A stretch of 64,000 bases of DNA from Urbifossiella limnaea (GTDB lineage Bacteria; Planctomycetota; Planctomycetia; Gemmatales; Gemmataceae), in assembly GCF_007747215.1 (NCBI RefSeq), contig NZ_CP036273.1, positions 3,952,322-4,016,321 on the forward strand. The letters are read 5' to 3'. The position numbers and the translations under genes were made by a program. Shown piece by piece: positions 1 to 64,000 of the stretch; positions within the stretch are counted from its first letter, which is position 1; every line of letters starts with the position of its first letter. The notes beneath the pieces were generated by a model, which ran no database searches, was not told the origin of the DNA, and saw only the letters and a program-made list of their open reading frames with translations.

Positions 1-1
1 C

Positions 2-613
2 GACATGATGACGACCAACGCCGCCCGCGACGCCTTCGACCTGGCGCGGGAGCCGGCCCGCGTCCGCGAGAAGTACGGCAAGGGGACCGAGTACCTCCTC
101 GCCCGCCGGCTCGTCGAGGCCGGGGTGCCGGTGGTGTCGATCACGCCGCAGAACCACGGCGTGCCGGCGACGTGCAACGGCCAGTGGGACCACCACGACC
201 ACGTCTTCGCGTGCCTGAAGGCGGTGCTGCCGCAGTACGACCGGTCGGTCCACGCGCTGCTGACCGACCTGCACGACCGCGGGCTGGCCGACGACGTGGC
301 GGTGGTGATCTGGGGCGAGATGGGCCGCACCCCGCGGGTGGGGACGCAGCGCGGCACGACCGGCGGCCGCGACCACTGGCCGCAGGCGGGATTCGCGGTG
401 GTGGCCGGCGGCGGGTTCGCGACGGGGCAGGTCGTCGGCGCGACGACCGCCCGCGGCGAGCGCCCGGAGGGCCGGCCGTACACGCCGCAGAACGTCCTGG
501 CGACGCTGTACCGCCACCTCGGCATCGACCCGGCGACGACGACACTCCCCGACCACACCGGCCGCCCCGTCTACCTCCTCGACGACCCGCGGCCGGTGAC
601 CGAACTGGTGTGA
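2..613 (+). CDS. DUF1501 family protein, C-terminal part (5' end outside window)
   Basis: The reading frame is open from the first complete codon of the window, so the true start lies upstream; the ATG at 5 is internal. The visible ~203 residues match the C-terminal half of DUF1501 proteins, a sulfatase/alkaline-phosphatase-like family very abundant in planctomycetes and usually exported. Typical segments are visible: the RRLVEAGVPVV strand, the WDHHDH motif that replaces the usual WDTH, the EMGRTPR motif near residue 100 and the DHWP segment. The gene is followed 36 bp downstream by a second DUF1501 gene on the same strand, so the two form a tandem pair, probably co-transcribed. Biochemical role of the family is unproven. 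It lies outside the proposed integrative element. Confidence 0.9.
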   Translation, partial: DMMTTNAARDAFDLAREPARVREKYGKGTEYLLARRLVEAGVPVVSITPQNHGVPATCNGQWDHHDHVFACLKAVLPQYDRSVHALLTDLHDRGLADDVAVVIWGEMGRTPRVGTQRGTTGGRDHWPQAGFAVVAGGGFATGQVVGATTARGERPEGRPYTPQNVLATLYRHLGIDPATTTLPDHTGRPVYLLDDPRPVTELV

Positions 614-649
614 CCCGTTCGGCGGCAGAGTAGCCCCGGAGTACCCGCG

Positions 650-2113
650 ATGCTCCGCATCCTCGGCAGTTCGAAGCGGACCTGCGACGGGATCACCCGG
701 CGCGACCTGCTCCGCGCCGGCCCGCTCTCACTCCTCACCGGGGGGGCACACACCCCGCCCGCCGCCGGCACGCCGAGCGGGGGTAAGGCGAAGAACGTCA
801 TCCTGCTGTACCTGTTCGGCGGGCCGAGCCAGCTCGACACGTTCGACCCGAAGCCCGACGCCCCGGCCGAGGTGCGCGGCGACGTGAAGTCGATCCGCAC
901 GACCGTGCCCGGGATCGACATCTGCGAGCACCTGCCGCGCGTCGCGACGGTGATGGACCGCGTCACCCTCATCCGGTCGCTCAACCACCCGTGGAACTTC
1001 CACGGGATGCAGTACGCGACCACCGGCCTGCCGCAGGGCACCATCCCCATCGAGGAGACGCAGTTGCACCCCGAGCAGTGGCCGTTCATCGGCTCGGTGG
1101 TCTCGTTCCTCGACCACCAGCGGAGCGGAGCGAAGCCGCGGGGCCGGGTGCCCGACAACGTGGTCCTGCCGTGGCTCCTCAGCTCGAAGCGGACCATGCC
1201 GCCCTACGGGCGGCTGCACGCGGCGTACCTCGGCGGCGAGTTCGACCCGATCTGGGGCGAGTTCCGGGGCGACGCGCTGCGGGCCGTCACCCGCACGGCG
1301 TGGGGGCCGGCCGAGGAGGTCCGCGACCCCCACCTCGGCATCACGCCCGGCAGCCGGTTCGAGCTCGCGGCCGGCACCGCCCTCGACGACGCCATGACGC
1401 TCGACCGGCTCGGCACCCGCCGCTCGCTCCTCGACCAGTTCGACGCGGCCCGGCGCGACGCGGACGCGTCCCGCACCGGCCGCCGGCTCGACGAGAACCG
1501 CGCGCGGGCGTTCGCGCTCATGGACTCGGCGGCCGTCCGCACCGCGCTGGACCTGGACCGCGAGCCGGAAAAGGTTCGGTCCCGCTACGGCCTGACGCTG
1601 TTCGGCCAGGGTGTGCTCCAGGCGCGGCGGCTGGTCGAGGCCGGGTGCCGGTTCGTCACCGTCATCTGGGACGAGTTCGGCCAACTCAACACCGGGTGGG
1701 ACACGCACGTCGACCAGCGGAACCGGCTCCGGAACGAGTTGTTGCCGGGTTTCGACCACGCGTTCTCCGCGCTGGTCGACGACCTGACCGTGCGCGGGCT
1801 GCTCGACGACACGCTGGTGCTGGTGCTGAGCGAGATGGGCCGCACGCCGCGGCTCGACGGCGACGGCCGCGGGCACTGGGGGCGGGCGTACTGCAACCTG
1901 CTCGCGGGCGGCGGCAGCGCGCGGGGGCGAGTCATCGGCCGGACGGACCGGATCGCCTCGACGCCGGTCGATCGCCCGGTGCGGGCGAAGGACGTGCTCG
2001 CGACCGCGTACCACCTCCTCGGGATCGACCACGAGGCCACGGTGGCCGACCGCCTCGGCCGGCCGGTACCGCTGCTACCGTACGGCGACGTGATCCGCGA
2101 AGCAGTGACCTGA
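650..2113 (+). CDS. DUF1501 family protein, probably Tat-exported
   Basis: A complete 487-residue DUF1501 protein. The N-terminus contains TRRDLLRAG followed by a short hydrophobic stretch, which fits a twin-arginine signal and the known export of this family. Family landmarks are in order: LFGGPSQLDTFDPKP near residue 57, NHPWNFHGMQY near 113, WDTH near 362, EMGRTPR near 400 and GHWG shortly after. These resemble the metal-binding layout of the alkaline phosphatase superfamily, but no enzymatic activity is established for DUF1501. Planctomycete DUF1501 genes often pair with DUF1553/DUF1549 cytochrome-like genes; none is visible here. It is the second gene of the tandem pair and the last clear gene before the tRNA-Pro integration site. 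Confidence 0.92.
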   Translation: MLRILGSSKRTCDGITRRDLLRAGPLSLLTGGAHTPPAAGTPSGGKAKNVILLYLFGGPSQLDTFDPKPDAPAEVRGDVKSIRTTVPGIDICEHLPRVATVMDRVTLIRSLNHPWNFHGMQYATTGLPQGTIPIEETQLHPEQWPFIGSVVSFLDHQRSGAKPRGRVPDNVVLPWLLSSKRTMPPYGRLHAAYLGGEFDPIWGEFRGDALRAVTRTAWGPAEEVRDPHLGITPGSRFELAAGTALDDAMTLDRLGTRRSLLDQFDAARRDADASRTGRRLDENRARAFALMDSAAVRTALDLDREPEKVRSRYGLTLFGQGVLQARRLVEAGCRFVTVIWDEFGQLNTGWDTHVDQRNRLRNELLPGFDHAFSALVDDLTVRGLLDDTLVLVLSEMGRTPRLDGDGRGHWGRAYCNLLAGGGSARGRVIGRTDRIASTPVDRPVRAKDVLATAYHLLGIDHEATVADRLGRPVPLLPYGDVIREAVT

Positions 2114-2512
2114 CGTGCGGCTCGACGTGCGTCGGCGCGGTTCCGCGGGTGATCGCCGGAGGCTACCCGATTGGTCATGGGGCGCGAGGGTCGGCGCGCA
2201 GAATCCAGTTGCGATGCGTTCATTCGCAAAGCGGCACCGCAACTGGCGTCGTTCGACCGGCGGCACGCTCATGCAATCCGGGGTACCCGCCCTGCCCTGC
2301 CCCAACCGGGTGGGACTCGTGCCACGGTGCTGCTTCAACCCTGGCAACGACACCGAAACGGACTACCGGGTGTGTAGCCGGTAGGCCGCGATTACCGCGT
2401 CATTTTGCGCGATCCTGCACGAGTTTGCACGGACTTGCCGCACCCCCAGCTTCGGCCAGACATGACTCCAGCAAACTACTTCTGTTATCCATCGACGTGG
2501 TTCGGCACAGGC

Positions 2513-2553
2513 CTGTCGATCCGGTGGTTGCGGGTTCGAGCCCCGTCGTCCTA
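2513..2553 (+). tRNA. tRNA-like 3' half (relic)
   Basis: A canonical T-arm is visible: stem GCGGG, loop TTCGAGC, stem CCCGT at 2530-2546. It is preceded at the right spacing by CTGTCGA, which could be an anticodon loop with GTC (Asp). The 5' side does not pair: the expected anticodon 5' strand and the acceptor 5' strand are absent. No CCA follows. I read it as a broken tRNA left by an old recombination event; a chance T-arm-like sequence is the alternative. Confidence 0.35.
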
Positions 2554-2755
2554 GTTCAACTCATGGGCCGCAAGCCGACAGGGCTGCGGCTCACTGCATT
2601 TCTGGATAGCATTAAAGAATCTACTATCTTAATGTCTAATAAGAACATTATTATTAACGAATGCCACAGGTCGGCCGCGCGACATCGGTGCCGGTATGCC
2701 GCACTTGAACAGCGCGTCCGTGAGCGTCCCGTGTGCCTCGTGCCGCGGTTAAACG

Positions 2756-2789
2756 ACACAACCCGCCAGGGAAACCTGGCGGGTTGTGT
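2756..2789 (-). terminator. Perfect hairpin downstream of tRNA-Pro
   Basis: A 15-bp perfect inverted repeat (2756-2770 with 2775-2789) is closed by a four-base loop. It lies 12 bp past the 3' end of the minus-strand tRNA-Pro. On that strand the stem is followed by only a short CGTTT, so the U-tract is weak. Position and stability make it the likely tRNA terminator. Confidence 0.6.
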
Positions 2790-2801
2790 GGGGTCAACTT
2801 G

Positions 2802-2876
<75 letters not shown>

Positions 2877-3181
2877 AATCGCAAAGCACACGAACTCAGG
2901 CGTTTTCGGCTTTCGCCGATTCCACCTCGCTCACAGTTTACAGGGATCGCGATCAGATTCCAGTGTGCTTTTCCACCCATTCCATCCCGAAGCCTGACGC
3001 ATTCCCTGCCACGATCCCTGACACGCGTTCAGCCCCGTCAGTTCGCGCGCGAGGCCTCGACGTACTCCAGGATCCAGCCCTTGGGGCGGGTGACCTGCAC
3101 GGCCGCCTCGCGCCCGGCGGCGCCGGGTCCGTACGGTGGGAGTACGAGGGCTGGCCGCATCACGCGAGACGGAGGCCGACC
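2877..3181. other. Left end of element: probable recombinase arm region
   Basis: No convincing gene. The segment at 3001-3020 contains ATTCCCTGCC followed closely by TCCCTG. The same pair, slightly longer, occurs at 61699-61721 near the other end in the same orientation. These may be arm-type binding sites of the integrase or excisionase. A 40-codon minus-strand frame (3038-3160) is open but has no other support. Confidence 0.4.
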
Positions 3182-5452
3182 GTGCGACGCTTCTACTGGC
3201 TCCTGGTGATCCTCTTCTCCGCGACCGCGACCGCGACCGCCGCCGAGCCAAACGTCTGGGTGAAGTCCGACGCAGCCATCGAGGGTCGGCGCTGGGACGT
3301 GCCCGTCGGCTACGACGCGGCGGCGAAGCGATTCCTGGTACTCGGGGGGCGCACGTCGTGGGGCGACTACAAGAAGTCGCGGCCGTACGACGTGCTCTCG
3401 TTCGACCCGGCCGGGAGGTGGCGCAACGAACTCCCACCCGGCGCGACGTGGGGGTCGGAGGTCGGCCCGGTGGCGGCGCCGGCGTGGACGAGCGAGGCGT
3501 GGGGCCTCACCGACACCGCCGGAACGACGCGCCCGAACTGGACCGTGTACGGCACCTTCTCCCTCGGCCAGAAGTACGACTACGACCCCGACTCGAAAGC
3601 CTTCTACTTCTACGCCGGCGGGTCCACGTTCCGCTACGACCCGGCGCGCCGCGAGTGGGCCGACCTCAAGCCCGCGACGCACCCGCAGGCGCTCGGCGGC
3701 ACGCTGCTGTGGTCGTCGATGTGCTACGACCGCGCGGCGAAGAAGTTCGTCCTCTTCGGCGGCGGCAACGTCCCCACCGAGCGCGGCGACCCCGGCACGT
3801 GGACGTACTCGCCCGCCGACAACCGCTGGGAGCCGGTGACGACCACCAAGCAGCCGCCGGCCCGCGCCAACTCGCGCCTCGCCTACGACCCCGTAGCCCG
3901 CAAGGTCGTCCTCTTCGGCGGCGACAGGCTGAACGAACTCGTCGCCGACACGTGGGTCTTCGACACCGCCACCGGCACCTGGGACGAACGCCGCCCGACC
4001 GTCTCGCCGACGCCCCGCGCCGGGCACGCGCTGCTGTGGCTGCCGAGGGCGCGGAAGCTCCTTCTCCTCGGCGGGTACACGTACACCTCGACCACCGAGT
4101 ACGTCGCCCCGCTGTACCGCCCCCTCCCGCTCGAGGCGTGGACGTTCGACGCCGCCGCCGACAGGTGGGAACTCGTCGGCCGCTGGTCGCGCCCCGCCGA
4201 CGGCCCCCTCGGCCCGGCGAACGTCTTCCTCGCGGCCGCGGTCGACGAGAGCGACACCGTCCTCGCACTCGACGCGCAGAACCGCGCGTGGACGTGCCGG
4301 ATCGACACGTCGAAGCCCGACCCGGCCGCCGCCGTGGCCTTCGGCGCGACCCCGGGTGCGACCGTGCGCCGCACCGGCTCGCACGACCCGGCGTGGTACG
4401 CCGACGGGGTTCCCGCCGCCGACCCGGCGGCGGTGGCGGCGGGCCTCGCGGCGCTGCCGGCGAACCGGTGGGTGGTGCGCGCGACGCCGAAGCGGCCGCT
4501 CATGAACATGGACTGGGGCTCGGCGGCGTTCGACACGCGCCGCGACAAGATCGTGCGCTTCTCCGGCGGGCACTCGGCGTACAGCGGCACCGCCCCGCAG
4601 GTGTACGACGTGGCGACCGACCGCTACTCGATCCCGTTCGCGCCGGAGTACCCGGCCGAGTACGTGTACAGCAACGACCAGGTGAGCGGCGAGTGGAGCT
4701 TCGGCCGCAACCCGTGGATGACCGGCCACACCTACAAGTCCACCGGCTACGACCCGAACCTGCGGGCGTTCGTGTTCGCCCCGCACGACTACACGTACTT
4801 CTTCGACCCGGACGCGAAGGCGTGGTCGCGCTCGGCGGCGAAGAACCCGTACCGCCCGAACTTCTACACGGTCACCGTCTGCGCCACGCCGGCCGGCGCG
4901 GTCGTGTGGGCCGACGACCGCACGACCGGGAAGGCCGGCTTGTGGCGCCTCGACGACGCGCGCACGTGGCAGCCGCTGCCGCTGCGCGGCGAGTTGCCGG
5001 CGAAGTCGGCGGACCAGCACGGCCTGGCGCACGACACGAAGCGCGACCGGCTGCTCTTCTTCAGCGACACCGGCCCGAGGAAGGCGAACGTCGCCGCGTA
5101 CGACTTCAGGACCGGCGAGGCGAAGTGGCTCGACCCGGCGGGGACGGGTCAGGCGCTCGTCCACTGCCGCGAGACGGCGTACCTGCCGGACCTCGACTGG
5201 GTGCTCATCGGCGGCCGGGTGCGCGACGAGTCCGGTGGCTGGCGCTGGCTGGCCTACGACTGTGCGGCGAACGCTTGGGTGTCGGTCGACCTCCCCGGCG
5301 ACGACCCGGTCGGCCGGGCGGGGGCGTTCAGCAACTCGATGGGGCTGATGTACGACCCGGCGCGGAAGCTCGTGTGGGCGGTCGGCCAGCACAGCCACGT
5401 CCACGCGCTGCGCCTCGACCGCGCGACGGCGCGCGTGACGCCGCTGCGGTGA
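3182..5452 (+). CDS. Exported Kelch / galactose-oxidase-like beta-propeller protein
   Basis: A 756-residue protein read from GTG at 3182. That start gives a signal peptide: RRFYWLLVILF, then ATATATAAEP. The body holds repeated Kelch blades with double glycines after hydrophobic strands: RFLVLGGR, KFVLFGGG, KVVLFGGD, KLLLLGGYTY and, in the second half, KIVRFSGGH and DRLLFFSD. Trp and Tyr residues recur at the expected blade positions. Two propellers or one large one could be formed. Such proteins are extracytoplasmic and bind carbohydrates or proteins; no catalytic residues can be assigned. Frame upstream of the GTG is open but crosses the tRNA and is not coding. The next gene (exported hydrolase) follows by 33 bp. 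Confidence 0.85.
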   Translation: MRRFYWLLVILFSATATATAAEPNVWVKSDAAIEGRRWDVPVGYDAAAKRFLVLGGRTSWGDYKKSRPYDVLSFDPAGRWRNELPPGATWGSEVGPVAAPAWTSEAWGLTDTAGTTRPNWTVYGTFSLGQKYDYDPDSKAFYFYAGGSTFRYDPARREWADLKPATHPQALGGTLLWSSMCYDRAAKKFVLFGGGNVPTERGDPGTWTYSPADNRWEPVTTTKQPPARANSRLAYDPVARKVVLFGGDRLNELVADTWVFDTATGTWDERRPTVSPTPRAGHALLWLPRARKLLLLGGYTYTSTTEYVAPLYRPLPLEAWTFDAAADRWELVGRWSRPADGPLGPANVFLAAAVDESDTVLALDAQNRAWTCRIDTSKPDPAAAVAFGATPGATVRRTGSHDPAWYADGVPAADPAAVAAGLAALPANRWVVRATPKRPLMNMDWGSAAFDTRRDKIVRFSGGHSAYSGTAPQVYDVATDRYSIPFAPEYPAEYVYSNDQVSGEWSFGRNPWMTGHTYKSTGYDPNLRAFVFAPHDYTYFFDPDAKAWSRSAAKNPYRPNFYTVTVCATPAGAVVWADDRTTGKAGLWRLDDARTWQPLPLRGELPAKSADQHGLAHDTKRDRLLFFSDTGPRKANVAAYDFRTGEAKWLDPAGTGQALVHCRETAYLPDLDWVLIGGRVRDESGGWRWLAYDCAANAWVSVDLPGDDPVGRAGAFSNSMGLMYDPARKLVWAVGQHSHVHALRLDRATARVTPLR

Positions 5453-5485
5453 CCGCCCGCCGCTTCCCCACTTGGGTGCGTGCTC

Positions 5486-6301
5486 ATGACGCGATCGTTC
5501 AGTCCCGTAGCGGTCGTTGCCGCGTTCCTGGCCGCGGCCGGCGCACTCCGGTCGGCGGACGACGTGCCGTTCGTCGCCCGCCTGGACAAGACCGAGCAGC
5601 GGTACGTGGTGGTGACGCCGACGGGGTTCGACGCGAAGCGGGCCAACACCGCCGTCGTCGCCCTCCACGGCCACGGGTCCGACCGCTGGCAGTTCGTCAA
5701 GCAGGACCGGGGCGAGTGCAAGGGAACGCGGGATGTCGCCGAGGCGCGCGGGTTCCTGCTCGTCAGCCCCGACTACCGGGCCAAGGCCTCGTGGATGGGG
5801 CCGGCGGCCGAGGCCGACGTGCTGCAAATCCTCGACGAGTTGAAGGAGAAGTACGGGGTGCGGCGGGTAGTCGTGGCCGGCGGGTCGATGGGCGGGACGG
5901 CCGCGCTCGCGTTCGCCGCCCTCCACCCCGACCGGGTGGCCGGGTGCGTGTCCCTGAACGGCACCGCGAACGTGGTCGAGTACGAGGGCTTCGCGGACGC
6001 GATCGCGGCGGCGTACGGGGGCACGCTGAGGGAGCGGCCGGAGGTGTACCGCAGCCGGTCGGCCGAGCTGCACGCCGACCGGCTGACCATGCCCGTCGCG
6101 ATGACCACCGGCGGGAAGGACACCGTCGTCCCGCCCGCGAGCTGCCTCCGGCTCGCCGAGAAGCTGAAGGCGCTCGGCCGATCGGTCACGCTCATCCACC
6201 GCCCCGACGGCGGCCACGCGACCACCTACGCCGACACCGTGGAGGCGTTGACCGCCGTGATCGGCCGGCTGCCGAAGGAGGACGCGGACCGCGGCCGGTG
6301 A
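5486..6301 (+). CDS. Exported alpha/beta hydrolase (esterase/dienelactone-hydrolase-like)
   Basis: 271 residues from ATG 5486; a GTG two codons earlier is the alternative start. The N-terminus is a signal peptide ending near ALRSADD. The alpha/beta-hydrolase pattern is present: VVALHGHGS as oxyanion-hole region, the nucleophile elbow GGSMGG around residue 133, a late Asp in GGKDTVVPP and the catalytic His in DGGHATTY. This is a serine hydrolase of the prolyl-oligopeptidase/feruloyl-esterase-like type; the substrate is unknown. It follows the Kelch gene closely and is probably co-transcribed. About 230 bp of apparently non-coding DNA separates it from the truncated helicase gene. Confidence 0.88.
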   Translation: MTRSFSPVAVVAAFLAAAGALRSADDVPFVARLDKTEQRYVVVTPTGFDAKRANTAVVALHGHGSDRWQFVKQDRGECKGTRDVAEARGFLLVSPDYRAKASWMGPAAEADVLQILDELKEKYGVRRVVVAGGSMGGTAALAFAALHPDRVAGCVSLNGTANVVEYEGFADAIAAAYGGTLRERPEVYRSRSAELHADRLTMPVAMTTGGKDTVVPPASCLRLAEKLKALGRSVTLIHRPDGGHATTYADTVEALTAVIGRLPKEDADRGR

Positions 6302-6531
6302 CGGGTCGTCTACACCTCGCGGTCGTACGGGCCACAGTTCCGGGGAACAGGACCGAGATCTCGTCGATCTCGGTGTAGGCGTAGACCCCGCCGATACGGA
6401 CCGACCCGCCGACAGTCCCTCGGAGCCGAGGAATGCCGGCCGGCGGTCCGAGTGCGATCGCCAGGCCAGTCGCCTCAATCGAGATGGAACACGGGCCGGT
6501 CGATGCGGACGACCTGTGACACCCCCAGTCG

Positions 6532-9500
6532 GTGGAATTCCAGCAGGACGCGGAGCATGTCCGCCCGCCGGTCGACCCGACGCCCGAGGAGGAGGCCGCC
6601 GCCGCCCCGCTCCGGGACGCTGCGAAGTCCGAGTTCGGGCTCGGCGACTACCTGCTGGAGGTGGTCGCCGACCCGGAGGCGTACGCCCATTCGGCCCGCG
6701 ACCTCGTCCTCGGCCCGACCTCGGCCGCCCGCCGGGTCGCCGGCACCCCGTTCGACGACCTGCCGTACTCGCTGTCGTTCAAGTGCGATGGCTGCCTGTA
6801 CACCGAGTTCTGCATGAAGTGGAGCGCGGAGCGGGAAGACCTGTCCCTCCTCCCGTACCTGAGCGGCACCGAGAAGGACGCCCTCCGGCGGGCCGGGGTG
6901 GCGACGATCTGCGGGCTGGCAACGCTCAAGGAGTTCGCCCCGAGCACTGCCGGCGGCACGACGACCGACCTGGTCCCTGCCCCGGGCCGCGAGGCCCTGG
7001 TCAAGACGCTGGCCGCCACCTGGCCGGTCGGCCCGCGGCTTGACGAGTTGGTCCACCGGGCCAGGCAGTTCCGCCGGTCGGCGAAGAAGGACGGCACCGC
7101 CGCCCTGCCGTTCATCCCGGACAAGGGGAACAGCTCGCTGCCGGTATCCCGCCCGGACCTGAACCCGAACCTGGTGTGGGTGTACGTCGACGCCCAGTTC
7201 GACTACCTCGAAGGCCGGGTCTACCTCCTCGGCGCGCTGGTCGTGGCGTGCGAGAACGGTATTCCGACCCGCCGCCGGGCGGTGGTGAAGATGACCGCCG
7301 GCCCGCCCGACTCGGCGGCGGCGGAGCGCGACCTGTTCGTAGGCTGGACCCGCGGGCTGCTCGACGCGGTGGTCGAGCTGGCCGCCCCGTCCGACCCGGC
7401 GGCCGAGAAGAAGGCCGCCCCGATCCACGTCGTCTTCTTCGACCGGCACGAGCAGCGGCTGCTCCTCGACGGGCTGGCCCGCAACTTCCCCGCAATCCTG
7501 GGGACCACGCCGCCGCTCTACGACTTCCTGACCCAGCTCGCGGCGTTCGACTCCCCGATCGCCAGCTACCTGGCCGACGAGGTGCGGGCGTTCAAGAACT
7601 TCCCGATGACCTGCCAGTCCTTGCAGTCCCTGGCCGCCTACCTGAAGTTCGACTGGAACACGCCCCGCCCGTTCCGGGACCGCTTCAAGGCCCGGCTGTT
7701 CGACTACCTGGGGAAGGTCGATGTCGAGGGGCAGGCCGAGTGGTACACCCGCCGGTCCCGGTTCGCCAGCTCGGTCCCGCTGGAGTACGCCTACGCCGCC
7801 TGGGGGCAGCTCCAACAGCCGGCACCCGGCAAGGGGGACGAGTTCGCCGACTTCCGCGGGGCCACGGCCGACCTCGTCACCGCCTTCCAGGAACGGCGGC
7901 TGGAGGCGATCGAACACGTCACCCGGTCGGTCGCCGGCAACCCGAACACGGCCAAGACGGCGTTTGTGCTGCCGGACGTGGCGACCTACGAGGACAAGGC
8001 CCGCGACCTGGCCCACGCCCTGGACGAGTTCGTCACCATCGAGCGGCTGGTCGCCCTCGCCGACTGGAAGGCGACCCGGCACGCCCAGCCGGAGCGGCGG
8101 GTGCTCATGGGCGAGTGCCTGCTGGTCCGGTACGACGAGGCCGACCAGGAGCCCGAAGTCGCCGAGCAGAACCGGGAGAACGAGCGGCGGCGGCTCAAGC
8201 GCGAGGGGTACGCGGCGGCGTTCAAGGCCGCCAACCCCGACAAGCCGTTCCGGCTGAACAAGGAGCAGTCGGCCGAGTGCAAGTGGTCGGCCGACGGGCT
8301 CCGGGTCCGGCTCCGGGTGGAGGCGGCCGGCGTCGACTGCGACCTCCACGAGGCCCTCCTCCTGTCCACCCTGCGGGACGGGGCGCGGGTCGTCGTGTTC
8401 CGGCGGTGGACGACCGACGAGCGGCTCCCGCCGGACCAGCGGACGGAGTTCACCCCGACCCCGAAGCAGATGCTCTACGGCACCCGGGCGGTGTTCCGCC
8501 GGGTGGTGGTGACCCGGGCCGACGCCGCCGGCCGGGCCGCGGAGGCGGTCGCCGAGGTCGAGCTGACCGACGGGTTCGGCAACGACAGCATGAAGCCGTT
8601 CGTCTTCTCGGCCATCGGCCGGCCGCTCGCCGCGGGGGAAGCGTACACGCTCGACCCGTGCCCGAACGACATCTCCGGGTACTGGCACGCGAAGGTCGTC
8701 GAGGGGCTGTGCGGGGGCCAGCCGAACAGCCTGTACGCCCGGCTGGCGAACCCGCCCGCGGCCGGGGACGGTGCGGGGTCGCCGGGCCAACTGGCGTTCC
8801 TGGCCGGGCTCGACGCCTTCCGGGATGCCGGTCTCTTGCACGACTTCGAGCCGGGCAAGCGGGCGTTCATCGGCGTCCACGCCGCGACCCCGGTCTTGCT
8901 CGTCCAGGGGCCGCCCGGGACGGGCAAGTCGTACGCCACGGCGTTCGCCGTCCTGGCCCGCCTCCAGGGGGCGATGCGGGCCGGCCGGCCGTGCCGGGCG
9001 TTCCTCACCTGCCACACCCACGCGGCCATCGACGTGCTGGTGGCCAACGTGCTGGCCGTGCGGGAGAAGCTCCGGGAGCTGCGGGCGGCCGACCCGAAGA
9101 TCTTCGCTGCGCACTTCGACGCCCGGCTGCTGGACGTGCCGCTGTACCGGGTGGCCCCGAACGACCCGCCCCCGGACGGGGTGGTCGCACTGGCGAAGGA
9201 CGCCGAGAAGGGGAAGGACGAGGAGTACAACGCGGACGTGATCCAGGAGAACGACTGGGTGGTGGTCGGGGTGACCGCCGGGGGCACCTACCAGTTGCTC
9301 AAGCAGAAGTGGTCGAAGACCGTGTTCGGCCATGGGCTGTGCGACCTGCTGGTGCTCGACGAGGCCAGCCAGCTGAGCCTCCCGGCGGCGGTCATGGCCG
9401 CCCTCCCGCTGAAGCCCGACGCCCCGGTGGTGGTGGTCGGGGACCACCGCCAGATGCCGCCGATCGTGAAGCACGACTGGGACGCCGAGGCCCGGCGGAC

Positions 9501-10284
9501 GTTCGCACAGTACCAGGTGTACGAGAGCCTGTTCGACACTCTGCTGGCGCAAAAACCGCCCCCGCCGGTGATCCGGTTCGCCGAGAGCTTCCGGCTGCAC
9601 GCAGCGATGGCCGAGTTCCTGCGGCGGGAGGTGTACCGGCACGACGGGATCGCCTACCACTCGAAGAAGACCGACCTGCTCCCGGCCCGGCCGCTCGCGG
9701 ACCCGTTCACCGCGGCGGTGCTCGACCCGGCGTACCCGCTGGTGGTGGTCGTCCACGACGAGTGCGGGAGCCAGGTCCGCAACCCGTTCGAGCAGGCCCT
9801 GATCGGCCCGGTCCTGAAGGCCCTGGTCGACCCGGCCGGGCACGGGCTGGACCCGGCCGGCGGGCTCGGGGTGGTGGTGCCGCACCGGGCGCAGCGGGCC
9901 GCGCTCCAGCAGGCGTTCCCGGAGCTGAGCATCGTCGACCCGGCGACCGGGCTGCCGGCCCGGTCGGCGGTGGACACGGTGGAGCGGTTCCAGGGCGGGG
10001 AGCGGACGGTCGTCATGGTGAGCGCGACCGAGAGCGACCGGGGCTACCTGCTGGCGGCGGCCGGGTTCCTGCTCGACCCGCGGCGGCTGACGGTGGCCGT
10101 CAGCCGCGCCAAACAGAAGATGGTGCTGGTGGCGAGCCGGAGCGTGTTCGAGCTGTTCAGCCCGGACGAGGAGACGTTCGCCAACGCCCTGCTGTGGAAG
10201 AACCTCCTCCTGCGGACCTGTACCACGCTCCTGTGGGAGGGGGAACGTGACGGGGTGCCGGTCCAGGTGTGGGGCGGCCGGTAG
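6532..10284 (+). CDS. TM0106-type helicase/nuclease with nuclease core truncated
   Basis: A 1250-residue protein starting at GTG 6532, five codons after an in-frame TGA (6517-6519). It matches the TM0106 family, which joins a Cas4/RecB-like Fe-S nuclease, an RNase-H-like domain and a DNA2/UPF1-type SF1 helicase. The Fe-S cysteine group KCDGCLYTEFC is at residues ~84-94. An RNase-H-like start (VYVDAQFDYLEG) is near 217, Walker A GPPGTGKS near 793, Walker B LLVLDEASQ near 940 and VAVSRAKQKMV near 1188. The family's upstream PD-(D/E)xK catalytic part is missing; only ~80 residues precede the cysteines. The helicase is probably functional while the nuclease is probably lost. It heads the cassette that continues with a phosphatase and MoxR-VWA genes. 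Confidence 0.85.
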   Translation: MEFQQDAEHVRPPVDPTPEEEAAAAPLRDAAKSEFGLGDYLLEVVADPEAYAHSARDLVLGPTSAARRVAGTPFDDLPYSLSFKCDGCLYTEFCMKWSAEREDLSLLPYLSGTEKDALRRAGVATICGLATLKEFAPSTAGGTTTDLVPAPGREALVKTLAATWPVGPRLDELVHRARQFRRSAKKDGTAALPFIPDKGNSSLPVSRPDLNPNLVWVYVDAQFDYLEGRVYLLGALVVACENGIPTRRRAVVKMTAGPPDSAAAERDLFVGWTRGLLDAVVELAAPSDPAAEKKAAPIHVVFFDRHEQRLLLDGLARNFPAILGTTPPLYDFLTQLAAFDSPIASYLADEVRAFKNFPMTCQSLQSLAAYLKFDWNTPRPFRDRFKARLFDYLGKVDVEGQAEWYTRRSRFASSVPLEYAYAAWGQLQQPAPGKGDEFADFRGATADLVTAFQERRLEAIEHVTRSVAGNPNTAKTAFVLPDVATYEDKARDLAHALDEFVTIERLVALADWKATRHAQPERRVLMGECLLVRYDEADQEPEVAEQNRENERRRLKREGYAAAFKAANPDKPFRLNKEQSAECKWSADGLRVRLRVEAAGVDCDLHEALLLSTLRDGARVVVFRRWTTDERLPPDQRTEFTPTPKQMLYGTRAVFRRVVVTRADAAGRAAEAVAEVELTDGFGNDSMKPFVFSAIGRPLAAGEAYTLDPCPNDISGYWHAKVVEGLCGGQPNSLYARLANPPAAGDGAGSPGQLAFLAGLDAFRDAGLLHDFEPGKRAFIGVHAATPVLLVQGPPGTGKSYATAFAVLARLQGAMRAGRPCRAFLTCHTHAAIDVLVANVLAVREKLRELRAADPKIFAAHFDARLLDVPLYRVAPNDPPPDGVVALAKDAEKGKDEEYNADVIQENDWVVVGVTAGGTYQLLKQKWSKTVFGHGLCDLLVLDEASQLSLPAAVMAALPLKPDAPVVVVGDHRQMPPIVKHDWDAEARRTFAQYQVYESLFDTLLAQKPPPPVIRFAESFRLHAAMAEFLRREVYRHDGIAYHSKKTDLLPARPLADPFTAAVLDPAYPLVVVVHDECGSQVRNPFEQALIGPVLKALVDPAGHGLDPAGGLGVVVPHRAQRAALQQAFPELSIVDPATGLPARSAVDTVERFQGGERTVVMVSATESDRGYLLAAAGFLLDPRRLTVAVSRAKQKMVLVASRSVFELFSPDEETFANALLWKNLLLRTCTTLLWEGERDGVPVQVWGGR

Positions 10285-10348
10285 GCCGCCTCGCGCCGGC
10301 GACGGGATCGGGCGGATCAGGTCGGCGACGAGTTGTTCGAGGTGAACG

Positions 10349-11266
10349 ATGTACGACCTGATCGGGGACATTCACGGCCACGCCGACGAACTGGAGCAAC
10401 TGCTCCAGACCCTCGGCTACGAGATAGCAGCCGGGGTCTACCGCCACCCCGACCGGAAGGTGGTCTTCCTCGGCGACTTCATCGACCGGGGGCCGCAGAT
10501 CCGGCGGGTGCTGGAGACCGTCCGCCCGATGGTCGAGGGCGGTCACGCCCTGGCCGTCATGGGGAACCACGAACTCAACGCCCTGGCCTACCACACCGGG
10601 GACCGGGACGGGCCGGGCGAGCACCTCCGCCGCCGGACGCCGAAGAACGTGGCGCAGCACCGGGCGACCCTGGAGCAGCTACCCCCGCCGGAACTCCGGT
10701 CCCACCTGGGGTGGTTTCGGAGCCTCCCCCTGTGGCTCGACCTCGACGGGGTGCGGGCCGTCCACGCCTGCTGGGACGAGCGGGCGATAGGACAGGTCGC
10801 CGGGGGTCTGCGGGAGTTCGGCGGCGCTTCCGACGACTTCCTGCACGCGGCGTGTCGGACGGGGGGGCCGCTGTTCGCCCCGGTCGAGGTCATCCTCAAG
10901 GGCAAGGAGGGCAAGCTCCCGCAGGGGGCGTCCTTCCGGGACAAGGACGGGCACGTTCGCACCGAGATTCGCACCCGCTGGTACGCGGCCCCGGACGGCC
11001 ACACCTACCGGACGTACGCCCTCCAGACCGACGAAATCGCCTGCGACCTCGCACTCGACGAGCAGGTGGTCGCCGCCGCCGCCCCCTATCCGGTGGCCGG
11101 CAAGCCCGTCTTCGTCGGCCACTACTGGCTGTCGGCGCAGCGCCCCGGAGTGCTGGCCGACAACGTGGCGTGCCTCGACTACAGCGTTGCCAAGGGTGGG
11201 TTCCTGTGCGGCTACCGCTGGAATGGTGAGCCGACGTTGAGCGACGAGAACTTCGTGCGGGCTTAG
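10349..11266 (+). CDS. PPP-family metallophosphatase (PrpE/ApaH-like)
   Basis: 305 residues from ATG 10349. The PPP-family metal-binding motifs are in order: GDIHGHADE at residues ~6-14, GDFIDRGP near 46, GNHELNAL near 72, and later histidines (HAC near 134, HYW near 257). These bind a dinuclear metal centre and hydrolyse phosphate esters: phosphoserine/threonine in PrpE-like enzymes, or dinucleoside tetraphosphates in ApaH. The sequence does not decide between them. It lies 64 bp after the helicase and 377 bp before the MoxR ATPase. A protein phosphatase beside MoxR and VWA genes recalls phosphorylation-controlled VWA modules such as TerY-P, but that link is inference. Confidence 0.87.
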   Translation: MYDLIGDIHGHADELEQLLQTLGYEIAAGVYRHPDRKVVFLGDFIDRGPQIRRVLETVRPMVEGGHALAVMGNHELNALAYHTGDRDGPGEHLRRRTPKNVAQHRATLEQLPPPELRSHLGWFRSLPLWLDLDGVRAVHACWDERAIGQVAGGLREFGGASDDFLHAACRTGGPLFAPVEVILKGKEGKLPQGASFRDKDGHVRTEIRTRWYAAPDGHTYRTYALQTDEIACDLALDEQVVAAAAPYPVAGKPVFVGHYWLSAQRPGVLADNVACLDYSVAKGGFLCGYRWNGEPTLSDENFVRA

Positions 11267-11643
11267 GAGACAAGCCGATGTCGCCGGGAGAAAATCGTCA
11301 ACGCGTTCCCGAAGGGGGGCGACCACCCGGGCGTGCGGTATCGTGCGGACGATTGGGCGGGTGAACATCCTGAATGACCGCAGCCAGCAACCCCGCATGA
11401 AGTTGACGGCCGTCGACAAGGTGTTCGGCGTCGTGGAGTGGGACGAGGCCGATGGCAGCCCGCGCTGGCACGCGACGCATCCGCCGGCGACCCGGTGCGA
11501 GTCGATACCGAGCTTAAGAAACAACTAATACGAGTCAGAATAATTAGGAAGCCGATTACCCGTCGGCCCCTTCCACCCACACGGCCCCGCCCCGCACTTT
11601 TATCGTGTGGGCGGGGCTTTTCTCGTTCCTGGAGGAAGTCGAG
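11267..11643 (+). other. Gap before MoxR gene, probable promoter region
   Basis: 377 bp without a convincing gene. A 61-codon frame at 11343-11528 (GTG start) is open but short and matches nothing I recognise. Around 11505-11560 the DNA becomes unusually AT-rich, and 11583-11635 precedes the MoxR start with a GGAGG-like site (TGGAGGAAGTCGAG). This is a plausible promoter region for the MoxR-VWA operon. Confidence 0.4.
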
Positions 11644-12774
11644 ATGAAGCTGGTCCGCCCCGACACCGACCCCGTCCGCGACAAGTTCGCCCAGGCACGC
11701 AAGGAACTGTCGAGTGCCCTCATCGAGCGGGAGGACGAGGTGGACCTCGTCCTCACCGCCCTGGTCGCCAACGAGCACATCTTGTTGGTCGGCCCGCCGG
11801 GGTGCGGGAAGTCGCTGCTGCTCGACTCCGTCCTGTCGTGGACCGGTGGGTCGAAGTTCTCGATCCTGCTCACGAAGTTCACGACGGTGGAAGAGGTGAT
11901 GGGGCCGGTGAGCCTCGCGGCCCTGAAGGCGGACAAGTACCTGCGGGTCACGACCGGCAAGCTGCCGGAGGCCGACTACGCGTTCGTCGACGAGGTCATG
12001 AAGGCGTCCTCCGCGATCCTGAACACGCTGCTGAAGATCCTCAACGAGCGGGTCTACGACGCCGGCGACGGGGTCGCCCGGCGGGTGCCGCTCAAGCTCT
12101 GCCTCGGGGCGAGCAACGAGTGGGCGTCGCCGGACACCGGGAAGGAGCTGGCCGCCCTCAGCGACCGCTTCCTGCTGCGGAAGGCCGTCTCACCCATCCG
12201 CTCCCAGGCCGGCCGGCAGCGGCTCCTGTGGACCCGCGACCACGCCCCCAAGCTCTCCACCACGGTGACCCCGGCCGAGGTCGAGCAGGCCCGGCGGCAG
12301 GCCCTGGCCTTGCCGTGGTCGGACGAGGCGAAGGACGCCCTGGAGGTGATCCTGAAGGAGCTGGCCCGGGAGGGCATCCAGCCGGGCGACCGGCGGCAGT
12401 TCAAGACGGTCGGGGCGGTGCGGGCCTTCGCCTACCTGTGCGGCTCCGACGAGGTGCTGCCCGAGCACCTGGAGGTCGCCCAGCACTGCCTGTGGGACGC
12501 GCCCGAGGAGCAGCCGCAGAAGGCCGCCCAGGTGATCGCCAGGATCGCCAACCCCGTCGGCATGCGGGTCACGCAGCTGCTGCTGGAGGTCGAGCAGGTG
12601 CTGGCCGCGGCCGACGTGCGGAACCTGGCCGACGCCGCGAAGGCCGCCGCAAAGCTCGCCGAGATCGACCGGCAGCTGTCGACGCTCAAGGGCAACGGCC
12701 GGGTCGAGACGGCCCGGGCGTACCTGAAGGACCAGCTCCGACGGCTCAAGCTCGCCTCGATCGAGGCCGTCTGA
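11644..12774 (+). CDS. MoxR-family AAA+ ATPase
   Basis: 376 residues from ATG 11644, preceded by GGAGG 8 bp upstream. Walker A GPPGCGKS is at residues 51-58. Walker B is YAFVDEVMKA near 118, and the MoxR sensor-1 region appears as LCLGASNEW near 157. The segment FTTVEEVMGPVSL is typical of MoxR and RavA proteins, which remodel protein complexes with a VWA partner. The C-terminal 100 residues are helical and charged. The VWA gene follows 89 bp downstream, the standard MoxR-VWA pairing. Function is probably chaperone-like activation of a cassette product; the client is unknown. Confidence 0.92.
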   Translation: MKLVRPDTDPVRDKFAQARKELSSALIEREDEVDLVLTALVANEHILLVGPPGCGKSLLLDSVLSWTGGSKFSILLTKFTTVEEVMGPVSLAALKADKYLRVTTGKLPEADYAFVDEVMKASSAILNTLLKILNERVYDAGDGVARRVPLKLCLGASNEWASPDTGKELAALSDRFLLRKAVSPIRSQAGRQRLLWTRDHAPKLSTTVTPAEVEQARRQALALPWSDEAKDALEVILKELAREGIQPGDRRQFKTVGAVRAFAYLCGSDEVLPEHLEVAQHCLWDAPEEQPQKAAQVIARIANPVGMRVTQLLLEVEQVLAAADVRNLADAAKAAAKLAEIDRQLSTLKGNGRVETARAYLKDQLRRLKLASIEAV

Positions 12775-12863
12775 CCCGCACTCATCCACAACCCGGCAGA
12801 CCATCTTTGTGCGACCGAAGGGGTCGGCGCGCCGGACGTGGCGTCCCATCAACCGGAGGAGGC

Positions 12864-14255
12864 ATGGACCCGAACGACCTGCTCAAGATGCTCGACCTGG
12901 ACGGCAAGCCGCCCGACGCGCCGAAGGAGACCGGGGTACTCGCGGGCGGCACCGGCCCGCTCCCCGCGACCGACGCCCGCCCGACCGCCCTGGAGGTGGA
13001 CGCGTGGGGGCTGCGGCGGGGGCGCGATCTCGTCGCCGAGAGCGACCGGCTGAAGGGGGCCGGCACCGACGCGTTCGCCGCCGCCGACTTCTTCGCGGCC
13101 GGGTTCGACCCGGACCCGCGGCTGGTCGAGACCTGCGCCGACCCGCGGCGGCACCAGTTCGTCACCCAGATGCTCGACACGCCCGAGTACCGCGCCCTGC
13201 ACGCCGCCACCCGGCTGGACGACACCGCCGCGGCGATCGCGGCGACCCACTTCGCCGAGCAGTTCGCACGACTCAAGAAGGAGGACACCAAGGACCACGC
13301 GGCCGGTACGACGGCCGGGGGCACGCCCGGCGACGAGATGGCGACCCTGCGGGCCGTCGGCCGGGCGGTCGCCGCGGCCTGCACGGAGGTGGCCCAGCTG
13401 CACGAGGCCGCTGGGGCGCTGGGGATGGGGCCGGGGGCGCCGGGGAGCAACGACCCGCGGGCCGTCGCCGCCCTGTTTAAGCGCGTGCGGAGCGACCCGA
13501 CGCTGCGGCGGATCTGCGAGCTGGCCGGGCGGTTCCGGCGGGTCGCGCAGTCGAAGCAGCGAATGAAGCAGACGCACGGGCTCGACGACGTCGTCGGCGT
13601 CGAGCCGGGGGGCGACGTCGGCCGCCTGCTGCCGGTCGAGCTGTCGCGGCTCATGCTCCCCGAGCTGGAACTCGACACGCTCCGCCGGATCGTCGAACGC
13701 GACGCGATGTGCCGCGAGCACCATGCCGTCGAGCCGGTCGGGAAGGGGCCGGTGATCGTCTGCATCGACGAGTCCGGGTCGATGGAGGGGGACAAGGCCC
13801 ACACCGCGAAGGCCCTGGCCCTGGCCCTCGCGTGGGTTGCCCGGCACCAGCGGCGGTGGTGCGCCCTGGTCGCCTACAGCGGCGACAGTGGCGAACGGTT
13901 GCTGGCCCTGCCGCCGGGTCGGTGGGACGAGGCGAAACTCATGGACTGGCTCGCCGCCTTCATCGGCAAGGGGTCCGACCTCGACGTGCCCGTGAAGGAA
14001 ATGCCCCGGATGTACGCCGAGCTGAAGGCCCCGGCCGGGGTCACCGACCTGATCTTCGTGACCGACGCGAGGTGCAGGATAGCGGGCGGCATCCGTGACA
14101 CCTTCCTGGCGTGGAAGGTGGCGGCCCGCGCCCGGCTCGTCACCCTGGTGGTCGACAGCCCGCCCGGCGACCTCGCACTGGTCAGCGACGAGGTCCATCA
14201 GGTTCGCTCACTCGCACCCGACACCGACGGCGTCGGCCGGGTGCTCTCCCTGTAG
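12864..14255 (+). CDS. VWA-domain protein, partner of the MoxR ATPase
   Basis: 463 residues from ATG 12864 with an ideal GGAGGAGGC site just upstream. The N-terminal 280 residues are helical and unrecognised. The C-terminal VWA domain begins at GPVIVCIDESGSM (~residue 295-307), whose DxSxS is the MIDAS metal site. FVTDARCRI near 397 supplies the later Asp, and a Thr precedes it. The layout resembles ViaA/CoxE-type VWA proteins that work with MoxR ATPases. It is downstream of the MoxR gene and upstream of an unrecognised gene. A GC-rich hairpin follows the stop. Confidence 0.9.
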   Translation: MDPNDLLKMLDLDGKPPDAPKETGVLAGGTGPLPATDARPTALEVDAWGLRRGRDLVAESDRLKGAGTDAFAAADFFAAGFDPDPRLVETCADPRRHQFVTQMLDTPEYRALHAATRLDDTAAAIAATHFAEQFARLKKEDTKDHAAGTTAGGTPGDEMATLRAVGRAVAAACTEVAQLHEAAGALGMGPGAPGSNDPRAVAALFKRVRSDPTLRRICELAGRFRRVAQSKQRMKQTHGLDDVVGVEPGGDVGRLLPVELSRLMLPELELDTLRRIVERDAMCREHHAVEPVGKGPVIVCIDESGSMEGDKAHTAKALALALAWVARHQRRWCALVAYSGDSGERLLALPPGRWDEAKLMDWLAAFIGKGSDLDVPVKEMPRMYAELKAPAGVTDLIFVTDARCRIAGGIRDTFLAWKVAARARLVTLVVDSPPGDLALVSDEVHQVRSLAPDTDGVGRVLSL

Positions 14256-14330
14256 CCCTTCCGCCCCCGCGGGTTCGGCCCGGACGGACGCCGTGTCCGC
14301 CCCGGCCTGACCCCGTTCGCGTTAACGGCG

Positions 14331-14367
14331 ACACGCCTGACCCGGCCCGCGGCCGGGCCGGGCGTGT
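14331..14367 (+). terminator. GC-rich hairpin after the VWA gene
   Basis: Two 7-bp helices (ACACGCC/GGCGTGT and CCCGGCC/GGCCGGG) are separated by a 3x3 internal loop and closed by CGC. There is no U-tract. It may be an attenuator or an imperfect terminator within the cassette. Confidence 0.4.
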
Positions 14368-14403
14368 TCGCCCACCATCCCCCTCACACAAGGAGTCCTG
14401 CCC

Positions 14404-15261
14404 ATGCCCGCGACCGCCCCGCTCCCGTTCCCCGTCGCCGCCGGCACCCGGCTGCTCGGCGAAGTCATCTCGTGGACCTGCTCGGGGGTGGCCGTCACCC
14501 ACCCGGCCCTGCTGACCGCGCTGCGGGACGCCGGCCTCGACGAGAACGTCGCCCGCGAGCTGGCCGCCAAGCACGCCTTCACCCGCGCCTGCAAGAAGCT
14601 GTGCGACCGCCGCATCATCCGCCAGGTGGCCGAGGACGAGACCTGCGTCAAGTTCCAGTTCACCCAGGAGTCCCGCGACGGGGACCGGTACGAGTACGCC
14701 CTGGAGACGATGCTCACGCTCGACAAGAGGACCGGGACGGTGACGTGCGACCTGCCGGGCCTCGCCACCCTCGCCCAGGAGGAACTCGACCGCGCGACCG
14801 ACGCCCGGACGGGAAGTGACGTGACGCGGGTGATCCAGAAGCTGTTCGACCGGCACGCCGACCTGTTCCCGATCCGGCCCCAGGGCGGCTGCTACTTCAC
14901 GCCGATCCGGCACACGACTTTCGTGGACAAGGTGCAGGCGATGCTCGGCCGGCTGAACGGGCAGATCCTCCGGTTCCCGGTTCCGGCGGGGACGGCCGAG
15001 GGGGACCGGTCGGTGAAGGACGCGGTCGCCGCCGGGCTCGCGGCCCTGATCGACGACCACCGCAAGGCGGTCGCTCTCTTCGGCGAGGACACGCGGGAGG
15101 ACACGCTCAAGCGCGCGGCCGACAAGATCCGCTCGACCCAGTTCAAGATCGCCGCCTACGCCGAGTACCTGCTCGACGAGAAGGGGAAGCTCGACCGGGA
15201 GCTGGCCGCCGCCCGCGACGAGCTACGGGCCAAGGTGGACCAGCTCGCCGCCGTCGCCTGA
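14404..15261 (+). CDS. Unrecognised 285-aa cassette protein
   Basis: ATG 14404 follows AAGGAG closely. I do not recognise the family with certainty. The protein is soluble and alpha/beta in character. The N-terminal half has HPALLTALRDAGLDENVARE, a charged region and FQFTQES. The central part contains GSDVTRVIQKLF and GGCYFTP. The last 80 residues are a long charged amphipathic helix, probably a coiled coil. The shape recalls phage- and plasmid-borne proteins of unknown function that sit beside MoxR-VWA pairs. It is 24 bp upstream of the next small gene, so co-expression is likely. Confidence 0.8.
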   Translation: MPATAPLPFPVAAGTRLLGEVISWTCSGVAVTHPALLTALRDAGLDENVARELAAKHAFTRACKKLCDRRIIRQVAEDETCVKFQFTQESRDGDRYEYALETMLTLDKRTGTVTCDLPGLATLAQEELDRATDARTGSDVTRVIQKLFDRHADLFPIRPQGGCYFTPIRHTTFVDKVQAMLGRLNGQILRFPVPAGTAEGDRSVKDAVAAGLAALIDDHRKAVALFGEDTREDTLKRAADKIRSTQFKIAAYAEYLLDEKGKLDRELAAARDELRAKVDQLAAVA

Positions 15262-15284
15262 CCTACCCACCACGGAGGGATGCC

Positions 15285-15584
15285 GTGATCGTGCCCGTGA
15301 CCCGTAAGCCGGGCGACCTCGCCCGGCACCTGCTGTTCGTCACCACGCCGGCCCTGTGGCCGGCGTGGCCGTTCCTGCCCGTCACCCGCCACCGCCGCGG
15401 GGTGATCGACCTCGGGCTGATGTTCGACGCCCGCGGGGCGTGCGGGCTGACCGGGTATTCGGCGACCGTCTTCGCCTGCAACCTGTTCGCCCTCCCGCCC
15501 ACCCTCGACCAGTTCCTCGCCCTGCCGAAGGAGGTGTTCGACGCCGCCGAGGAGTTGATCCAGGTCGGGTGGCGCGTCGACTGA
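15285..15584 (+). CDS. Small unknown protein of the MoxR-VWA cassette
   Basis: 99 residues from GTG 15285, preceded by ACGGAGGGATGCC. This leader resembles those of the clamp-like gene (15615) and of the internal GTG at 16758. No known domain is visible. The protein is compact, with a hydrophobic central segment (LWPAWPFLPV) and an acidic C-terminal helix. It sits between the 285-aa protein and the clamp paralogue, with 23 and 30 bp gaps, and is likely translated as part of the same transcript. Confidence 0.7.
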   Translation: MIVPVTRKPGDLARHLLFVTTPALWPAWPFLPVTRHRRGVIDLGLMFDARGACGLTGYSATVFACNLFALPPTLDQFLALPKEVFDAAEELIQVGWRVD

Positions 15585-15614
15585 CGCCACCCCCAACCGA
15601 CGGAGGAGTTCGCC

Positions 15615-16991
15615 GTGATCGTGATCCCGCGCGGGCTGGCCCGGTCGTTCCGGGCGCTGCTCCGCAAGTGCGTCGCCGGCCGGCCGCGTGGCCCGGCGCC
15701 CGTCGTCGTGCTCGAGTGCCGCGCCGGCACCCTGACCGTGTGGGCACAGACTGCCGACGCCGCGCTCGGCTACACCGCCGCGACGCCGAGTGACGACGGA
15801 GTGCTGGTCGTCCCGGTGACCGTCCTGGCCGCCGTCGAGGGCGCCGGCGACGACCCGGCCGAGTTGACTGTCGGTACGACGCTCCGCGGAGAGGCCCGGT
15901 GGGTCGACCGCGGCGTGCCCGGTACCCACCCGTTCGATGCGATTCTGCCCGGCAAGCAGCACCGTCCGCCCGCCTCGCCCACTGACTGGCACCCGGTCCC
16001 GCCAGAGTTCCTGACGGCCCTGTACGAGTGCGGGCGGACCACGGCCCGCGAGTCGGGCCGGTACGCACTGTCCCGCGTGCAGGTCCGCGGCACGGCCGGG
16101 CACGTCGTCGGCACCGACGGCCGGACCGCCCTCGTCTGGGGCGGGTTCGACCTGCCCCTCCCGGACGACCTGCTGGTGCCGGCGCTGTCGGTGTTCGGCA
16201 CGCGCGAACTCGCGGCCGCGTCGCCCGTGCGGATCGGCCGCACCGCCGCCCACCTGGTCGTGGCCGCCGGCCCGTGGCGGGTGTTTCTTCCCGCCGACGC
16301 CGGGGGCCGCTACCCGGACGTCGCCGGCGTCGTGCCCCGGACCGCGCCCGCCGTCGCGGGCATCGACGACCGGGACGCGGCCGAGCTGACGGGTCGCCTG
16401 CCCGGCCTGCCCGGGGGGGACGCCGAGGGGAAGCCCGTCACGCTGGACCTGGACGGCGGCGTGGTCGTGCGCGCGAGAGACGACGCGACCGGCGCGGTCG
16501 AGTCGGTCCGGCTGGAGCGGTCGCCATCGACCGGCCCCCGCGCCCGGGTCGTGATCGACCGGCGCGTGCTGGCCCGCGCCCTCGGCCTCGGGTGCGTGAC
16601 CGTCCGCGTCGCCCCCGACAAGCCGGTCGTGTTCGAGGGGGGCGGCCGGACGGTCATCACGGTCGCCCTCGACCCCGCCCTCGCGGCCGCGACCGACCCC
16701 GCCGCGACCACCCCCGACACCACCCCCAATTCCACCCGCATCGAACGGAGGACTGCCGTGGGACACGAGACGAACGGGCATACCCCGAACGGCCGGCACG
16801 ACCCGCCGGCCGCCGACCCGCCCGACCTGCTGGCCGCCGCCGAGGAACTGCGGGCCGCCGTCGCGGACGCCCTGGTCAAGGCCGGCCGGCTGGTCGCCGC
16901 GCTGAAGTCCCGGAAGCGGGAGCAGCGGGTGCTCGGCCAGGTGTGGACGAGCCTGAAGGCCCTCAACCTCGGGCCGGGGGGTGGGCCGTGA
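15615..16991 (+). CDS. DNA sliding-clamp (DnaN)-like protein with C-terminal extension
   Basis: 458 residues from GTG 15615 (SD GGAGGAG). Residues ~1-345 have the three-domain layout of DnaN. The clearest matches are the second domain RYALSRVQVR...GHVVGTDGRTALV, equivalent to the RYYLNG...TDGHRLAV segment of DnaN, and GRYPDVAGVVPR, equivalent to GRFPDYRRVLPK. The third domain follows, ending near VITVALD. A low-complexity Pro/Thr linker then leads to a helical C-terminus. That tail starts at an in-frame GTG (16758) with its own GGAGG site, so it may also be made alone or be a former separate gene. A chromosomal dnaN is expected elsewhere; this copy probably serves the cassette. Confidence 0.75.
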   Translation: MIVIPRGLARSFRALLRKCVAGRPRGPAPVVVLECRAGTLTVWAQTADAALGYTAATPSDDGVLVVPVTVLAAVEGAGDDPAELTVGTTLRGEARWVDRGVPGTHPFDAILPGKQHRPPASPTDWHPVPPEFLTALYECGRTTARESGRYALSRVQVRGTAGHVVGTDGRTALVWGGFDLPLPDDLLVPALSVFGTRELAAASPVRIGRTAAHLVVAAGPWRVFLPADAGGRYPDVAGVVPRTAPAVAGIDDRDAAELTGRLPGLPGGDAEGKPVTLDLDGGVVVRARDDATGAVESVRLERSPSTGPRARVVIDRRVLARALGLGCVTVRVAPDKPVVFEGGGRTVITVALDPALAAATDPAATTPDTTPNSTRIERRTAVGHETNGHTPNGRHDPPAADPPDLLAAAEELRAAVADALVKAGRLVAALKSRKREQRVLGQVWTSLKALNLGPGGGP

Positions 16992-17527
16992 CGACACTCG
17001 TCCGCCGCCAACTCGCCGACCTGGCCGCGTTCGTCGCCAACCTGAAGGAGCGGGTGAAGGTCGCGGTGGCCGGGGAACTGTCCAAGGCCGTCGGCGACGC
17101 CGTCAAGGAGGTCGTCGGGGCAGTCCTCGCCGGCCGAGTACTCGCTCCGCCCCGGCCGAGTCCGCGGGGTCAGTGGACCGACCGCGACGACGGCCGGGGC
17201 CGGCCCCGCGAACCGTGGGCCGACGATCGCGACGACGACGATGACGACCCCGACCGCGAGGCGGTCGGCGACCGCGACACCGGGCCGCCGCCGACCGCCC
17301 GCGTGACGGTGGCCGTCGCCGCCGGTGCCGCGGCGGCCCGGTGGTGGGCGGGCCGGGCCGGCGGGGGCGTCCTCGCCCCCGCCGGGATCGGCCTCGGGGT
17401 CGGCCTCGTCGGGCTGCTCGGCGGGTCGCTCGCCCGGGCCGTCGTCGCCGTCCTGGCCGCCGCCGCCGACATCCTGGCCGCCGCCGACGCCCTCGGGGCG
17501 GGGGCCGCCCGGCTCGACCACCTCTGA
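16988..17527 (+). CDS. Small membrane-associated cassette protein
   Basis: 179 residues from GTG 16988, overlapping the previous stop as GTGA, a sign of translational coupling. The N-terminal 50 residues form a helix (LADLAAFVANLKERVKVAV) and the middle is a very acidic, disordered segment rich in Asp and Arg. The C-terminal 75 residues contain two hydrophobic stretches that look like transmembrane helices or a glycine-rich hairpin. No known family. The same architecture, N-terminal helix plus C-terminal membrane segment, recurs in the next gene. Confidence 0.7.
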   Translation: MTTLVRRQLADLAAFVANLKERVKVAVAGELSKAVGDAVKEVVGAVLAGRVLAPPRPSPRGQWTDRDDGRGRPREPWADDRDDDDDDPDREAVGDRDTGPPPTARVTVAVAAGAAAARWWAGRAGGGVLAPAGIGLGVGLVGLLGGSLARAVVAVLAAAADILAAADALGAGAARLDHL

Positions 17528-17688
17528 GGATGCCACCCCCTCGCCCGCGCGGCTCCCGCCCGCACCAGCCCCGGGGCCTCGAGCCCGCGGGTTCCAGCCG
17601 GAGGTACCCCCGACGGCGGGCGAGGTGGAGAGAGGCACCGACTCGACATCGCGACCCGACTCAAGCCATTACACACGAGGAGACGGAC

Positions 17689-18294
17689 ATGACCACGACC
17701 GCGACGAACGGGCGGCCCCAGCGGAAGCAGCTGGCGGACCAGCTCGACCGGCTGGACGGCATCATCGACTGCCTGGCCGACGCGCTGCCGGAGGCCGTCC
17801 GGGACGCCGTCCAGGAGGGGACCCGTGAGGCCCTGCGGCAGCTGCTCGCCGAGGCCCTGGCCAGCCCGGAGACGGTGGCCCTGATCCGCCGGGCCGTGAC
17901 CCCGGACGGGGCGGCGCCGGCCGCCCCGGCCCCGGCCGGGCGGGCGGCCGCGTTCCTGGCCCGCTGCCGGAGCCGACTCGCCGGCGCCGCCCGGGCCGCC
18001 GGGCGGGTGTTGACGGTGGTGAGGGCGCGGGTGGCCGCGGCCGCCGCCGGGGCGAAGGCCCGGGCCGCCGGGGTCGTCCGCCGGGCGCGGGCGGTGGCCG
18101 CCGTTGCCCGCATCGGGTGGGAAGTCAAGAAGGCGGCGGCGGTCGCGGCCGGGGTGGGGGTGGCGGTGGCCGGGGTGGCCCTCGTCAGCCACCCGGTGGC
18201 GACCGTCCTGAGCGGGGTCGGGGCGGCCGGGATGGCGTTCGCGGTCCAGCTCGGGCTGTGGGCGCGCGGGGTCGCGCGGCGGCTCACCGGCTGA
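17689..18294 (+). CDS. Membrane-anchored helical protein of the cassette
   Basis: 201 residues from ATG 17689, preceded by GAGGAGA. The first 70 residues are helical (QLADQLDRLDGIIDCLADAL). A long Ala/Arg-rich basic helix follows, then one strong hydrophobic segment near residues 145-185 (VAVAGVALVSHPVATVLSG). No enzyme motif. It parallels the preceding gene in layout and is last in the plus-strand run, 139 bp before a strong terminator. Confidence 0.65.
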   Translation: MTTTATNGRPQRKQLADQLDRLDGIIDCLADALPEAVRDAVQEGTREALRQLLAEALASPETVALIRRAVTPDGAAPAAPAPAGRAAAFLARCRSRLAGAARAAGRVLTVVRARVAAAAAGAKARAAGVVRRARAVAAVARIGWEVKKAAAVAAGVGVAVAGVALVSHPVATVLSGVGAAGMAFAVQLGLWARGVARRLTG

Positions 18295-18432
18295 CGCCGC
18301 ACCCGCGGGACGCGTCCCGGTGGAAGCACGACGACGGCCGGTCCGGCGGCGGGTGCGATCGAGCGCCCGCCGGCCAGCCCGCGCATCGTAAGCACCCCTC
18401 CCTTCGCCGACCCGCGCACGAACCCGAAGTGA

Positions 18433-18463
18433 CCCACTCCTCCGCCACCGGCGGGGGAGTGGG
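18433..18463 (+). terminator. Rho-independent terminator after the MoxR-VWA cassette
   Basis: A 14-bp stem (18433-18446 with 18450-18463) has the three-base loop ACC and is followed at 18471 by TTTTCCTTT. It lies between convergent genes in the 379-bp gap 18295-18673. I see nothing else clear in that gap. Confidence 0.75.
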
Positions 18464-18673
18464 GCTGGACTTTTCCTTTAGCCTTTAGCGGGAGACACCC
18501 GCCGACTCCGGCAGCCGGCCGCCCGATTGTGGACACGTTCCGGGCCGCCCGCCGGCGGCTCCAACCGCGAACCTCCGTTGTGTCGGGCGCGAGCCACCGG
18601 ACGCTCCCTCGCCGCGCGGTCACCAGCGCGTCCACGGGACCGGGGTCGGATGCCCCGGCGGGCGAAGGCCGAA

Positions 18674-19876
18674 TCACCGCCCGCCGGGGTCGAGTTTGGC
18701 GGCCTGGGCGAGGTCGGCCTCGGCCTTCGCCCGCTCCCCCGTGGCCCGGTAGCACTCCGCCCGCAACCGGAAGGCGTCGGCCCCGAACGGGAACAGCCGG
18801 ATCGCCTCGGTCAGGTCGGCAACCGCCCGGGCGTGGTCCCGCTGGGACCGGTACCCGATGGCCCGGTTGTAGTACGCGGCCGAGAGGTCGTGGCCGTCCG
18901 GTGGCTCGGCCCGGCCCGGGCGGGTCTGGAGCTCGATCACCCGGGTGAAGTCGGCGACCGCGTCGGCGTACGCCCGGGCGTCTAGCTGGGCCTGCCCCCG
19001 CCCGAAGTACGCCGCGTGCCGGCCCGGGTCCAGGGCGGCCGCCTTCCCGTACCCCTCGACCGCGGCCGCCGGGGACCCGGCCTTCCGGAGGGCGTCGGCC
19101 TCCCGCACCAGCCGAGCGTACCGGTCGATCGACCGGTCGGCCGCCACGTGCCGGGCGACCACGAACCCGCCGGCCAGCCCGAGGAGGGCGGTGACCACCG
19201 CCACCCCCTTGCGGATCTCCGGCTCGGGCATGACGTCGGCGGCGGGGTCGTTGTGCGCGCCGACGAGCCCCCCGACCGCCCCGCAGACGGCCCCGACCGC
19301 ACTCCCGGCCACCCCGCCGGCCGCGGCGGCGAGGAGCCCGAGGCCGAGGAGGACGATGGGCGCGGGGGCGGGCAGGTCGACCCCGTCCCAGCCGCCGAGC
19401 ACCCAGTACAGCACGGGGACGGCGAGCACCGCGGCGCCCAGCGCCCACCGCCCGACCCGAGCTCCGACACCGCCGCCCTCGACCGCCCACTCCCGGTACC
19501 GGTCGAAGTCGAGTCCGGCCGCCGCCGCGGCCGGCGCTGCCCCGACCACGCCCGCGGCGACCGTCTCCCGGTCCGGCGCGTCGGCCGGTGGCAGGGAGGC
19601 GGTTCCGACCGCCGCCAGGTAAGGCCGGCAGCCGTCGAGGAACTGGCCGACGCAGGCGAGGGCGGGCAGCCCGCTCCCGCCGAGCCCGTCGGCCAGGTAG
19701 GACGGGCCGGGGTACCCGGCCGCCCGGAGCCAAGCGGCCGCGGCCCCGCTCGCCAGGTGAGCATGCGCCTCCTGCGGGAACACCTCGCAGAGCAGGATCA
19801 GTTCCGCGAGGTCGGCGGCGTGCCGGTCGGGGCGGAACGGAAAGGCGTCGGCGGCCACACGCGGGGTCGGGGTCAT
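18674..19876 (-). CDS. Membrane protein with C-terminal TPR repeats
   Basis: 400 residues from ATG 19876. An N-terminal ~150-residue helical domain (AELILLCEVFPQEAHAHLA) is followed by three hydrophobic segments near residues 150-260: LGAAVLAVPVLYWVLGG, APIVLLGLGLLAAAAGG and VVTALLGLAGGFVVA. The last 130 residues are TPR repeats, for example GHDLSAAYYNRAIGYRSQRD and ADAFRLRAECYRATGE, with the alanine and tyrosine spacing typical of TPRs. The repeats probably serve protein docking at the membrane. It is convergent with the cassette and divergent from the XRE regulator. No catalytic domain was seen. Confidence 0.82.
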   Translation of the reverse strand: MTPTPRVAADAFPFRPDRHAADLAELILLCEVFPQEAHAHLASGAAAAWLRAAGYPGPSYLADGLGGSGLPALACVGQFLDGCRPYLAAVGTASLPPADAPDRETVAAGVVGAAPAAAAAGLDFDRYREWAVEGGGVGARVGRWALGAAVLAVPVLYWVLGGWDGVDLPAPAPIVLLGLGLLAAAAGGVAGSAVGAVCGAVGGLVGAHNDPAADVMPEPEIRKGVAVVTALLGLAGGFVVARHVAADRSIDRYARLVREADALRKAGSPAAAVEGYGKAAALDPGRHAAYFGRGQAQLDARAYADAVADFTRVIELQTRPGRAEPPDGHDLSAAYYNRAIGYRSQRDHARAVADLTEAIRLFPFGADAFRLRAECYRATGERAKAEADLAQAAKLDPGGR

Positions 19877-20046
19877 GGGCGGACACGCGGGTACGGGGCA
19901 CGGGACGGACCCGGCCGGGGACACGCCCGGGTCGTCCGGTACGTTACCGCAGCCGGCCGTCCCGGTCCAGAATAACTGATAATTCCTTCTGTGGTTTACG
20001 CCGGCGATCCGCGGTCGGATGCGGCCTTCCCCGTCCGGGAGGCCGC
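19877..20046. promoter_or_regulatory. Divergent promoter region between TPR and XRE genes
   Basis: 170 bp between two divergent starts. It contains an AT-rich core around 19968-19990 (AGAATAACTGATAATTCC) unlike its GC-rich surroundings. This is the natural place for promoters of both genes and for autoregulation by the XRE protein. No exact -35/-10 pair can be assigned. Confidence 0.35.
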
Positions 20047-20361
20047 GTGGACCCGTCGGAGCTGTCGACCCGGTTCGGCCGGGCGGTCCGCCGCCTCCGG
20101 CTGGCGGCACGGCTCAGCCAGGAGACCCTGGCCGAGGCCGCCGGTCTCCACGCCACCCACGTCAGCCTGTTCGAGCGCGGCCGGGGGATGCCGACCCTGC
20201 GGGTGATCCACGGGCTGGCGGCCGGGCTCGGGCTGACCATGGCCGGGTTGATGGCCGCGGTCGAGCACGACGACCCGGCGGAGGACCCCCCGCCCATTCC
20301 CCGCGGCCGGCCGAAGCGGCCCGGGAGCGGTAAGAAGCCCCCGCGTTCGGCCGGCGAGTAG
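20047..20361 (+). CDS. XRE-family HTH transcriptional regulator
   Basis: 104 residues from GTG 20047, which has GGGAGG 5 bp upstream. A helix-turn-helix of the Cro/C1 type fills residues ~10-65: RRLRLAARLSQETLAEAAGL, HATHVSLFERGRGMPTL, then VIHGLAAGLGLTM. The C-terminal 35 residues are basic and proline-rich. No ligand or peptidase domain is present. It is divergent from the membrane-TPR gene and next to the MoxR-VWA cassette, so it may regulate one or both. Confidence 0.9.
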   Translation: MDPSELSTRFGRAVRRLRLAARLSQETLAEAAGLHATHVSLFERGRGMPTLRVIHGLAAGLGLTMAGLMAAVEHDDPAEDPPPIPRGRPKRPGSGKKPPRSAGE

Positions 20362-20891
20362 GCCGCGGCCCGGCTGCCACCGACCCGGAGACCCCGCCGG
20401 CGCCGGGTCGCGCTCGGGGCGTGTCTACACGTCGTGGACCGGGTCGTTATCTCGGTCGGGTGACGCCCGTCCGCTGGGACGCGCGCCCGCGGCAGAGGGA
20501 TGGCGCGGAGCCGATCACGGCCGGGTGTGGTTCACGTGCGGACGCCGCGGAGACACCTTCCGGGATGTCGCGAAGCGCGACCCCGCCACGGGTCGTCCAC
20601 CACGTCGTCAAGGCCGATCGTGGTGACGTTTCGGACCGACTGCGGGCGAGGTCGTCGTTGACCCTTGCTACCAGGGCGGGACCGACCCGGTGGAACGGGG
20701 CTCTCTGGCCGCCTACTCAACTGCTTCAGGGGGTATACTCGGGGCAAGTACGACACCGCTACGTCCCCTCGGGCGAGGTGACGAAGAACGCAACCGTTCT
20801 CCTCGGGACACACCTCGATCGCCTGGCTGGGGGCCGGTGTGCCCTGACCGGCGGCTGGCGCCCCCGCCACCGGCCGCCGGTATGGCTGCCC
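20362..20891. other. 530-bp gap, no gene recognised
   Basis: I see no coding frame with typical codon use and no RNA gene. It separates the XRE gene from a truncated Calx-beta gene and may be a boundary between separately acquired segments. Confidence 0.5.
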
Positions 20892-21446
20892 TCAATGTTC
20901 GTTCAGGAGGGTGCCGACGCCGCGGTTCCTGGTGACGAGCGAGTTCGTACTGCTGTCGAACAGGTCGAGGTAGAAGTACTCGTCGGCCTCCCGCTTGCCG
21001 TCGCCCTCCACCTCGACGGTGATGGTCTTGGTCGTGTCGCCGGGGGCGAAGGTCAGTGTCCCGGTCCTGGCGACGTAGTCACCGTCGCTCGTCGTCGCCG
21101 TTCCGCTCACGGTGCGGAACGACATCGTCACCGGCCGGTCGTGGGCGGCCGAGAGCGTGACCGTGAAGGTGAAGAGCGTCGTCTGCTTGCCGTTGCCCTC
21201 CCGCTGGGTCACGTTGCCGATTCTGATCCGCGGCTCGTCGTCGAGGATGCTTCCGACCCCCCGGCCGTCGCCGATCGTCGCGTTGGTGGCACCCGTGAGG
21301 TTGACGGCGAACGTCTCGTTCGGCTCGGCGAGGCGGTCGCCCCTGACCGCGACTGTGAACGTCTGGCTGGTCCAGCCGGCCGGGATGGTCACGTCCCCGG
21401 ACGCGGCCGTGTAGTCGCCGTCGGCCTTGGTGGACTGCAGTCGTTC
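20892..21446 (-). pseudogene. Calx-beta adhesin-like gene, 5'-truncated remnant
   Basis: About 185 residues of Calx-beta repeat remain: GDYTAASGDVTIPAGWTSQT, then NETFAVNLTGATNATIGDG, DDEPRIRIGNV and a second repeat with DYVARTGTLTFAPGDTTKT. Calx-beta domains occur as Ca-binding repeats in large secreted proteins. The frame is closed by TGA at 21447-21449 just upstream. No start or signal peptide exists and the first repeat begins in its middle, so only the C-terminal end of a large gene survives. It abuts the metal ATPase gene, suggesting a recombination breakpoint near 21447. Confidence 0.8.
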
Positions 21447-21469
21447 TCACCTTCGGTCGTTGAGCCCCG

Positions 21470-23629
21470 TCATCGGCCCGCGCGGAGCAGCCGCAGCGCG
21501 TTCGCAACGACCAGCAGGGTCGCCCCGGAGTCGGCCGCGACCGCCGCCCACATCGACGACACCCCCGCCAGCGTCAGCACCAGGAACACCGCTTTCACGG
21601 TGAGGGCGAAGATGATGTTCTGGCGGATGACGGTGAGGGCACGGCGGGAGTGGCGGACGAGCCAGGGGAGTTTGGTGAGGTCGTCGGACATCAGCGCGAT
21701 GTCGGCGGTCTCGATCGCCGCGTCCGTCCCGATCGCGCCCATCGCAATTCCGATGGTCGCCCGGCCCATCGCGGGGGCGTCGTTCACCCCGTCGCCGACC
21801 ATCGCCACGGAGCCGTACTTCGCTACCAACTCCTCCACCTTCCCCACCTTGTCGGCCGGCAGGAGCTCGGCGTACACCTCGTCCACCCCGGTCGTGCGGG
21901 CGACAGCGTCGGCGGTGCCGCGGTTGTCGCCGGTGAGCATGACGACGTGTTGCACGCCTGCCGCGTGGAGGTCGGCGACCGCCTGTCGCGCCTCCGGGCG
22001 GACGGTGTCGGCCAGAGCGAGGAACCCGCACACGTGCCGGTCGTTGCCGACCACCACCACCGCCTTTCCGGACGAGGCGAGTTCCTCCAGCCGGGCGTGA
22101 ACCTCCGGCGTCTCCTGACCGCGCTCCTCCAGGTAGCGGTGCGACCCGACCCAGTACTCGGTGCCGCGGACACGCCCGGTCGCGCCCTTCCCCGGGAGGA
22201 TGCGGAAGTCCTCGACCTCCGGCACGGCGACGCCGCGTTCCTTGGCGTGTGCCAGGATCGCGTGGGCCAGCGGATGCGTACTTCTCGCCTCCAAGGCCGC
22301 GGCCCGCTCCAGTAACTCGGACTCGGTGTGCCCGGCGAGCGCCACCACCTCGGCGACGGTCGGCCGCCCGCGCGTCAGCGTGCCGGTCTTGTCCAGCGCC
22401 ACGGCGCGGAGGCGGGCTGGCGCCTCGACGAACACCCCGCCCTTCACCAGCACCCCGTTCCGCGCCGCCGCCGCCAGCGCCGCCACGACGCTCACCGGCG
22501 TCGAGATGACCAGCGCGCACGGGCAGGCGATGACCAGCAGCACGAGCGCCCGGTACAGCCAGTCGGCCCACGACGCGCCGAGCGCGAGCGGCGGGACGAG
22601 CAGCACCAGCGCCGCCAGCGCCATCACGGCCGGCGTGTAGTAGCGGGCGAAGGTCTCGACCCACTGCTCGGAGGGCGCCCGCTTCGCCTGCGCCTCGCCG
22701 ACCATGCGGGTGATGCGGGCGAGCGTCGTGTCCGCGGCCGGCTTCGTGGACTCGACCGTCAGCGCGCCGTCGCCGTTGATCGTGCCGGCGTACACCTCGT
22801 CGCCCGGCCCCTTCGGGACGGGTACGCTCTCGCCGGTGATCGGCGCCTGGTCCACGCCGCCCGCGCCGGCGATGACCCGGCCGTCGAGCGGGACGCAGTC
22901 GCCGGGTCGTACCAGGAATCGCGCTCCCACCGGCACCCGGTCCGGCGGCACGGCCTCCTCGCGGCCGTCGGGGTGGACGAGGCGGGCGGCGGGCGGGGTG
23001 AGCGCCATCAGCGCACGGACGGCGTTGCGGGCGCGGCCGACGCTCCAGGCTTCGAGGGCGAGCGAGAGGGCGAACAGGAACGCGACTGTCGCCGCCTCCG
23101 CCCACTGGCCGATGCCGACCGCGCCGGCGACGGCGACGACCATGAGCAGGTTCATGTCCGGGCGGAGGCGGCGGGCGGCGACCCAAGCCTTCGGCAATAC
23201 CGTCCACACGCCGGCGACGATGCCCAGTAAGTACAGCAGGACGACGGCGGCCGGTGTCGCGGCGTTCTCGTCGAGGAATGCGGCGTGGATACCGTCCCGA
23301 GCGGCATGGGCGGCCATCGCGGCGAGGAGGCAGCCGGCGCTTGCCGCGGTGAGGAGTGTGCGCCGGTTCCGCTCCCAGAAGCCCTCGGGGGCGAGGGCCG
23401 TTGACTCGTCACGCCAGGGCTCTGCGGTCATCCCGGACCGTGCTACCGCCTCCGCCACGCGCTCGGTCGGGGCGCCGGCGGCGACGGTCATCTTGGCGTT
23501 GAGTACGTCGAACGCGAGATTCGCCTCGCCGCCGACGACCGGGCCGACCTCGCGCTTGAGAACGGCCACCTCCTCGGCGCAGTCCATCCCGCGGATGCGG
23601 AAAGTGCGCGGCGCGGACTCGGCGCTCAT
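21470..23629 (-). CDS. P1B-type heavy-metal-translocating ATPase
   Basis: 719 residues from ATG 23629. An N-terminal heavy-metal-binding domain starts at FRIRGMDCAEEVAVL; its metal motif is C-x-x-E rather than C-x-x-C. The core follows: TGES actuator loop, membrane metal site ACPCALVIS near residue 366, phosphorylation DKTGT near 411, GDGVNDAPA and eight predicted membrane helices. The CPC motif marks a transition-metal exporter; the organisation is closest to Zn/Cd/Pb/Co pumps (ZntA/CadA), with Cu less likely. It is the last gene of the minus-strand efflux block. The pump would move metal from cytoplasm to periplasm, where the RND complex could expel it. Confidence 0.93.
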   Translation of the reverse strand: MSAESAPRTFRIRGMDCAEEVAVLKREVGPVVGGEANLAFDVLNAKMTVAAGAPTERVAEAVARSGMTAEPWRDESTALAPEGFWERNRRTLLTAASAGCLLAAMAAHAARDGIHAAFLDENAATPAAVVLLYLLGIVAGVWTVLPKAWVAARRLRPDMNLLMVVAVAGAVGIGQWAEAATVAFLFALSLALEAWSVGRARNAVRALMALTPPAARLVHPDGREEAVPPDRVPVGARFLVRPGDCVPLDGRVIAGAGGVDQAPITGESVPVPKGPGDEVYAGTINGDGALTVESTKPAADTTLARITRMVGEAQAKRAPSEQWVETFARYYTPAVMALAALVLLVPPLALGASWADWLYRALVLLVIACPCALVISTPVSVVAALAAAARNGVLVKGGVFVEAPARLRAVALDKTGTLTRGRPTVAEVVALAGHTESELLERAAALEARSTHPLAHAILAHAKERGVAVPEVEDFRILPGKGATGRVRGTEYWVGSHRYLEERGQETPEVHARLEELASSGKAVVVVGNDRHVCGFLALADTVRPEARQAVADLHAAGVQHVVMLTGDNRGTADAVARTTGVDEVYAELLPADKVGKVEELVAKYGSVAMVGDGVNDAPAMGRATIGIAMGAIGTDAAIETADIALMSDDLTKLPWLVRHSRRALTVIRQNIIFALTVKAVFLVLTLAGVSSMWAAVAADSGATLLVVANALRLLRAGR

Positions 23630-23726
23630 CCGGGTGCTCCTGGCGAACGGGCGAACGCCGAGTCGAATCGGGCCGACGTGTGGGAGGCGCCCCCGGCCGG
23701 CGGACGGCCGGGGGCGGACGAGCGGG

Positions 23727-24155
23727 TCACTTCTGCTTGAAGTCGCCCGAATACACCTTCGAGCCGACCTTGCCGCTGACCGTCCCTTCGAGCTTGCCGA
23801 GCTTGTCGAGCCCCTCGGCCTTGCCGACGAACCGGCTGCTCTTCCCCGCCGGGTCGCCCTTGTCCGGGGACGGGGCGGCCTTGACGGTCAGCGCCGGGCT
23901 CTTGAACGCGACCGAGATGCTCTTCGCGTCGATCGCCTTCCGCTTCGCCTTGTGCAGGTCGTCGTGGTCGCCGTAGACGAGCAGGGTCACCGTCCCGGCC
24001 TTGGCGTCCGGGATCACCTCCACGTGGTACTCCTCGTCGCCCCACTCGGCGACCGGCATCTTGTGTGGCCCGACCTCCTGGGCCTGCACGCCGGACGACA
24101 CCACCGCCATCAGGCCGAAGCCCGCGGCGACGACCAGCCCGAACACGTTACGCAT
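23727..24155 (-). CDS. Small exported protein of the metal-efflux block
   Basis: 142 residues from ATG 24155. The signal peptide MRNVFGLVVAAGFGLMAVVS ends near VQAQE. The mature part is small, charged and beta-rich: EWGDEEYHVEVIPDAKAG, TVTLLVYGDHDDLHKA, and a C-terminal lysine-rich stretch. It matches no family that I know. Asp, His and Glu in YGDHDDLH could bind metal. It lies 41 bp after the RND pump gene and 97 bp before the P-type ATPase, so a periplasmic accessory role in metal handling is plausible but unproven. Confidence 0.75.
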   Translation of the reverse strand: MRNVFGLVVAAGFGLMAVVSSGVQAQEVGPHKMPVAEWGDEEYHVEVIPDAKAGTVTLLVYGDHDDLHKAKRKAIDAKSISVAFKSPALTVKAAPSPDKGDPAGKSSRFVGKAEGLDKLGKLEGTVSGKVGSKVYSGDFKQK

Positions 24156-24196
24156 CGTCACGTCCGTCCTCCTGTGATACCTCGGTGCGACCGTCC

Positions 24197-27100
24197 TCAC
24201 GGCCCCGGGTGGGGCCGCGTCTCGTGTCCCGCAGCGGCGGGCGGCGGGGTGTGTTCGTGGGGGGGCGCCGGCGGCGCGTCGTCGAGGCCGTCGGCCGTCT
24301 CGTCGGCGCGGGCCAACTCGACGGCCGCGGTCCCGCTGAACCGCAGGAACAGCCCGGGGCGGATCAGGAACTCGCAGAACGTCGAGGTGATGAGCCCGCC
24401 GAGGATGACCGTCGCCACCGGGTACAGGATTTCCCGCCCCGGCTCCTGCCCGACGACCACCAGCGGAACCAGCGCGATGCCGGCGGTGAGCGCCGTCATC
24501 AGGACGGGCGACAGCCGCTCCAGGCTGCCGCGGAGCACCATCTTCTCGTCGAACTGCTCGCCCTCGTGCCGCATCAGGTGGAGGTAGTGGGTGACGAGCA
24601 GGATGCCGTTGCGGGCCGCGATGCCGCCGAGCGAGATGAACCCGACCAGGCTCGCCACCGTCAGTGTCTGCCCGCTGAGGACCAGCGCCAGCACCCCGCC
24701 GACGAACGCCGTCGGCACGGCGATCAGGATCTGGGCGACGATCCGCCCGGACGGGAACAGCATGTACAGTACGAAGAACATCCCGACGACCGACACCGCC
24801 GACAGGACGGCGATCAGCCGGGTCGCCGCCTTCTGGCTCTGGAACTGCCCGCCGTACTCGACCGTGTACCCCTCCGGGAGCGGCACGTCGGCCGCCACCA
24901 CCCGCTCGATGTCGCCGACGACCGAGGCCAGGTCGCGGCCCAGGGCGTTGCACCGGATCACGATCCGCCGGCGGGCGTCGTCCCGCTTCACCTGGTTGGC
25001 CCCGGCGTCGCCGCCGGTCGGCGGGGTGATGTCGGCCAGGTCCTTGAGCCGCACCTGCTCGCGGCCGCCGGGGAGGTCGAACCGCAGCTCGCCGAGGTTC
25101 GCCACGTCCGCCCGGTACGGCTCCTCCAGCCGCACGAGGAGGTCGAACCGCCGCTGCCCCTCGACCACCTGCGACACCACCTCGCCGTTGAGCGCCACCT
25201 GCACGAAGTTCCCGACCGCCGCGCGGTCCACCCCGTAGAACGCCAGCGCCTCCGGCCGCAGCTTGACGTGGACCTCGTCCACCTTCCGCATCGGTTCGAC
25301 GGCGAGCGAACTCACCCCCGGCACCCCGGCCACGGCCGCCTTGACCTGGTTCGCCACCTTCTCCAGCGTGTCCAGGTCGTCGCCGGTCAGCTTGATGGCG
25401 ACCTGGGCGGTGCTCCCCGAGATCATGTGGCTGATGAGGTGGGCGAGCGGCTGCTCGACCTCCACGTCCACCCCCGGCACAGCGGCCTTCACCCCGTCCT
25501 GGAGCTGGGCGATTATCTCCTTGCGCGACTTCCCGCTGGCCGGGTTGATGACGACGTAGTACTCGGTCGCGTTCGGCGGCTCGGCGTGCTCGTCCAGCTC
25601 GGCCCGGCCGGTCCGGCGGAGGAACGCCAGCACCTCGCCCTTCGGGTTCGCGGCCGACTTCTGGAGCGACCGGAACAGGTCGTCCGCCGACTTGGTCGCG
25701 GCGTTCGAGGCGTCGAGCGACGCGCCCGACGGGAGGGTGACGTTCACCTGCACCACGCCCTCGTCGAACGGCGGGAGGAAGTCGGCCCCGATCGTCGTCA
25801 GCCGCCACGCGGCGTATAAGACCATCAGCCAGGTGACAACCTGGATGGCGCCCTGCCGGCGGACGCTGAACCGGATCAGGTACGCCCCGGCCCACTTGAG
25901 CCCGCGGAGGAGGAACCCGTCGCCGTGGCCGTGGGCCGACCCCGACCGGCCGAGCAGGTAGTACGACAGGACCGGCGTGACGCAGATGGACACGACCAGC
26001 GACGCCAGGATCGACACGATGTAGGCGACACCGAGGGGCGTGAAGAGTCGGCCCTCGATCCCCGAGAGGGCGAACAGCGGCAGGAACACGAGGATGACCA
26101 GGGCGGTGCCGAACACGATGGCCGAGCGGATCTCGACGCTCGCGTCGTAGATCACCTTCAGCGTCGGCCGCGGGTGCGGGAGCTGGCTGTTCTCGCCGAG
26201 CCGGCGGTAGATGTTCTCCACGTCCACGATCGCGTCATCGACTAACTCGCCCATCGCCACCGCGATCCCGCCCAGAGTCATCACGTTGATCGACAGCTCG
26301 ACCCCCGTGACGAGGCCGACGAGCTTGAACACCAGGACCGTTAGCGCGAGCGACAGCGGGATGGCGGTGAGGGAGATGAACGTGGTGCGGAGGTTGAGCA
26401 GGAACAGGAACAGGATGACCAGCACCAGCCCGGCGCCGACGACCAGCGCCTCGCCGACGTTGAACACCCCGCGGTCGATGAAGTCGCGGAGCTGATACAG
26501 GTTGGTCTCGACCAGCACGTCGGGCGGGAGCGTCTTCTCGACGTCCGCCAGCGCCGCCTTCACCCGGTCCGTCAGGTCGCGGGTGTCCACGTGCGGCTGC
26601 TTGGTGATCGTCAGGGCGACGGCCGGGAAGCCGTTGACGGTCGAGTCGCCGCGCTTGACCTGCGCCCCCTCGGCCACCCGTGCCACGTCGCGGAGCAGCA
26701 CCGGGCGGCCGGCAGGCGCCCCGGGCTCTTGCTTCTCCGGCGGCTTCACGGTGATGAGCTTCAGATCGGCGACGACCTGCTTCGTGTCCGGGCCGAGCCT
26801 GCCGATGACGCGGATCGGCGTCTCGAACCCGCCGGCCACCGAGAACCCGCCGGTGTGGTTGACGTTGTTCGCCCGCAGCGCGTCCTCGACCTGCTGGAGG
26901 GAGACGCCGTACTCGGCCAGCTTCACCGGGTCCACGAGCACCTGGTACTGCTTCCGCCCGCCGCCCATGGCGATCACCTGGGCGATGCCGCTGGTCTTCA
27001 GCAGCCGCGGGCGGACGACCCAGTCGGCGAGTGTGCGCAGGGCGAGCTGTCGCTGCGCGTCGGACGGGAAGACGACCTCGCGCGACTGCCCGGCGATCGT

Positions 27101-27745
27101 GGCCCGGACCGTCTGCGCGCCGTCGGCCGCGGCCGGCTGCCACGCGGGCACCGCCGCCGGGACCGCCTCCCACGCCGAGAAGTCGCGGCGGTCGCCGGCC
27201 TTCCACACGAACAGGGCGGGGTCGGTGCCGGCGGCGCCGGCCACCCGCTCGGCATAGAACGGGGTGTCGGGCACGGCCGCCAGCTCGCCCCCCTTCGGCC
27301 CCGACTGCCGCCGCATCCCGGCGACCATGAACTGGCCCATGATCGAGCTGATCGGCGCCATCTGCGGCCGGACGCCCTCGGGCAGGTCGCCGGCCACGGT
27401 CGTCAGCCGCTCCTGGACCGTCTGCCGGGCGGTGCGGATGTCCACCTCCCACCCGAACTCGACGTACACCACCGACAGCCCGAACCCGGACTGGCTCCGC
27501 ACGGCCTGCACCCCGGTCGCCCCGAGCAGCGCCGACTCCAGCGGGTACGAGACGAGCGTCTCGACCTCCTCGGGGGCGAGGCCGGGGCACTCCGTCATGA
27601 CCACCACCCGCGGGCGGTCGAGGTCCGGGAACACGTCGATCGGCATCCGGGCGGCGAGGAAGGTGCCGTACACAAGCGCGACGAGGCACGCGACCACGAC
27701 GAGCGGGCGGTGGCGGAGCGAGAACTTGATAAGGGCGTTCAGCAC
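24197..27745 (-). CDS. CusA/CzcA-type heavy-metal RND efflux pump
   Basis: 1182 residues from GTG 27745, the full length for heavy-metal RND pumps plus a Pro/His-rich tail. The start MLNALIKFSLRHRP and first helix are typical of the family. Landmarks: DVFPDLDRPRVVV near 40, GGIAVAMGELVDDAIVDVEN near 495 in the central membrane domain, which carries the proton-relay acidic residues, and the second-half repeat GYTVEYGGQFQSQKA. An insert of ~60 residues near 165-225 (GAAGTDPALFVWKAGDRRDF) is not usual. The adaptor gene lies 12 bp upstream, with TolC beyond it. The complex would export divalent metals such as Cu, Zn, Cd or Co across the outer membrane. Confidence 0.93.
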   Translation of the reverse strand: MLNALIKFSLRHRPLVVVACLVALVYGTFLAARMPIDVFPDLDRPRVVVMTECPGLAPEEVETLVSYPLESALLGATGVQAVRSQSGFGLSVVYVEFGWEVDIRTARQTVQERLTTVAGDLPEGVRPQMAPISSIMGQFMVAGMRRQSGPKGGELAAVPDTPFYAERVAGAAGTDPALFVWKAGDRRDFSAWEAVPAAVPAWQPAAADGAQTVRATIAGQSREVVFPSDAQRQLALRTLADWVVRPRLLKTSGIAQVIAMGGGRKQYQVLVDPVKLAEYGVSLQQVEDALRANNVNHTGGFSVAGGFETPIRVIGRLGPDTKQVVADLKLITVKPPEKQEPGAPAGRPVLLRDVARVAEGAQVKRGDSTVNGFPAVALTITKQPHVDTRDLTDRVKAALADVEKTLPPDVLVETNLYQLRDFIDRGVFNVGEALVVGAGLVLVILFLFLLNLRTTFISLTAIPLSLALTVLVFKLVGLVTGVELSINVMTLGGIAVAMGELVDDAIVDVENIYRRLGENSQLPHPRPTLKVIYDASVEIRSAIVFGTALVILVFLPLFALSGIEGRLFTPLGVAYIVSILASLVVSICVTPVLSYYLLGRSGSAHGHGDGFLLRGLKWAGAYLIRFSVRRQGAIQVVTWLMVLYAAWRLTTIGADFLPPFDEGVVQVNVTLPSGASLDASNAATKSADDLFRSLQKSAANPKGEVLAFLRRTGRAELDEHAEPPNATEYYVVINPASGKSRKEIIAQLQDGVKAAVPGVDVEVEQPLAHLISHMISGSTAQVAIKLTGDDLDTLEKVANQVKAAVAGVPGVSSLAVEPMRKVDEVHVKLRPEALAFYGVDRAAVGNFVQVALNGEVVSQVVEGQRRFDLLVRLEEPYRADVANLGELRFDLPGGREQVRLKDLADITPPTGGDAGANQVKRDDARRRIVIRCNALGRDLASVVGDIERVVAADVPLPEGYTVEYGGQFQSQKAATRLIAVLSAVSVVGMFFVLYMLFPSGRIVAQILIAVPTAFVGGVLALVLSGQTLTVASLVGFISLGGIAARNGILLVTHYLHLMRHEGEQFDEKMVLRGSLERLSPVLMTALTAGIALVPLVVVGQEPGREILYPVATVILGGLITSTFCEFLIRPGLFLRFSGTAAVELARADETADGLDDAPPAPPHEHTPPPAAAGHETRPHPGP

Positions 27746-27757
27746 GGCGGCTCCGGG

Positions 27758-29203
27758 TTAGTCGTGGGAGTGGCCGGCGTGGGGGTCGCCCCCGCCGCCG
27801 GCGGACTGCGCCTTCACCGCCCGGTTCAGCGCCGCGGCCTGGTTGCGGACCACGTACTCGACCTCCGTCACGCTCCCGTCGTTGGCGACTACCACGTCCG
27901 AGCGGTCGGCGTAGAGCACCCGGACGGGCTTGCGGCGGAACGTGTCGCCGGACTGGACGAACACGAACGCCTCCCCGCCCTCCCGGGCCACCGCCCCGGC
28001 CGGCAGGACGAACGGCAGGCGCTCCGTCTTCCCGTCCGGGTCGAGAGTGACGAGCTTCTCGACCGGCAGGTACAGCCGCACCCGCTGGCCCGGCCGGTAG
28101 CGCCAGGCGAAGTGCGTCTTCCCGTCCCGCTCGAACGTCCGCGGCACGTTCTCCAGCGGGAGGTAGAACCCGAACGTGCGCGTCGCCGGGTCCACCTGGT
28201 TGGCGAGGTGGTGGATGGTGAGCGGCCCCTGCGCCGGCCACGCCCCGGGCGTCTCGTCGGCGAACTCGGCCTTCACCGGCGTCTTCTTCTCGGCCGCGGC
28301 TGCGAGGGCGTCGGCCTCCGACCGGAACGCCCGCCCCTCGACGAACAGCCGCTGGTGGTTGGCGAGCAGGCACAGCGCCTGCCCGGCCTGAACCTGCTCG
28401 CCGAGGGCGACCTTCAGCTCCTGGACCTCGTACAGCAGGGGCGGCTCCGGGCTCCCCTCGGGCTTGGCGGGTGCCGGCGGCTCGGTCTTGGCGGGGGGCG
28501 CCGGCGCCGTGCCCGGTGCGGGGACCGTCACCTCGGTGATGACCTCTCCCTTCTCGACCTTGGTCACCTGGGCGGGGGTGAGGCCGAACACCTGGAGCTG
28601 CCGGCGGGTGCCGTTAAGCTGGGCGACCAGCCGGTCCACGACGTTCTGCTGCTTCAGCAGCTCGGCCTCGGCGGTGGTCCCCTTCTTCACCAGATTCGCC
28701 ACCCGGTCCCGCTCGATGCCGGCGTACTCAAGCTCCTTGGCCGTCTTGACGAGGTCGGTCTGGGCGCTCTGGAGGAACTCGCTGGCGAGCTGGATCGTGA
28801 ACAGCGGCTGGCCAGCCTTGACCGTGTCCCCCGGCCGCGCGTTGATCGCGGTGACGACGCCAGCGACCTTCGACGTGACGCTGCGGTCGCTCTCCCCGGG
28901 CCGGTCCACGACCACTCCAGGAACGAGCATCGTCCGCCAATACTCCTGGGGCGTGAGCTGGTCCACATCCAGCCCGAGGTTCTTCTGGGCCTGCTCGGAG
29001 AGCGTCACCCGGTCGGTCCGGGCGCCGTGGTCGGCGTGGCCGGCGTGATCGTCGCCCCCGCCGTGACCGTCGCCCGCGCCCTTGGCGGCCTTCGCCGGGA
29101 ATACGTGGGGCACCCACTGGTCTTGGGTGCGAAACGCCGCGTACCCCGCCGCCACCAGGACGACGAGCGTGACGACGGGTGCAACGACCCTGCGGAGGCG
29201 CAT
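27758..29203 (-). CDS. Efflux RND periplasmic adaptor (CusB/CzcB type)
   Basis: 481 residues from ATG 29203. An uncleaved N-terminal helix (VVAPVVTLVVLVAAGYAAFR) anchors it. A His-rich linker GDGHGGGDDHAGHADHGA probably binds metal. The lipoyl/barrel-sandwich parts (VAGVVTAINARPGDTVKAGQ and EQVQAGQALCLLA) flank a coiled-coil hairpin, and a beta-barrel and membrane-proximal domain follow. A second His cluster ends the protein (DPHAGHSHD). This is the membrane-fusion protein that links the RND pump to TolC. It precedes the pump gene by 12 bp. Confidence 0.92.
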   Translation of the reverse strand: MRLRRVVAPVVTLVVLVAAGYAAFRTQDQWVPHVFPAKAAKGAGDGHGGGDDHAGHADHGARTDRVTLSEQAQKNLGLDVDQLTPQEYWRTMLVPGVVVDRPGESDRSVTSKVAGVVTAINARPGDTVKAGQPLFTIQLASEFLQSAQTDLVKTAKELEYAGIERDRVANLVKKGTTAEAELLKQQNVVDRLVAQLNGTRRQLQVFGLTPAQVTKVEKGEVITEVTVPAPGTAPAPPAKTEPPAPAKPEGSPEPPLLYEVQELKVALGEQVQAGQALCLLANHQRLFVEGRAFRSEADALAAAAEKKTPVKAEFADETPGAWPAQGPLTIHHLANQVDPATRTFGFYLPLENVPRTFERDGKTHFAWRYRPGQRVRLYLPVEKLVTLDPDGKTERLPFVLPAGAVAREGGEAFVFVQSGDTFRRKPVRVLYADRSDVVVANDGSVTEVEYVVRNQAAALNRAVKAQSAGGGGDPHAGHSHD

Positions 29204-29308
29204 GGCGTCCTCGGGGGAGGCGGGCGGGGCGGTTCGGAAGCCGACGGGAAACGGGACGCCGGGCGCAGCCGGGCATCACCCGCGGCGCGACGGTCAGACG
29301 GGGTACGG

Positions 29309-29764
29309 CTAAATGCGAAGGGCGCGCAGCGAGAGGTATAGCGGAAGGGGTGGAGGCCCGGGGTCGGGCGAGGCAGCGGGGGCCTGCCGGCAGAGCGCCG
29401 GCGTGTCCGACGTGGCGGCGGGGGCGAGGTCGGGAACGGCTGGAAGGTCGTCGGCCGCGGGCACGACAGCCGCGGTGACCGCGGGGCTCGGGTTCGCGGC
29501 CGGACAATCACGGTCGTGGCGGTCAGGTCGCGCGGGGTGCTCCGCCGACCCTTCGGTGCAGCGGTGGGGGGTAGCGACGCGGGCGGCCGGGTGCTGGGCG
29601 GAATCGTCCGACGCGTGGGTCTTGCAGCCGCACGTCTTGACCAGAGCTGCGGCCGGTGCTGAGGTAGGCTGGTTCTCCGATCCGCCGGCCGCGGCGCAAG
29701 TGCAGGCGCCGACGGGCATCGGCCCCGCCACCGTCAACACCGTGAGTAGCAGCCGCACGAGCAT
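29309..29764 (-). CDS. Small Cys-rich exported protein beside efflux genes
   Basis: 151 residues from ATG 29764, chosen for spacing to GGGGAG; a GTG one codon upstream is possible. The signal peptide MLVRLLLTVLTVAGPMPVGA is followed at once by CTCAAAGG and later KTCGCKTHASDD and RDCPAANP. The rest is Ala/Pro-rich and disordered. No known family. Two proteins of the same style, short signal peptide and CxC/CxxC pairs in disordered sequence, occur at 31345-31770 and 37781-38158, each beside efflux genes. A periplasmic metal-buffering role is an inference. Confidence 0.6.
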   Translation of the reverse strand: MLVRLLLTVLTVAGPMPVGACTCAAAGGSENQPTSAPAAALVKTCGCKTHASDDSAQHPAARVATPHRCTEGSAEHPARPDRHDRDCPAANPSPAVTAAVVPAADDLPAVPDLAPAATSDTPALCRQAPAASPDPGPPPLPLYLSLRALRI

Positions 29765-29817
29765 CACCGACTCCCCGGACCGTTCGCATTATCCGCCCGG
29801 TCGCCCCGGGGTCAAGG

Positions 29818-31281
29818 CTAACGCGGTTGTACGCCGTCTTTGCGCGGCGGGTCCGGCTGGGGCAGCGGCAGCCGAACCGGACCGGCCCCGGGGCCGGGAA
29901 CCGGCGGGGGCGGCCCCGGCCACCACTCCTCCAGCAGCAGCGCCGACAACTCGGCCGCCGCCTGCCACGCCTCGCCTAGCGCGCGGACGGATTCGAGCCG
30001 CGCCTCGGCCACCACCCGCTGGGCTTGGATGACCCTCAGGTACTCGAACTGCCCGCCCTTGAACGCCTCTCGCGACAGCCGGTACGTCTCCTCCGCCTTC
30101 GGCAGGATGTCGGTCCGGTACTGCTGCGCCAGCTTGAGGGAGGCGGCGTAGGTGCGGTGGGCGACCGCCACCCGCTCGGCCAGGTCGTTTTCGACCCGCC
30201 CCACGTCCTGGATCGCCGCCCCCAACTCCGCCCGTGCCGACCGGATGTTCCCCTGGTTCCGGTTCCAGGTCGGGATGGGGGCCGACAGCCCGAAGGAGAA
30301 GTCGTTCGACCGGTTCTCGTACTGCTTGACGTACCCGGCGGTGGCGGTGACGTTCGGAATCGGCTCGACCTCCGCCCGGCGGACGGCCGCCTGCGCCCGC
30401 TCGACCCCGACCCGGGCCGAGCGGACCTCCGGGTGGGTGGCGAGCACCGTTTCGCGAGCCTGGTCGAGGTCGTACACGGGGAGGTCGTCGAACGGCCCGG
30501 CGGCGGCGCCGACTGCGAGCCGCGGGTCGCCGACGACGGCCGCGAGCCGCTTCCGCGCCCCCGGGAGTTCCTGCCGTGCGGCCTCGGCCTGCGAGCGGAA
30601 CCGGGCGAGTTCGACCTCCAGTTGGACGAGGTCGAGCCGGGCGATCTGCTTGTTGTCCAGAAGCGTCTGGCCGGTCTTGGTGGCTTCGCCGGCCAGGCCG
30701 ACGAGTTCGTCGAGCGCGGTGATGCGCCGCTCCAGCGCGTACAGATCGTAGAACGCCCCGCGGACGGTGCCGATCACGGCGTACCGCTCGCGGAGGAGGG
30801 CCAGGGTCGCCTGGTCCACCTCCTTGGAGGCGACGGCCTGTGACAGGGACAGTTTTCGCCCGGTCACGATCTCCTGGGTGACCCGCGGGACGTTCAGGAT
30901 GCCGCCCGGTCCGGTGCGGTCGCCGATCTCGTCCCAGTTCGCCCCGAGTGTGGGGTTCGGGTAGAGCCCGGCCTGGACGTGCTTCCCCTGGGCGGCGTCA
31001 ATGTCGAACGTGGCCTTCGCCAGCCGCGGGTTCCGCCCGAGGGCCAGTTGCACCAGGTCGTCCACCCGGACCTTCTCGGCCGCGGGCGCGGCGGGCACTG
31101 GCCCGTCCTCCAGCTCTTGATGGTTGGCCGGAACGACCGGACTCGCCACCTGCCTGGTGGGGGCGGCGTAGGGCCGCACCGTGGACGGGTCGTACGGCGG
31201 CGGCCCGGCAGCACAGCCGATCGTACCCGCGAGGGCCAGCCCGGCGGAGAACCGGCCGAACGTCGAGTTTCGGGTGCGCAT
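29818..31281 (-). CDS. TolC-family outer-membrane efflux protein (CusC-like)
   Basis: 487 residues from ATG 31281. The N-terminus has a lipobox-like LALAGTIGCAAG, fitting a lipoprotein of the CusC type. The body shows the internal duplication of TolC proteins: VDDLVQLALGRNPRLAKA...GLYPNPTLGANWDEIGD in the first half and RETVLATHPEVRSARVGV...PTWNRNQGNIRSARAELGAA in the second, with long helices between. It forms the outer-membrane channel for the adaptor and RND pump downstream. The C-terminus is proline-rich. It lies between two Cys-rich small genes in the same operon direction. Confidence 0.93.
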   Translation of the reverse strand: MRTRNSTFGRFSAGLALAGTIGCAAGPPPYDPSTVRPYAAPTRQVASPVVPANHQELEDGPVPAAPAAEKVRVDDLVQLALGRNPRLAKATFDIDAAQGKHVQAGLYPNPTLGANWDEIGDRTGPGGILNVPRVTQEIVTGRKLSLSQAVASKEVDQATLALLRERYAVIGTVRGAFYDLYALERRITALDELVGLAGEATKTGQTLLDNKQIARLDLVQLEVELARFRSQAEAARQELPGARKRLAAVVGDPRLAVGAAAGPFDDLPVYDLDQARETVLATHPEVRSARVGVERAQAAVRRAEVEPIPNVTATAGYVKQYENRSNDFSFGLSAPIPTWNRNQGNIRSARAELGAAIQDVGRVENDLAERVAVAHRTYAASLKLAQQYRTDILPKAEETYRLSREAFKGGQFEYLRVIQAQRVVAEARLESVRALGEAWQAAAELSALLLEEWWPGPPPPVPGPGAGPVRLPLPQPDPPRKDGVQPR

Positions 31282-31344
31282 GGTCCGTCTCCGCTGCCCT
31301 TCCGGGCGGTCCGGGGTGGGGGTGATCCGGCGGGCAGGCGCGGA

Positions 31345-31770
31345 TCAACAGCGGAAGGCGTGGGAGTACCGGATGTGATCGACGGGTGGGGTCTGAGCGA
31401 GTTTCAAGGCCGTCGGGGTCGCGTCGCCGATCACGGCCACGCGGACGGCAACGTCTTCGCAGAAGGCGATCCCCTCGTCGCTTGGGGTGTCGTTGCCGAC
31501 CCCATACTCGCCCGCGGGTGGCGGGGTGATGTCGAGGGCCGGGCCGTGCGGGCACGGCACCCGCTCCGGCACGCGGTCGGGGCTCCGCGGCTGGGGGTCA
31601 TCCGGCTCGGCGTGGCGGTGGCACGGGCACGACCTGCACACCGGGGCGTTGTCGCACACGGCGGCCGGCGCCGCGGGGCGGAGCAGGTCGGCGAGCTGAC
31701 ACGGGCAGCGCAGCGGACCGCCGGTCGTGACCGACAGTATCGCTGCGACAATTGCCGTGAGTGCCCGCAT
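31345..31770 (-). CDS. Cys-rich exported small protein, first gene of efflux block
   Basis: 141 residues from ATG 31770. The frame is open farther upstream, but that part is not coding-like. The signal peptide MRALTAIVAAILSVTTG precedes a cluster of cysteines and histidines: PLRCPCQLADLL, VCDNAPVCRSCPCHRHAEP and RVPCPHG. The C-terminal half has few cysteines and ends HIRYSHAFRC. It sits 63 bp upstream of the TolC gene and is probably the first gene of the minus-strand operon. It likely binds soft metals in the periplasm or reduces disulfides; no homologue is recalled. Confidence 0.6.
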   Translation of the reverse strand: MRALTAIVAAILSVTTGGPLRCPCQLADLLRPAAPAAVCDNAPVCRSCPCHRHAEPDDPQPRSPDRVPERVPCPHGPALDITPPPAGEYGVGNDTPSDEGIAFCEDVAVRVAVIGDATPTALKLAQTPPVDHIRYSHAFRC

Positions 31771-31987
31771 GGCTGCCGCCCGGAACGCGATCCACGGAAC
31801 TCCGTGGGTCGATTCGATCATCGGCCGGATGGCGGGTCGAACCGGAGGAAAAGACCGCAGGCGCGGAAAAGTCGGAACGACCGACGACATCGGCCGCGAC
31901 CTGCAGCCGGCGTATACTGACGGGGACTCGGGCGTTGTTGTAGCCGCGATTGGCCTTCGAGCCGCCCTCACGGAGCTAGAGGGGACG

Positions 31988-32557
31988 ATGAACCGCTTCT
32001 TCACCTTCGCGGCGGCCGCCGGCGTGGTGCTTGCCGGCGGGGCAACCGCTCAAGCCCAGTACTTCCACGGGCACGTCCACTACCACCACGGCCACTACCA
32101 CCTGCACGGGCACTGGCACTACCCGACCCCCGTCTACCCGGGGATCGGTACGTCAGGGTACTTCGCCCCGGCGGCCCGGCCCACGGTGATCGTGGCGCCG
32201 CCGGCCGCGCCGGTGATCGTGCCCCCGGCCGCTCCGCCCGTGCTGAGGCCGAACCCGCTGCCCGCCCCCGCGCCGGCGGCCGTCGGCCCGGGGCTGACGC
32301 TGCGGCTGCCGGCCGAATTCCCGAACCCGGTCCACGTGCGGGTCGAGCAGCGAGACTACGAGTTGCGGCCGGGGACGGAGGTGACCGTGAAGGACCGGGC
32401 GAGCTACCTCGTGGAGTTCGACCAGGGCGGGGTGTTCGGGCCGTTCTCGGCCGAGTACGTCGAGGGCGTGTACCGGTTCGCCGCCGGCGCCCGCGGCTGG
32501 CGGCTCGAACCGGACGCCCCCCGGCGGAATGACCTGCCTCCCACTCCGCGGCAGTGA
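31988..32557 (+). CDS. His-rich exported protein
   Basis: 189 residues from ATG 31988 with GAGGGGACG upstream. The signal peptide MNRFFTFAAAAGVVLAGGAT ends near AQAQ. A dense His/Tyr stretch follows (YFHGHVHYHHGHYHLHGHWH), then a Pro/Ala linker, and then a compact C-terminal beta domain (LTLRLPAEFPNPVHVRVEQR...). Histidine-rich leaders of this type bind Ni, Cu or Zn. It is divergent from the metal-efflux block, sharing the 217-bp region 31771-31987, and its stop overlaps the next start as GTGA. Confidence 0.78.
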   Translation: MNRFFTFAAAAGVVLAGGATAQAQYFHGHVHYHHGHYHLHGHWHYPTPVYPGIGTSGYFAPAARPTVIVAPPAAPVIVPPAAPPVLRPNPLPAPAPAAVGPGLTLRLPAEFPNPVHVRVEQRDYELRPGTEVTVKDRASYLVEFDQGGVFGPFSAEYVEGVYRFAAGARGWRLEPDAPRRNDLPPTPRQ

Positions 32558-34854
32558 CGCGCGGGGCGGAACGGGCCGACCGGCTGCTCTACGCCGTATT
32601 CGCGTGTTCGGGTGCGGCCGCGCTCGTGTTCGAGGTGTCGTGGTCGCGGCAGGTCGGGCTCGTCCTCGGTAACACGGCCGATTCGGTGGCTGTGGTCCTC
32701 GCGGCGTACTTTGCCGGCCTCGCCGTCGGGCAGACGCTCGGCAGCAGGATCGCGCGGCGGGTCAGTCCACTCGTCGGGTACAGCCTCTGCGAACTACTCG
32801 CCGCGGCATGGGGGCTCGGGCTCCCGTCGGTCCTCGCCGCGTGGGACGCACCTGCAGAGGCTCGCGCCGCGTGGTGCTTCGCCGTCCTGCTCCCCGCCAC
32901 GGCCCCGCTCGGGGCGACGTTCCCACTCCTCGCCGGGCACCTGTCACGCCGCACTCCCGGGGGCGGCCGCCGGGTCGCGCTCGCTTACGCGGCGAACACC
33001 GTCGGCGGGGTGGTCGGCGTGCTCGCGGCCAGCGCCGGGGGGCTGGTCGTCGTCGGGGTCACGGCGAGCAGTTACCTCGCCGCGGGGGTGTGCGCCGGCT
33101 GCGGCGCCACGGCGCTGGCGCTGGCCCGACGCGGCGGGGTGGCGGCCGTCCCCGCGGCCGCGTCGTCCGGCGGGGCGGGCTGGTGGGTCGGGCTGGCGGC
33201 GCTGTCCGGGCTGGCGACGCTCGGGCTCGAAGTGCTCTACGCCCGGATGTTCGCGCTGGTGCTGCACAACAGCACCACGAGTTTCGGCGTCGTCCTCGCC
33301 ACGTTCCTTGCTGGCCTCGCGCTCGGGGCGGCGGCCGCGGCGGCGCTCGGCCGGCGCGTCGGTCCCGCCCGACTCGCCGTTGCCGCCGCCGGTCTTGGGG
33401 CGGTGGCCGTACTCACCTCCGTCGTCCTTTTCGTGCGCCTCACCGGCCTCAACGACTTCGAGGCCGGCGACACCCCGGCCGGCTACTTCGCCGGAGTGCT
33501 GGCGCTGGCGGTGGCGGTCGTCCTGCCGCCCGTCGTGTTGCTCGGAATGGTGCTTCCCGCAGCCTTCGCAGGGGCGGGAGGGGCGCTGGGGCGGGTCGTG
33601 GCGGCGAACACGCTCGCGGCGGCGGTCGGCTCCGTCGCCGCCGGCTACCTGTGGCTCCCGGCGCTCGGCCTGTGGTGGGCGTTCTCGGTGCCCGCGGCGC
33701 TGCTCGCGCTCCCCGCCGTCGCCGCACTCGTGGCTCGCGGGCGGGTCGTGGCCGGCGGCGGGCTCGCGGCGCTGGTCGCGGCGGCGGTTATGCTGGTGGG
33801 CGCGAGCCCACGGCAGCCGACGGGGGACGAGGCCGCTCGCGGCGAAGAGATCATTCGCCGCTGGGAGACGCCCTACGGCTGGATCGACGTGGTCCGCTCT
33901 CGGGCCGACGGGTCGTTCCGGGTGCGAGAGAATCTCCACTACCGGCACGGCTCGACCGGCGCGAACGCGGCCCGCGAGTACCGCCAGGGGCGGCTCCCGC
34001 TGCTGCTGCACCCGGCCCCGCGCGAGGTCGCCTTCCTCGGTCTCGGCACCGGGTTGACGGCCGCGCCCGTCGTCGCCGACTGCGGCGTGGAGCGGGCGGT
34101 GGTGGTCGAACTCATCCCGGCGGTAGTAGAGGCGGCGCGGCTGCTCGGCGACGCCAACCGCGGGGTGGTGGACCACCCGAAGGTCGAGGTGCGCGTGGAC
34201 GACGCGCGGCACTACCTCCGCCGCACCGACCGGCGGTTCGACGTGGTGGTGTCGGACCTGTTCGTGCCGTGGGAGAGCCGCGCCGGCTACCTGTACACGA
34301 TCGAGCACGCCGCGGCGGTGCGGCGATGTCTGCGGCCGGGCGGGCTGTTCTGCCAGTGGGTGGCACTGTACCAGGTCGGCCCGGACGAGTTCGAGCTGAT
34401 CGCCGACACCCTCGCCGCGGTGTTCCCGACGGTGACCGTCTGGTGGGGCCAGTTCGACGCGCGGTACGGGATGGTGGCGCTCGTCGGCTCCGACGCGCCG
34501 CTGGTGCTCGACCCGGACCGGCTGGCGGCGCGGTTCGACGCGGCCGGCGACCCGCCGGGCGGGGCGGACCCGGAGTTGGCCGCGCCGGCGTCACTCCCGG
34601 ACCTGTACGCCGGCGACTGGCCCGCCCGCCCCGGCCGGCGGCTGAACACCGACGAGCACCCGTGGCTGGAGTTCACCGCCCCGCTGAGCCAGCGGACCGC
34701 CCGCACCCTGACCGGCCCCCGCCTCCGCGCGTACTTCGACGCCGTTCTCGGTGTGCTCCCGGCGGACGGCGTCCGGTTCGACGGCCCCCTCGCGGGCCTC
34801 GCCGGCCCCACCCGCCGCCGCGAGGCCCAGCGACTCGGCCTGACCGGTCGTTAG
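32554..34854 (+). CDS. Membrane-fused spermidine-synthase-like protein
   Basis: 766 residues from GTG 32554 (GTGA overlap with the His-rich gene). About 12 hydrophobic segments occupy residues 1-420, with glycine-rich helices of the spermine/spermidine-synthase transporter type (FAGLAVGQTLGSRIARR). A class I methyltransferase-fold domain follows: EVAFLGLGTGLTAAPVV (nucleotide-binding glycine loop, ~residue 490), VVVELIPAVVEAARLLGD, then VRVDDARHYLRR and FDVVVSDLFVPW. These match the SpeE fold, but the substrate is unknown in such fusions. Translational coupling to an exported His-rich protein is odd and may indicate a joint role. Confidence 0.85.
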   Translation: MTRGAERADRLLYAVFACSGAAALVFEVSWSRQVGLVLGNTADSVAVVLAAYFAGLAVGQTLGSRIARRVSPLVGYSLCELLAAAWGLGLPSVLAAWDAPAEARAAWCFAVLLPATAPLGATFPLLAGHLSRRTPGGGRRVALAYAANTVGGVVGVLAASAGGLVVVGVTASSYLAAGVCAGCGATALALARRGGVAAVPAAASSGGAGWWVGLAALSGLATLGLEVLYARMFALVLHNSTTSFGVVLATFLAGLALGAAAAAALGRRVGPARLAVAAAGLGAVAVLTSVVLFVRLTGLNDFEAGDTPAGYFAGVLALAVAVVLPPVVLLGMVLPAAFAGAGGALGRVVAANTLAAAVGSVAAGYLWLPALGLWWAFSVPAALLALPAVAALVARGRVVAGGGLAALVAAAVMLVGASPRQPTGDEAARGEEIIRRWETPYGWIDVVRSRADGSFRVRENLHYRHGSTGANAAREYRQGRLPLLLHPAPREVAFLGLGTGLTAAPVVADCGVERAVVVELIPAVVEAARLLGDANRGVVDHPKVEVRVDDARHYLRRTDRRFDVVVSDLFVPWESRAGYLYTIEHAAAVRRCLRPGGLFCQWVALYQVGPDEFELIADTLAAVFPTVTVWWGQFDARYGMVALVGSDAPLVLDPDRLAARFDAAGDPPGGADPELAAPASLPDLYAGDWPARPGRRLNTDEHPWLEFTAPLSQRTARTLTGPRLRAYFDAVLGVLPADGVRFDGPLAGLAGPTRRREAQRLGLTGR

Positions 34855-35847
34855 ACCGCCGCACGCGGTTGCCCGGCTCGCCCGGCGCGGCCGGCGGATA
34901 GTTCACGGACCCCGCGTACGCCCCATCCGTTCGGCCGTCTGGCTCGTGACCGCGTGGGTATGAGCACGGACCAGCGATCGAGCGTCGGGGGAGTCAGGCC
35001 GCCGCCTGTCCGCTGCTCGGGTCGAACCAGCGGTACACGGCCGGGATCACGAACAGCGTCAGGAGCGTGGACGTGACCCGGCCGCCGATGACGACCGTGG
35101 CCAGCGGCCGCTGCACCTCCGCCCCGGAGCCCGCCGACACGGCCATCGGGATGACCCCCAGCGTCGCCACCGATGCGGTCATCAGCACCGGCCGGAGCCG
35201 CATCATGGACCCGTCGAACGCCGCGGCCGCGGGGTCGCGACCCGCCTTCCGCAGGTCCACGATGTAGGTCACCAGCACCACGCCGTTCAGCACCGCGACG
35301 CCGAACAGGGCGATGAACCCGACGCCGGCCGAGATGGAGAACGGCAGCCCGCGCAGCCACAGCGCGAACACGCCGCCGGTGGACGCCATCGGCACGTTCA
35401 GGAAGATCAACAGCGCCAACTTGGCCGAATTGAACGTCGAGTGGAGGAGGACGAAGATCATCACCAGCGCGACCGGCACCGCGACCGCCAGCCGGGCGCT
35501 CGCCTCCTGAAGGTTCTTGAACGTCCCGCCCCAGGCAACCGTGTACCCGGTCGGCAGCGTCACCTCCCGGTCCACCGCCGCCCGGGCCTCGCCGACGAAC
35601 CCGGCCAGGTCGCGGCCGCGGACGTTGCACGGGATCACGATTCGCCGCCGGATCGCGTCCCGGCTGATCTGGGCCGGCCCCTCCTCCAGCTTCAGCGCCG
35701 CCAGCTGCTCCAGCGGCACCGGGCGGCCGGCCTTGTCCGTCACCCGGATCTGGCGGATCGCGTCGAGCCGGTCGCGCCAGTCGGGGCCGAGACGGACCTG
35801 GACCGGGAACTGGAGTTCCCCACGAAATACGGACACGGGGTTAAGGG

Positions 35848-36738
35848 TTATTGGGGGTTTGTGGCTTCGTAGTTGACCGGTGACAGGTAGCCCAGAGCCG
35901 AGTGTCGCCGGACGCGGTTGTAGAAGGTCTCCATGTACTCGAAGATGCTGGCCTTCGCCGCCTCGCGGGTGGCGTAGTCCTCGTCGTGAATCAACTCCTT
36001 CTTCAGCGTCGCGAAGAAGCTTTCCATCGGGGCGTTGTCCCAGCAGTTCCCACGCCGGCTCATGCTGCACGTGATCCCTTCCTCGCCCAACACCCGCTGG
36101 TAGTGCTCGCTCGCGTACTGGCTCCCCCGATCCGAGTGGGCCACCAGTTCGGACCCCGGGAGACGACGGAGGACCGCCGACTCCAACGCATCCACCACCA
36201 GCCGGCTCGTCATCGTCGCGTCCATCGACCACCCGACCACCATCCGGCTGAACAGGTCCTCGACGGCCGCCAGGTACAACCACCCTTCGCGGGTCGGGAT
36301 GTACGTGATGTCCGCGACCCAGGAGCCGTTGGGTCGGTCCGGGTCGAACTGCCGATCCAACAGGTTCTCGGCCACCGGCAAGGTGTGGTTCGAGTCGGTC
36401 GTCTGCCGGAACTTCCGCTTCGTCTTGGCGGCAATCCCGGCGTCCCGCATGAGGCGTGCGACGGTGTTGACGCAGCAGCCGTGTCCGCGAGCCGCCAACT
36501 CCGCGTGGATGCGTGGGCTGCCGTAGCGACCCTTGACCTCGGCGTGGACGGCCTCGATCTCGACGGTCAACTTCTCCCGCCGCTTCTCCCCCGGGCTGGC
36601 GTCGCGAAGACCCCAGGAGTAGTAACCCGCCGTGGAGACGCCGAGGGCGTCGCACATCCACGCGACGGGCCACCGGGCCCGGTGCTCGTCGATGAAGGCG
36701 TAGCTCACGGCGACTCCCGGGCGAAGAGTGCCGTAACT
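35848..36738 (-). CDS. IS3-family transposase OrfB (DDE integrase core)
   Basis: About 296 residues counted from the frameshift. A helical HTH_21-like region (RRYGSPRIHAELAARG-type: GRYGSPRIHAELAARG) is followed by the rve integrase core. The DDE triad is visible: WVADITYI (first Asp), AHSDRGSQYAS (second Asp) and the Glu in PMESFFATLKKE. The product is normally made as an OrfAB fusion by -1 frameshifting at the A7G run (36744-36737), giving LKK then SYGTLRPGVAVSY. The stop is TAA at 35848-35850. Confidence 0.93.
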   Translation of the reverse strand, partial: SYGTLRPGVAVSYAFIDEHRARWPVAWMCDALGVSTAGYYSWGLRDASPGEKRREKLTVEIEAVHAEVKGRYGSPRIHAELAARGHGCCVNTVARLMRDAGIAAKTKRKFRQTTDSNHTLPVAENLLDRQFDPDRPNGSWVADITYIPTREGWLYLAAVEDLFSRMVVGWSMDATMTSRLVVDALESAVLRRLPGSELVAHSDRGSQYASEHYQRVLGEEGITCSMSRRGNCWDNAPMESFFATLKKELIHDEDYATREAAKASIFEYMETFYNRVRRHSALGYLSPVNYEATNPQ

Positions 36739-37001
36739 TTTTTTAGGATGTCCCGCTCGGCCTTGAGGCGTGCGACCTCGGCCCGGAGTCGGCGGAGTTC
36801 CTCGTCGGCGGGCGGGAGGTTGCCGTGCCCCGGGAAGACCTGGTCGGGTTCCGCTCGGAGGGCATGCTTCCACCGCCGGAGTAACTCCGCGGCGATCCCG
36901 AGGCTTCTCGCGACCTCGGACACGGACTTCCCCTTCTCGGTCACCAGCTTCACCGCCGCGATCTTGAACTCGCGGGTGAAAACGCGTCGTGCTTCTGCCA
37001 T
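36705..37001 (-). CDS. IS3-family transposase OrfA
   Basis: 98 residues from ATG 37001 with GGAGACC upstream. An HTH_Tnp_1 domain fills the first 50 residues: FTREFKIAAVKLVTEKGKSV, SEVARSLGIAAELLRRWK. A leucine-zipper-like helix follows (LRRLRAEVARLKAERDILKK). It binds the inverted repeats and supplies the N-terminus of OrfAB. The frameshift window A7G lies at its end, and OrfB overlaps it in the -1 frame. Confidence 0.93.
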   Translation of the reverse strand: MAEARRVFTREFKIAAVKLVTEKGKSVSEVARSLGIAAELLRRWKHALRAEPDQVFPGHGNLPPADEELRRLRAEVARLKAERDILKKVTALFARESP

Positions 37002-37475
37002 CGGGGTCTCCTGTGAGGGAAGAGTACCCCTTAACTTGGTGTCCGCAACTCGTGGGGAACTTCAAACCGCCGCTACCCCTCGTACACCTGCCCGACCTCC
37101 TTCCCGCCGATGACCGCCACCGCGTCGAGCACGTCCCGCACGTTCACCCCGTGCCGGGCGACGGCCGCCCGGTCCACGACCACCCGCAGGCACGGCAGCC
37201 CGCCGGTCTGCTCGACTGACACGTCCGCCGCCCCGGGCACCCGGGACAGCGCCTTCGAGACCTCCTCCGCCTTCGCCCGGAGGAGGTCGAGGTCGTCCCC
37301 GTACAGGCTGATCCCCAAGTCCGACTTCACACCCGCGACCAGCTCGGCGACCCGCAGCTCGATCGGCTGCGAGAAGCTGTAGGCGTTGGCCGGCACCTCC
37401 GCCTCCAGGGCGCGCTCCATCGCCGCGACGAGTTCCTCCTTGCTGGGGAGCCGTAGATCGCCAGGCCACTTGGAA

Positions 37476-37780
37476 TGGACTGCTACTTCCCTCACAGCCG
37501 TGTGTCTGAGGTTGAGGGCCAAGGTAGCAGTCATCACGACGGCCGGCGGGGTTGCCTCAATCAGCGCGGTTCTCTTCGGGTCGCACCCCCCGTCAGTACC
37601 CGGTTCCGTCCGCGTCGGCGTGACGACTCTTCCGCCGAGAGACGGTCGAGCCCGAGTGAAATGCGATTGTAGCTGCGGGTCGGCGGGGAGGCGACGGGTC
37701 GGGCGCGGCGTCCGGGTGGAGTTGTTCCACCGACTCTGGAGGGGTAAACTACCCACCAACGACATCGTCGGGGGGTTCGC
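37476..37780. other. Junction between broken RND gene and Cys-rich gene
   Basis: 305 bp with no confident gene. On the minus strand a short open segment (LALNLRHTAVREVAV) fused to the RND remnant does not belong to RND proteins and may come from another element. The breakpoint lies near 37475. The stretch 37730-37780 precedes the Cys-rich gene and may hold its promoter. Confidence 0.4.
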
Positions 37781-38158
37781 GTGTCCGTGGCAGTGAGGCT
37801 CGTTCTGGTCGTCGGCCTGCTCGCCGGACAAGCTCCGGTGTGCAAGGTCGCGGTCGCGCGGTCGCTCACCCGCACCCATACCGTCCAGATTGCTACGGCC
37901 CCCGCGTGCAAGAAGGGGTGCTGTGCGGCCCAGCGCCCGCGGGTGCCCGCTACCCCCACCCGGGACAACAGGCCACCGACCGAGCCGCGCTGCCCGACCG
38001 ACTGCCTCTCGCCCCTCTGTAGCCCCGTCCCGGTGCTGAACGAACTCCCCGCCGCCGTCGTCCGCGACGCAGTGGCGTCCGAACATTTGCCGGCCACGAC
38101 CGCCATATCCCCGAGTTGCGAGTACGCCTTCCGGCTCGACCGCCCCCCGCGCGCCTGA
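37781..38158 (+). CDS. Small Cys-rich exported protein before the ABC exporter
   Basis: 125 residues from GTG 37781. The signal-like start VRLVLVVGLLAGQAPVCKVA is followed by APACKKGCCAAQRP, then EPRCPTDCLSPLCSPVP and a single late Cys. The arrangement CKKGCC and CPTDC suggests metal or thiol chemistry in the periplasm. No known family. It precedes the ABC exporter operon by 96 bp and resembles the Cys-rich proteins at 29309 and 31345 in size, signal peptide and disorder. Confidence 0.55.
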   Translation: MSVAVRLVLVVGLLAGQAPVCKVAVARSLTRTHTVQIATAPACKKGCCAAQRPRVPATPTRDNRPPTEPRCPTDCLSPLCSPVPVLNELPAAVVRDAVASEHLPATTAISPSCEYAFRLDRPPRA

Positions 38159-38254
38159 CCCGTCCGCCCGGTCCCGGGCACGCCCAACACCCGCTCACGC
38201 GCCGCGTGACGCCGACACCCATTCACACCACCGCCGTGAGGCGAGGGTGATCGC

Positions 38255-39787
38255 ATGGCCAACCCGCACGCCGACCTCGGCGCGCTGACCGTTACCCGGT
38301 CCGCGGTCGTCCCCGCAATCCGCCTCCCCCGCCGATGGGTGAGCCGGGTGGCGCTCCCTTTCGCGCTCGTCGGCGGGTTCGCCGGGCTCGTCCTGTGGGC
38401 GTCGTGGGATGTCGTGTCCCCGCCCGCCGACGTGAAGGTCGTGCCCGTCCGGGTGCAGACCGGCGCCGCCGAGGTGGTCGTCGGCCGGGAGTTGTTCCGC
38501 GCGAACGGGTGGGTCGAACCGCTCCCGCGGCCGACCGACGTGACCGTGCAGACGGAGGGGATGTACCGGGTGGCCGAGGTGCTCGTCTACCCCGGCGACC
38601 GGGTCGAGGCAGGGAAGGAACTCGTTCGCCTCGACACCGCCCGCGCCGCCCTCGACGTTGATGCGGCCGGGAAGCGGCACGCCAAGCGGCTTGCGGCGGC
38701 CCGCGCCGCCCGGGCCGACGTGACAAAGGCCGGCGTTGCCGTCACCAACGCCGGGGCAACGGTCGGGCTGGCGAAGGCCGAAGGGGAGGCCGACGCCACC
38801 GCCGCCGCGGCCGACGCGGCGAAGGCCGGCGTCGCGGTCAAGGCGGCCGAGCTGACCGCGGAGGTCGAGGAGGAGTTGTGGCGGTCGAAGGCCGCGGGGT
38901 CGGACGTGCGGCTCCGCCAGGCCAAGCAGGCGGTCGAGCTGGCGAAGGCCGAGCGGGACGCCGCCGCCGCCCGGCTGGGGAAGGCGAGGACGGGGGCCGC
39001 GGTTCGCGTTACGCAGGCGGAGCTCGGGATCGCCGCCGCCGAGGCCGACCGGGCGAGCCTCGCCGCCCGCGCCGACGAGGCCGACCAGGACGCGGCCGAC
39101 GCGGCGGTCGAGGTGCGGCGGGCCGAGCTCGAACTCGCCCGGGCGAAGGTCGTCGCCCCCTTCGCAGGTGTCGTCATGGGGTTGCACGTCCGACCCGGGC
39201 GGATCGTCGGCGGGAAGGACGCGCTCGCCGAGAGCAAGGGGGCGGTCGTCACGCTCTACGACCCAGCCCGGCTCCAGGTGCGGGTTGAGGTGCCGGTGGC
39301 GAAGTTCGCGATGGTCCGCCGCGGCGGGCCGGTAGAGGTCGAGGTCGAGGACGTCCTCCCCGGGCGGAAGCTCGCGGGCACGATCGCCTACGACGCGCAC
39401 CTGGCGAACGTCAGCCGCAACAGCGTCCCGGTGACCGTCGAGCTCGCCAGCACACCGCCGGTGGAGTTGCGGCCCGACATGATCGCCGCCGTCCGCTTCC
39501 TCGCCCCGCCGGCGTCCGGCCCGGCGAAGGCCGAAACCGCCCGCCGGCTCGTCGTCCCGCGCCGGCTCCTCGTCGCCGACGGCGGCGGGGTACGGGTGTG
39601 GGTGCTCGACCCGGTCGCCGGGCGGGCCGACCTGCGGGCGGTTGAGCTGGCACCGGGCGAGGCCGACCGGCAGACGGAAGCGGCCGAGGTGGTCGGCGGG
39701 CTGAACCCGACCGACAAGCTGATTGCCACCGGCCGCGACGGGCTCCGCCCCGGCGCCCGGGTCCGCGTCGTCGGGGAGGACCGCTGA
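38255..39787 (+). CDS. HlyD/DevB-type periplasmic adaptor of ABC exporter
   Basis: 510 residues from ATG 38255. One N-terminal membrane helix ([19 protein letters not shown]) anchors it. The lipoyl half [20 protein letters not shown] precedes a very long Ala/Lys/Glu-rich coiled coil (residues ~125-290). The second lipoyl half [20 protein letters not shown] and beta-barrel parts follow. This is the membrane-fusion subunit of a MacAB/DevBCA-type tripartite exporter. Its stop overlaps the ATPase start (TGATG), so the subunits are translationally coupled. Confidence 0.9.
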
Positions 39788-40509
39788 TGCCGCTCGTCGA
39801 GATCGAAGGGCTGTCGAAGGTGTACCGGAAGGGGAGCCAGGAGGTGCCCGTCCTCCGCGACCTCGACCTGACGGTGGACGCGGGCGAGTTCGTCGCCCTG
39901 ATGGGGCCGTCGGGCTCCGGGAAGACGACGCTCCTGAACCTCATCGCCGGCATCGACCGGCCGACGAGCGGCGTTATTCGCGTCGGTGGGGACGACCTGG
40001 CGAAGCTGTCGCGCACGAAGCTGGCGGCGTGGCGGGCGCGGAACGTCGGGTACATCTTCCAGCTCTACAACCTCATCCCGGTCCTCACCGCGTTCGAGAA
40101 CGTCGAGTTGCCGCTGTTGCTCCTCCCGCTGTCGCGGGCCGAGCGGCGGAAGCGGGTCGAGGTGGCGCTCGACGCGGTCGGCCTGCTGGACCGCCACGAC
40201 CACTACCCGCGGCAGCTCTCCGGCGGTCAGGAGCAGCGGGTCGCCATCGCCCGGGCCGTCGTCGGCGACCCGACCATCCTCGTGGCCGACGAGCCGACCG
40301 GCGACCTCGACGCCGACACGGCCGACGCCACGCTGGCGCTGCTGAAGCGGCTCAACGACGAGATGGGGAAGACGCTGGTGATGGTGACCCACGACCCGCA
40401 CGCGGCCGCCGCGGCGAAGCGGCTGGTGCGGTTGGAGAAGGGGGCGCTCGTGGCGAGCGACCTCCGGGCCGTGCCCGCCCGCGGGCCGCTCACCCGGGCG
40501 GGGGCGTGA
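39787..40509 (+). CDS. ABC exporter ATP-binding protein (MacB/LolD/DevA type)
   Basis: 240 residues from ATG 39787. Walker [10 protein letters not shown] is near residues 39-47, the signature [14 protein letters not shown] near 140-153 and Walker [13 protein letters not shown] near 161-172, followed by the switch His in VTHDPHAAA. The pattern [23 protein letters not shown] (split here: [19 protein letters not shown]) is characteristic of the MacB/LolD family rather than importers. It powers the two FtsX-type permeases encoded next. Confidence 0.95.
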
Positions 40510-41645
40510 CCGTGCTGAAGTTCCTCCCCTACGTCCGCAAGAACGTCCTCGGCCACCGCGTCCGCACCGCGATGACCGTCGCCGGCACGGCGCTGCTGCT
40601 GTTCCTGTTCCTGTTCGTGACCGCGATTCAGGGTGGGCTCGACCGGGTGCTCGGCGCCCGCGACGACCGGCTCATCGTGTTCCAGGCGTACCGCTTCTGC
40701 CCGAGCTCCAGCCAGCTCCCGGTCTTCTACGCCGACACCATCCAGGGCGTGCCGGGGGTGAAGTCGGTGTTGCCCGTCAAGGTGGTGGTGAACAACTGCC
40801 GGGCGAGCCTCGACACGGTCGTGTTCCACGGCGTCGATCCGAAGCTCCTGCCGGCCGTGCGGCCGAACCTGACACTCCTCGCCGGCGACTGGGGCGCGTT
40901 CCAGGCCCGCACCGACGCGGCGATCGTCGGCCGGCGGATCGCCGAGCGCCGCGGGCTCCGGCCGGGCCAGTCGTTCACCGTCGCGGGCGTCACCGTCCAG
41001 GTCGCCGGGGTGTTCGCGTCGGACGGCACTGGGGAGGAGAACGTGATCTACACGCACCTCAACCTCCTGTCGAACCCGACGGCGCACCACGTCTACCACG
41101 CGACGCTGTTCGAGGTGCAACTCGACGACCCCGAGCATGCCCGGGCGGTCGCCGCCGCGATCGACGCGAAGCTGAAGGAGAAGTTCGAGGTGCCGACCGA
41201 GACGAAACCGCAGAAGGCGCACTACGCCGCCGCCCTGGCCGACCTCCTCGACCTGATCGGGATGACTCGCTGGCTCGGGTTCGTGTGCGTCGGCGTCGTC
41301 GTGGTGCTGGTGGCGAACTCGGTGGTGATGTCGGCGCAGGACCGCGTGAAGGAGCACGCCGTGTTGCAGACGCTCGGCTTCTCCGGGCCGCGGGTGTTCT
41401 CGCTAATGCTCGCCGAGAGCTGCCTCATCAGCCTGGCCGGGGGCGTGGTCGGAACGGTGGCGTGCGTGGCGTTCCTGCTGTGGCGGCCGATGACGCTCTC
41501 GACCGAGGGCGCGAGCATCGACTTCGTTGCGTCCCCCGGCTTGGTGGCGTCGGGGCTGCTGCTGTCGCTGGCCGTCGGGTTCGTCGCCGGGGCGGTCCCG
41601 GCGTGGCAGGCCGGGCGGGCGGAAATCGTGTCCTCGTTGCGGTGA
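40506..41645 (+). CDS. FtsX/MacB-type ABC permease, first copy
   Basis: 379 residues from GTG 40506 (GTGA overlap with the ATPase stop). The first transmembrane helix [20 protein letters not shown] is followed by a ~200-residue periplasmic domain, then three helices at the C-terminus ([20 protein letters not shown] and two more). The layout is 1 + periplasmic + 3, as in FtsX/DevC/MacB permeases. A cysteine pair is visible in the periplasmic domain (FCPSSS, NNCRAS). It is paired with a second permease, so the transporter is probably a heterodimer. Confidence 0.9.
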
Positions 41646-42829
41646 CCCGGATGCGGCTCCTCCCGTGGGACTACGGCGTGCGGAACCTCGGCCGGCGGCC
41701 GGTGCGGACGGCGCTGACCGCGCTCGGCCTCGGCCTCGTCGTGTTCCTGCTGCTCGTGGTGCTCGGGTTCGTCCGCGGGCTGGAACTGAGTCTGCAACAG
41801 AGCGGCGACCCGGAGGTGGTGCTGCTCCACAACGCCAACGCCGCCGAGAATCTGGAGAACTCGTCGATCGCCGACGAGGTGGCGGCACTGGCCCGCACCG
41901 AGTTCTCGGCACACCTCGTGAAGTACGGCGAGGCCGCGGCCGTGTCCCCGGAGCTGACCATCGCCGGCCGCGTGCAGGTGGGGGACGCCACGACGCTCGC
42001 CGTGTTCCGCGGCGTGGACCTCGACCGGGCGTTCCTCGTCCGCCGGCAGGTGGCGCTGGTCGAGGGGACGCTCCCCGGCCCCGGCGAGGTGCTCGTCGGC
42101 CGGCTGGCCCCGGCGAAGCTCGGCGTCGAGCCCGCCGAGGTGGGCGTCGGGCGGTCGATCAGCATCGAGGGGAAGCCGTGGCGGGTGAGCGGTCGGTTCG
42201 CCGCCCCGGGGACGCTCCTCGAAGCCGAGGTGTGGTGCCGGCTCGACGACCTGAAGGCGGCGATGCGGCGGCCGAACGACGTGAGCGTGGTGGCGATGCG
42301 GTTCGACCCGGCCGGCGACCCGGCGAAGCAGATGGGGTACGTCGAGTACTTCTGCCGCAACCGCCGCCCCGACCTGGAATTGGCGGGGAGCCGCGAGTCG
42401 GAGTACTACGCCTTCCTCGGTAAGCACTACGCCCCGATGCGGGCGCTGGCGTGGCTGCTGGTCGGGCTGGTGGCTGCGGCCGGGGCTTGCGGGGCGGCGA
42501 ACACGATGTACGCGGCGGTGTCCGGGCGGGTGCGGGAGTTCGCGGCTCTTCAGGCCGTCGGCTTCCCCCGGCGGGCGATCGCCGTGAGCCTGTTGCAAGA
42601 GTCGGTGATCCTCGCGGCGGCCGCGACGCTCGCGGCGGCGGGGCTGGCGCTCGGGCTGGCGCACGGGGTGGCGGTGCGGTTCACGATGGGGGCGTTCGCG
42701 CTCCAGATCGACCGGACGGCGCTGCTCGTCGGGTGCGCGGCCGGGCTCGGGCTGGGCGTGTTCGGGGCCGTCCCCCCGGCGGTGCGGGCGTTCCGCCTGC
42801 CGATCCCCGACGCGCTGAAGGCGACGTGA
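41642..42829 (+). CDS. FtsX/MacB-type ABC permease, second copy
   Basis: 395 residues from GTG 41642 (GTGA overlap); ATG 41651 is an alternative. Helix one is ALTALGLGLVVFLLLVVLGF, followed by the periplasmic domain and three C-terminal helices (LAWLLVGLVAAAGACGAANT and others). It shares the layout but not close sequence with the first permease, so a heterodimeric exporter is likely. The following gene encodes a lipoprotein, then a TolC channel. Confidence 0.9.
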   Translation: MTRMRLLPWDYGVRNLGRRPVRTALTALGLGLVVFLLLVVLGFVRGLELSLQQSGDPEVVLLHNANAAENLENSSIADEVAALARTEFSAHLVKYGEAAAVSPELTIAGRVQVGDATTLAVFRGVDLDRAFLVRRQVALVEGTLPGPGEVLVGRLAPAKLGVEPAEVGVGRSISIEGKPWRVSGRFAAPGTLLEAEVWCRLDDLKAAMRRPNDVSVVAMRFDPAGDPAKQMGYVEYFCRNRRPDLELAGSRESEYYAFLGKHYAPMRALAWLLVGLVAAAGACGAANTMYAAVSGRVREFAALQAVGFPRRAIAVSLLQESVILAAAATLAAAGLALGLAHGVAVRFTMGAFALQIDRTALLVGCAAGLGLGVFGAVPPAVRAFRLPIPDALKAT

Positions 42830-42870
42830 CGAATCCCCCCGGTGTTGCCGGGTTCCTTCCGAGGTGTCCC

Positions 42871-43419
42871 ATGACGACGCGACTGACCCCCTTCGCCCTC
42901 CTGCTCGCCGCCGCGGTCGGGTGCGGCCAGCCCGCGCCGCGGCCGGAGGCGCAGCAGCCGCCGTCGCCGACCGCCGCGGCGGGCGACGCCTCGAAACTGG
43001 AGCCGCTGGTGATGGCCGAGAAGCCGGCGGGGGCGATCACCGTGAACGAGGCGCTCACGAAGAAGGCCGGCGAGAAGGTGGTCGTGACCGGGCAAGTGCC
43101 GACGGAGAAGGTGAAGCCGTATAACGCGGCGTTCGCCACGTTCGTGATGCTGTCGCACGCGGACATGGCGAAGGACGACATCAAAGAGGAGTTCGACTGC
43201 GACAACGCGGCCAAGTGCCCGACCTGCAAGGCGATCCTCGACGAGCACGCGGTGCGGGTGGAGTTGGTGGACGCGAAGGGGGCGCCGGTCGCGGCGACGC
43301 TCGAAGGATTCCGTGGGCTGAAGCCGGGGAGCACGATCACCGTCGAGGGTGAGGTCCGGCGCGAGGGGAAGGACAACAAGCTGGTGCGCGTCGTCGCCAC
43401 CCGGTTCTACCCCGGCTGA
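42871..43419 (+). CDS. Putative lipoprotein with paired cysteines, ABC exporter operon
   Basis: 182 residues from ATG 42871. The signal LTPFALLLAAAVGCGQP carries a lipobox (AVGC), so the mature protein is probably lipidated at that Cys. A Pro/Ala linker follows. The folded part has FDCDNAAKCPTCKAILDEHA, a CxxxxxCxxC group that may bind metal. The end (GSTITVEGEVRREGKDNKLV) looks like an OB-fold strand set. It lies between the permeases and TolC, so it is probably a periplasmic accessory of the exporter. Confidence 0.75.
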   Translation: MTTRLTPFALLLAAAVGCGQPAPRPEAQQPPSPTAAAGDASKLEPLVMAEKPAGAITVNEALTKKAGEKVVVTGQVPTEKVKPYNAAFATFVMLSHADMAKDDIKEEFDCDNAAKCPTCKAILDEHAVRVELVDAKGAPVAATLEGFRGLKPGSTITVEGEVRREGKDNKLVRVVATRFYPG

Positions 43420-43502
43420 CGCCGGCCCGGGCGGCTTTCAGTGGCGCCGCACGGGCGGCGCGGCCGATAACACCGACACGCCGCGACAGGCACGGAGGCC
43501 GG

Positions 43503-44873
43503 ATGCGGTCGGTGACTCACGTTCTCGTGCGGGTCGTACTCGCCGCGGGGCTCCCCGCGGTGCTCGGCTGCGCGTCCGTGCCGCCCGCCCCCCCGGCCTA
43601 CCCCTCCCGCGCGGTGCCGGTGTCCGTGTCGCCCCCCGCACCGAGGCCGGCCGGGGCCGCACCGCGGGGGGAGGACACGGACACGGCGGTCCGTCCCGCG
43701 TCCGCGGTCGAGCCGGTGCCGGCGTTCCCCGGGCTGAACGACCTCCTCGCGCTCGCCCAGGCCCGGAACCCGGACCTGGCGGCGGCGGCGGCGCGCGTCG
43801 GCGAGGCGCGCGGGCGGATGGTTCAGGCCGGGCTCTACCCAAACCCCACCGTCGGCTACTCGGGGAACCAGATCAACGACGGCCCGGGCACCCCCGGCCA
43901 GCAGGGCGGGTACGTCGCCCAGGAGTTCGTCACCGCGGGGAAGCTGCGGATCGCCACGGCCGCGGCCCGGGCCGGGGTGAGCGCCGCCGACTGGCAGGCG
44001 GCGTCGACGTGGTTCGACACCGCCGCCCGGGTCCGCACCGCCTACGTCGAGTACCTCACCGCGCGGGCCGTCCTGCGCGAGACGGAGCGGACGGCGGAAT
44101 TGTTCGCCGGGGGGCTCGACCGGGCCGAGAAACTCACCGCCGGCGGGAAGGCCGAAGCCTACGACGTGACCCGGCTGCGGGTCGAGACGGTGCAGATCGC
44201 CAACCGGGTCGGTGGCGCCCGGCAGCGGGTCGCGGCCGCCGAGCGGCTGCTCGCGGTGGCGGTGGGCGTGGCCCAGCTCCCCGCGATCGCGGAGGGCGAA
44301 CTCCCGCCGGCCGTCGCGCTCCCCGGGTACGACGAGGCGGTCGAACTCACCGGGCGGTCGTCGTTCGTCCTGGCGGCGGCGGCCGAGGCGGAGCAGGCGC
44401 GGGGCGAGCTGCGGGCGGCGGAGGTGCGACCGGTCCCGAACGTCCACACGATGACGACGGTCGCCCACGACTACACCACCCGCGCGCCGATGGCGAGCGT
44501 GCAGGTCGGCGTTCCGCTCCCGGTGTTCGACCGGAACCGCGGAAACATCGCTGCCGCGCAGGCGAGGCTGGTGGCGGCCGAGGCAGGCGTCGAGCAGGCC
44601 CGGCTGCGGGCGACCGAGCGATTGGCTGGGGCGTACCAGCGATACGAGAACGCCCGGCGGCAACTCGACCTGTACCGGACGCGCGTGCTCCCGGACGCGG
44701 CCGCCGCGCTGGAGCAGATTGACCGGGTATACGCCGCCCGCGGCGAGCGGTTTCTCGACACCCTCGACGCCCGCCGGGTGTTGACCCAGGCCCGGATCGA
44801 CTATACCCAGACGCTCGGCGACCTGTGGGCCGCCGCCGCCGAGATCGAGGCCGTCACTCAGCCCGGTCGGTAG
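43503..44873 (+). CDS. TolC-family outer-membrane protein of the ABC exporter
   Basis: 456 residues from ATG 43503. A lipobox-like AVLGCAS occurs near residue 20. Two TolC repeats are visible: LNDLLALAQARNPDLAAAAA...GLYPNPTVGYSGNQIND and DEAVELTGRSSFVLAAAAEA...LPVFDRNRGNIAAAQARLVA, with long helices between. It completes an adaptor-ATPase-permease-permease-lipoprotein-TolC set, the full DevBCA/MacAB-TolC complement. The next gene (LysR) begins 292 bp away and looks like a new unit. Confidence 0.92.
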   Translation: MRSVTHVLVRVVLAAGLPAVLGCASVPPAPPAYPSRAVPVSVSPPAPRPAGAAPRGEDTDTAVRPASAVEPVPAFPGLNDLLALAQARNPDLAAAAARVGEARGRMVQAGLYPNPTVGYSGNQINDGPGTPGQQGGYVAQEFVTAGKLRIATAAARAGVSAADWQAASTWFDTAARVRTAYVEYLTARAVLRETERTAELFAGGLDRAEKLTAGGKAEAYDVTRLRVETVQIANRVGGARQRVAAAERLLAVAVGVAQLPAIAEGELPPAVALPGYDEAVELTGRSSFVLAAAAEAEQARGELRAAEVRPVPNVHTMTTVAHDYTTRAPMASVQVGVPLPVFDRNRGNIAAAQARLVAAEAGVEQARLRATERLAGAYQRYENARRQLDLYRTRVLPDAAAALEQIDRVYAARGERFLDTLDARRVLTQARIDYTQTLGDLWAAAAEIEAVTQPGR

Positions 44874-45165
44874 GGGCGACACCGATCTCACCGTCTCGTT
44901 TGCAGATGAAATCCCGTCTTTCGCATTGTGCGTCGGTCCGACACGCCACGTTGGCCAGACCGGGCGAGGTGACCGCCGCGCTCCACGATTCCCGTATCTG
45001 GGCGATATCTTGTCCGTTGCCGAACCCTGTGACGTCCGAACCGGTACCCCGATTCTCGTGCAGGTTCGGACGGACGGTTCGACCAAACGGACTCACTGCA
45101 CGTGGTATCGGCGCGGTGATTCGGTAGTCGTAGCCTGGCAATAGCCGACCCCGACCCTGAACGTT

Positions 45166-46074
45166 ATGAACCCCGAACTGCCGCACCTGGAGACGTTCGC
45201 CGAGGCCGCCGAGCGGTCGAGTTTCACCGCCGCCGCCCGCGCGCTCGGACTCACCCAGGCCGCCGTCAGCCAGCGCATCCAGGTGCTCGAGCGCGAACTC
45301 GGCGTGCCCCTGTTCCGCCGGATCGGAGGGAAGGTCGAACCGACCGACGCCGGCCGCAAGCTACACGACTACGCGCGCCGCATCCTCGACCTCCACCGAG
45401 AGGTGCGCCGGGAGGTCACTGGCAAGGAGGTGCCCGTCACCGGCAGGCTCGCCATCGCCGCCAGTTCCGTCCCCGGCGAGCACCTCCTCCCCGCCCTGCT
45501 CGCCGCCTTCGGCGCGAAACACCCGCACGTCCGGGTCCAGGCCGCGGTGAGGGACAGCGCCGCCGTGATCGGGCTGGTCGAGTCCGGCGAAGTCAGCGTG
45601 GGACTGGTCGGCCGAAAGTCCGATGGTGCGGGCCTCGCGTTTCGCCACCTCGCCGACGACCGGATGGTCGTGATCGCCCCGCCTGGCCACGGGTTCGCCA
45701 GGAAGAATCGCGTGACGCTCCGTCAGCTCGCCGCCCACCCCCTCGTGCTGCGCGAGCCCGGGTCAGGCTTGCGGCACTGCTTCGAGAAGGCGCTGGACCG
45801 GGTGGGCCGCTCGCTCTCCGACCTGCGCATCGCCCTCGAACTGGGTAGCAACGAGGCCATCAAGGAGGCCGTCCTGCGCGGGGTCGGCGTGGCCGTTCTC
45901 TCCACGCTCGCCGTCCGGAAGGACGTGGTCGCCGGGCGGCTGCTCGCGCTGGATGTCGAGGGCCTCGTCTGCGACCGCGAGCTGTTCGTGGTCACCGACC
46001 GCCGGCGGGTGCTGTCACCTCCGGCCCGGTTGTTCGTAACCCACCTCGAAGCCGTCCCCGACCTCGCGTCATAA
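45166..46074 (+). CDS. LysR-family regulator (CysB/CysL-like)
   Basis: 302 residues from ATG 45166. An HTH domain fills residues ~1-60: LETFAEAAERSSFTAAARAL, GLTQAAVSQRIQVLERELG, then RIGGKVEPTDAG. The effector-binding domain follows (GRLAIAASSVPGEHLLPALL). The effector is unknown; members of this subgroup often control sulfur or redox genes. It is the first gene of a same-strand run with a cupin, two candidate selenoproteins, DsrE-like and AhpD-like proteins and a cysteine synthase, and is the likely regulator of that group. Confidence 0.92.
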   Translation: MNPELPHLETFAEAAERSSFTAAARALGLTQAAVSQRIQVLERELGVPLFRRIGGKVEPTDAGRKLHDYARRILDLHREVRREVTGKEVPVTGRLAIAASSVPGEHLLPALLAAFGAKHPHVRVQAAVRDSAAVIGLVESGEVSVGLVGRKSDGAGLAFRHLADDRMVVIAPPGHGFARKNRVTLRQLAAHPLVLREPGSGLRHCFEKALDRVGRSLSDLRIALELGSNEAIKEAVLRGVGVAVLSTLAVRKDVVAGRLLALDVEGLVCDRELFVVTDRRRVLSPPARLFVTHLEAVPDLAS

Positions 46075-46182
46075 GCCCCGCTTATCATCCGCACGCCGAC
46101 TATCACCACCCGTCCCTCACGCCGTTCCCCGTCCGCCCCTAACGTGCCCCCGTCGCTCCTCAACGCCGACCGGGGGTCGAGC

Positions 46183-46683
46183 ATGTTCCGCTCAAGGACG
46201 CTGGCCACGCTTTCCGTCGCGGTCGCTGCGCTGTTGGTCACGCGCGGACCCGCGCCGTCGGCCGGGCACGACGACAAGAAGGAGATGGCCGCGCTCCACC
46301 GACCCGACGGCCTCAAGTGGCAGGACGGGCCGCCTTCTCTCCCACCGGGGGCCAAAATCGCCGTTCTCGAAGGCGACCCGACCAAGCCGGGGCCGTTCGT
46401 ATTCCGGGTGAAGGTGCCCGACGGCTACAAGATCCCGCCGCACACTCACCCCAAGCCGGAACGGGTCACGATCATCTCCGGCACGTTCAACCTCGGGATG
46501 GGGGACGCGTTCGACGAGAAAAAGGGGGAGGCGCTGCCCGCCGGCACCTACGGGACGTGGCCGGCCGGGATGAAGCACTACGTCTGGGTGAAAGGGGAAA
46601 CCGTCGTCCAGTTCCACGGCGACGGGCCGTGGGTGATCGAGTACGTCAACCCGGCCGACGACCCCCGCAAGGGCAAGCAGTAA
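46183..46683 (+). CDS. Exported cupin-domain protein
   Basis: 166 residues from ATG 46183; a GTG 13 codons upstream (46144) is possible but less likely. The signal peptide covers FRSRTLATLSVAVAALLVT. A single cupin domain is clear: PPHTHPKPERVTIISGTFNL (motif 1 with two His and Glu) and PAGTYGTWPAGMKHYVW (motif 2 with His). The metal is probably Mn, Fe or Cu. Exported cupins of this type have no defined substrate. It follows LysR by 108 bp and precedes a CMD-family selenoprotein candidate. Confidence 0.85.
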   Translation: MFRSRTLATLSVAVAALLVTRGPAPSAGHDDKKEMAALHRPDGLKWQDGPPSLPPGAKIAVLEGDPTKPGPFVFRVKVPDGYKIPPHTHPKPERVTIISGTFNLGMGDAFDEKKGEALPAGTYGTWPAGMKHYVWVKGETVVQFHGDGPWVIEYVNPADDPRKGKQ

Positions 46684-46771
46684 GTCGGCGCGAGCTGTGG
46701 AGTCGGTGTGGATCGAGATGCTGCCCGGTCCAGACGTGTTCCGTTCCGCGACGCACCAAGGAAGAATTGAC

Positions 46772-47332
46772 ATGCCGTGGGTTTCGACCGTGCCGGAGGA
46801 TCAGGCGACGGGGGCACTCGCCGAGGTGTACCGCAAGGCCCGTGAGCGCGCCGGCAAGGTGCCCAACATCGCGAAACTCCAGAGCCTCCGGCCCGAGACG
46901 ACGGCCCGCGGGTTCGAGCTGTACTGCCAGCTCATGGACGCGCCGACCGGTATCAGCCGGCGGGAGCGGGTGCTGATCGCCACCGTGGTGTCGAAGGTGA
47001 ACGGGTGCTTCTACTGAATGGAGTCGCACGAGAAAGACCTCCGGTCGGCGGTCGAGAGCGACGAGCAGCGGCAAGCCATTCAGAACGACTACCGCGCGGC
47101 CGGCCTGACCGCCCGCGAAGTGGTCCTGCTCGACTACGCGGTCAAGCTGACGAAGAACCCGCAGGGGGTGTCGCGGGCGGACCTGGACGCCCTGCGCGAT
47201 CTCGGCTACACGGACGAGCAGCTGGTCGATGCCGTCCAGTGCGTCGGCTACTTCAACTTCATCAACCGCGTGCTCGACGGCCTGGGCGTCGACCCGGAGC
47301 CGGGCATGCGCTACGCCGGCCCCGCCGCCTGA
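46772..47332 (+). CDS. Peroxidase-related CMD-family protein, candidate selenoprotein (Sec82)
   Basis: 186 residues from ATG 46772 if TGA at 47015-47017 is read as selenocysteine. The fold is the carboxymuconolactone decarboxylase/AhpD family, peroxidase-related branch. N-terminal half: VPEDQATGALAEVYRKARER, VPNIAKLQSLRPETT and SRRERVLIATVVSKVNGCFY, then TGA, MESHEKDLRSAV. Relatives have C-x-x-C here, so the TGA replaces the second redox cysteine and gives CxxU. The frame continues without change into a normal C-terminal half (LLDYAVKLTKNPQGVSRADL). A GGUC-loop hairpin follows the TGA. A nonsense pseudogene is the alternative; the preserved frame argues against it. Confidence 0.75.
47036..47053 (+). 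promoter_or_regulatory. Candidate bacterial SECIS hairpin for Sec82
   Basis: The 18 bases at 47036-47053 fold as GACC-U-CC-GGUC-GG-C-GGUC, a short stem with one U-C mismatch and an apical GGUC loop. The loop starts 25 nt after the TGA, inside the 16-37 nt range published for bacterial SECIS elements, and begins with the required G. The same loop sequence is found at the second candidate. Confidence 0.65.
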
Positions 47333-47385
47333 ACGGTTCGGGCCTTCGGTGACACGCTCGTCCAGACACCTACGGGCACTCCGCA

Positions 47386-47709
47386 ATGAAACTCGGCATC
47401 GTGATCTACTCGAACGACCCGGAAACCGTGTGGAATGCGTTCCGCTTCGGCGACCACTCCATCAAGCACCACGGCGACGAGGTGCGAGTATTTCTGCTCG
47501 GGCGCGGCGTGGAGGCCGAGTCGCTCGATTCCGCTGCCTTCACGGTCACCGAGCAGATGGCACAGTTTGTCGCTGCTGGGGGGACCATCCTGGCCTGCGG
47601 CACGTGCCTGAAGCTGCGCCAGGCCGGCGGAAGCGAGATGTGCCCGGTCTCCACGATGAACGACCTCCACCGCCTGGTCGCCGAGTGCGACAAGACCCTG
47701 ACATTCTGA
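47386..47709 (+). CDS. DsrE/DsrF-like sulfurtransferase-family protein
   Basis: 107 residues from ATG 47386. It fits the small DsrE family: MKLGIVIYSNDPETVWNAFR, then VRVFLLGRGVE and VTEQMAQFVAAGGTILACGT, with ACGTCLKLR placing two cysteines near residue 70 where DsrE proteins carry a persulfide. The C-terminus has a third Cys (EMCPVSTMNDL) and a fourth (AECDKTL). Members move sulfur in persulfide form. It is probably the sulfur-handling partner in the thiol cluster and lies between the CMD selenoprotein and a methyltransferase. Confidence 0.85.
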   Translation: MKLGIVIYSNDPETVWNAFRFGDHSIKHHGDEVRVFLLGRGVEAESLDSAAFTVTEQMAQFVAAGGTILACGTCLKLRQAGGSEMCPVSTMNDLHRLVAECDKTLTF

Positions 47710-47767
47710 AACCGTTCCTCGCGACCGGTGTCGACCTCGCCGCCGATCGGCCCACAGGAGACGCGAG

Positions 47768-48589
47768 ATGAGCCAGCCCGCGACCGACATCGACGCCCTG
47801 AAGGGCCGCCTCAAGGCCACCTGGATGGCGGGCGACTTCGGGCTCATCGCCAAGAGCTACGAGGCCGGGGCGGCGGAGTTCGTCCGCCGGCTCGGGTTCG
47901 CTCCCGGCAGCAGGGTTCTGGACGTCGCCTGCGGGACTGGGAACCTCGCCGTCCCCGCCGCCCGCGCCGGGGCCGTTGTCACCGGGGTGGACATCGCCAC
48001 CAACCTGCTGGAGCAGGCCCGGTCGCGGGCCGCGGCGGAGGGGCTCACCGCCCGGTTCGACGAGGGGGACGCGGAGAAACTGTCGTACCCGGACGCGAGC
48101 TTCGACGCGGTTATCAGCATGTTCGGGGTGATCTTCGCGCCACGCCCGGAACTGGCAGCCGCCGAGTTGCTTCGCGTCTGCCGGCCCGGAGGCACAATCG
48201 CGCTCGCGAACTGGACGCCCGGCGGGTTCATCGGACAGGTGTTCAAGACGATCGCCGGCCATGTTTCGCCCCCGGCCGGTATGCCCTCACCACTTCGGTG
48301 GGGGGACGAGGCCACGGTACGGGAGCGGCTGGGAGCCGGAACGGAACAGTCCTTGACGAAGCGGATGATCCGGTTCGAGTTCCCGCTCACCCCCACTGAG
48401 GTGGTGGAGTTCTGGCGGGTGTACTACGGCCCCACGTGCCGGGCGTTCGAGGCGCTCTCGGGCGAGCCCGGGAAGCAGGCCGCGCTCCGCGCCGACCTCG
48501 AGCAGCTCTGGACGGGCCACAACCAGGCGTCTCCCGGCGCGACGCGCGTCGAGTCGGAATACCTGGAAGTAATCGCCACCAAGACCTGA
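47768..48589 (+). CDS. Class I SAM-dependent methyltransferase (UbiE/Coq5-like)
   Basis: 273 residues from ATG 47768 with GGAGACG upstream. The SAM-binding motifs are VLDVACGTGNLAVPAARAG (motif I, ~residues 56-75) and GVDIATNLLEQAR. Post-I and motif II regions (DEGDAEKLSYPDASFDAVIS and RVCRPGGTIALANWTPGG) follow. The substrate is unknown. In this setting of thiol, selenol and metal chemistry, a methyl acceptor such as arsenite, selenide or a thiol is possible, but the three-cysteine pattern of ArsM is not evident. Confidence 0.88.
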   Translation: MSQPATDIDALKGRLKATWMAGDFGLIAKSYEAGAAEFVRRLGFAPGSRVLDVACGTGNLAVPAARAGAVVTGVDIATNLLEQARSRAAAEGLTARFDEGDAEKLSYPDASFDAVISMFGVIFAPRPELAAAELLRVCRPGGTIALANWTPGGFIGQVFKTIAGHVSPPAGMPSPLRWGDEATVRERLGAGTEQSLTKRMIRFEFPLTPTEVVEFWRVYYGPTCRAFEALSGEPGKQAALRADLEQLWTGHNQASPGATRVESEYLEVIATKT

Positions 48590-48688
48590 GCGCGGTGGCC
48601 GGAGCGGGCGGTACACGCGGTCCGCGGGTCGTCCCACGCGGACCGCGTCCGAAACCGAGGGACCGACGACAAGCACGGAGAGAGCGAC

Positions 48689-49354
48689 ATGCCTTTGCTG
48701 AGCGGAATTCGTGTGGCGGCGGTGGGCGCGGCCCTCGCGGGACTCGTCTGGACGGCCGCGGCCGACGACACGGAGGGGGCCGCCGACCGGACCTCGGCGA
48801 ACGGCGTCAAGGTCCCGCCGGGGGCGAGTGTGCGCGCCTACCAGGTGTGCTGATACGACACGGCGAACGCCGTGCTGGCTGGTCAGCCAGGAGTGATCGA
48901 CGTCGTGAAGCTGGTCCAGAAGACGCCGCTCAAGGAGTGGGTGACGGTCTACTTCGACGGGACGAAGACGACGCCGGAGAAGGTGCTCAAACACCTCCGC
49001 GAGAAAGAGTCGCCGGAGGCCGCCATGGTACAGCCGGTGACGGCGGACAAGTCGGGTGTGAAGGTGGTCGTCGACAATCCGGTCGCGGCCCCGGGCGACT
49101 TGGTCAGGGTGTCGGTCCGGCTCGCTGACGGGAGCACGGGGTCCGCGAGGGTGGTCCTCCCGAAGGGATGGCGCGTGCACCGCGGGCCGAAGGCGGATGC
49201 CGGAGCACCCCGCTTCGACATCCAAGTCCCCGGGATCGAAGCGGCGGGGAAGCACGAGGGCTCGGTCGTCGTGAGGCGGGGCACGCCGGAGGCCGATGTC
49301 AGGATTCCGTTTGCCGTCGAGCTCGTCCCGCGGGTCGAGCCGAAGGGGAAGTAA
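48689..49354 (+). CDS. Exported HMA-like protein, candidate selenoprotein (Sec55)
   Basis: 221 residues from ATG 48689 (SD GGAGAGA) when TGA 48851-48853 is read as selenocysteine. A signal peptide covers residues 1-30 (VAAVGAALAGLVWTAAA). Then VRAYQVC-U-YDTANAVLAGQPGV leads into an HMA-like beta-alpha-beta unit ending EWVTVYFDGTKTTPEKVLKH. From U to GV there are 12 residues, exactly as from the second metal Cys of MerP to its GV. So Sec falls at the metal-binding position next to Cys54; the usual first Cys is replaced by Gln. A ~110-residue beta domain follows. A perfect GGUC hairpin lies downstream of the TGA. Confidence 0.78.
48875..48890 (+). promoter_or_regulatory. Candidate bacterial SECIS hairpin for Sec55
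   Basis: A perfect 6-bp stem CTGGCT/AGCCAG (48875-48880 with 48885-48890) closes a GGUC loop. The loop starts 27 nt after the TGA, within the published 16-37 nt window. GGUC is also the core of the E. coli fdhF SECIS loop. It lies inside the coding sequence, as bacterial SECIS elements must. Confidence 0.75.
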
Positions 49355-49462
49355 GAGCAGCCGGTCGAGAGCAGCTGACGCGGCCCCCCACGACTCGGCA
49401 ACGGGTCGTGGGGGGCCGTCCGTTCTGACGCCGCCCGCCCCGCCACTCGCGAGGACCTGAGT

Positions 49463-49975
49463 ATGCCACTCCTGCCGCCGCTCAGTGCCACGGAAGCCGG
49501 TGAGGCGCAAGGCCCGCTCGAGTCCCTTCGGGAGAAGCTCGGTCAGGTGCCGAACATGTACCGCACCTTCGCCCACGCCCCGCTCGTCCTCGACGCCGCC
49601 GTCTCGATGGCCAAGGCCGTCCGGACCGTACTCGACGCGAAGACCCGCGAGCTCGCATACCTGAAAGTGGTTGAGATCACCGACTGCCACGTCTGCCGGC
49701 ACTACCACGTCGAGCACGGCCGCCGGGCTGGGCTGACCGACGAACAGATCCGTGACCTGCTCCCCTTCGAGGAGAGCGCGGCCTACACCGGGGGCCAGAA
49801 GGACGTGCTCCGGTTCACGGAGCAATGGACGCTTACCGGCCGGGTGGCCGACGACGTGCTGGCCCGGCTCCGGGCCGCGTTCACGCCCGGGCAGCTCGTG
49901 ACGCTCGCCGCGACGGTGGCACAGGCAAACCTCACGTGCCGGTTCAACAACGTCTTCGGGGTCGAGCTTCCGTGA
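49463..49975 (+). CDS. AhpD/CMD-family protein with CHVC redox motif
   Basis: 170 residues from ATG 49463. The AhpD-like core is LREKLGQVPNMYRTFAHAPL, then TRELAYLKVVEITDCHVCRH, YHVEHGRRAGLTDEQI. The pair CHVC and the downstream His match the redox site of AhpD-like proteins, which reduce peroxiredoxins or other thiol partners. Here both positions are Cys, unlike the selenoprotein candidate at 46772 in the same cluster. It follows the HMA-like selenoprotein by 108 bp and precedes the cysteine synthase by 30 bp. Confidence 0.9.
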   Translation: MPLLPPLSATEAGEAQGPLESLREKLGQVPNMYRTFAHAPLVLDAAVSMAKAVRTVLDAKTRELAYLKVVEITDCHVCRHYHVEHGRRAGLTDEQIRDLLPFEESAAYTGGQKDVLRFTEQWTLTGRVADDVLARLRAAFTPGQLVTLAATVAQANLTCRFNNVFGVELP

Positions 49976-50005
49976 CGCCTTCCGAACCCACCAAGTAGAT
50001 GCCGT

Positions 50006-50968
50006 ATGGGCAGTACCACCATTCTTGACCGCATCGGGAACACGCCGCTCGTTCGACTGAACCGGGTCGCCTCCGGTTGCCCGGTCCCGGTGTACGGGAA
50101 GTGCGAGTTCCTCAACCCGGGCGGGAGCGGCAAGGACCGGATCGCCAAGGCAATCGTGGACGATGCCGAGCGCCGCGGCGTACTGCGGTCCGGGATGACA
50201 CTGATCGAAGCGACGGCCGGGAACACCGGCATCGGGCTCGCGCTCGTCGCCGCCGTCCGGGGCTACCGGCTCGTGTGCGTGATGCCCGAGAAGATGTCGG
50301 AGGACAAGCGGGCCGCCCTCCGTGCCGCGGGCGCAGAGGTCGTCGTCACGCCGAACGCGCCGCCCCACGACCCGCAGAACTTCCAGCAGGCAGCCCGCCG
50401 GCTCGCGGCCGAGCGGGGTTGGTTTTTGACCGACCAGTTCGCGCACCCGGCCAATCCGAGGGTCCATGAGGAGACGACCGGGCCAGAGATCCTGGAGCAG
50501 TGCGGCGGCCGCGTCGGCGCGTTCGTCTGCGGGGTCGGCACCGGCGGCACGATCACCGGCGTCGGGCGCTACCTCCGGGCGCGGGCTCCCGGGGCGAGTG
50601 TGATCCTCGCCGACCCGGTCGGCTCCCGGCTCGCCCACCTGGTGAACCCAGCGCACCCGGATCACGACGCGGCCTACGCCGTGGAGGGCATCGGTGGAAG
50701 CGTCGCGCCGCCCGTCCTCGACTTCGCGGTCATCGACATCGCCGAGCGAGTGTCGGACGACGAGTCGTTCGCCATGACTGGCCGGCTCATCCGGGAGGAG
50801 GGCCTGCTCGTCGGCGGCTCGTCGGGAACGGCAGTTGCGGCTGCTCTGCGGATCGCGGCCAGGAGCCAGCACAGCGACCCGATCGTCGTTCTTCTCGCCG
50901 ACTCGTGGGACCGCTACCTCTCGCGAGCTTGGATACGCCAGGGCACGGCGAGTCTCGAAAGTGAGTGA
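50006..50968 (+). CDS. PLP-dependent cysteine synthase family protein
   Basis: 320 residues from ATG 50006. Fold-type II PLP enzyme: ILDRIGNTPLVRLNRVA, then LNPGGSGKDRIAKAIV with the PLP lysine in SGKDR, the substrate loop ATAGNTGIGLALVA, the phosphate-binding GVGTGGTITGVGRYL and a late GGSSGTAVAAAL. These fit CysK/CysM/CBS; a normal cysteine synthase is the first choice. It ends the thiol cluster and could supply cysteine or act on a selenium or homocysteine analogue. 479 bp of non-coding DNA follows. Confidence 0.92.
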   Translation: MGSTTILDRIGNTPLVRLNRVASGCPVPVYGKCEFLNPGGSGKDRIAKAIVDDAERRGVLRSGMTLIEATAGNTGIGLALVAAVRGYRLVCVMPEKMSEDKRAALRAAGAEVVVTPNAPPHDPQNFQQAARRLAAERGWFLTDQFAHPANPRVHEETTGPEILEQCGGRVGAFVCGVGTGGTITGVGRYLRARAPGASVILADPVGSRLAHLVNPAHPDHDAAYAVEGIGGSVAPPVLDFAVIDIAERVSDDESFAMTGRLIREEGLLVGGSSGTAVAAALRIAARSQHSDPIVVLLADSWDRYLSRAWIRQGTASLESE

Positions 50969-51350
50969 TGGAAAGAGTGCAGTGGCCAGGGTGAGGTCGC
51001 GAAGGCCGCCGGTTAGCACAAGCGATACGGTTTAGGATCGCAGGCGATTCGGCGGTTAGGGTAGTCGAAGCCCACGATGCCGGATCCGATCGCGGCGAGT
51101 CCGAACGGACACGGTCTTTGCTGCGTCGGTCCGACACCCCGAGGGTCTGAAGCTCAACACCGCCAGATCGAATTTGAGGGGACTTGGCTCATAAATAGCA
51201 CGTCTCGCTACTCCTCCCCCGACGGATCGCGGGGTGCTATCGGGCCGCCCACCGGCGGCCCGTCCGGACCAATCAACTACTGGACTGTCGCCAGCTGCAT
51301 AACCTGGAACCCGCCCCGCGGGTGCGCATTGTCTCCCGCCAGCCCGGGCC

Positions 51351-51375
51351 GGTGCTGGGGAGAATCTCCAGCACC
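51351..51375. terminator. Hairpin 1 between convergent units
   Basis: GGTGCTGG pairs with CCAGCACC at both ends, extended by two further pairs around a GAA loop. No T-tract follows on either strand. It may act together with the next hairpin. Confidence 0.45.
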
Positions 51376-51389
51376 GCCCGGCGAATGAG

Positions 51390-51427
51390 ACCGGGAAGGG
51401 TCGGTCCTTTAGCCGACCCTTCCCGGT
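51390..51427. terminator. Hairpin 2 between convergent units (15-bp perfect stem)
   Basis: 51390-51404 pairs perfectly with 51413-51427 around an 8-base loop. It lies 20 bp beyond the minus-strand stop at 51448, so it fits a terminator for the RT module and possibly for the thiol cluster. The U-tract is absent, as often in GC-rich genomes. Confidence 0.55.
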
Positions 51428-51447
51428 AGTAACTCGGCCGGCCCCGC

Positions 51448-52038
51448 CTACCCGTGGACGAGCCGCGCGGCGCGGGTCGGCGCAGCGCGCCGCCGGCCCT
51501 TGGTGCGGACCGGGGCGGCGGGCTTACTGACCGGGGTCGCCGGGGCGGGCCTCGGCAGGGGAGTCAGCAGCCGCCGGCAGAGAGCCAGCTGCTTGAGGGC
51601 CGCGGCGAACTTCGCCTGCGCGCGGTCGGCCCGGTCGAGCAAGAATCGCCGGTGGGTGTCGGGGAGGTCCTGAAGGCCGGTCTGGGCCGCCCGCGCCGCG
51701 AAGTACTGGCTCTCCAGCCAGGCGAGTCCTGCCTGTCGGGCCAGTAGCTGCTCGATCAGCGGCGCCCCGTCCCCGGCCAGCGCGGCGGTCAGCCGCCGCA
51801 GCTCGAGGTCGAGCGCCTCCCGGACCACCAGGTCGTGCCCGGCGGCCAGCCCGATCCACGACCGCTCGGCCTTCAGCCCCAGGTCCCCGACCTCCCGCCA
51901 CACCCGCTCGTTCTCCTTCAGGAACTGGCGCAGCCCCGGGAGGGTCGACAGGTCCCCGCCCATCGCCGCGAGCAGCATCTGCCTCACCCCGGCCGGGAAC
52001 CCGGCCCCGGCGGCCGGGTCATTGTTCGTCGCGTCCAT
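51448..52038 (-). CDS. Unrecognised helical protein, distal gene of RT module
   Basis: 196 residues from ATG 52038. Nearly all-helical: VRQMLLAAMGGDLSTLPGLR, WREVGDLGLKAERSWIGLAA and DRAQAKFAAALKQLALCRRL, then a basic Pro/Arg-rich tail. No known domain. The start overlaps the stop of the upstream gene by 20 bp, so translation is probably coupled. It is the last gene of the minus-strand run. Confidence 0.7.
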   Translation of the reverse strand: MDATNNDPAAGAGFPAGVRQMLLAAMGGDLSTLPGLRQFLKENERVWREVGDLGLKAERSWIGLAAGHDLVVREALDLELRRLTAALAGDGAPLIEQLLARQAGLAWLESQYFAARAAQTGLQDLPDTHRRFLLDRADRAQAKFAAALKQLALCRRLLTPLPRPAPATPVSKPAAPVRTKGRRRAAPTRAARLVHG

Positions 52039-52336
52039 GCCGTCTTCTCCAGTGACCCCGGGCGTGCTGGTGGTAGCCCGCGGCCACCAACTCCGCCCGG
52101 AGCAGGTCCATGACCAGTCCCGCGAACAGGGCGGCGGCCGCGTCCGCCGCCACTGCCCGCACCCGCTCGTCCCGAAACGCGGCCGCCATGCCGGCCCGCC
52201 GCTGCCGCTCCTCGGCGTCGAGGGCGGCCGCGAGCCGGGCGTCGGGGCCGCACCCCCAGTATTCCCGCCAGACCCGCCCGCCCCGCTTCACCGTGCGGTA
52301 GTAGTACTTCTTCCCCTTGCGCGTCTCCCACGGCAT
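52019..52336 (-). CDS. Small basic protein of the RT module
   Basis: 105 residues from ATG 52336. The N-terminus MPWETRKGKKYYYRTVKRGG is strongly basic and aromatic, followed by RVWREYWGCGPDARL. The C-terminal half is a helix ending in His/Arg (HQHARGHWRRRHGRDE). The composition suggests nucleic-acid binding. I recall similar small proteins with a GKKYYYR-type start as common in planctomycetes, without known function. Confidence 0.7.
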   Translation of the reverse strand: MPWETRKGKKYYYRTVKRGGRVWREYWGCGPDARLAAALDAEERQRRAGMAAAFRDERVRAVAADAAAALFAGLVMDLLRAELVAAGYHQHARGHWRRRHGRDEQ

Positions 52337-52354
52337 CGTTGTGTCCCCCGCCCG

Positions 52355-53188
52355 TCACTGCGCCGCCCCGGCCCCGGTCACCGCGCCGTCGGCGCCGGGT
52401 GCGGCTCGGTCGGAGGTGGGGTCGCCCGTGTCCGCGGCGCGGAGGGCGGCGAGCCGCTTTCGTACCCGGGAGAGAAGACCGGTCAGCGGCCCGAGGGTCT
52501 TGAGGCGGTCGGCCGGCACCGCCTCGGTGGCGACGGCGAGCCGGACGGTCAGCCGCCACTCCCAGTCCTGCAACACGTCCAGCCCGACCCCCACCACGTC
52601 CGGCGGGACGTCGGGCGGGCTAGTGGTGAAGTACTGCACCAGCAGGTCGATCGCCCCCGGCCCGCGGCGGTACCCGATCACCTTGAGCGCCCGCTCGGCG
52701 TCGTCCACCCCGCCCTGCCGGATAAGCAGCGGGACGATGACCGTGTTGTGGACGACGCTCCGATTCTTCCGGCGGCCGCAGACGTCGAAGAACACCCGGT
52801 CGTACGCCGTCACCGTGGCCGCCGACAGGCCGCAGGCGCTCGCTACGGCGGCGACCCCCTGGCCGGCCGCCAGCCGGGCCTCCACCACCCACCGGCCGAA
52901 CGGGTGCGGGGACCGGAGCAGGTCGTGGGCGGCCAGTAACGGGGTCGACGGCCGCGGGTGGTCGGCGGTGGGGTCGGCGAGGTGGCGGCGGAGGCCGAAC
53001 GCCCGGTGGACCCACGGGTCGTCGGACTCGGCGTGCGGCGTCCGGCCGTACCGCAGGAGCGTCCCGGCGAACCGCCAGCGCCAGTCGAGCGGGCGGAGCG
53101 GCCGGCTGGCGACCAGCGGGTCGAGCAACTCGTCGTCCGCGGCGGCCGGGTTAAGGCTGCGGTGGATGATCTCGGGCAAGGTTGACAC
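52355..53188 (-). CDS. Unrecognised 277-aa protein, possible HTH
   Basis: 277 residues from GTG 53188. The N-terminal 130 residues are rich in Arg and Trp (LRPLDWRWRFAGTLLRYGR). A helix-turn-helix-like segment GVAAVASACGLSAATVTAYD sits near residue 112-131. The second half is helical and the tail is Ala/Gly-rich. It could be a regulator or nucleic-acid-binding partner of the RT. No family assigned. Confidence 0.65.
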   Translation of the reverse strand: MSTLPEIIHRSLNPAAADDELLDPLVASRPLRPLDWRWRFAGTLLRYGRTPHAESDDPWVHRAFGLRRHLADPTADHPRPSTPLLAAHDLLRSPHPFGRWVVEARLAAGQGVAAVASACGLSAATVTAYDRVFFDVCGRRKNRSVVHNTVIVPLLIRQGGVDDAERALKVIGYRRGPGAIDLLVQYFTTSPPDVPPDVVGVGLDVLQDWEWRLTVRLAVATEAVPADRLKTLGPLTGLLSRVRKRLAALRAADTGDPTSDRAAPGADGAVTGAGAAQ

Positions 53189-53299
53189 AGGATTTGTACT
53201 CCGTTGTGGCGGCGGCCTTGCCGCCGGTTCCTATGGGCTTGTTCCTTCTGCCGTCGCGTTGGCGGGGCGGACCCGGGGTTGGCGCCCCCGACACGCCGT

Positions 53300-54001
53300 T
53301 CAGCTCACGTCCACCTCCGACCCGGTTCGCTCCAGGTCGGCGAGGGCGTCCGCCAGTTGGACCGCGTCGGCGGTGAGGGTGCGCCCCACCCGGTCCAGTT
53401 CGACGACCAGGCTGCGCAGGTCCCCGAGGACCCGCGGCGGGGTCGACACCCCGTCCCGGATGGTGGCGAGCAGCCCCCCGGACTGGGCGGCGAAGATGGC
53501 GTCCTGGTAACTGGTCTGGCGGTCGAGCTGCCGCAGGTAGCCGGCGACGTTCCGCTCGAACCCCTTGGACCGTGGCGGCGCGGCCCGCCGGCCGCCGCGC
53601 GGGCGGTTGCTGACCTCGTGACAGCCCACGTCGGCACTCATCTCGCGGACCGGCTGGGCGAGCGTGATCGCCCGGTTGATCGTGGCGGCCCGCCGCTCGT
53701 CGTCCTTGACCCTCAGGGCGACGCAGAGCTTCGCCCAGCTGATGCGGCCGTCCCACGCGCGGATGTCCGCCGGCGAACACCGGCCCGCGCAGTTGAGAGT
53801 CGAGTAGATCAGGCTGCGATCCAGCCCGAACCGACCCCCGACGGCCCTGATCCAGTCGTCCCCGTACCGGCTACACTCCTGGATTCGGCCGAGGAGGACC
53901 CCGAGCCGGTGGTACCAGGCCAGCTTCACCACCCGTTGTTGAAGGTGACGCTCCAGCTGGCGAACCGTCGGCGCCAGTCGCTCGTCGTCGAGAATCGCCA
54001 C
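53300..54001 (-). CDS. Unrecognised 233-aa protein before the RT module tail
   Basis: 233 residues from GTG 54001, with a perfect AAGGAGG site. The N-terminal 110 residues (LERHLQQRVVKLAWYHRLGV, RFGLDRSLIYSTLNCAGRCS, ISWAKLCVALRVKDDERRAA) weakly recall the DUF1016 type, but I do not claim membership. The C-terminal 90 residues form long helices, probably coiled coil. It lies 205 bp downstream of the RT gene in the same direction. Confidence 0.68.
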   Translation of the reverse strand: MAILDDERLAPTVRQLERHLQQRVVKLAWYHRLGVLLGRIQECSRYGDDWIRAVGGRFGLDRSLIYSTLNCAGRCSPADIRAWDGRISWAKLCVALRVKDDERRAATINRAITLAQPVREMSADVGCHEVSNRPRGGRRAAPPRSKGFERNVAGYLRQLDRQTSYQDAIFAAQSGGLLATIRDGVSTPPRVLGDLRSLVVELDRVGRTLTADAVQLADALADLERTGSEVDVS

Positions 54002-54206
54002 GTTGATCCCTCCTTGTGTGAGTTCGTCGGGGCGGCACCTCGTCGCCCACTACGCCGGCCCAGTGTGATGGGCCGGGGTTACGTCACCCCACCGCACCCC
54101 GACGGACCCGCCAGCGGGTCGATCAGGGGCAGCACTACTGCGGGACTGGAACAGTCAGCTGATCCGGCCCCGCGGGACTGGGCGGCGGAGCTGCCCGTCA
54201 CCGTCG

Positions 54207-57203
54207 TCATCCTTCTCTGGACTCACGTCCTTGACGGGCTGCCCTCTCGAGCTTCCCCCGCCATCGGTTCCGTGAGCCCCGCAGCCGTTCGGACAGCTTC
54301 TCTGGGGAGATGGCCCCGTCGAACCCGTTCTCCCGGGCGGTGGAGAGGATGGTCTGGTGGACGGCCTCCAGCCGGTTCTCGACGGCCGGTCCGCAGGCTG
54401 CCGCCCATCCGCAGAGGATGGACCTGGCCTGCGTCCCCGGGTCGTCCGCCCGGTGGGCGTCCTGGAGAGCCGCCGCCAGGTCCGTCCAGGCGTCGTCCGG
54501 GATGTCCGGGACGACCTTCCTGTCACGAACCTGGAGGGTGAACCCCAGGAGTTCCACGGGTCGGACACGGAGGTCGGTCGGTGTAGACGGTCCGGCCGTC
54601 GTCCCCTTGAGGTCGAGGCCGACCTGTCCGAGGAGTTGGCGGACCAACCCGAGCGCCTCCACGCCGTCGGTCTCGCTCCGGACCAGGTACGCGACGTTGT
54701 CGGCGTATCTGGTCCAGAACGGGATGAGTGCCCCCTCCCGGTCGACGGCGAGGTCGTGCCGGGGGTGCAGGTGGGTGTTCAACAACAGGGGCGACAGCGG
54801 ACACCCCTGGGTGATGCCGACTCCCTCCTTTCGGTGGTGGCGAGGGTCGCGACCCCGGACGATCGCCTCGACCAGGTTGAGTAACGGGGCGGGGTCGTAG
54901 TTCTTGGGCAGCGCGGTGGCGAGCATCGCCTCGATGTCCGCCAGCAGCAGGTCGTGGCAGACGCTCGGGAACGCCTGCTTCACGTCGTCGTCCACGATGT
55001 TGGTGATGCCGGTGTAGTCGACGTACGCCTTCAGGGCGGCGAGCGCGTCCCAGTGGTCGCGGCGGAGGTCCGGCGGCGCCGCCGACCCGGCCGACCGGAA
55101 CCCGTACGAGCCGCCCAGGAAGTGCGGGTCGAGGTGCGGGGCCAGCGCGCGGTTCAGGGCGCCGGCCAGCACCCGGTCCAGGACCGAGCCCACCTCGATG
55201 GGGCGGAACCTGCCGTCGGGCTTCGGGACCTTGACGAGACGGGTCGGCTCGGGCCGGTAGCCGCCGTCGAGCACCCGCACTGACAGGCCGCGGAGGTGGC
55301 CGACCCACTCGCGCGGGGACAGGTCGTACAGCCCGATGCCGTCCTCGCCCGCGCCCCACCCGGCGCCGGAGCCCGTCATGTCGAGCAGCACCGCGTACAG
55401 GTTGTCGGTGCCGACGATCTCGTCGACCAGCGGCAGGTAGCCGTTGCGTCCCTCGAGCACCCTCCGCGCCTCGTTCTTGGGGCGCAAGCGGGAGTGCCGC
55501 GAATAGCCCGAGAGCCGGTTCGGCGGCAGGCGACGCGGCCGGCCGGTCGGTGGCGTCAGTTGTGCCGTTGACGGTTGGAGCAGCGCTACCACAATCGGTT
55601 CCGCCTGCGCGGTGGTGTCGTCGGCGTCGGCGTCGGCGTCGGTGGTGGTGGAGTCGCCCCCGACCAGCTTCGTGGCCGCCAAGGTGCCCCGGATCGCGTC
55701 CCCATCAGGGTGGCGCGCCAGGTAGCGGCGGAGTTGGTCGGACCCCGCCGGCTCGGCGATCGACCGCCAGCCCAGCCGGCGGTACGCCGCCCGCCGGCTG
55801 CGGCCGTTGCGCTGCAGGCCGCGGTGGAAGCGGTCGTCGATGTCGATGAACACCAACTCCGGGGCGGTCGAGTCCGCCGAGCCGAAGTCGGCGGCGCGGG
55901 GCAAGGGGCCGGTGCCGCCGTCGGCCCGGATCACCACGTCGTACTCCCCGAGGGGGACCTCCTTGAGCCCGCCAAAGGTGCAGACGACGGCGGCCGGCTC
56001 GCCGCCGACCGGCTCGCCCCAGCCCAGTCCCGTGCGCCCGGGCGCCGGCAACGGGCAGAGTCCGCGCCCCGCCCCCGCCCAGCCGGGCAACAGCGAGAGG
56101 ACCCGGTTCCCGTGCTCGGCGTTCTCGACGACCACGGCGACGTGGTACCCGGTCTTCGCTCGTCGACCGGACGGGGGCAACCGGCGACGGAGACTCTTCG
56201 GCACCAGCCTCGTGACTGCCCGGTGGTCGCCGGTGTGTAGCGCGGCCGCGATGTCGGCGATCTGCCGGTTGCGGCCGGCGTTGGCCCAGACGCCGATGTC
56301 CTTCACCTTCCCGGGGGGTAGCCCTATTGCGAGCCGGGTTCCTCGGTACGGCACAGCTCCGTACACCACGGCGCGGTCGGTCAGGCCGTGGCGGCCGACC
56401 CGCACCTCGGCGAGGCCGTAGACGCGCATCAGCCGGTCGAGATCGGCCGGGGGCACGGCGGCGGTGTCGGCCAGCAGCCCGACCAGCCGCCCGGGGCTGG
56501 CGCACTCGACGGCGCGGAGCGCCCGCTTTTCCAGCCCCTCGAGCACGTCCAGGACGACGACGACCTCGCGCCGGGCCAGCAGCGCGTCGTCGTGCGCCAG
56601 CCCCTCGAAGGTGCTGACGGCGACGCGGGTCCGGGGGAGTTCGCGGCCGCGGGGGCCGGTGAACGTCGTCACGTCCAGCCCGGCGTCGCGGGCCAGGGCG
56701 ACGAACGCGTCGACCTGCCCCACGGTCTTGCCGACCACGGCAACCGACTTGGCGGCGAAGGCCAGCGGGATCTGCACCGCCAGCCACACCGGGTCGACGA
56801 CGCGGCGGTCGTAGCGGACGGTGAGGTACGGCTCGCGGGCGACCGCGCCGATCACCCCGGCGTCGGGGCAGAGCCCCGGGTCGAGGGCGGCGGGCGACCA
56901 CGGGGCCGGGGCGGGCATCCGGACGCGGCCTCCGCCGGCGCGGACGAACTCGGCCGCGAGGGCAGCCAGTGGGCGCGGCCCGGCCAGGCAGGGGGTGCCG
57001 GCGAGGTCGTCGGCCGGGGCGAACAGCGGCCGGGTCACCCACTTCAGGCGGACCGGCGACCCGTCCGCCGCCGCGACCACCTCGCGGGTCGTCAACAGGC
57101 TCAGCCCGGCCAGCGGCGGGGTAATCGCCGCCACAGCCCCCGCGGTGCGGACGGTTACCGTCGCCGGGGTGATGTTGCCGGTGGTGTGCCCGTGCGGCGG
57201 CAT
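54207..57203 (-). CDS. Degenerate SF2 helicase fused to reverse transcriptase (YADN)
   Basis: 998 residues from ATG 57203. Residues ~120-480 follow an SF2 helicase without its ATPase residues: AKSVAVVGKTVGQVDAFVAL, RTRVAVSTFEGL, VVVVLDVLEG (where DEAx would be), YHVAVVVENAEHGNRVLSLL, EPAAVVCTFGGLKEVPLG and YDVVIRADGG. No Walker A is visible. An acidic Asp/Thr linker (~515-535) leads to a reverse transcriptase: KPDGRFRPIEV (661-671), DDDVKQAFPSV (738-748, motif A), GITQGCPLSP (796-805, motif B) and YADN (833-836, motif C). A helical thumb-like tail follows. There is no maturase X or endonuclease domain. The second Asp of YxDD is Asn, so activity may be altered. The frame upstream is closed only by TAG, two codons before the ATG. 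Confidence 0.82.
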   Translation of the reverse strand: MPPHGHTTGNITPATVTVRTAGAVAAITPPLAGLSLLTTREVVAAADGSPVRLKWVTRPLFAPADDLAGTPCLAGPRPLAALAAEFVRAGGGRVRMPAPAPWSPAALDPGLCPDAGVIGAVAREPYLTVRYDRRVVDPVWLAVQIPLAFAAKSVAVVGKTVGQVDAFVALARDAGLDVTTFTGPRGRELPRTRVAVSTFEGLAHDDALLARREVVVVLDVLEGLEKRALRAVECASPGRLVGLLADTAAVPPADLDRLMRVYGLAEVRVGRHGLTDRAVVYGAVPYRGTRLAIGLPPGKVKDIGVWANAGRNRQIADIAAALHTGDHRAVTRLVPKSLRRRLPPSGRRAKTGYHVAVVVENAEHGNRVLSLLPGWAGAGRGLCPLPAPGRTGLGWGEPVGGEPAAVVCTFGGLKEVPLGEYDVVIRADGGTGPLPRAADFGSADSTAPELVFIDIDDRFHRGLQRNGRSRRAAYRRLGWRSIAEPAGSDQLRRYLARHPDGDAIRGTLAATKLVGGDSTTTDADADADDTTAQAEPIVVALLQPSTAQLTPPTGRPRRLPPNRLSGYSRHSRLRPKNEARRVLEGRNGYLPLVDEIVGTDNLYAVLLDMTGSGAGWGAGEDGIGLYDLSPREWVGHLRGLSVRVLDGGYRPEPTRLVKVPKPDGRFRPIEVGSVLDRVLAGALNRALAPHLDPHFLGGSYGFRSAGSAAPPDLRRDHWDALAALKAYVDYTGITNIVDDDVKQAFPSVCHDLLLADIEAMLATALPKNYDPAPLLNLVEAIVRGRDPRHHRKEGVGITQGCPLSPLLLNTHLHPRHDLAVDREGALIPFWTRYADNVAYLVRSETDGVEALGLVRQLLGQVGLDLKGTTAGPSTPTDLRVRPVELLGFTLQVRDRKVVPDIPDDAWTDLAAALQDAHRADDPGTQARSILCGWAAACGPAVENRLEAVHQTILSTARENGFDGAISPEKLSERLRGSRNRWRGKLERAARQGRESREG

Positions 57204-57209
57204 GTTCGT

Positions 57210-57680
57210 CTACGCCATCCCGTTCGTGGTGGTGAACTCGTTCGTGGTGGGGACGCCGTACACCAACTTGGTGGCGATCATGTTGCCGGTGTCGGTGGCG
57301 ATCATGTTGCCGGTGTCGGTGGCGCTCATGTTGCCGGTGTCGGTGGCGATCATGTTGCCGGTGTCGGTGGCGATCATGTTGCCGGTGTCGGTGGCGCTCA
57401 TGTTGCCGGTGTCGGTGGCGATCATGTTGCCGGTGTCGGTGGCGATCATGTTGCCGGTGTCGGTGGCGATCATGTTGCCGGTGTCGGTGGCGATCATGTT
57501 GCCGGTGTCGGTGGCGATCATGTTGCCGGTGTCGGTGGCGCTCATGTTGCCGGTGTCGGTGGCGCTCATGTTGCCGGTGTCGGTGGCGCTCATGTTGCCG
57601 GTGTCGGTGGCGCTCATGTTGCCGATGGCGGTGCCGTTCCCGTGCTCGGCCGTGAGCCCTTTGTCCGCAGACCACAGCAC
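57210..57680 (-). CDS. Repeat-encoded leader ORF in frame with the RT gene
   Basis: 156 residues if started at GTG 57680. A short start (LWSADKGLTAEHGNGTAI) leads into 15 octapeptides GNM(I/S)ATDT, then KLVYGVPTTNEFTTTNGMA and a TAG (57210-57212). The RT start codon lies two codons after this TAG in the same frame. Expression is uncertain: the start is only inferred and all three frames of the repeat are open. It could be a separate low-complexity protein, an upstream leader of the RT, or the N-terminus of the RT with an amber stop. Confidence 0.4.
   Translation of the reverse strand: MLWSADKGLTAEHGNGTAIGNMSATDTGNMSATDTGNMSATDTGNMSATDTGNMIATDTGNMIATDTGNMIATDTGNMIATDTGNMIATDTGNMSATDTGNMIATDTGNMIATDTGNMSATDTGNMIATDTGNMIATKLVYGVPTTNEFTTTNGMA
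57271..57630. repeat. 24-bp tandem repeat, 15 units
   Basis: The unit on the plus strand is GTGGCG(A/C)TCATGTTGCCGGTGTCG. Fifteen units lie head to tail with no spacers; the last ends differently (GATGGCG). Apart from that, only one position varies, A or C, in the order AACAACAAAAACCCC. On the minus strand this switches Ile (ATC) and Ser (AGC) in GNM(I/S)ATDT. No stop codon occurs in any frame. Confidence 0.95.
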
Positions 57681-57724
57681 CGTCGCGCCCGGCCTGGGGC
57701 TACCGCCCGGTGACGTGGCGGCCG

Positions 57725-58546
57725 TCAGCCAGCCTTCTGCCGGAGACGGGCGATCAACTCCCCGGCTTTCCGGAGGGTGCGGTCCTGCTCGCGAGTCAGT
57801 TCGGGCGGTTCGCCCTCCAGCGGCCCGAGTACCTTCGACCACCGGTGCATGGACTTGACGAACCCCACGAGCGTCCCCGTGACGGCCGCGGGACTGCCCC
57901 CGCCGAGGTGGCGGCTCCGTACCTCCCCCACCGGGACGCCGGCCCGCAGAGCCTGGTCGACCCGCCGGGCCACCTCGGCCCCGGCCGCCACCACCCTCAG
58001 CACGTCGTCGAGGCGGAGGTGGCCCGCGAGGAACTGCCGCCGGACCTCGGCCGGGGCCGCCAGCGCCCCGGCGTAGCGGCAGAGGTGGGTCCGGGAGACC
58101 CCGAACACCTCGCGCCACATCTTGTACAGCCGCTCGGACCGCCTCTTCGTGTGCTTCCGCTTGTAGGCCGTCTTGTCCTTGATGCTGTTCAGCGGCGGCA
58201 TGGCCTTGATCACCTGTTCCGTCACGACGTAGGCCCGGCCCATCGCCAATTCGTTCCTGGCCTCCGGCAACAGGTCTTTCGCGCCGAACATCTGCACCAC
58301 GGCGGGGTCCTCGTCGGGGTCGCCCACGGGGACGGCATGAACATCCACCTCCTCCCGCTCGACGGCGGCCAGGTAGTCCGCCACGCCGACGACGACGAAC
58401 TCGCCGGCGACGCCGATCCGGCCGCGCCGTGGCGGGGCGGGAACGAGTGCGCAGAACACGGGGTCGTTGAGTAGAGCGGTCACGACTGCCGGGAGCCGCA
58501 GAGCTGCAACCGGGGTCGAATGGCCGCGGCTTGTGGGTTTCGACAC
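57725..58546 (-). CDS. ParB/KorB-like DNA-binding protein
   Basis: 273 residues from GTG 58546, chosen because GGAGG lies 7 bp upstream; the frame extends to ATG 58642 without such a site. The central part VTEQVIKAMPPLNSIKDKTA, KRRSERLYKMWREVFGVSRT, HLCRYAGAL and RRQFLAGHLRLDDVLRVVAA recalls the helical DNA-binding domain of ParB/KorB. No clear ParB nuclease-like N-terminal motif is present. It may serve maintenance or regulation of the element. It is divergent from the zinc-finger protein at 58701. Confidence 0.65.
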   Translation of the reverse strand: MSKPTSRGHSTPVAALRLPAVVTALLNDPVFCALVPAPPRRGRIGVAGEFVVVGVADYLAAVEREEVDVHAVPVGDPDEDPAVVQMFGAKDLLPEARNELAMGRAYVVTEQVIKAMPPLNSIKDKTAYKRKHTKRRSERLYKMWREVFGVSRTHLCRYAGALAAPAEVRRQFLAGHLRLDDVLRVVAAGAEVARRVDQALRAGVPVGEVRSRHLGGGSPAAVTGTLVGFVKSMHRWSKVLGPLEGEPPELTREQDRTLRKAGELIARLRQKAG

Positions 58547-58700
58547 GATCGCCTCCATTGAGGGGTGGAAAAGCATGCCCGGACCGGGGCCATGCGGAAC
58601 AGCGCGATCACGGGTGGGTAGCCACTTGCCACGAGACGACATGTAGTGTAAAACTTAGAACAGAAGAAAACAAGCGTAGCGCATGGAAGAGGCGTAGCAC

Positions 58701-59579
58701 ATGAACGGGTGGGCCTGGAAGGTTTCTGAGGCCGGTTATGGCTGGGAACTTCCGAAGGATGGTGGCGGGACGCCAGTCCTGGTGGTGTCTCGCCCGTGGC
58801 CGAACCGCGTGTATGTGCCGGCCGCCGAGCAGCCCGCATTATTCCGCGTCTTCGCGGAGTTGGCTCCCGAGCCACAGGCGATGCTCGACTTCGCAAATGC
58901 CTACGGCCATCTCGGGGACTTCCTTTGGCTGGCTGGGGGCGGTCTAGCTCCTGATCGCGCCGGTGGCGCCGACCCGCTCAACGACGCTCTTGTGCGGCGG
59001 ACGGGGCTTGCTCCCGACCGACTGGGGAGGGAGCGAGCGGAGACGGTGTCCTTCTGGAAGGCTCAGATTGAAGCGATGCGTGCCCCGTGTTTGCTCTGGG
59101 AAAGGGTGGCGGAGGGGAAAGACGACCCCGACCTAACCGCGCGGGTGGCCGAGGCCGTCGACCAGGGGTGTCGGGAGCGGGTCGAGTGCCGGTTCAGCTA
59201 CGACGCGCGGGGCCGCACAGCCGGCTGGTCCCGCACGCCAGTGGACCTCCTCGGAGCCCTCTGGCTGCAGTTCGCCGACACGGTGGCGGGTAACAAACGG
59301 ACCCGGCGGTGTTCAGTCTGCGACCGGTGGTTCTTGGTCGCCACCGGCGCGGGCCGGACCGACAAGGAACACTGCTCGCTCGCGTGCCGCCAGAAGGCGT
59401 ACCGGAAGCGCAAACAGGACGCGATCGACCTCTATGCGACGGGCATGCACCCACGAGAAATCGCTTCTAAGTTGGGCTCGGACTTCGACACCGTGAAGGG
59501 ATGGCTCAAGGGGCAGTCGGGGGGTGAGAACTCGACCGATGACGAGGTCAAACCCCTTCGGCCCGGGCTCGACCTCTGA
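58701..59579 (+). CDS. CGNR-like zinc-finger and HTH protein
   Basis: 292 residues from ATG 58701. The N-terminal 190 residues are unrecognised, with an ABATE-like feel. Then RRCSVCDRWFLVATGAGRTD and KEHCSLACRQKAYRKRKQD form a four-Cys zinc finger as in CGNR proteins. An HTH-like helix pair follows (ATGMHPREIASKLGSDFDTV), so it probably binds DNA. It may regulate excision or the divergent ParB-like gene. Confidence 0.7.
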   Translation: MNGWAWKVSEAGYGWELPKDGGGTPVLVVSRPWPNRVYVPAAEQPALFRVFAELAPEPQAMLDFANAYGHLGDFLWLAGGGLAPDRAGGADPLNDALVRRTGLAPDRLGRERAETVSFWKAQIEAMRAPCLLWERVAEGKDDPDLTARVAEAVDQGCRERVECRFSYDARGRTAGWSRTPVDLLGALWLQFADTVAGNKRTRRCSVCDRWFLVATGAGRTDKEHCSLACRQKAYRKRKQDAIDLYATGMHPREIASKLGSDFDTVKGWLKGQSGGENSTDDEVKPLRPGLDL

Positions 59580-59702
59580 TGATGAGGTGACCGATGTTAG
59601 CGTTGCCGCAGACGGCAGGGGGTAATGCCTGTAGCGGTCGGAGTTTTACGGAGTCGTTCGGATCGGCAGCGAGTGAGAACCCGTGAAAGCGAGGGATAGC
59701 CC

Positions 59703-59909
59703 GTGAGGAACATGACCGTCCAGGAGGTGGCCGACCGCTGGTGCGTCAGCCGCTCAACCGTGTACGCGCTCGTCGCCAACGGCACGTTGCCGCACGCCCG
59801 CCTTGGCGTTGGTCGAGGCACCATCCGCATCTCCGAGAAGGACGCGGACGAGTACCTGGCGAAGTCCCGCCGGGACGACGCGAAGACCTACGCCGAGCAC
59901 TTCGCGTAA
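59703..59909 (+). CDS. Excisionase-like MerR/HTH_17 DNA-binding protein
   Basis: 68 residues from GTG 59703. A short DNA-binding domain fills the protein: MTVQEVADRWCVSRSTVYAL, VANGTLPHARLGVGRGTIRI, SEKDADEYL. This is the helix-turn-helix type found in excisionases. It lies 659 bp before the end of the tyrosine recombinase gene, which runs the other way, and is the natural Xis partner for the proposed element. An ordinary helix-turn-helix regulator is the alternative. Confidence 0.85.
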   Translation: MRNMTVQEVADRWCVSRSTVYALVANGTLPHARLGVGRGTIRISEKDADEYLAKSRRDDAKTYAEHFA

Positions 59910-60219
59910 ACGACCTCTGCGCCGGGACCGACGAGCCTGGTGCCTGCTGGAAGGCCGCCCTCGCCCCGGGCTGGCGGTCCTCAAGTCGGGCGAATTCGTG
60001 CGGCACGTCAGACTCGGTTGAACCCACAGACCGGCGGTGTGAGAGCTCGTGGACGGCCGGGGCACGCAACCGCCCACCCGGGAATGCCCACCAGCATTGA
60101 GTCTGCCCCCGTCGCCCGGCTGCCGCACGCGATAACGGCCGTGGGGGTGCCGCCGACCAGGAAGGTGACGGTGACCTCCAGGGTCTTGAGGGACAGCGCG
60201 GACTGGATGGCGCCCGGGT

Positions 60220-60560
60220 GTTGGAGAAGAACCTGTACCGGTGGTCGGCGTCGAACGCCTTCACGTGGTGCGCGGAGTGGCCATCGACCACACTGCGGCC
60301 GACCGCCAGCGTCATCAGCGCCGCAGCGTACGAGCAGTCGCCGTCTTTGTCCGGGTCCAGGGCAAGCAGCTGCAGGGTGTCCGCGGCCTCCACGTCCTTC
60401 ATCTAGTCGTGGAACACGAGCGCGTACGCCTTGCCCTCCGGGGTGGCGGTCAACCGGGATGCGGTCTAGCACGGCGGGTGCTAGACGATTTCGGGGTGGC
60501 TCATGAACTGCGGCGGCCCTTCCGTCGCCAACACTCGGAGGAGGTACGCCACTCGCCGCC
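60220..60560 (-). pseudogene. Decayed gene fragment beside the integrase
   Basis: In one minus-strand frame the sequence reads VLATEGPPQFMSHPEIV, then stop; TASRLTATPEGKAYALVFHD, then stop; then MKDVEAADTLQLLALDPDKD, AALMTLAVGRSVVDG and FDADHRYRFFSNT. Three TAG codons interrupt it, and the homology-like composition fades near 60220. I do not recognise the family. The rest of 59910-60567 shows nothing else. Confidence 0.5.
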
Positions 60561-60567
60561 GCGGCAT

Positions 60568-61644
60568 TCACCCGGCGGCCTTCTTCGCCATCTCGCGCAT
60601 GTGTGCGACCCGCTCCTGCAACTGGCTGTAGTGCCGCATGACCATGTCGGTGCTGCTGTGCCCGACCAACTCCGCGACCTTCACCACGTCAACGCCCTTC
60701 TCGAGGGCGTCGGTCACGAACGCCCGGCGGTAGCTGTACGCGGTGAAGTGCCCGAAGGCGGGGAACCGCTTCCGCAAGACGCGGAACCGGCAGCGGATCG
60801 CGTTCCGGTTCCACGGCCGGCCCCGCGAGTTGAGGAACAACGGGCCGTCCTGGTTCTGCGCGGCGAGCCGTCGGGTCAACCCGACCATCGCGTCGGTGAG
60901 GTACACTACCCGCGGCTTCCCGGTCTTCCTGCCGGTCTTGTGCGCCTCGAGCGTCCACACGCCGAGGTCGAGGTTCGCGTCGGCGGCCGTAACGGCCGCG
61001 ACCTCGCCGGGCCGGCAACCGGTCTCCGACAGTGCGGTGAGGAAGCCGCGAAACGCTTCGTCCCGGGTCGCATCGAACAGCACCCTCCGCTGCTCGGGGG
61101 TCAGGTAGGCGCGCACCCGCGTCGCCGGCGGGACGTCGATCCCCGCGATGGGATTGACCGACAGCAACCTCCGCTTCGGGTTCACCGCCCAGTTGAAGGC
61201 GCCGAGCACGCAGAGGATCGCGTGCCGGCGCGACGCCGTCCACGTAGGGTGCGCGTCGAGCCAGTGCTCGACGAGGTCGACTGTGATCCGGTTCGGCGGG
61301 TTAGAGCGCACGCTCCGGAAGCGGATGAACGAGCGCAGGAAGAAGCGACGCTGCTGGTAAGTGGCCTCGGCCTTGTTCTTCTTCGTCCAGCCCAAGTAGC
61401 GCCCGAACAGGAAGACGACGGAGTCCCGTGGGGCAGAGGCGCTGGGCTCCGACTCGCGCTGCCCCATGAGTTCGCCGAAGAGCTTGAGGATGGAGGGCGG
61501 GGCGTTCCACAGGCCCGTGTTCTTGGACTTGCGAGGGCCGGGGGCGTCGGCGGGGTGCTCCCCTAGCCGGACCTGCTTGCCGTCGACTTCGACGAACCAG
61601 GCGTTCCGGACTCTGCGGTACCAGGGGTGTCGGGTGCGGGCCAT
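60568..61644 (-). CDS. Tyrosine recombinase (integrase) of the element
   Basis: 358 residues from ATG 61644, preceded by GAGGAG; the longer frame upstream runs through the attachment site and is not coding. A SAM-like N-terminal domain (residues ~60-160) precedes the catalytic domain. Catalytic residues: R211 (ETGCRPGE), a Lys near 236-243 (AHKTGRKTGKPR), Y303-x-x-R306 where most have H-x-x-R, H329 (LVGHSS) and nucleophile Y339 (MVMRHYSQL). The gene ends toward the interior and starts 176 bp from the right repeat. Together with the excisionase-like gene and tRNA repeats it is the probable integrase. Confidence 0.93.
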   Translation of the reverse strand: MARTRHPWYRRVRNAWFVEVDGKQVRLGEHPADAPGPRKSKNTGLWNAPPSILKLFGELMGQRESEPSASAPRDSVVFLFGRYLGWTKKNKAEATYQQRRFFLRSFIRFRSVRSNPPNRITVDLVEHWLDAHPTWTASRRHAILCVLGAFNWAVNPKRRLLSVNPIAGIDVPPATRVRAYLTPEQRRVLFDATRDEAFRGFLTALSETGCRPGEVAAVTAADANLDLGVWTLEAHKTGRKTGKPRVVYLTDAMVGLTRRLAAQNQDGPLFLNSRGRPWNRNAIRCRFRVLRKRFPAFGHFTAYSYRRAFVTDALEKGVDVVKVAELVGHSSTDMVMRHYSQLQERVAHMREMAKKAAG

Positions 61645-62041
61645 GGGCTCCGGTCTCCTCGTAACCGAGGTGGAGAACCAGGAACCTGAATTCGTCGATT
61701 CCCTGCCGTGGTTCCCTGCCAGATGGTACGGCAGGCCGGGTTCCAGGGATTCCAAAAGTGCTTCAGGAGAACGGTTTGGGGAAAGTGCCAGCGGGGCTCG
61801 GTATGAGCGGCCCCCTTCTACCCCAAGCAAGCGCGCTAGCCAAGCTGCGCTACGGCCCGGAACGTACTCTTTGTACCGGACCGGACAGCCACCGGCAACC
61901 GCGGGTTCGCGGCTCCCACGAACCGATCCTGAAGATTTCGGTTTGGGGGTTGGCGCGACCGCGGCTCTGTGGTTCAATCTTGCTTAGAACACTTCGCCCG
62001 ACCGAACCCGTCTCTCCACACGTCGAACACGGAGGGTTCAG
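61645..62041. other. Right end of element (arm-site region, attR, flank)
   Basis: 397 bp without a gene. It contains ATTCCCTGCC at 61699-61708 followed closely by TTCCCTGCC, matching the pair at 3001-3020. The inverted sequence CTCG-TAAC-CGAG lies around 61658-61672, and the 40-bp tRNA-Pro repeat at 61820-61859. The part after 61859 is presumably chromosomal, with a promoter for the small gene at 62042. Confidence 0.55.
61820..61859. repeat. Right 40-bp attachment repeat (attR core, partial tRNA-Pro)
   Basis: Identical to 2837-2876. It carries the 5' half of tRNA-Pro through the anticodon loop, but the 3' half is absent, so it cannot be a working tRNA. It lies just outside the integrase gene, as expected of an attachment site. 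Confidence 0.8.
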
Positions 62042-62263
62042 ATGTCCGCGAGCGTCCATCCCGTGCTCAACCGCGACCGCGACGAAGTCCGCGTGCCGGC
62101 GCCCTACGGCGCCACCCTGCTCTCCTACCTCGGCCGCAAGGGGCTCCGAGGCCACATCCACACGGACACCGTCGGCGACGTCATCGTCCTCGATGGTGAG
62201 CCCGACATGGGCCGCGTCCGGATGTACCTCGACGACTGGGAACGTGCCGCCACGTCCGCCTGA
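62042..62263 (+). CDS. Small conserved-looking hypothetical protein
   Basis: 73 residues from ATG 62042, preceded by GGAGGG. The sequence is compact: VRVPAPYGATLLSYLGRKGL, HTDTVGDVIVLDGEPDMGRV, RMYLDDWERA. No family recalled. It lies in the presumed chromosomal flank right of the element. The next gene is convergent, 23 bp away. Confidence 0.75.
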   Translation: MSASVHPVLNRDRDEVRVPAPYGATLLSYLGRKGLRGHIHTDTVGDVIVLDGEPDMGRVRMYLDDWERAATSA

Positions 62264-62286
62264 GTCGACGACCGAGCCCGCCCGGC

Positions 62287-62751
62287 CTAACCGGCGGGTG
62301 GGCTCGTTTCCGTCGGGAACAGCGGGATCGGCCTGCGGTCAGGCGTGGACATGTCCACGCCGACGAACACCGCCTCGGCTTCCGTCACCGAGATCGTCTC
62401 GGCGCCGCGCTCGGCCAGCACGTCCACGTGAACCGTGACCGACGTGCGGCCGAATTTCACCACCGACACGTTGAGCGACACCACATCGCCGACCAGCACC
62501 GGCTTCTTGAACTCAACCCGGTTCAGGGCCACCGTCACGAACGCGGCGCGGGGCGTGCCGCCGTTCAACTGCACGGCGCGACGGGCGCCGATGGCCCCGG
62601 CCATGTCGATGTGGCTGAGGATGACGCCGCCGAAGACGGTGTTGTAGACCGGGTACTGACTGCCGTCGGGGAGCGTGGCGACTCCCGGCAGCGGGTTCGC
62701 GTCCTGCGGCATCATCACCACCTTCACGGCGGTGTACGGCTCGGTCGCCAC
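62287..62751 (-). CDS. Acyl-CoA thioesterase family (hotdog fold)
   Basis: 154 residues from GTG 62751; the frame is open further upstream, where it overlaps the LptF/G gene. The hotdog-fold signature is clear: NTVFGGVILSHIDMAGAIGA, then AFVTVALNRVEFKKPVLVGD, VVSLNVSVVKFGRTSVTVHV. This corresponds to YciA-like acyl-CoA thioesterases, cytosolic enzymes that hydrolyse acyl-CoA. It is 44 bp downstream of LptF/G in the same direction. Regarded as chromosomal housekeeping. Confidence 0.85.
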   Translation of the reverse strand: MATEPYTAVKVVMMPQDANPLPGVATLPDGSQYPVYNTVFGGVILSHIDMAGAIGARRAVQLNGGTPRAAFVTVALNRVEFKKPVLVGDVVSLNVSVVKFGRTSVTVHVDVLAERGAETISVTEAEAVFVGVDMSTPDRRPIPLFPTETSPPAG

Positions 62752-62795
62752 GGCGGAGCTCCCCGGAGTGCACCGCCGCGGGCGGCGGCGGCGGG

Positions 62796-63929
62796 CTAGG
62801 TGTGGACGGAGTCGAAGGCCACGACCGTGATCGGCCCGAACAACAGGACCGGCAGCCATGCCGAGAGCGGTGGGGCGACGTACCCCTGGTCGCCGAGGTA
62901 CTTGCTGCCGAGCAGGCACAGGTAGAACCACACGCTGAACGCCAGGCAGACGCCCGTGCTGATGAACACGTGCCGGTTGGGGTTCTGAAGCACCACCGCC
63001 AGCCCGAGCAGCACCAGTAACGCACCCGTGATCGGCCGCGTCACGCGGGTGTGGAAGAGCACCGCCACCCGGGCCTGCCGCCGCGGCTCGTTCCGCGACA
63101 GCAGCTCCCGCAGCTTGCCGACCGGGGCGTACAGGTACCACCCGGCCCCCCGGCTCATCATGTCGTAGTCCACGTCCTGAGTCGTCAGGAAGTACTGGCC
63201 GATCTCCACCTGCCGGAGGTTCGGCGGCAGCGGCTCGCGCGGCGGGTTCTCCTTCGTCTCCTTCTCGCCGAGCCGCAGCCACCACCCGCCGCCCGGCGGC
63301 ACGCCGCCGGCGACGGGCCCGTCGGACCCCGGCGGGAAGTAGATCGCCTCGTCGGCCGTGACGTGGAACATCGGGTACGGCGGGTTCTCCGGGAAGGTGG
63401 CGTAGAACTTGATGACCCGCCGCTCCTTCCGCACGCCGGCCAGGCCCTCCACCTGCACGCCGCTCGGGTCGTAGGCCCCGGCCAGCACCTGCGCCTTCAC
63501 GCCCTCGGGGTCGTCCTTGGCGATCAACAACTGCCCGGCGATCCGCGGCAGAATGAACTCCTGGTTCAACGGCCCGAACGACAGCGTCACGGCCGAGCCG
63601 ATCAGGATCGGGCGGATGACGCGGCGCGTCGGGATGCCGGCCGATAACTGCGGCAGCAACTCGTTGTTACGCTGCATCCACGAGACGGTAAACGCCGCCG
63701 CCATCAAGGCCGCGGGCTCGGCCAGGCGGTCGAAGATGAGCGCGATCTGGTACGAGTAGTAGCCGACGACGTGCCGGATGACGCCGGCCGCGCCGCCGCC
63801 GGCCCGGCCGAACGAGTCGATGTTCGTGAACAGGTCGATGATGACGTACAGGCTCAGCAGGCTGCTGAGGACGATGGCGTAGGAGCGGAAGTAGTTCCAC
63901 AGAACCATGCGGTCGAGGGTGGTGGTCAC
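62796..63929 (-). CDS. LptF/LptG-family lipopolysaccharide export permease
   Basis: 377 residues from GTG 63929 (GTGA overlap with the preceding gene). The YjgP/YjgQ layout is present: three N-terminal helices, starting LDRMVLWNYFRSYAIVLSSL, a beta-jellyroll periplasmic domain in the middle, then three helices near the end, including GALLVLLGLAVVLQN. In Gram-negatives LptF and LptG with LptB drive lipid transport to the outer membrane. The coupled upstream gene may be its partner but is cut by the window end. Confidence 0.88.
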   Translation of the reverse strand: MTTTLDRMVLWNYFRSYAIVLSSLLSLYVIIDLFTNIDSFGRAGGGAAGVIRHVVGYYSYQIALIFDRLAEPAALMAAAFTVSWMQRNNELLPQLSAGIPTRRVIRPILIGSAVTLSFGPLNQEFILPRIAGQLLIAKDDPEGVKAQVLAGAYDPSGVQVEGLAGVRKERRVIKFYATFPENPPYPMFHVTADEAIYFPPGSDGPVAGGVPPGGGWWLRLGEKETKENPPREPLPPNLRQVEIGQYFLTTQDVDYDMMSRGAGWYLYAPVGKLRELLSRNEPRRQARVAVLFHTRVTRPITGALLVLLGLAVVLQNPNRHVFISTGVCLAFSVWFYLCLLGSKYLGDQGYVAPPLSAWLPVLLFGPITVVAFDSVHT

Positions 63930-64000
63930 TTCGGTCCCCCGCCCGGCCGCCGCGGCGCGTAGTGCTTCACGAACTGGATGATGAAGTCGTCGGCCTCGCT
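63926..64000 (-). CDS. C-terminal end of a gene coupled to LptF/G (partial)
   Basis: Only the last 24 codons are visible (SEADDFIIQFVKHYAPRRPG, then GGPK). The stop TGA overlaps the LptF/G start as GTGA. Too little is present to identify the product; another LPS-transport gene is plausible but not shown. Confidence 0.6.
   Translation of the reverse strand, partial: SEADDFIIQFVKHYAPRRPGGGPK

What the first reader, a model, noticed from the sequence alone, without database searches (positions are those of the whole stretch)
48689..49354. HMA-like exported protein with in-frame TGA at the metal site and a perfect GGUC SECIS hairpin
The TGA at 48851-48853 splits one continuous frame from signal peptide to C-terminus. 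It falls at the position of the second metal-binding Cys of MerP-like HMA domains (12 residues before the conserved GV in both). A perfect 6-bp stem with a GGUC loop begins 21 nt after the TGA, and its loop starts after 27 nt, inside the published range for bacterial SECIS. A Cys-Sec pair in an HMA-like domain would be an unusual metal- or redox-active site.
Basis: partly seen in the sequence, partly recalled or inferred. Interest (0 to 1): 0.85.

Follow-up and report, generated by a model that had tools for sequence, protein, structure and literature searches.

The report
New bacterial selenocysteine protein family
An apparent stop codon in the middle of this exported bacterial protein is almost certainly read as the rare amino acid selenocysteine, because two distant relatives in other bacteria carry the same codon at exactly the same place; this defines a small selenoprotein family not found in current catalogues, probably a redox enzyme rather than a metal carrier.

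Summary
One frame (48689-49354, 221 aa) is cut only by TGA 48851-48853, followed by a perfect 6-bp hairpin with a GGTC loop. The genome has selA, selB and a tRNA-Sec with anticodon UCA. Two remote homologues (38% and 34% identity; a Planctomycetota MAG and a Verrucomicrobiales MAG) have an in-frame TGA at the identical position, conserved coding sequence on both sides, bSECIS-like hairpins, and tRNA-Sec in their genomes. The gene lies 1.4 kb downstream of a conserved AhpD selenoprotein gene that is preceded by a selenium-associated LysR regulator. I judge it a real selenoprotein (about 95%).

The 'HMA Cys-Sec metal site' reading is only partly right. The N-terminal domain has the ferredoxin-like fold that HMA domains have, but there is no CxxC and Cys54 is not conserved (Trp in both homologues). 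By sequence, the segment around Sec matches best the MsrA-like domain of NCBIfam NF041383. Sec aligns with the catalytic Cys/Sec and E83 with the catalytic Glu. An Ig-like C-terminal domain follows.

Best explanation: an exported Sec-dependent, MsrA-like reductase or peroxidase. It is a new family of a known kind, absent from a 119-family catalogue and from NCBIfam. Chemistry and substrate are inferred.

The parts
48689..49354 (+). selenoprotein gene X (221 aa with TGA read as Sec)
   Evidence: Continuous frame; homologues G259 (L087) and G493 (L090)
48689..48763 (+). probable Sec-type signal peptide (residues 1-25, MPLLSGIRVAAVGAALAGLVWTAAA)
   Evidence: Sequence shows directly a basic N-terminus, hydrophobic core and AAA before DD; low pLDDT for 1-31; inference
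48851..48853 (+). in-frame TGA = Sec55
   Evidence: Same TGA in two remote homologues
48848..48850 (+). Cys54, adjacent to Sec55; Trp in both homologues
   Evidence: Alignment A3/A4
48875..48890 (+). bSECIS-like hairpin, 6-bp perfect stem, GGTC loop at +28
   Evidence: meets the constraints in PMC13188914
48827..49036 (+). N-terminal beta-alpha-beta-beta-alpha-beta (ferredoxin-like) domain, residues 47-116, HMA-like fold, MsrA-like sequence around Sec
   Evidence: Models, fold searches, profile comparison
48935..48937 (+). Glu83, invariant; aligns with the column of the MsrA general-acid Glu (Glu94 in N. meningitidis MsrA)
   Evidence: PMC6210582
49010..49012 (+). Ser108, at the place of a Cys in both homologues and of a Cys in 18 of 20 NF041383 MsrA-like domains
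49037..49330 (+). C-terminal Ig-like beta-sandwich (residues 117-214)
   Evidence: Model; VIA-align rows for filamin and Ig domains, Z 7.6-9.3
46772..47332 (+). AhpD-like / peroxidase-related selenoprotein (CFYU), TGA 47015-47017
   Evidence: TIGR01926 146.6 bits; conserved in-frame TGA in about 30 genomes of the order
45166..46074 (+). selenium metabolism-associated LysR regulator (NF040786)
   Evidence: 265 bits, cut-off 250; adjacent to the AhpD selenoprotein in three other genomes
47386..47709 (+). DsrE-family protein with CGTC
   Evidence: PF02635
47768..48589 (+). class I SAM methyltransferase
   Evidence: PF13649
49463..49975 (+). CMD/AhpD-like protein with CHVC
   Evidence: PF02627
50006..50968 (+). 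cysteine synthase / cystathionine beta-synthase-like PLP enzyme
   Evidence: PF00291; TIGR01137 below its cut-off

Best explanation
The gene encodes an exported selenoprotein of an undescribed family (motif [V/I/M]-[C/W]-U-Y-D). UGA55 is decoded as selenocysteine by SelB and tRNA-Sec, directed by the hairpin just downstream. The mature protein has a small ferredoxin-like domain, with Sec at the end of the first strand, and an Ig-like C-terminal domain. Sec most likely acts as the nucleophile of an MsrA-like reductase or peroxidase: the selenolate attacks an oxidised substrate (a sulfoxide or peroxide), Glu83 acts as the acid, and the selenenic acid is resolved by a thiol. That thiol would be the Cys of the CPKA motif in the homologues and, in this member where that Cys is Ser108, the neighbouring Cys54. 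Shown by sequence: frame, conserved TGA, hairpins, Sec machinery, alignment of Sec and E83 with MsrA-like catalytic columns. Inferred: selenium insertion, export, catalysis, substrate, the resolving thiol.
For: Machinery: tRNA-Sec with anticodon TCA (78 bits), selA 542.6 bits, selB 329/370 bits. Two homologues with TGA at the identical column, one in another phylum, both genomes with tRNA-Sec (TCA) and one with selB. Downstream of the TGA the differences fall mostly on third codon positions: 17/19/32 over 60 codons and 21/25/39 over 55. All three hairpins meet the published bSECIS constraints. The locus has a LysR selenium regulator and a conserved AhpD selenoprotein, whose hairpin also has a GGTC loop. 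MsrA-like: P0003 matches NF041383 positions 144-210, E 1.7e-5. That region matches PMSR in Pfam, in three of five members above the cut-off, and carries C or U there. hhalign 47.2 against a shuffle mean of 10.5, z 17.7. The Sec, Glu and FD(P) columns are shared.
Against: Only three members are known. No direct Cys-containing orthologue was found, only the more distant MsrA-like domains. No selB was found in the incomplete Verrucomicrobiales MAG, and selD was not tested. Key MsrA features are missing: GCFWG is replaced, the Trp is Asp57, the Tyr82 segment is deleted, and no C-terminal MsrA part is present. The fold search ranks HMA domains, not MsrA, at the top.
Confidence: 0.6

Rival explanations
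1. It is an HMA-fold selenoprotein that binds a soft metal (Hg, Cu or similar) through Sec55, in this member with Cys54, in the periplasm, like MerP, without catalysis.
For: The N-domain model superposes on HMA domains: 3dxs Z 9.8, rmsd 1.9 A over 66 residues; MerP 1osd Z 8.7. hhalign to an HMA alignment scores above shuffles (z 9.3). Sec has the same spacing to GV as the second HMA Cys. Sec forms of metal-binding proteins are catalogued (NF041115 UxxU, ZntA-like UxxC; PMC13188914).
Against: No CxxC. Cys54 is Trp in both homologues. The HMA alignment starts only after the Sec. No Pfam HMA match. No metal resistance or transport gene was recognised among the genes searched next to it.
Confidence: 0.22
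2. It is a true methionine-S-sulfoxide reductase: an exported, trimmed MsrA.
For: The Sec and Glu columns are shared with MsrA and MsrA-like domains; Sec-MsrA is frequent in the same phylum.
Against: The Trp that holds the substrate methyl group in MsrA is Asp, the Tyr82 region is deleted, and there is no PF01625 match.
Confidence: 0.12
3. It is an ordinary stop codon: a nonsense pseudogene, or two genes with internal restart at GTG 48872.
For: The downstream frame has a GTG start; hairpin energy alone is not rare.
Against: The same TGA is kept in two homologues at 34-38% identity, with purifying selection on both sides; the host decodes Sec. An internal start would lack the first strand of the domain.
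Confidence: 0.03

Closest known systems
NF041383, VPGUxxT family thioredoxin-like (seleno)protein type 2: its second, MsrA-like domain
   Same: Cys or Sec in the same column, the following Glu, the F-D-P motif, spacing to G-V, and a Cys before strand 4 (shared with the two homologues)
   Different: The target lacks the thioredoxin domain, has UYD instead of U/C-F-W, has an Ig-like C-terminal domain, and scores far below the model's cut-off
Sec-containing MsrA (GUFWG), 19 examples found here in Planctomycetota
   Same: Sec nucleophile at the start of the first helix; Glu column; ferredoxin-like core
   Different: No GUFWG, no VGYAGG segment, no C-terminal MsrA part
HMA domain / MerP
   Same: Compact beta-alpha-beta-beta-alpha-beta fold of about 70 residues, exported like MerP, Sec at the spacing of the second metal Cys
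   Different: No CxxC, no GMxC motif, no Pfam HMA match, fused to an Ig-like domain
Sec forms of metal-binding proteins (NF041115 UxxU; ZntA-like UxxC)
   Same: Sec in a metal-binding context
   Different: Two ligands spaced by two residues; the target has one conserved Sec only

Membership tests
bacterial selenoproteins | in-frame UGA with coding sequence on both sides, conserved in homologues | tested here: met
   Three members, identical column
bacterial selenoproteins | SelA, SelB and tRNA-Sec in the genome | tested here: met
bacterial selenoproteins | SelD in the genome | not tested
[quoted passage not shown]
   GGTC loop, 6 bp, 27 nt, -9.7 kcal/mol; rule from PMC13188914
bacterial selenoproteins | selenium in the protein | not testable with these tools
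   Needs 75Se labelling or mass spectrometry
HMA domain (PF00403) | Pfam match | tested here: not met
   No match at E <= 10 for any of the three members
HMA domain (PF00403) | CxxC (or U/C-xx-C/U) metal site | tested here: not met
   Residues 52-55 are QVCU; SIWU and SMWU in the homologues
HMA domain (PF00403) | ferredoxin-like fold of about 70 residues | tested here: met
   Z up to 9.8, rmsd 1.9 A over 66 residues, on a predicted model
MsrA (PF01625) | Pfam match | tested here: not met
   No match
MsrA (PF01625) | GC/UFWG motif | tested here: not met
   CUYD / WUYD
MsrA (PF01625) | catalytic Glu after the second strand | tested here: met
   E83 invariant, same column
MsrA (PF01625) | Tyr82 / Tyr134 proton donors | tested here: not met
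   The VGY segment and the C-terminal region are absent from the alignment
NF041383 VPGUxxT type 2 | whole-protein score above 275 | tested here: not met
   24.6 bits at best
NF041383 VPGUxxT type 2 | homology to its second domain | tested here: met
   E 1.7e-5 for P0003; hhalign z 17.7

The most novel reading that the evidence does not exclude
A new family of exported selenoenzymes: a minimal ferredoxin-like domain standing between HMA and MsrA, with one invariant Sec and a Glu as catalytic pair, an Ig-like domain in place of the MsrA C-terminus, and a resolving thiol that has changed place between members (CPKA Cys in two, Cys next to Sec in the third).
Probability: 0.45. Interest if true: 0.62.

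Novelty: new variant of a known kind. Interest (0 to 1): 0.56.

Why it matters
It adds a rare family to the roughly 119 catalogued prokaryotic selenoprotein families. By standard annotation its three members would be truncated at, or restarted after, the TGA. All three members found use Sec and no direct Cys orthologue was found, which suggests the chemistry may need selenium. It also links MsrA-like and HMA-like ferredoxin folds, so 'metal site or redox site' becomes a testable question on a small exported protein.

Tried and rejected
No relatives in plasmids (one chance match inside a relaxase), IMG/VR, or 102 genomes of the order. A class scan of 397 genomes gave only the target itself and a weak match to an NF041383-type domain. 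A Verrucomicrobiota-side scan of 388 genomes gave only the known member. The first genome-contig scan with one sequence found nothing; the scan with the two-row alignment found the third member, through a pattern away from the Sec, because the tool writes Sec as Cys codons. The three genomes with close AhpD-selenoprotein orthologues do not carry the target gene next to it. The weak Pfam DUF1581 match (E 0.012) was rejected as below cut-off and not shared by the homologues. The full-length fold search was dominated by Ig-like domains, so the N-domain was modelled alone. Within the 1000 chains aligned by VIA, MsrA is not among the rows shown, which says nothing against it because a large chain competes badly with 70-residue domains; Foldseek lists MsrA 2iem at rank 25. 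Hairpin energy as evidence was rejected: 25% of codon shuffles reach it. Rfam shows nothing relevant in 45000-50500.

Full report
OBSERVATION. A perfect 6-bp stem with a GGTC loop occurs twice in the 64-kb window (both strands), and only this TGA has one at the permitted distance. Energy alone is not unusual for this GC content, so the hairpin by itself is weak evidence. It does meet the published bSECIS constraints (PMC13188914).

THE HOST DECODES SEC. The genome (7.8 Mb, one contig) has tRNA-Sec with anticodon TCA (78 bits), selA (542.6 bits) and selB (329 bits, 370 with neighbouring segments). selD was not tested.

HOMOLOGUES. A scan of 392 genomes of the phylum gave one clear relative, G259:C127, 38% identity, E 8e-29, with one TGA in the frame. 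A profile scan of genome contigs gave the same record, a Planctomycetota MAG, and a third member in a Verrucomicrobiales MAG, 34% identity. Reading them gives AYQVCUYDTANAVLAGQPGVIDVV (window), SYSIWUYDVGKAALVGQPGILDVV (G259) and TFSMWUYDLGSAAVRGLDGVYSDT (G493). The TGA is in the identical column. Differences downstream of it fall mainly on third codon positions. Both other genomes have tRNA-Sec with anticodon TCA, and G259 has selB. No selB was found in G493, an incomplete MAG. The hairpins of G259 (GGT loop at +24) and G493 (CGTGC loop at +21) also fit the bSECIS rule. A nonsense mutation or sequencing error does not explain three independent cases.

NEIGHBOURHOOD. All on the + strand: a LysR regulator matching NF040786, 'selenium metabolism-associated' (265 bits, cut-off 250); an exported cupin; an AhpD-like selenoprotein with CFYU (46772-47332), whose TGA is conserved in about 30 genomes of the order; a DsrE protein with CGTC; a methyltransferase; the target; a CMD protein with CHVC; and a cysteine-synthase-like enzyme. 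The LysR-AhpD pair is conserved in three other genomes, but the target is not beside it there. The AhpD gene's hairpin also has a GGTC loop, at +26.

WHAT THE PROTEIN IS. AlphaFold2 gives a disordered signal peptide, a beta-alpha-beta-beta-alpha-beta domain with Sec at the end of strand 1, and an eight-stranded Ig-like domain (mean pLDDT 77.6). The N-domain alone (pLDDT 81.3) matches HMA domains best by structure (Z up to 9.8; MerP 8.7), and Foldseek also lists MsrA at rank 25. Both are ferredoxin-like folds (background knowledge). Sequence points to MsrA-like domains. The third member matches NF041383 at profile positions 144-210 with E 1.7e-5, and the target weakly at the same place (E 0.045). 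That region of NF041383 is MsrA-like (Pfam PMSR, three of five members above cut-off) and carries FxM-x-[C/U]-[F/Y]-W. Profile-profile scores are 47.2 for this domain, 34.2 for Sec-MsrA and 30.0 for HMA, each about 10 with shuffled columns. Only the first two alignments include the Sec column; the HMA one starts after it. The joint alignment places Sec on the catalytic Cys/Sec and E83 on the Glu that is the general acid in N. meningitidis MsrA (Glu94, PMC6210582). The substrate-pocket Trp, the Tyr82 segment and the Tyr134 region are missing, so ordinary methionine sulfoxide reduction is not assured.

A RESOLVING THIOL. In G259 and G493 the residue before Sec is Trp, and a Cys stands in CPKA before strand 4, where 18 of 20 NF041383 MsrA-like domains also have Cys. 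In the window protein that Cys is Ser108, and a Cys has appeared beside Sec. This fits a relocated resolving thiol, but rests on three sequences and is a hypothesis.

MECHANISM AND CONFIDENCE. Real selenoprotein: about 95%. MsrA-like redox chemistry at Sec: about 60%. HMA-type metal binding: about 22%. The substrate is unknown; peroxide, sulfoxide or mixed disulfide are the first to test.

NOVELTY. The family is not among the 119 families of the 2026 catalogue (PMC13188914), and no member passes any NCBIfam cut-off. Sec-MsrA and Sec metal-binding proteins are known kinds, so I class this as a new variant of a known kind. The family is rare in the collections held: three members after scans of several hundred genomes and of genome contigs. 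The genome-contig scan would have missed members lacking the [KG]EW[VN][TV]VYF pattern.

Noticed in passing
46772-47332 (TGA 47015-47017): A second selenoprotein gene, AhpD/peroxidase-related with CFYU, preceded by a selenium-associated LysR regulator; the TGA is conserved in about 30 genomes of the order.
   Followed up: yes
L107-L131 (NF041383 members), e.g. L110, L117, L122: Many VPGUxxT type 2 proteins have a second in-frame TGA in their MsrA-like domain (FGMTUFW), alternating with Cys (FAMYCFW) in other members; the 2026 catalogue lists one Sec for this family.
   Followed up: partly
L132-L151: Sec-containing MsrA (GUFWGPDS) is common across Planctomycetota: 19 of the 20 TGA-bearing candidates fetched showed the motif, with a regular CCGGTTCGG-type hairpin.
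   Followed up: partly
54207-57203 (-) and 57270-57633: A 998-aa protein with a reverse transcriptase domain (PF00078, E 4e-14) and a long N-terminal part without a Pfam match; just upstream of its start lie 15 copies of a 24-bp tandem repeat.
   Followed up: partly
49382-49417: A strong GC-rich inverted repeat (GGCCCCCCACGACTC...GGGTCGTGGGGGGCC) directly after the target gene, without a T run.
   Followed up: no
L087 6488-8179 (-): In the Planctomycetota homologue the gene directly upstream appears to be a gamma-glutamyltransferase (identified by eye from the translation), possibly linking the family to glutathione metabolism.
   Followed up: no
L104 (G493:C86): tRNA-Sec lies next to what look like nusA and infB in the Verrucomicrobiales MAG (gene names read from the translations by eye).
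   Followed up: no

What the first reader, a model, noticed from the sequence alone, without database searches (positions are those of the whole stretch)
51448..54001. Four unknown genes downstream of the RT fusion
Genes at 53300, 52355, 52019 and 51448 run in the RT direction. Two overlap by 20 bp, one has a perfect SD, and another is strongly basic. Their constant presence with the RT would define a new module.
Basis: inference. Interest (0 to 1): 0.55.

Follow-up and report, generated by a model that had tools for sequence, protein, structure and literature searches.

The report
Mobile-element genes beside an unusual RT
Three of these four unknown genes form a conserved unit of planctomycete mobile DNA elements; many such elements carry a DNA-copying gene set near that unit, and here its place is taken by a reverse transcriptase, which hints that this enzyme may help copy the element.

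Summary
All four genes are real. B (52355), C (52019) and D (51448) form one coupled unit; A (53300) is a rare extra.

B-C-D, or part of it, lies beside 9 of the 20 RT loci first collected. But B-C-D also occurs without the RT (12 loci), and C-D far more widely. At one chromosomal site of related genomes the RT pair is replaced by other genes while B-C-D stays. So this is not an RT-dedicated module.

Better reading: B-C-D belongs to tyrosine-recombinase integrative elements of Planctomycetota. Without the RT, such loci often carry a replication-type gene (PolA, D5/Toprim, DUF927, DUF3854, AAA_25, winged helix): 17 of 40, against 0 of 20 control regions and 0 of 9 RT+B-C-D loci. The RT pair lies where those modules lie, between integrase/Xis and B-C-D. 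I propose that it primes or copies the element's DNA (about 0.3); defence cargo is the main rival. In the window and in L262 a tandem array (24 nt; 18 nt) precedes the RT start.

The parts
53300..54001 (-). Gene A, 233 aa, rare accessory; own Shine-Dalgarno
   Evidence: ORF; homologue inverted in L262 at the same place; otherwise only weak matches in 397 genomes
52355..53188 (-). Gene B, 277 aa, weak helix-turn-helix signal
   Evidence: HTH_23 0.048 below cut-off; family in alignment A2; precedes C within 1 kb in 18 of 24 B hits, on either strand
52019..52336 (-). Gene C, 105 aa, basic, beta-hairpin plus helix
   Evidence: alignment A4; model of the C-D fusion of L093
51448..52038 (-). Gene D, 196 aa, helical; overlaps C by 20 bases
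   Evidence: alignment A3; C-D fused in 10 of 26 adjacent pairs
51390..51427 (.). 15-base perfect inverted repeat, likely end of the unit
54207..57203 (-). RTn-RT fusion, 998 aa (RTn about 1-560, RT about 590-998), YADN active site
   Evidence: PF00078 4e-14; model and fold match
57270..57633 (.). 24-nt tandem array, 15 copies, directly upstream of the RT
57725..58642 (-). Gene U, related to the ParB-like gene upstream of RTn in relatives (weak)
   Evidence: local HMM 1.7e-5; blastp 0.001 to L087 gene
58701..59579 (+). X1, HTH protein shared with L087, L089, L104
59703..59909 (+). X2, excisionase-like HTH_17
   Evidence: PF12728 8.9e-12
60568..61977 (-). Tyrosine integrase at the other end of the element
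   Evidence: PF00589 8.3e-18

Best explanation
B, C and D are backbone genes of tyrosine-recombinase integrative elements of Planctomycetota. They probably act together as a DNA-binding complex at the element's origin or ends (B by its HTH; basic C with helical D as a coupled pair). Next to them sits an exchangeable module that in many elements is a primase, polymerase or helicase set; in this element it is gene U plus the RTn-RT fusion. Most likely course: integrase and excisionase free the element; U, RTn and B-C-D bind repeats near the RT start; the RT primes or copies the element's DNA (or an RNA of it) and so keeps it in the cell. Shown: the genes, their coupling, their recurrence, the shared neighbourhood, and the swap at one site. 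Inferred: DNA binding, and the RT's role in copying (about 0.3 taken alone; the backbone reading of B-C-D about 0.7). Gene A is an accessory of the closest subfamily.
For: Coupling: C and D overlap, and are fused in 10 of 26 adjacent pairs and in L262. Neighbourhood: replication-type genes, hit by seeds from another genome, in 17 of 40 non-RT B-C-D or C-D loci (6 of 12 and 11 of 28) and in 2 of 2 B-only loci; 0 of 20 control 18-kb regions; 0 of 9 RT+B-C-D loci; 0 of 11 other RT loci (Fisher p 2e-4 against controls, 0.017 for 6 of 12 against 0 of 9). Pfam names: PolA (L103, L148, L231), DUF927 (L148, L097, L101), D5_N (L098), DUF3987/DUF3854 (L225), AAA_25 (L147). Order integrase/Xis - RT pair - B-C-D in window, L086, L090, and integrase - RT - B-C-D in L262. 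Swap: left flank 91% and B-C-D 73.5% identical (DNA), RT pair in L099 but RHH/winged-helix genes in L145. Both RTn and B in 5 of 392 genomes (RTn clear in 9, B in 14), p 3e-6. Arrays before the RT in window (z 20.1) and L262 (z 7.8), control maximum 5.7 of 300. Literature: such displacement is taken as a sign of equivalent function (PMC2579912, section 6 read); RTs, a group II intron RT among them, prime DNA de novo in vitro (PMC10415136, abstract and passages read).
Against: The controls are arbitrary regions, not matched islands, so 17/40 against 0/20 mainly shows that these loci are mobile-element regions. The seeds came from the non-RT loci. L086 carries an AAA_16 ATPase (1.9e-4, below cut-off) and an HTH protein beside its RT pair. 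8 of 20 RT loci have neither B nor C-D and are not cut close to the pair, and only 2 of the 11 RT loci without B-C-D show an integrase. The primase-polymerase of the mobile element ICETh2 proved unnecessary for the element's replication and acted in defence (PMC7693054, abstract read). The second catalytic Asp is Asn in 15 of 20 RTs. No att repeats were found. No convincing fold match for C-D.
Confidence: 0.45

Rival explanations
1. The RT pair is a defence system carried as cargo, like other lone bacterial RTs. B-C-D only marks the islands on which it travels and does something for the element.
For: Several C-D loci carry defence-like cargo (L223, L227). RT and B-C-D part at one site and at 11 of 20 RT loci. 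ICETh2's primase-polymerase acts in defence (PMC7693054, abstract).
Against: No defined DRT class fits: best class UG21 4.7e-9 against generic RT 2.5e-28. RT+B-C-D loci show no other replication-type gene by the seeds (0 of 9), and the RT pair lies in the module's place in the elements with integrase or Xis.
Confidence: 0.35
2. One reading: A-D are dedicated partners of the RT and together form one new RT system.
For: All four recur beside the RT fusion in L262; B-C-D follows the RT on the same strand in window, L086, L087, L090, L093 and L262.
Against: B-C-D without the RT in 12 loci, C in 21 and D in 25 of 99 relatives; A at 2 of 21 RT loci and inverted in L262; divergent layout in L099, L100, L137, L138; the label is not clustered on the RT tree (6 changes, 132 of 500 shuffles as low).
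Confidence: 0.08
3. The RT copies an RNA from the array region upstream of it (DGR-, retron- or DRT2-like), and A-D process or use the product.
For: Tandem arrays at the same place in window and L262; RT fold close to the DGR RT 8ub7 (Z 27.3).
Against: 20 other upstream sites show no array; no template/variable repeat pair in the window or L262 beyond self and array matches; no Rfam match.
Confidence: 0.07

Closest known systems
SCCmec replication module CCPol-MP-Cch2 (PMC7581432, abstract and section headings read)
   Same: Element-borne polymerase with a partner in a recombinase-bearing element; PolA- and DUF927-type genes of that sort lie in several non-RT B-C-D or C-D loci; repeats near the module
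   Different: Here the polymerase is an RT, the recombinase is a tyrosine integrase, no helicase with intact motifs was found, and no activity is shown
TV-Pol mobile elements (PMC2579912, passages and section 6 read)
   Same: Same argument: one polymerase family displaces another in integrase-bearing elements; a Gemmata member is named there
   Different: TV-Pol is related to A-family polymerases; the passages I read do not put an RT in that place
Group II intron-like RTs (GsI-IIC, G2L4)
   Same: RT fold with thumb: Z 28.3 to 6ar1, 25.1 to G2L4 9d4s; group II model E 5e-33
   Different: Model score 114.7 against cut-off 300; no intron RNA match; YxDN in 15 of 20; fused to or paired with RTn
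Defence-associated RTs (DRT/UG classes)
   Same: Lone bacterial RT on genomic islands
   Different: No class model fits well; different partner genes

Membership tests
Group II intron | Intron RNA around the RT | tested here: not met
   Rfam evalue search of 48000-64000: 0 matches at E<=1
Group II intron | Group II RT/maturase model over its curated cut-off | tested here: not met
   TIGR04416 114.7 bits against 300
Group II-like RT | RT palm, fingers and thumb fold | tested here: met
   PF00078 over cut-off; Z 25-28 to group II and G2L4 RTs
DRT (defence RT) | Match to a defined DRT/UG class | tested here: inconclusive
   best hit is the generic RT model 2.5e-28; best class UG21 4.7e-9
DRT (defence RT) | Protects against phage | not testable with these tools
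   needs a phage assay
Diversity-generating retroelement | Template repeat and variable repeat differing at A | tested here: not met
   in the window and the 16 kb of L262 the rows shown and the counts fit self and array matches only; whole genomes not scanned
SCCmec-type replication module | A-family polymerase | tested here: not met
   an RT instead; no PolA seed hit
SCCmec-type replication module | DUF927/Cch-type helicase | tested here: not met
   no seed hit in window 44001-64000
Replication module of any kind | Primes or copies element DNA | not testable with these tools
   needs biochemistry or a copy-number assay
SF2 helicase (RTn half) | P-loop and DExx motifs | tested here: not met
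   neither is conserved in alignment A1; hhalign to local helicases probability 0.65%, like the controls
SF2 helicase (RTn half) | Two-RecA fold | tested here: inconclusive
   alternating strand/helix order in the model, but the fold search rows cover residues 586-993
ParB-like protein (gene U) | ParB N-terminal domain | tested here: inconclusive
   window U matches the local ParB-like HMM in its C-terminal part, 1.7e-5; relatives hit ParB PHROGs and ParB_N below cut-off
Integrative element | Integrase and excisionase at the locus | tested here: met
   PF00589 8.3e-18, PF12728 8.9e-12
Integrative element | Flanking att repeats | tested here: inconclusive
   longest shared words are at chance level in window and L262; short or imperfect att cores cannot be excluded

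The most novel reading that the evidence does not exclude
A reverse transcriptase has taken over the job of the primase-polymerase in DNA integrative elements: RTn-RT, with a ParB-like protein and the B-C-D complex, starts and carries out copying of the element from an array of iteron-like repeats placed directly before the RT gene.
Probability: 0.28. Interest if true: 0.85.

Novelty: new variant of a known kind. Interest (0 to 1): 0.58.

Why it matters
Replication enzymes of different families are known to displace one another in mobile elements, and that swapping has been used to predict function (PMC2579912, section 6 read). A reverse transcriptase in that slot would be a new case and would give a natural home to the reported ability of RTs to start DNA synthesis without a primer (PMC10415136, abstract and passages read). 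B-C-D itself is an unnamed gene set that marks many planctomycete islands and gives a handle for finding them and their cargo. My ten literature searches in the open-access library listed no paper whose title or shown abstract describes this RT family or B-C-D; subscription papers are mostly not held.

Tried and rejected
(2) Phage or plasmid home: viral-contig scans with D and with the YxDN fragment gave no confirmed relative; D against plasmids and C against phages gave no match. (3) RTn as a recognisable helicase: Pfam on all 9 members gave only two chance hits, the PDB profile search only weak hits, hhalign no better than controls. I read a degenerate helicase plan by eye from the strand order of the model; no test supports it. 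(4) C-D fold: Foldseek found nothing at E<=0.001; VIA-align rows (best Z 8.8) are within the range the tool gives for helical bundles. (5) att sites and empty site: repeats at chance level; of the window's proteins only the query gene itself was found on each same-family flank contig fetched. (6) Dropped or set apart before counts: L152 (no B, C or D by the HMMs); L150 and L151 (B only, listed apart); L089 and L163 set aside as cut in the tree label test, where L144, cut at its RTn end, was kept as 'no B-C-D'; L262 was found through gene A, so it is not in the 9 of 20; 4 weak, partial RTn hits were left out of the 9. (7) In one search the 28 'C-D only' loci are those fetched because searches hit C or D there; several are short contigs, and for two (L218, L235) my gene caller shows no C or D gene. 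(8) L234 holds another RT, without RTn; it was kept among the non-RT loci. (9) The hairpin and iteron readings are inspection only.

Full report
WHAT IS THERE. The four ORFs exist as described, on the minus strand behind a 998-aa RT fusion: A 53300-54001, B 52355-53188, C 52019-52336, D 51448-52038. A codon-usage caller picks the same four frames, and third-position GC is 0.89-0.95. C and D overlap by 20 bases; A has a perfect AGGAGG; C has pI 10.4 and D 10.9. A perfect 15-base inverted repeat follows D. No Pfam, NCBIfam, PADLOC or PHROG family gives more than a weak hit for A, B, C or D.

THE SURROUNDINGS. Upstream of the RT fusion lie a tandem array of 15 x 24 nt (57270-57633), gene U (57725-58642), then X1, an excisionase-like X2 (HTH_17, 9e-12) and, at 60568-61977, a tyrosine integrase (8e-18). 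The integrase is at one end and D at the other, about 10.5 kb apart. The closest relative found, L262 (G493), has the same plan in its own chromosomal flanks: integrase, DUF3102 gene, U (59% identity), RT fusion (67%, also fused, YADN), A (39%, on the opposite strand), B (41%), C-D fused in one ORF (C 59%, D 59%). L262 was found through A, in a search of 397 genomes of the class in which 8 matched at E<=0.001: the window's own, G493, and 6 weak ones.

THE RT PAIR. In most relatives RTn and the RT are two adjacent genes; both halves are in one ORF in the window, L139 and L159 and in L262. With profiles I mapped 20 RT loci: window, L086-L091, L093 (RT only, at a contig end), L099, L100, L137-L144, L159, L163. 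A ParB-like gene directly precedes RTn in L087, L089, L141, L142 and L143; window U matches that family weakly. The RT half models with high confidence and matches group II, DGR and G2L4 RTs at Z 25-28. Motif A was found in 19 of 20 by pattern; motif C reads YxDN in 15 of 20 and YxDD in 5 of 20. The RT family is set apart, with full support, from the only two RTs of the window's own genome that I could use as outgroup, out of five tried. A scan of 84,980 species genomes with a YxDN fragment gave 7 loci, all Planctomycetota by their titles.

IS B-C-D TIED TO THE RT? At least B or C-D is beside 9 of the 20 RT loci: downstream on the same strand in window, L086, L087, L090 and L093; divergent in L099, L100 (C-D only), L137 (B only) and L138. 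In the other 11 none was found; three of these (L089, L144, L163) are cut by a contig end close to the pair. In a phylum sample of 392 genomes RTn is clear in 9 and B in 14, both in 5 (p 3e-6; without the own genome 4 of 8, p 5e-5); 4 further RTn hits were weak and partial and were left out. On the other side, 12 loci hold B-C-D (or B with C) and no RT: L092, L094-L098, L104, L145-L149. C is in 21 and D in 25 of 99 relatives. On the RT tree the label 'beside B-C-D' needs 6 changes and is hardly more clustered than shuffled labels (132 of 500 as low); on the B tree 'beside the RT' needs 5 (50 of 500). One site shows the swap: L099 (G054) and L145 (G324) share a left flank at 91% DNA identity and B-C-D at 73.5%, but between them L099 has the RT pair and L145 has RHH, winged-helix and unknown genes and a second B. 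So the two modules meet often and part often.

WHAT B-C-D BELONGS TO. C-D are adjacent on one strand in 26 cases in the loci mapped by then, fused in 10, so they probably work together. Around non-RT B-C-D or C-D, Pfam finds PolA (L103, L148, L231), DUF927 (L148, L101, and L097 with a Cch HTH domain), D5_N with DUF5906 (L098), DUF3854 and DUF3987 (L101, L225), AAA_25 (L147) and a weak LigD primase-polymerase hit (L149, 0.0057). Some carry defence-like genes (L223, L227). To count fairly I searched with such proteins as seeds and accepted only hits from a different genome: 6 of 12 B-C-D loci, 11 of 28 C-D loci and 2 of 2 B-only loci are positive; controls 0 of 20, RT+B-C-D 0 of 9, other RT loci 0 of 11. 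L262, searched later with the same seeds, gave integrase hits only. Integrase counts: RT+B-C-D 3 of 9, other RT loci 2 of 11, B-C-D 2 of 12, C-D 8 of 28, B-only 0 of 2, controls 2 of 20. Limits: the controls are arbitrary regions, the seeds come from the non-RT loci, and L086 has an AAA_16 ATPase and an HTH protein next to its RT pair.

MOST LIKELY MECHANISM. In elements with a visible integrase or Xis the exchangeable module lies between these and B-C-D: RT pair in window, L086, L090 and L262; winged-helix gene in L104; AAA and primase-like genes in L149. Following the published displacement argument (PMC2579912, section 6 read), the RT pair is a candidate for the element's priming or copying enzyme. 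RTs, among them a group II intron RT, start DNA chains de novo in vitro (PMC10415136, abstract and passages read). A working parallel is the SCCmec module of an A-family polymerase, its partner and a helicase (PMC7581432, abstract and headings read). The arrays before the RT start in the window (24 nt, z 20.1) and in L262 (18 nt, z 7.8; control maximum 5.7 of 300 stretches) could be iterons, but they are also open frames that end in one TAG shortly before the RT's ATG; 20 other sites upstream of RTn, ParB-like or U genes show nothing above z 3.6. B, and basic C with helical D, would be the DNA-binding partners; that is inference. A caution is ICETh2, whose primase-polymerase was not needed for replication and acted in defence (PMC7693054, abstract read). 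I give the backbone reading of B-C-D about 0.7 and the copying role of the RT about 0.3.

VERDICT. B-C-D is a separate backbone unit without a name in the libraries I searched; A is a rare accessory; the RT pair in the place of a replication module is the point worth testing.

Noticed in passing
window 57210-57720; L262:9416-9809: Repeat array before the RT start in both elements (24-nt x 15; degenerate 18-nt), open in the RT frame with one TAG before the RT's ATG.
   Followed up: partly
window 54207-57203 and relatives: YxDN in place of YxDD at the RT active site in 15 of 20 loci, with motif A found in 19 of 20.
   Followed up: partly
L099:6492-8252 (and L137): The RT carries a C-terminal RNase H-like domain (PF00075 8.6e-4, below cut-off); L137 inferred from 85% identity.
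   Followed up: no
L088:11787-12191 and 13161-13799; L086, L087: KilA-N-type genes (PF04383 4e-10 in L088) near the RT pair, with 33-nt tandem repeats in L088.
   Followed up: no
L223, L227, L234: C-D near Helicase_C, MZB and Eco57I/MmeI genes that look DISARM-like (label recalled).
   Followed up: no
G000:C1:4490077-4491972 (L096): The window's genome has a second B beside C-D, B divergent from C-D, no RT found nearby; C-type hits at further places of the genome.
   Followed up: partly
L105, L221, L228: QueC-like proteins with a partner gene recur beside C-D; possibly defence cargo.
   Followed up: no
window 54055-54076: GC-rich hairpin in the 205-base gap between RT and A (sequence); a possible terminator or small RNA.
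   Followed up: no
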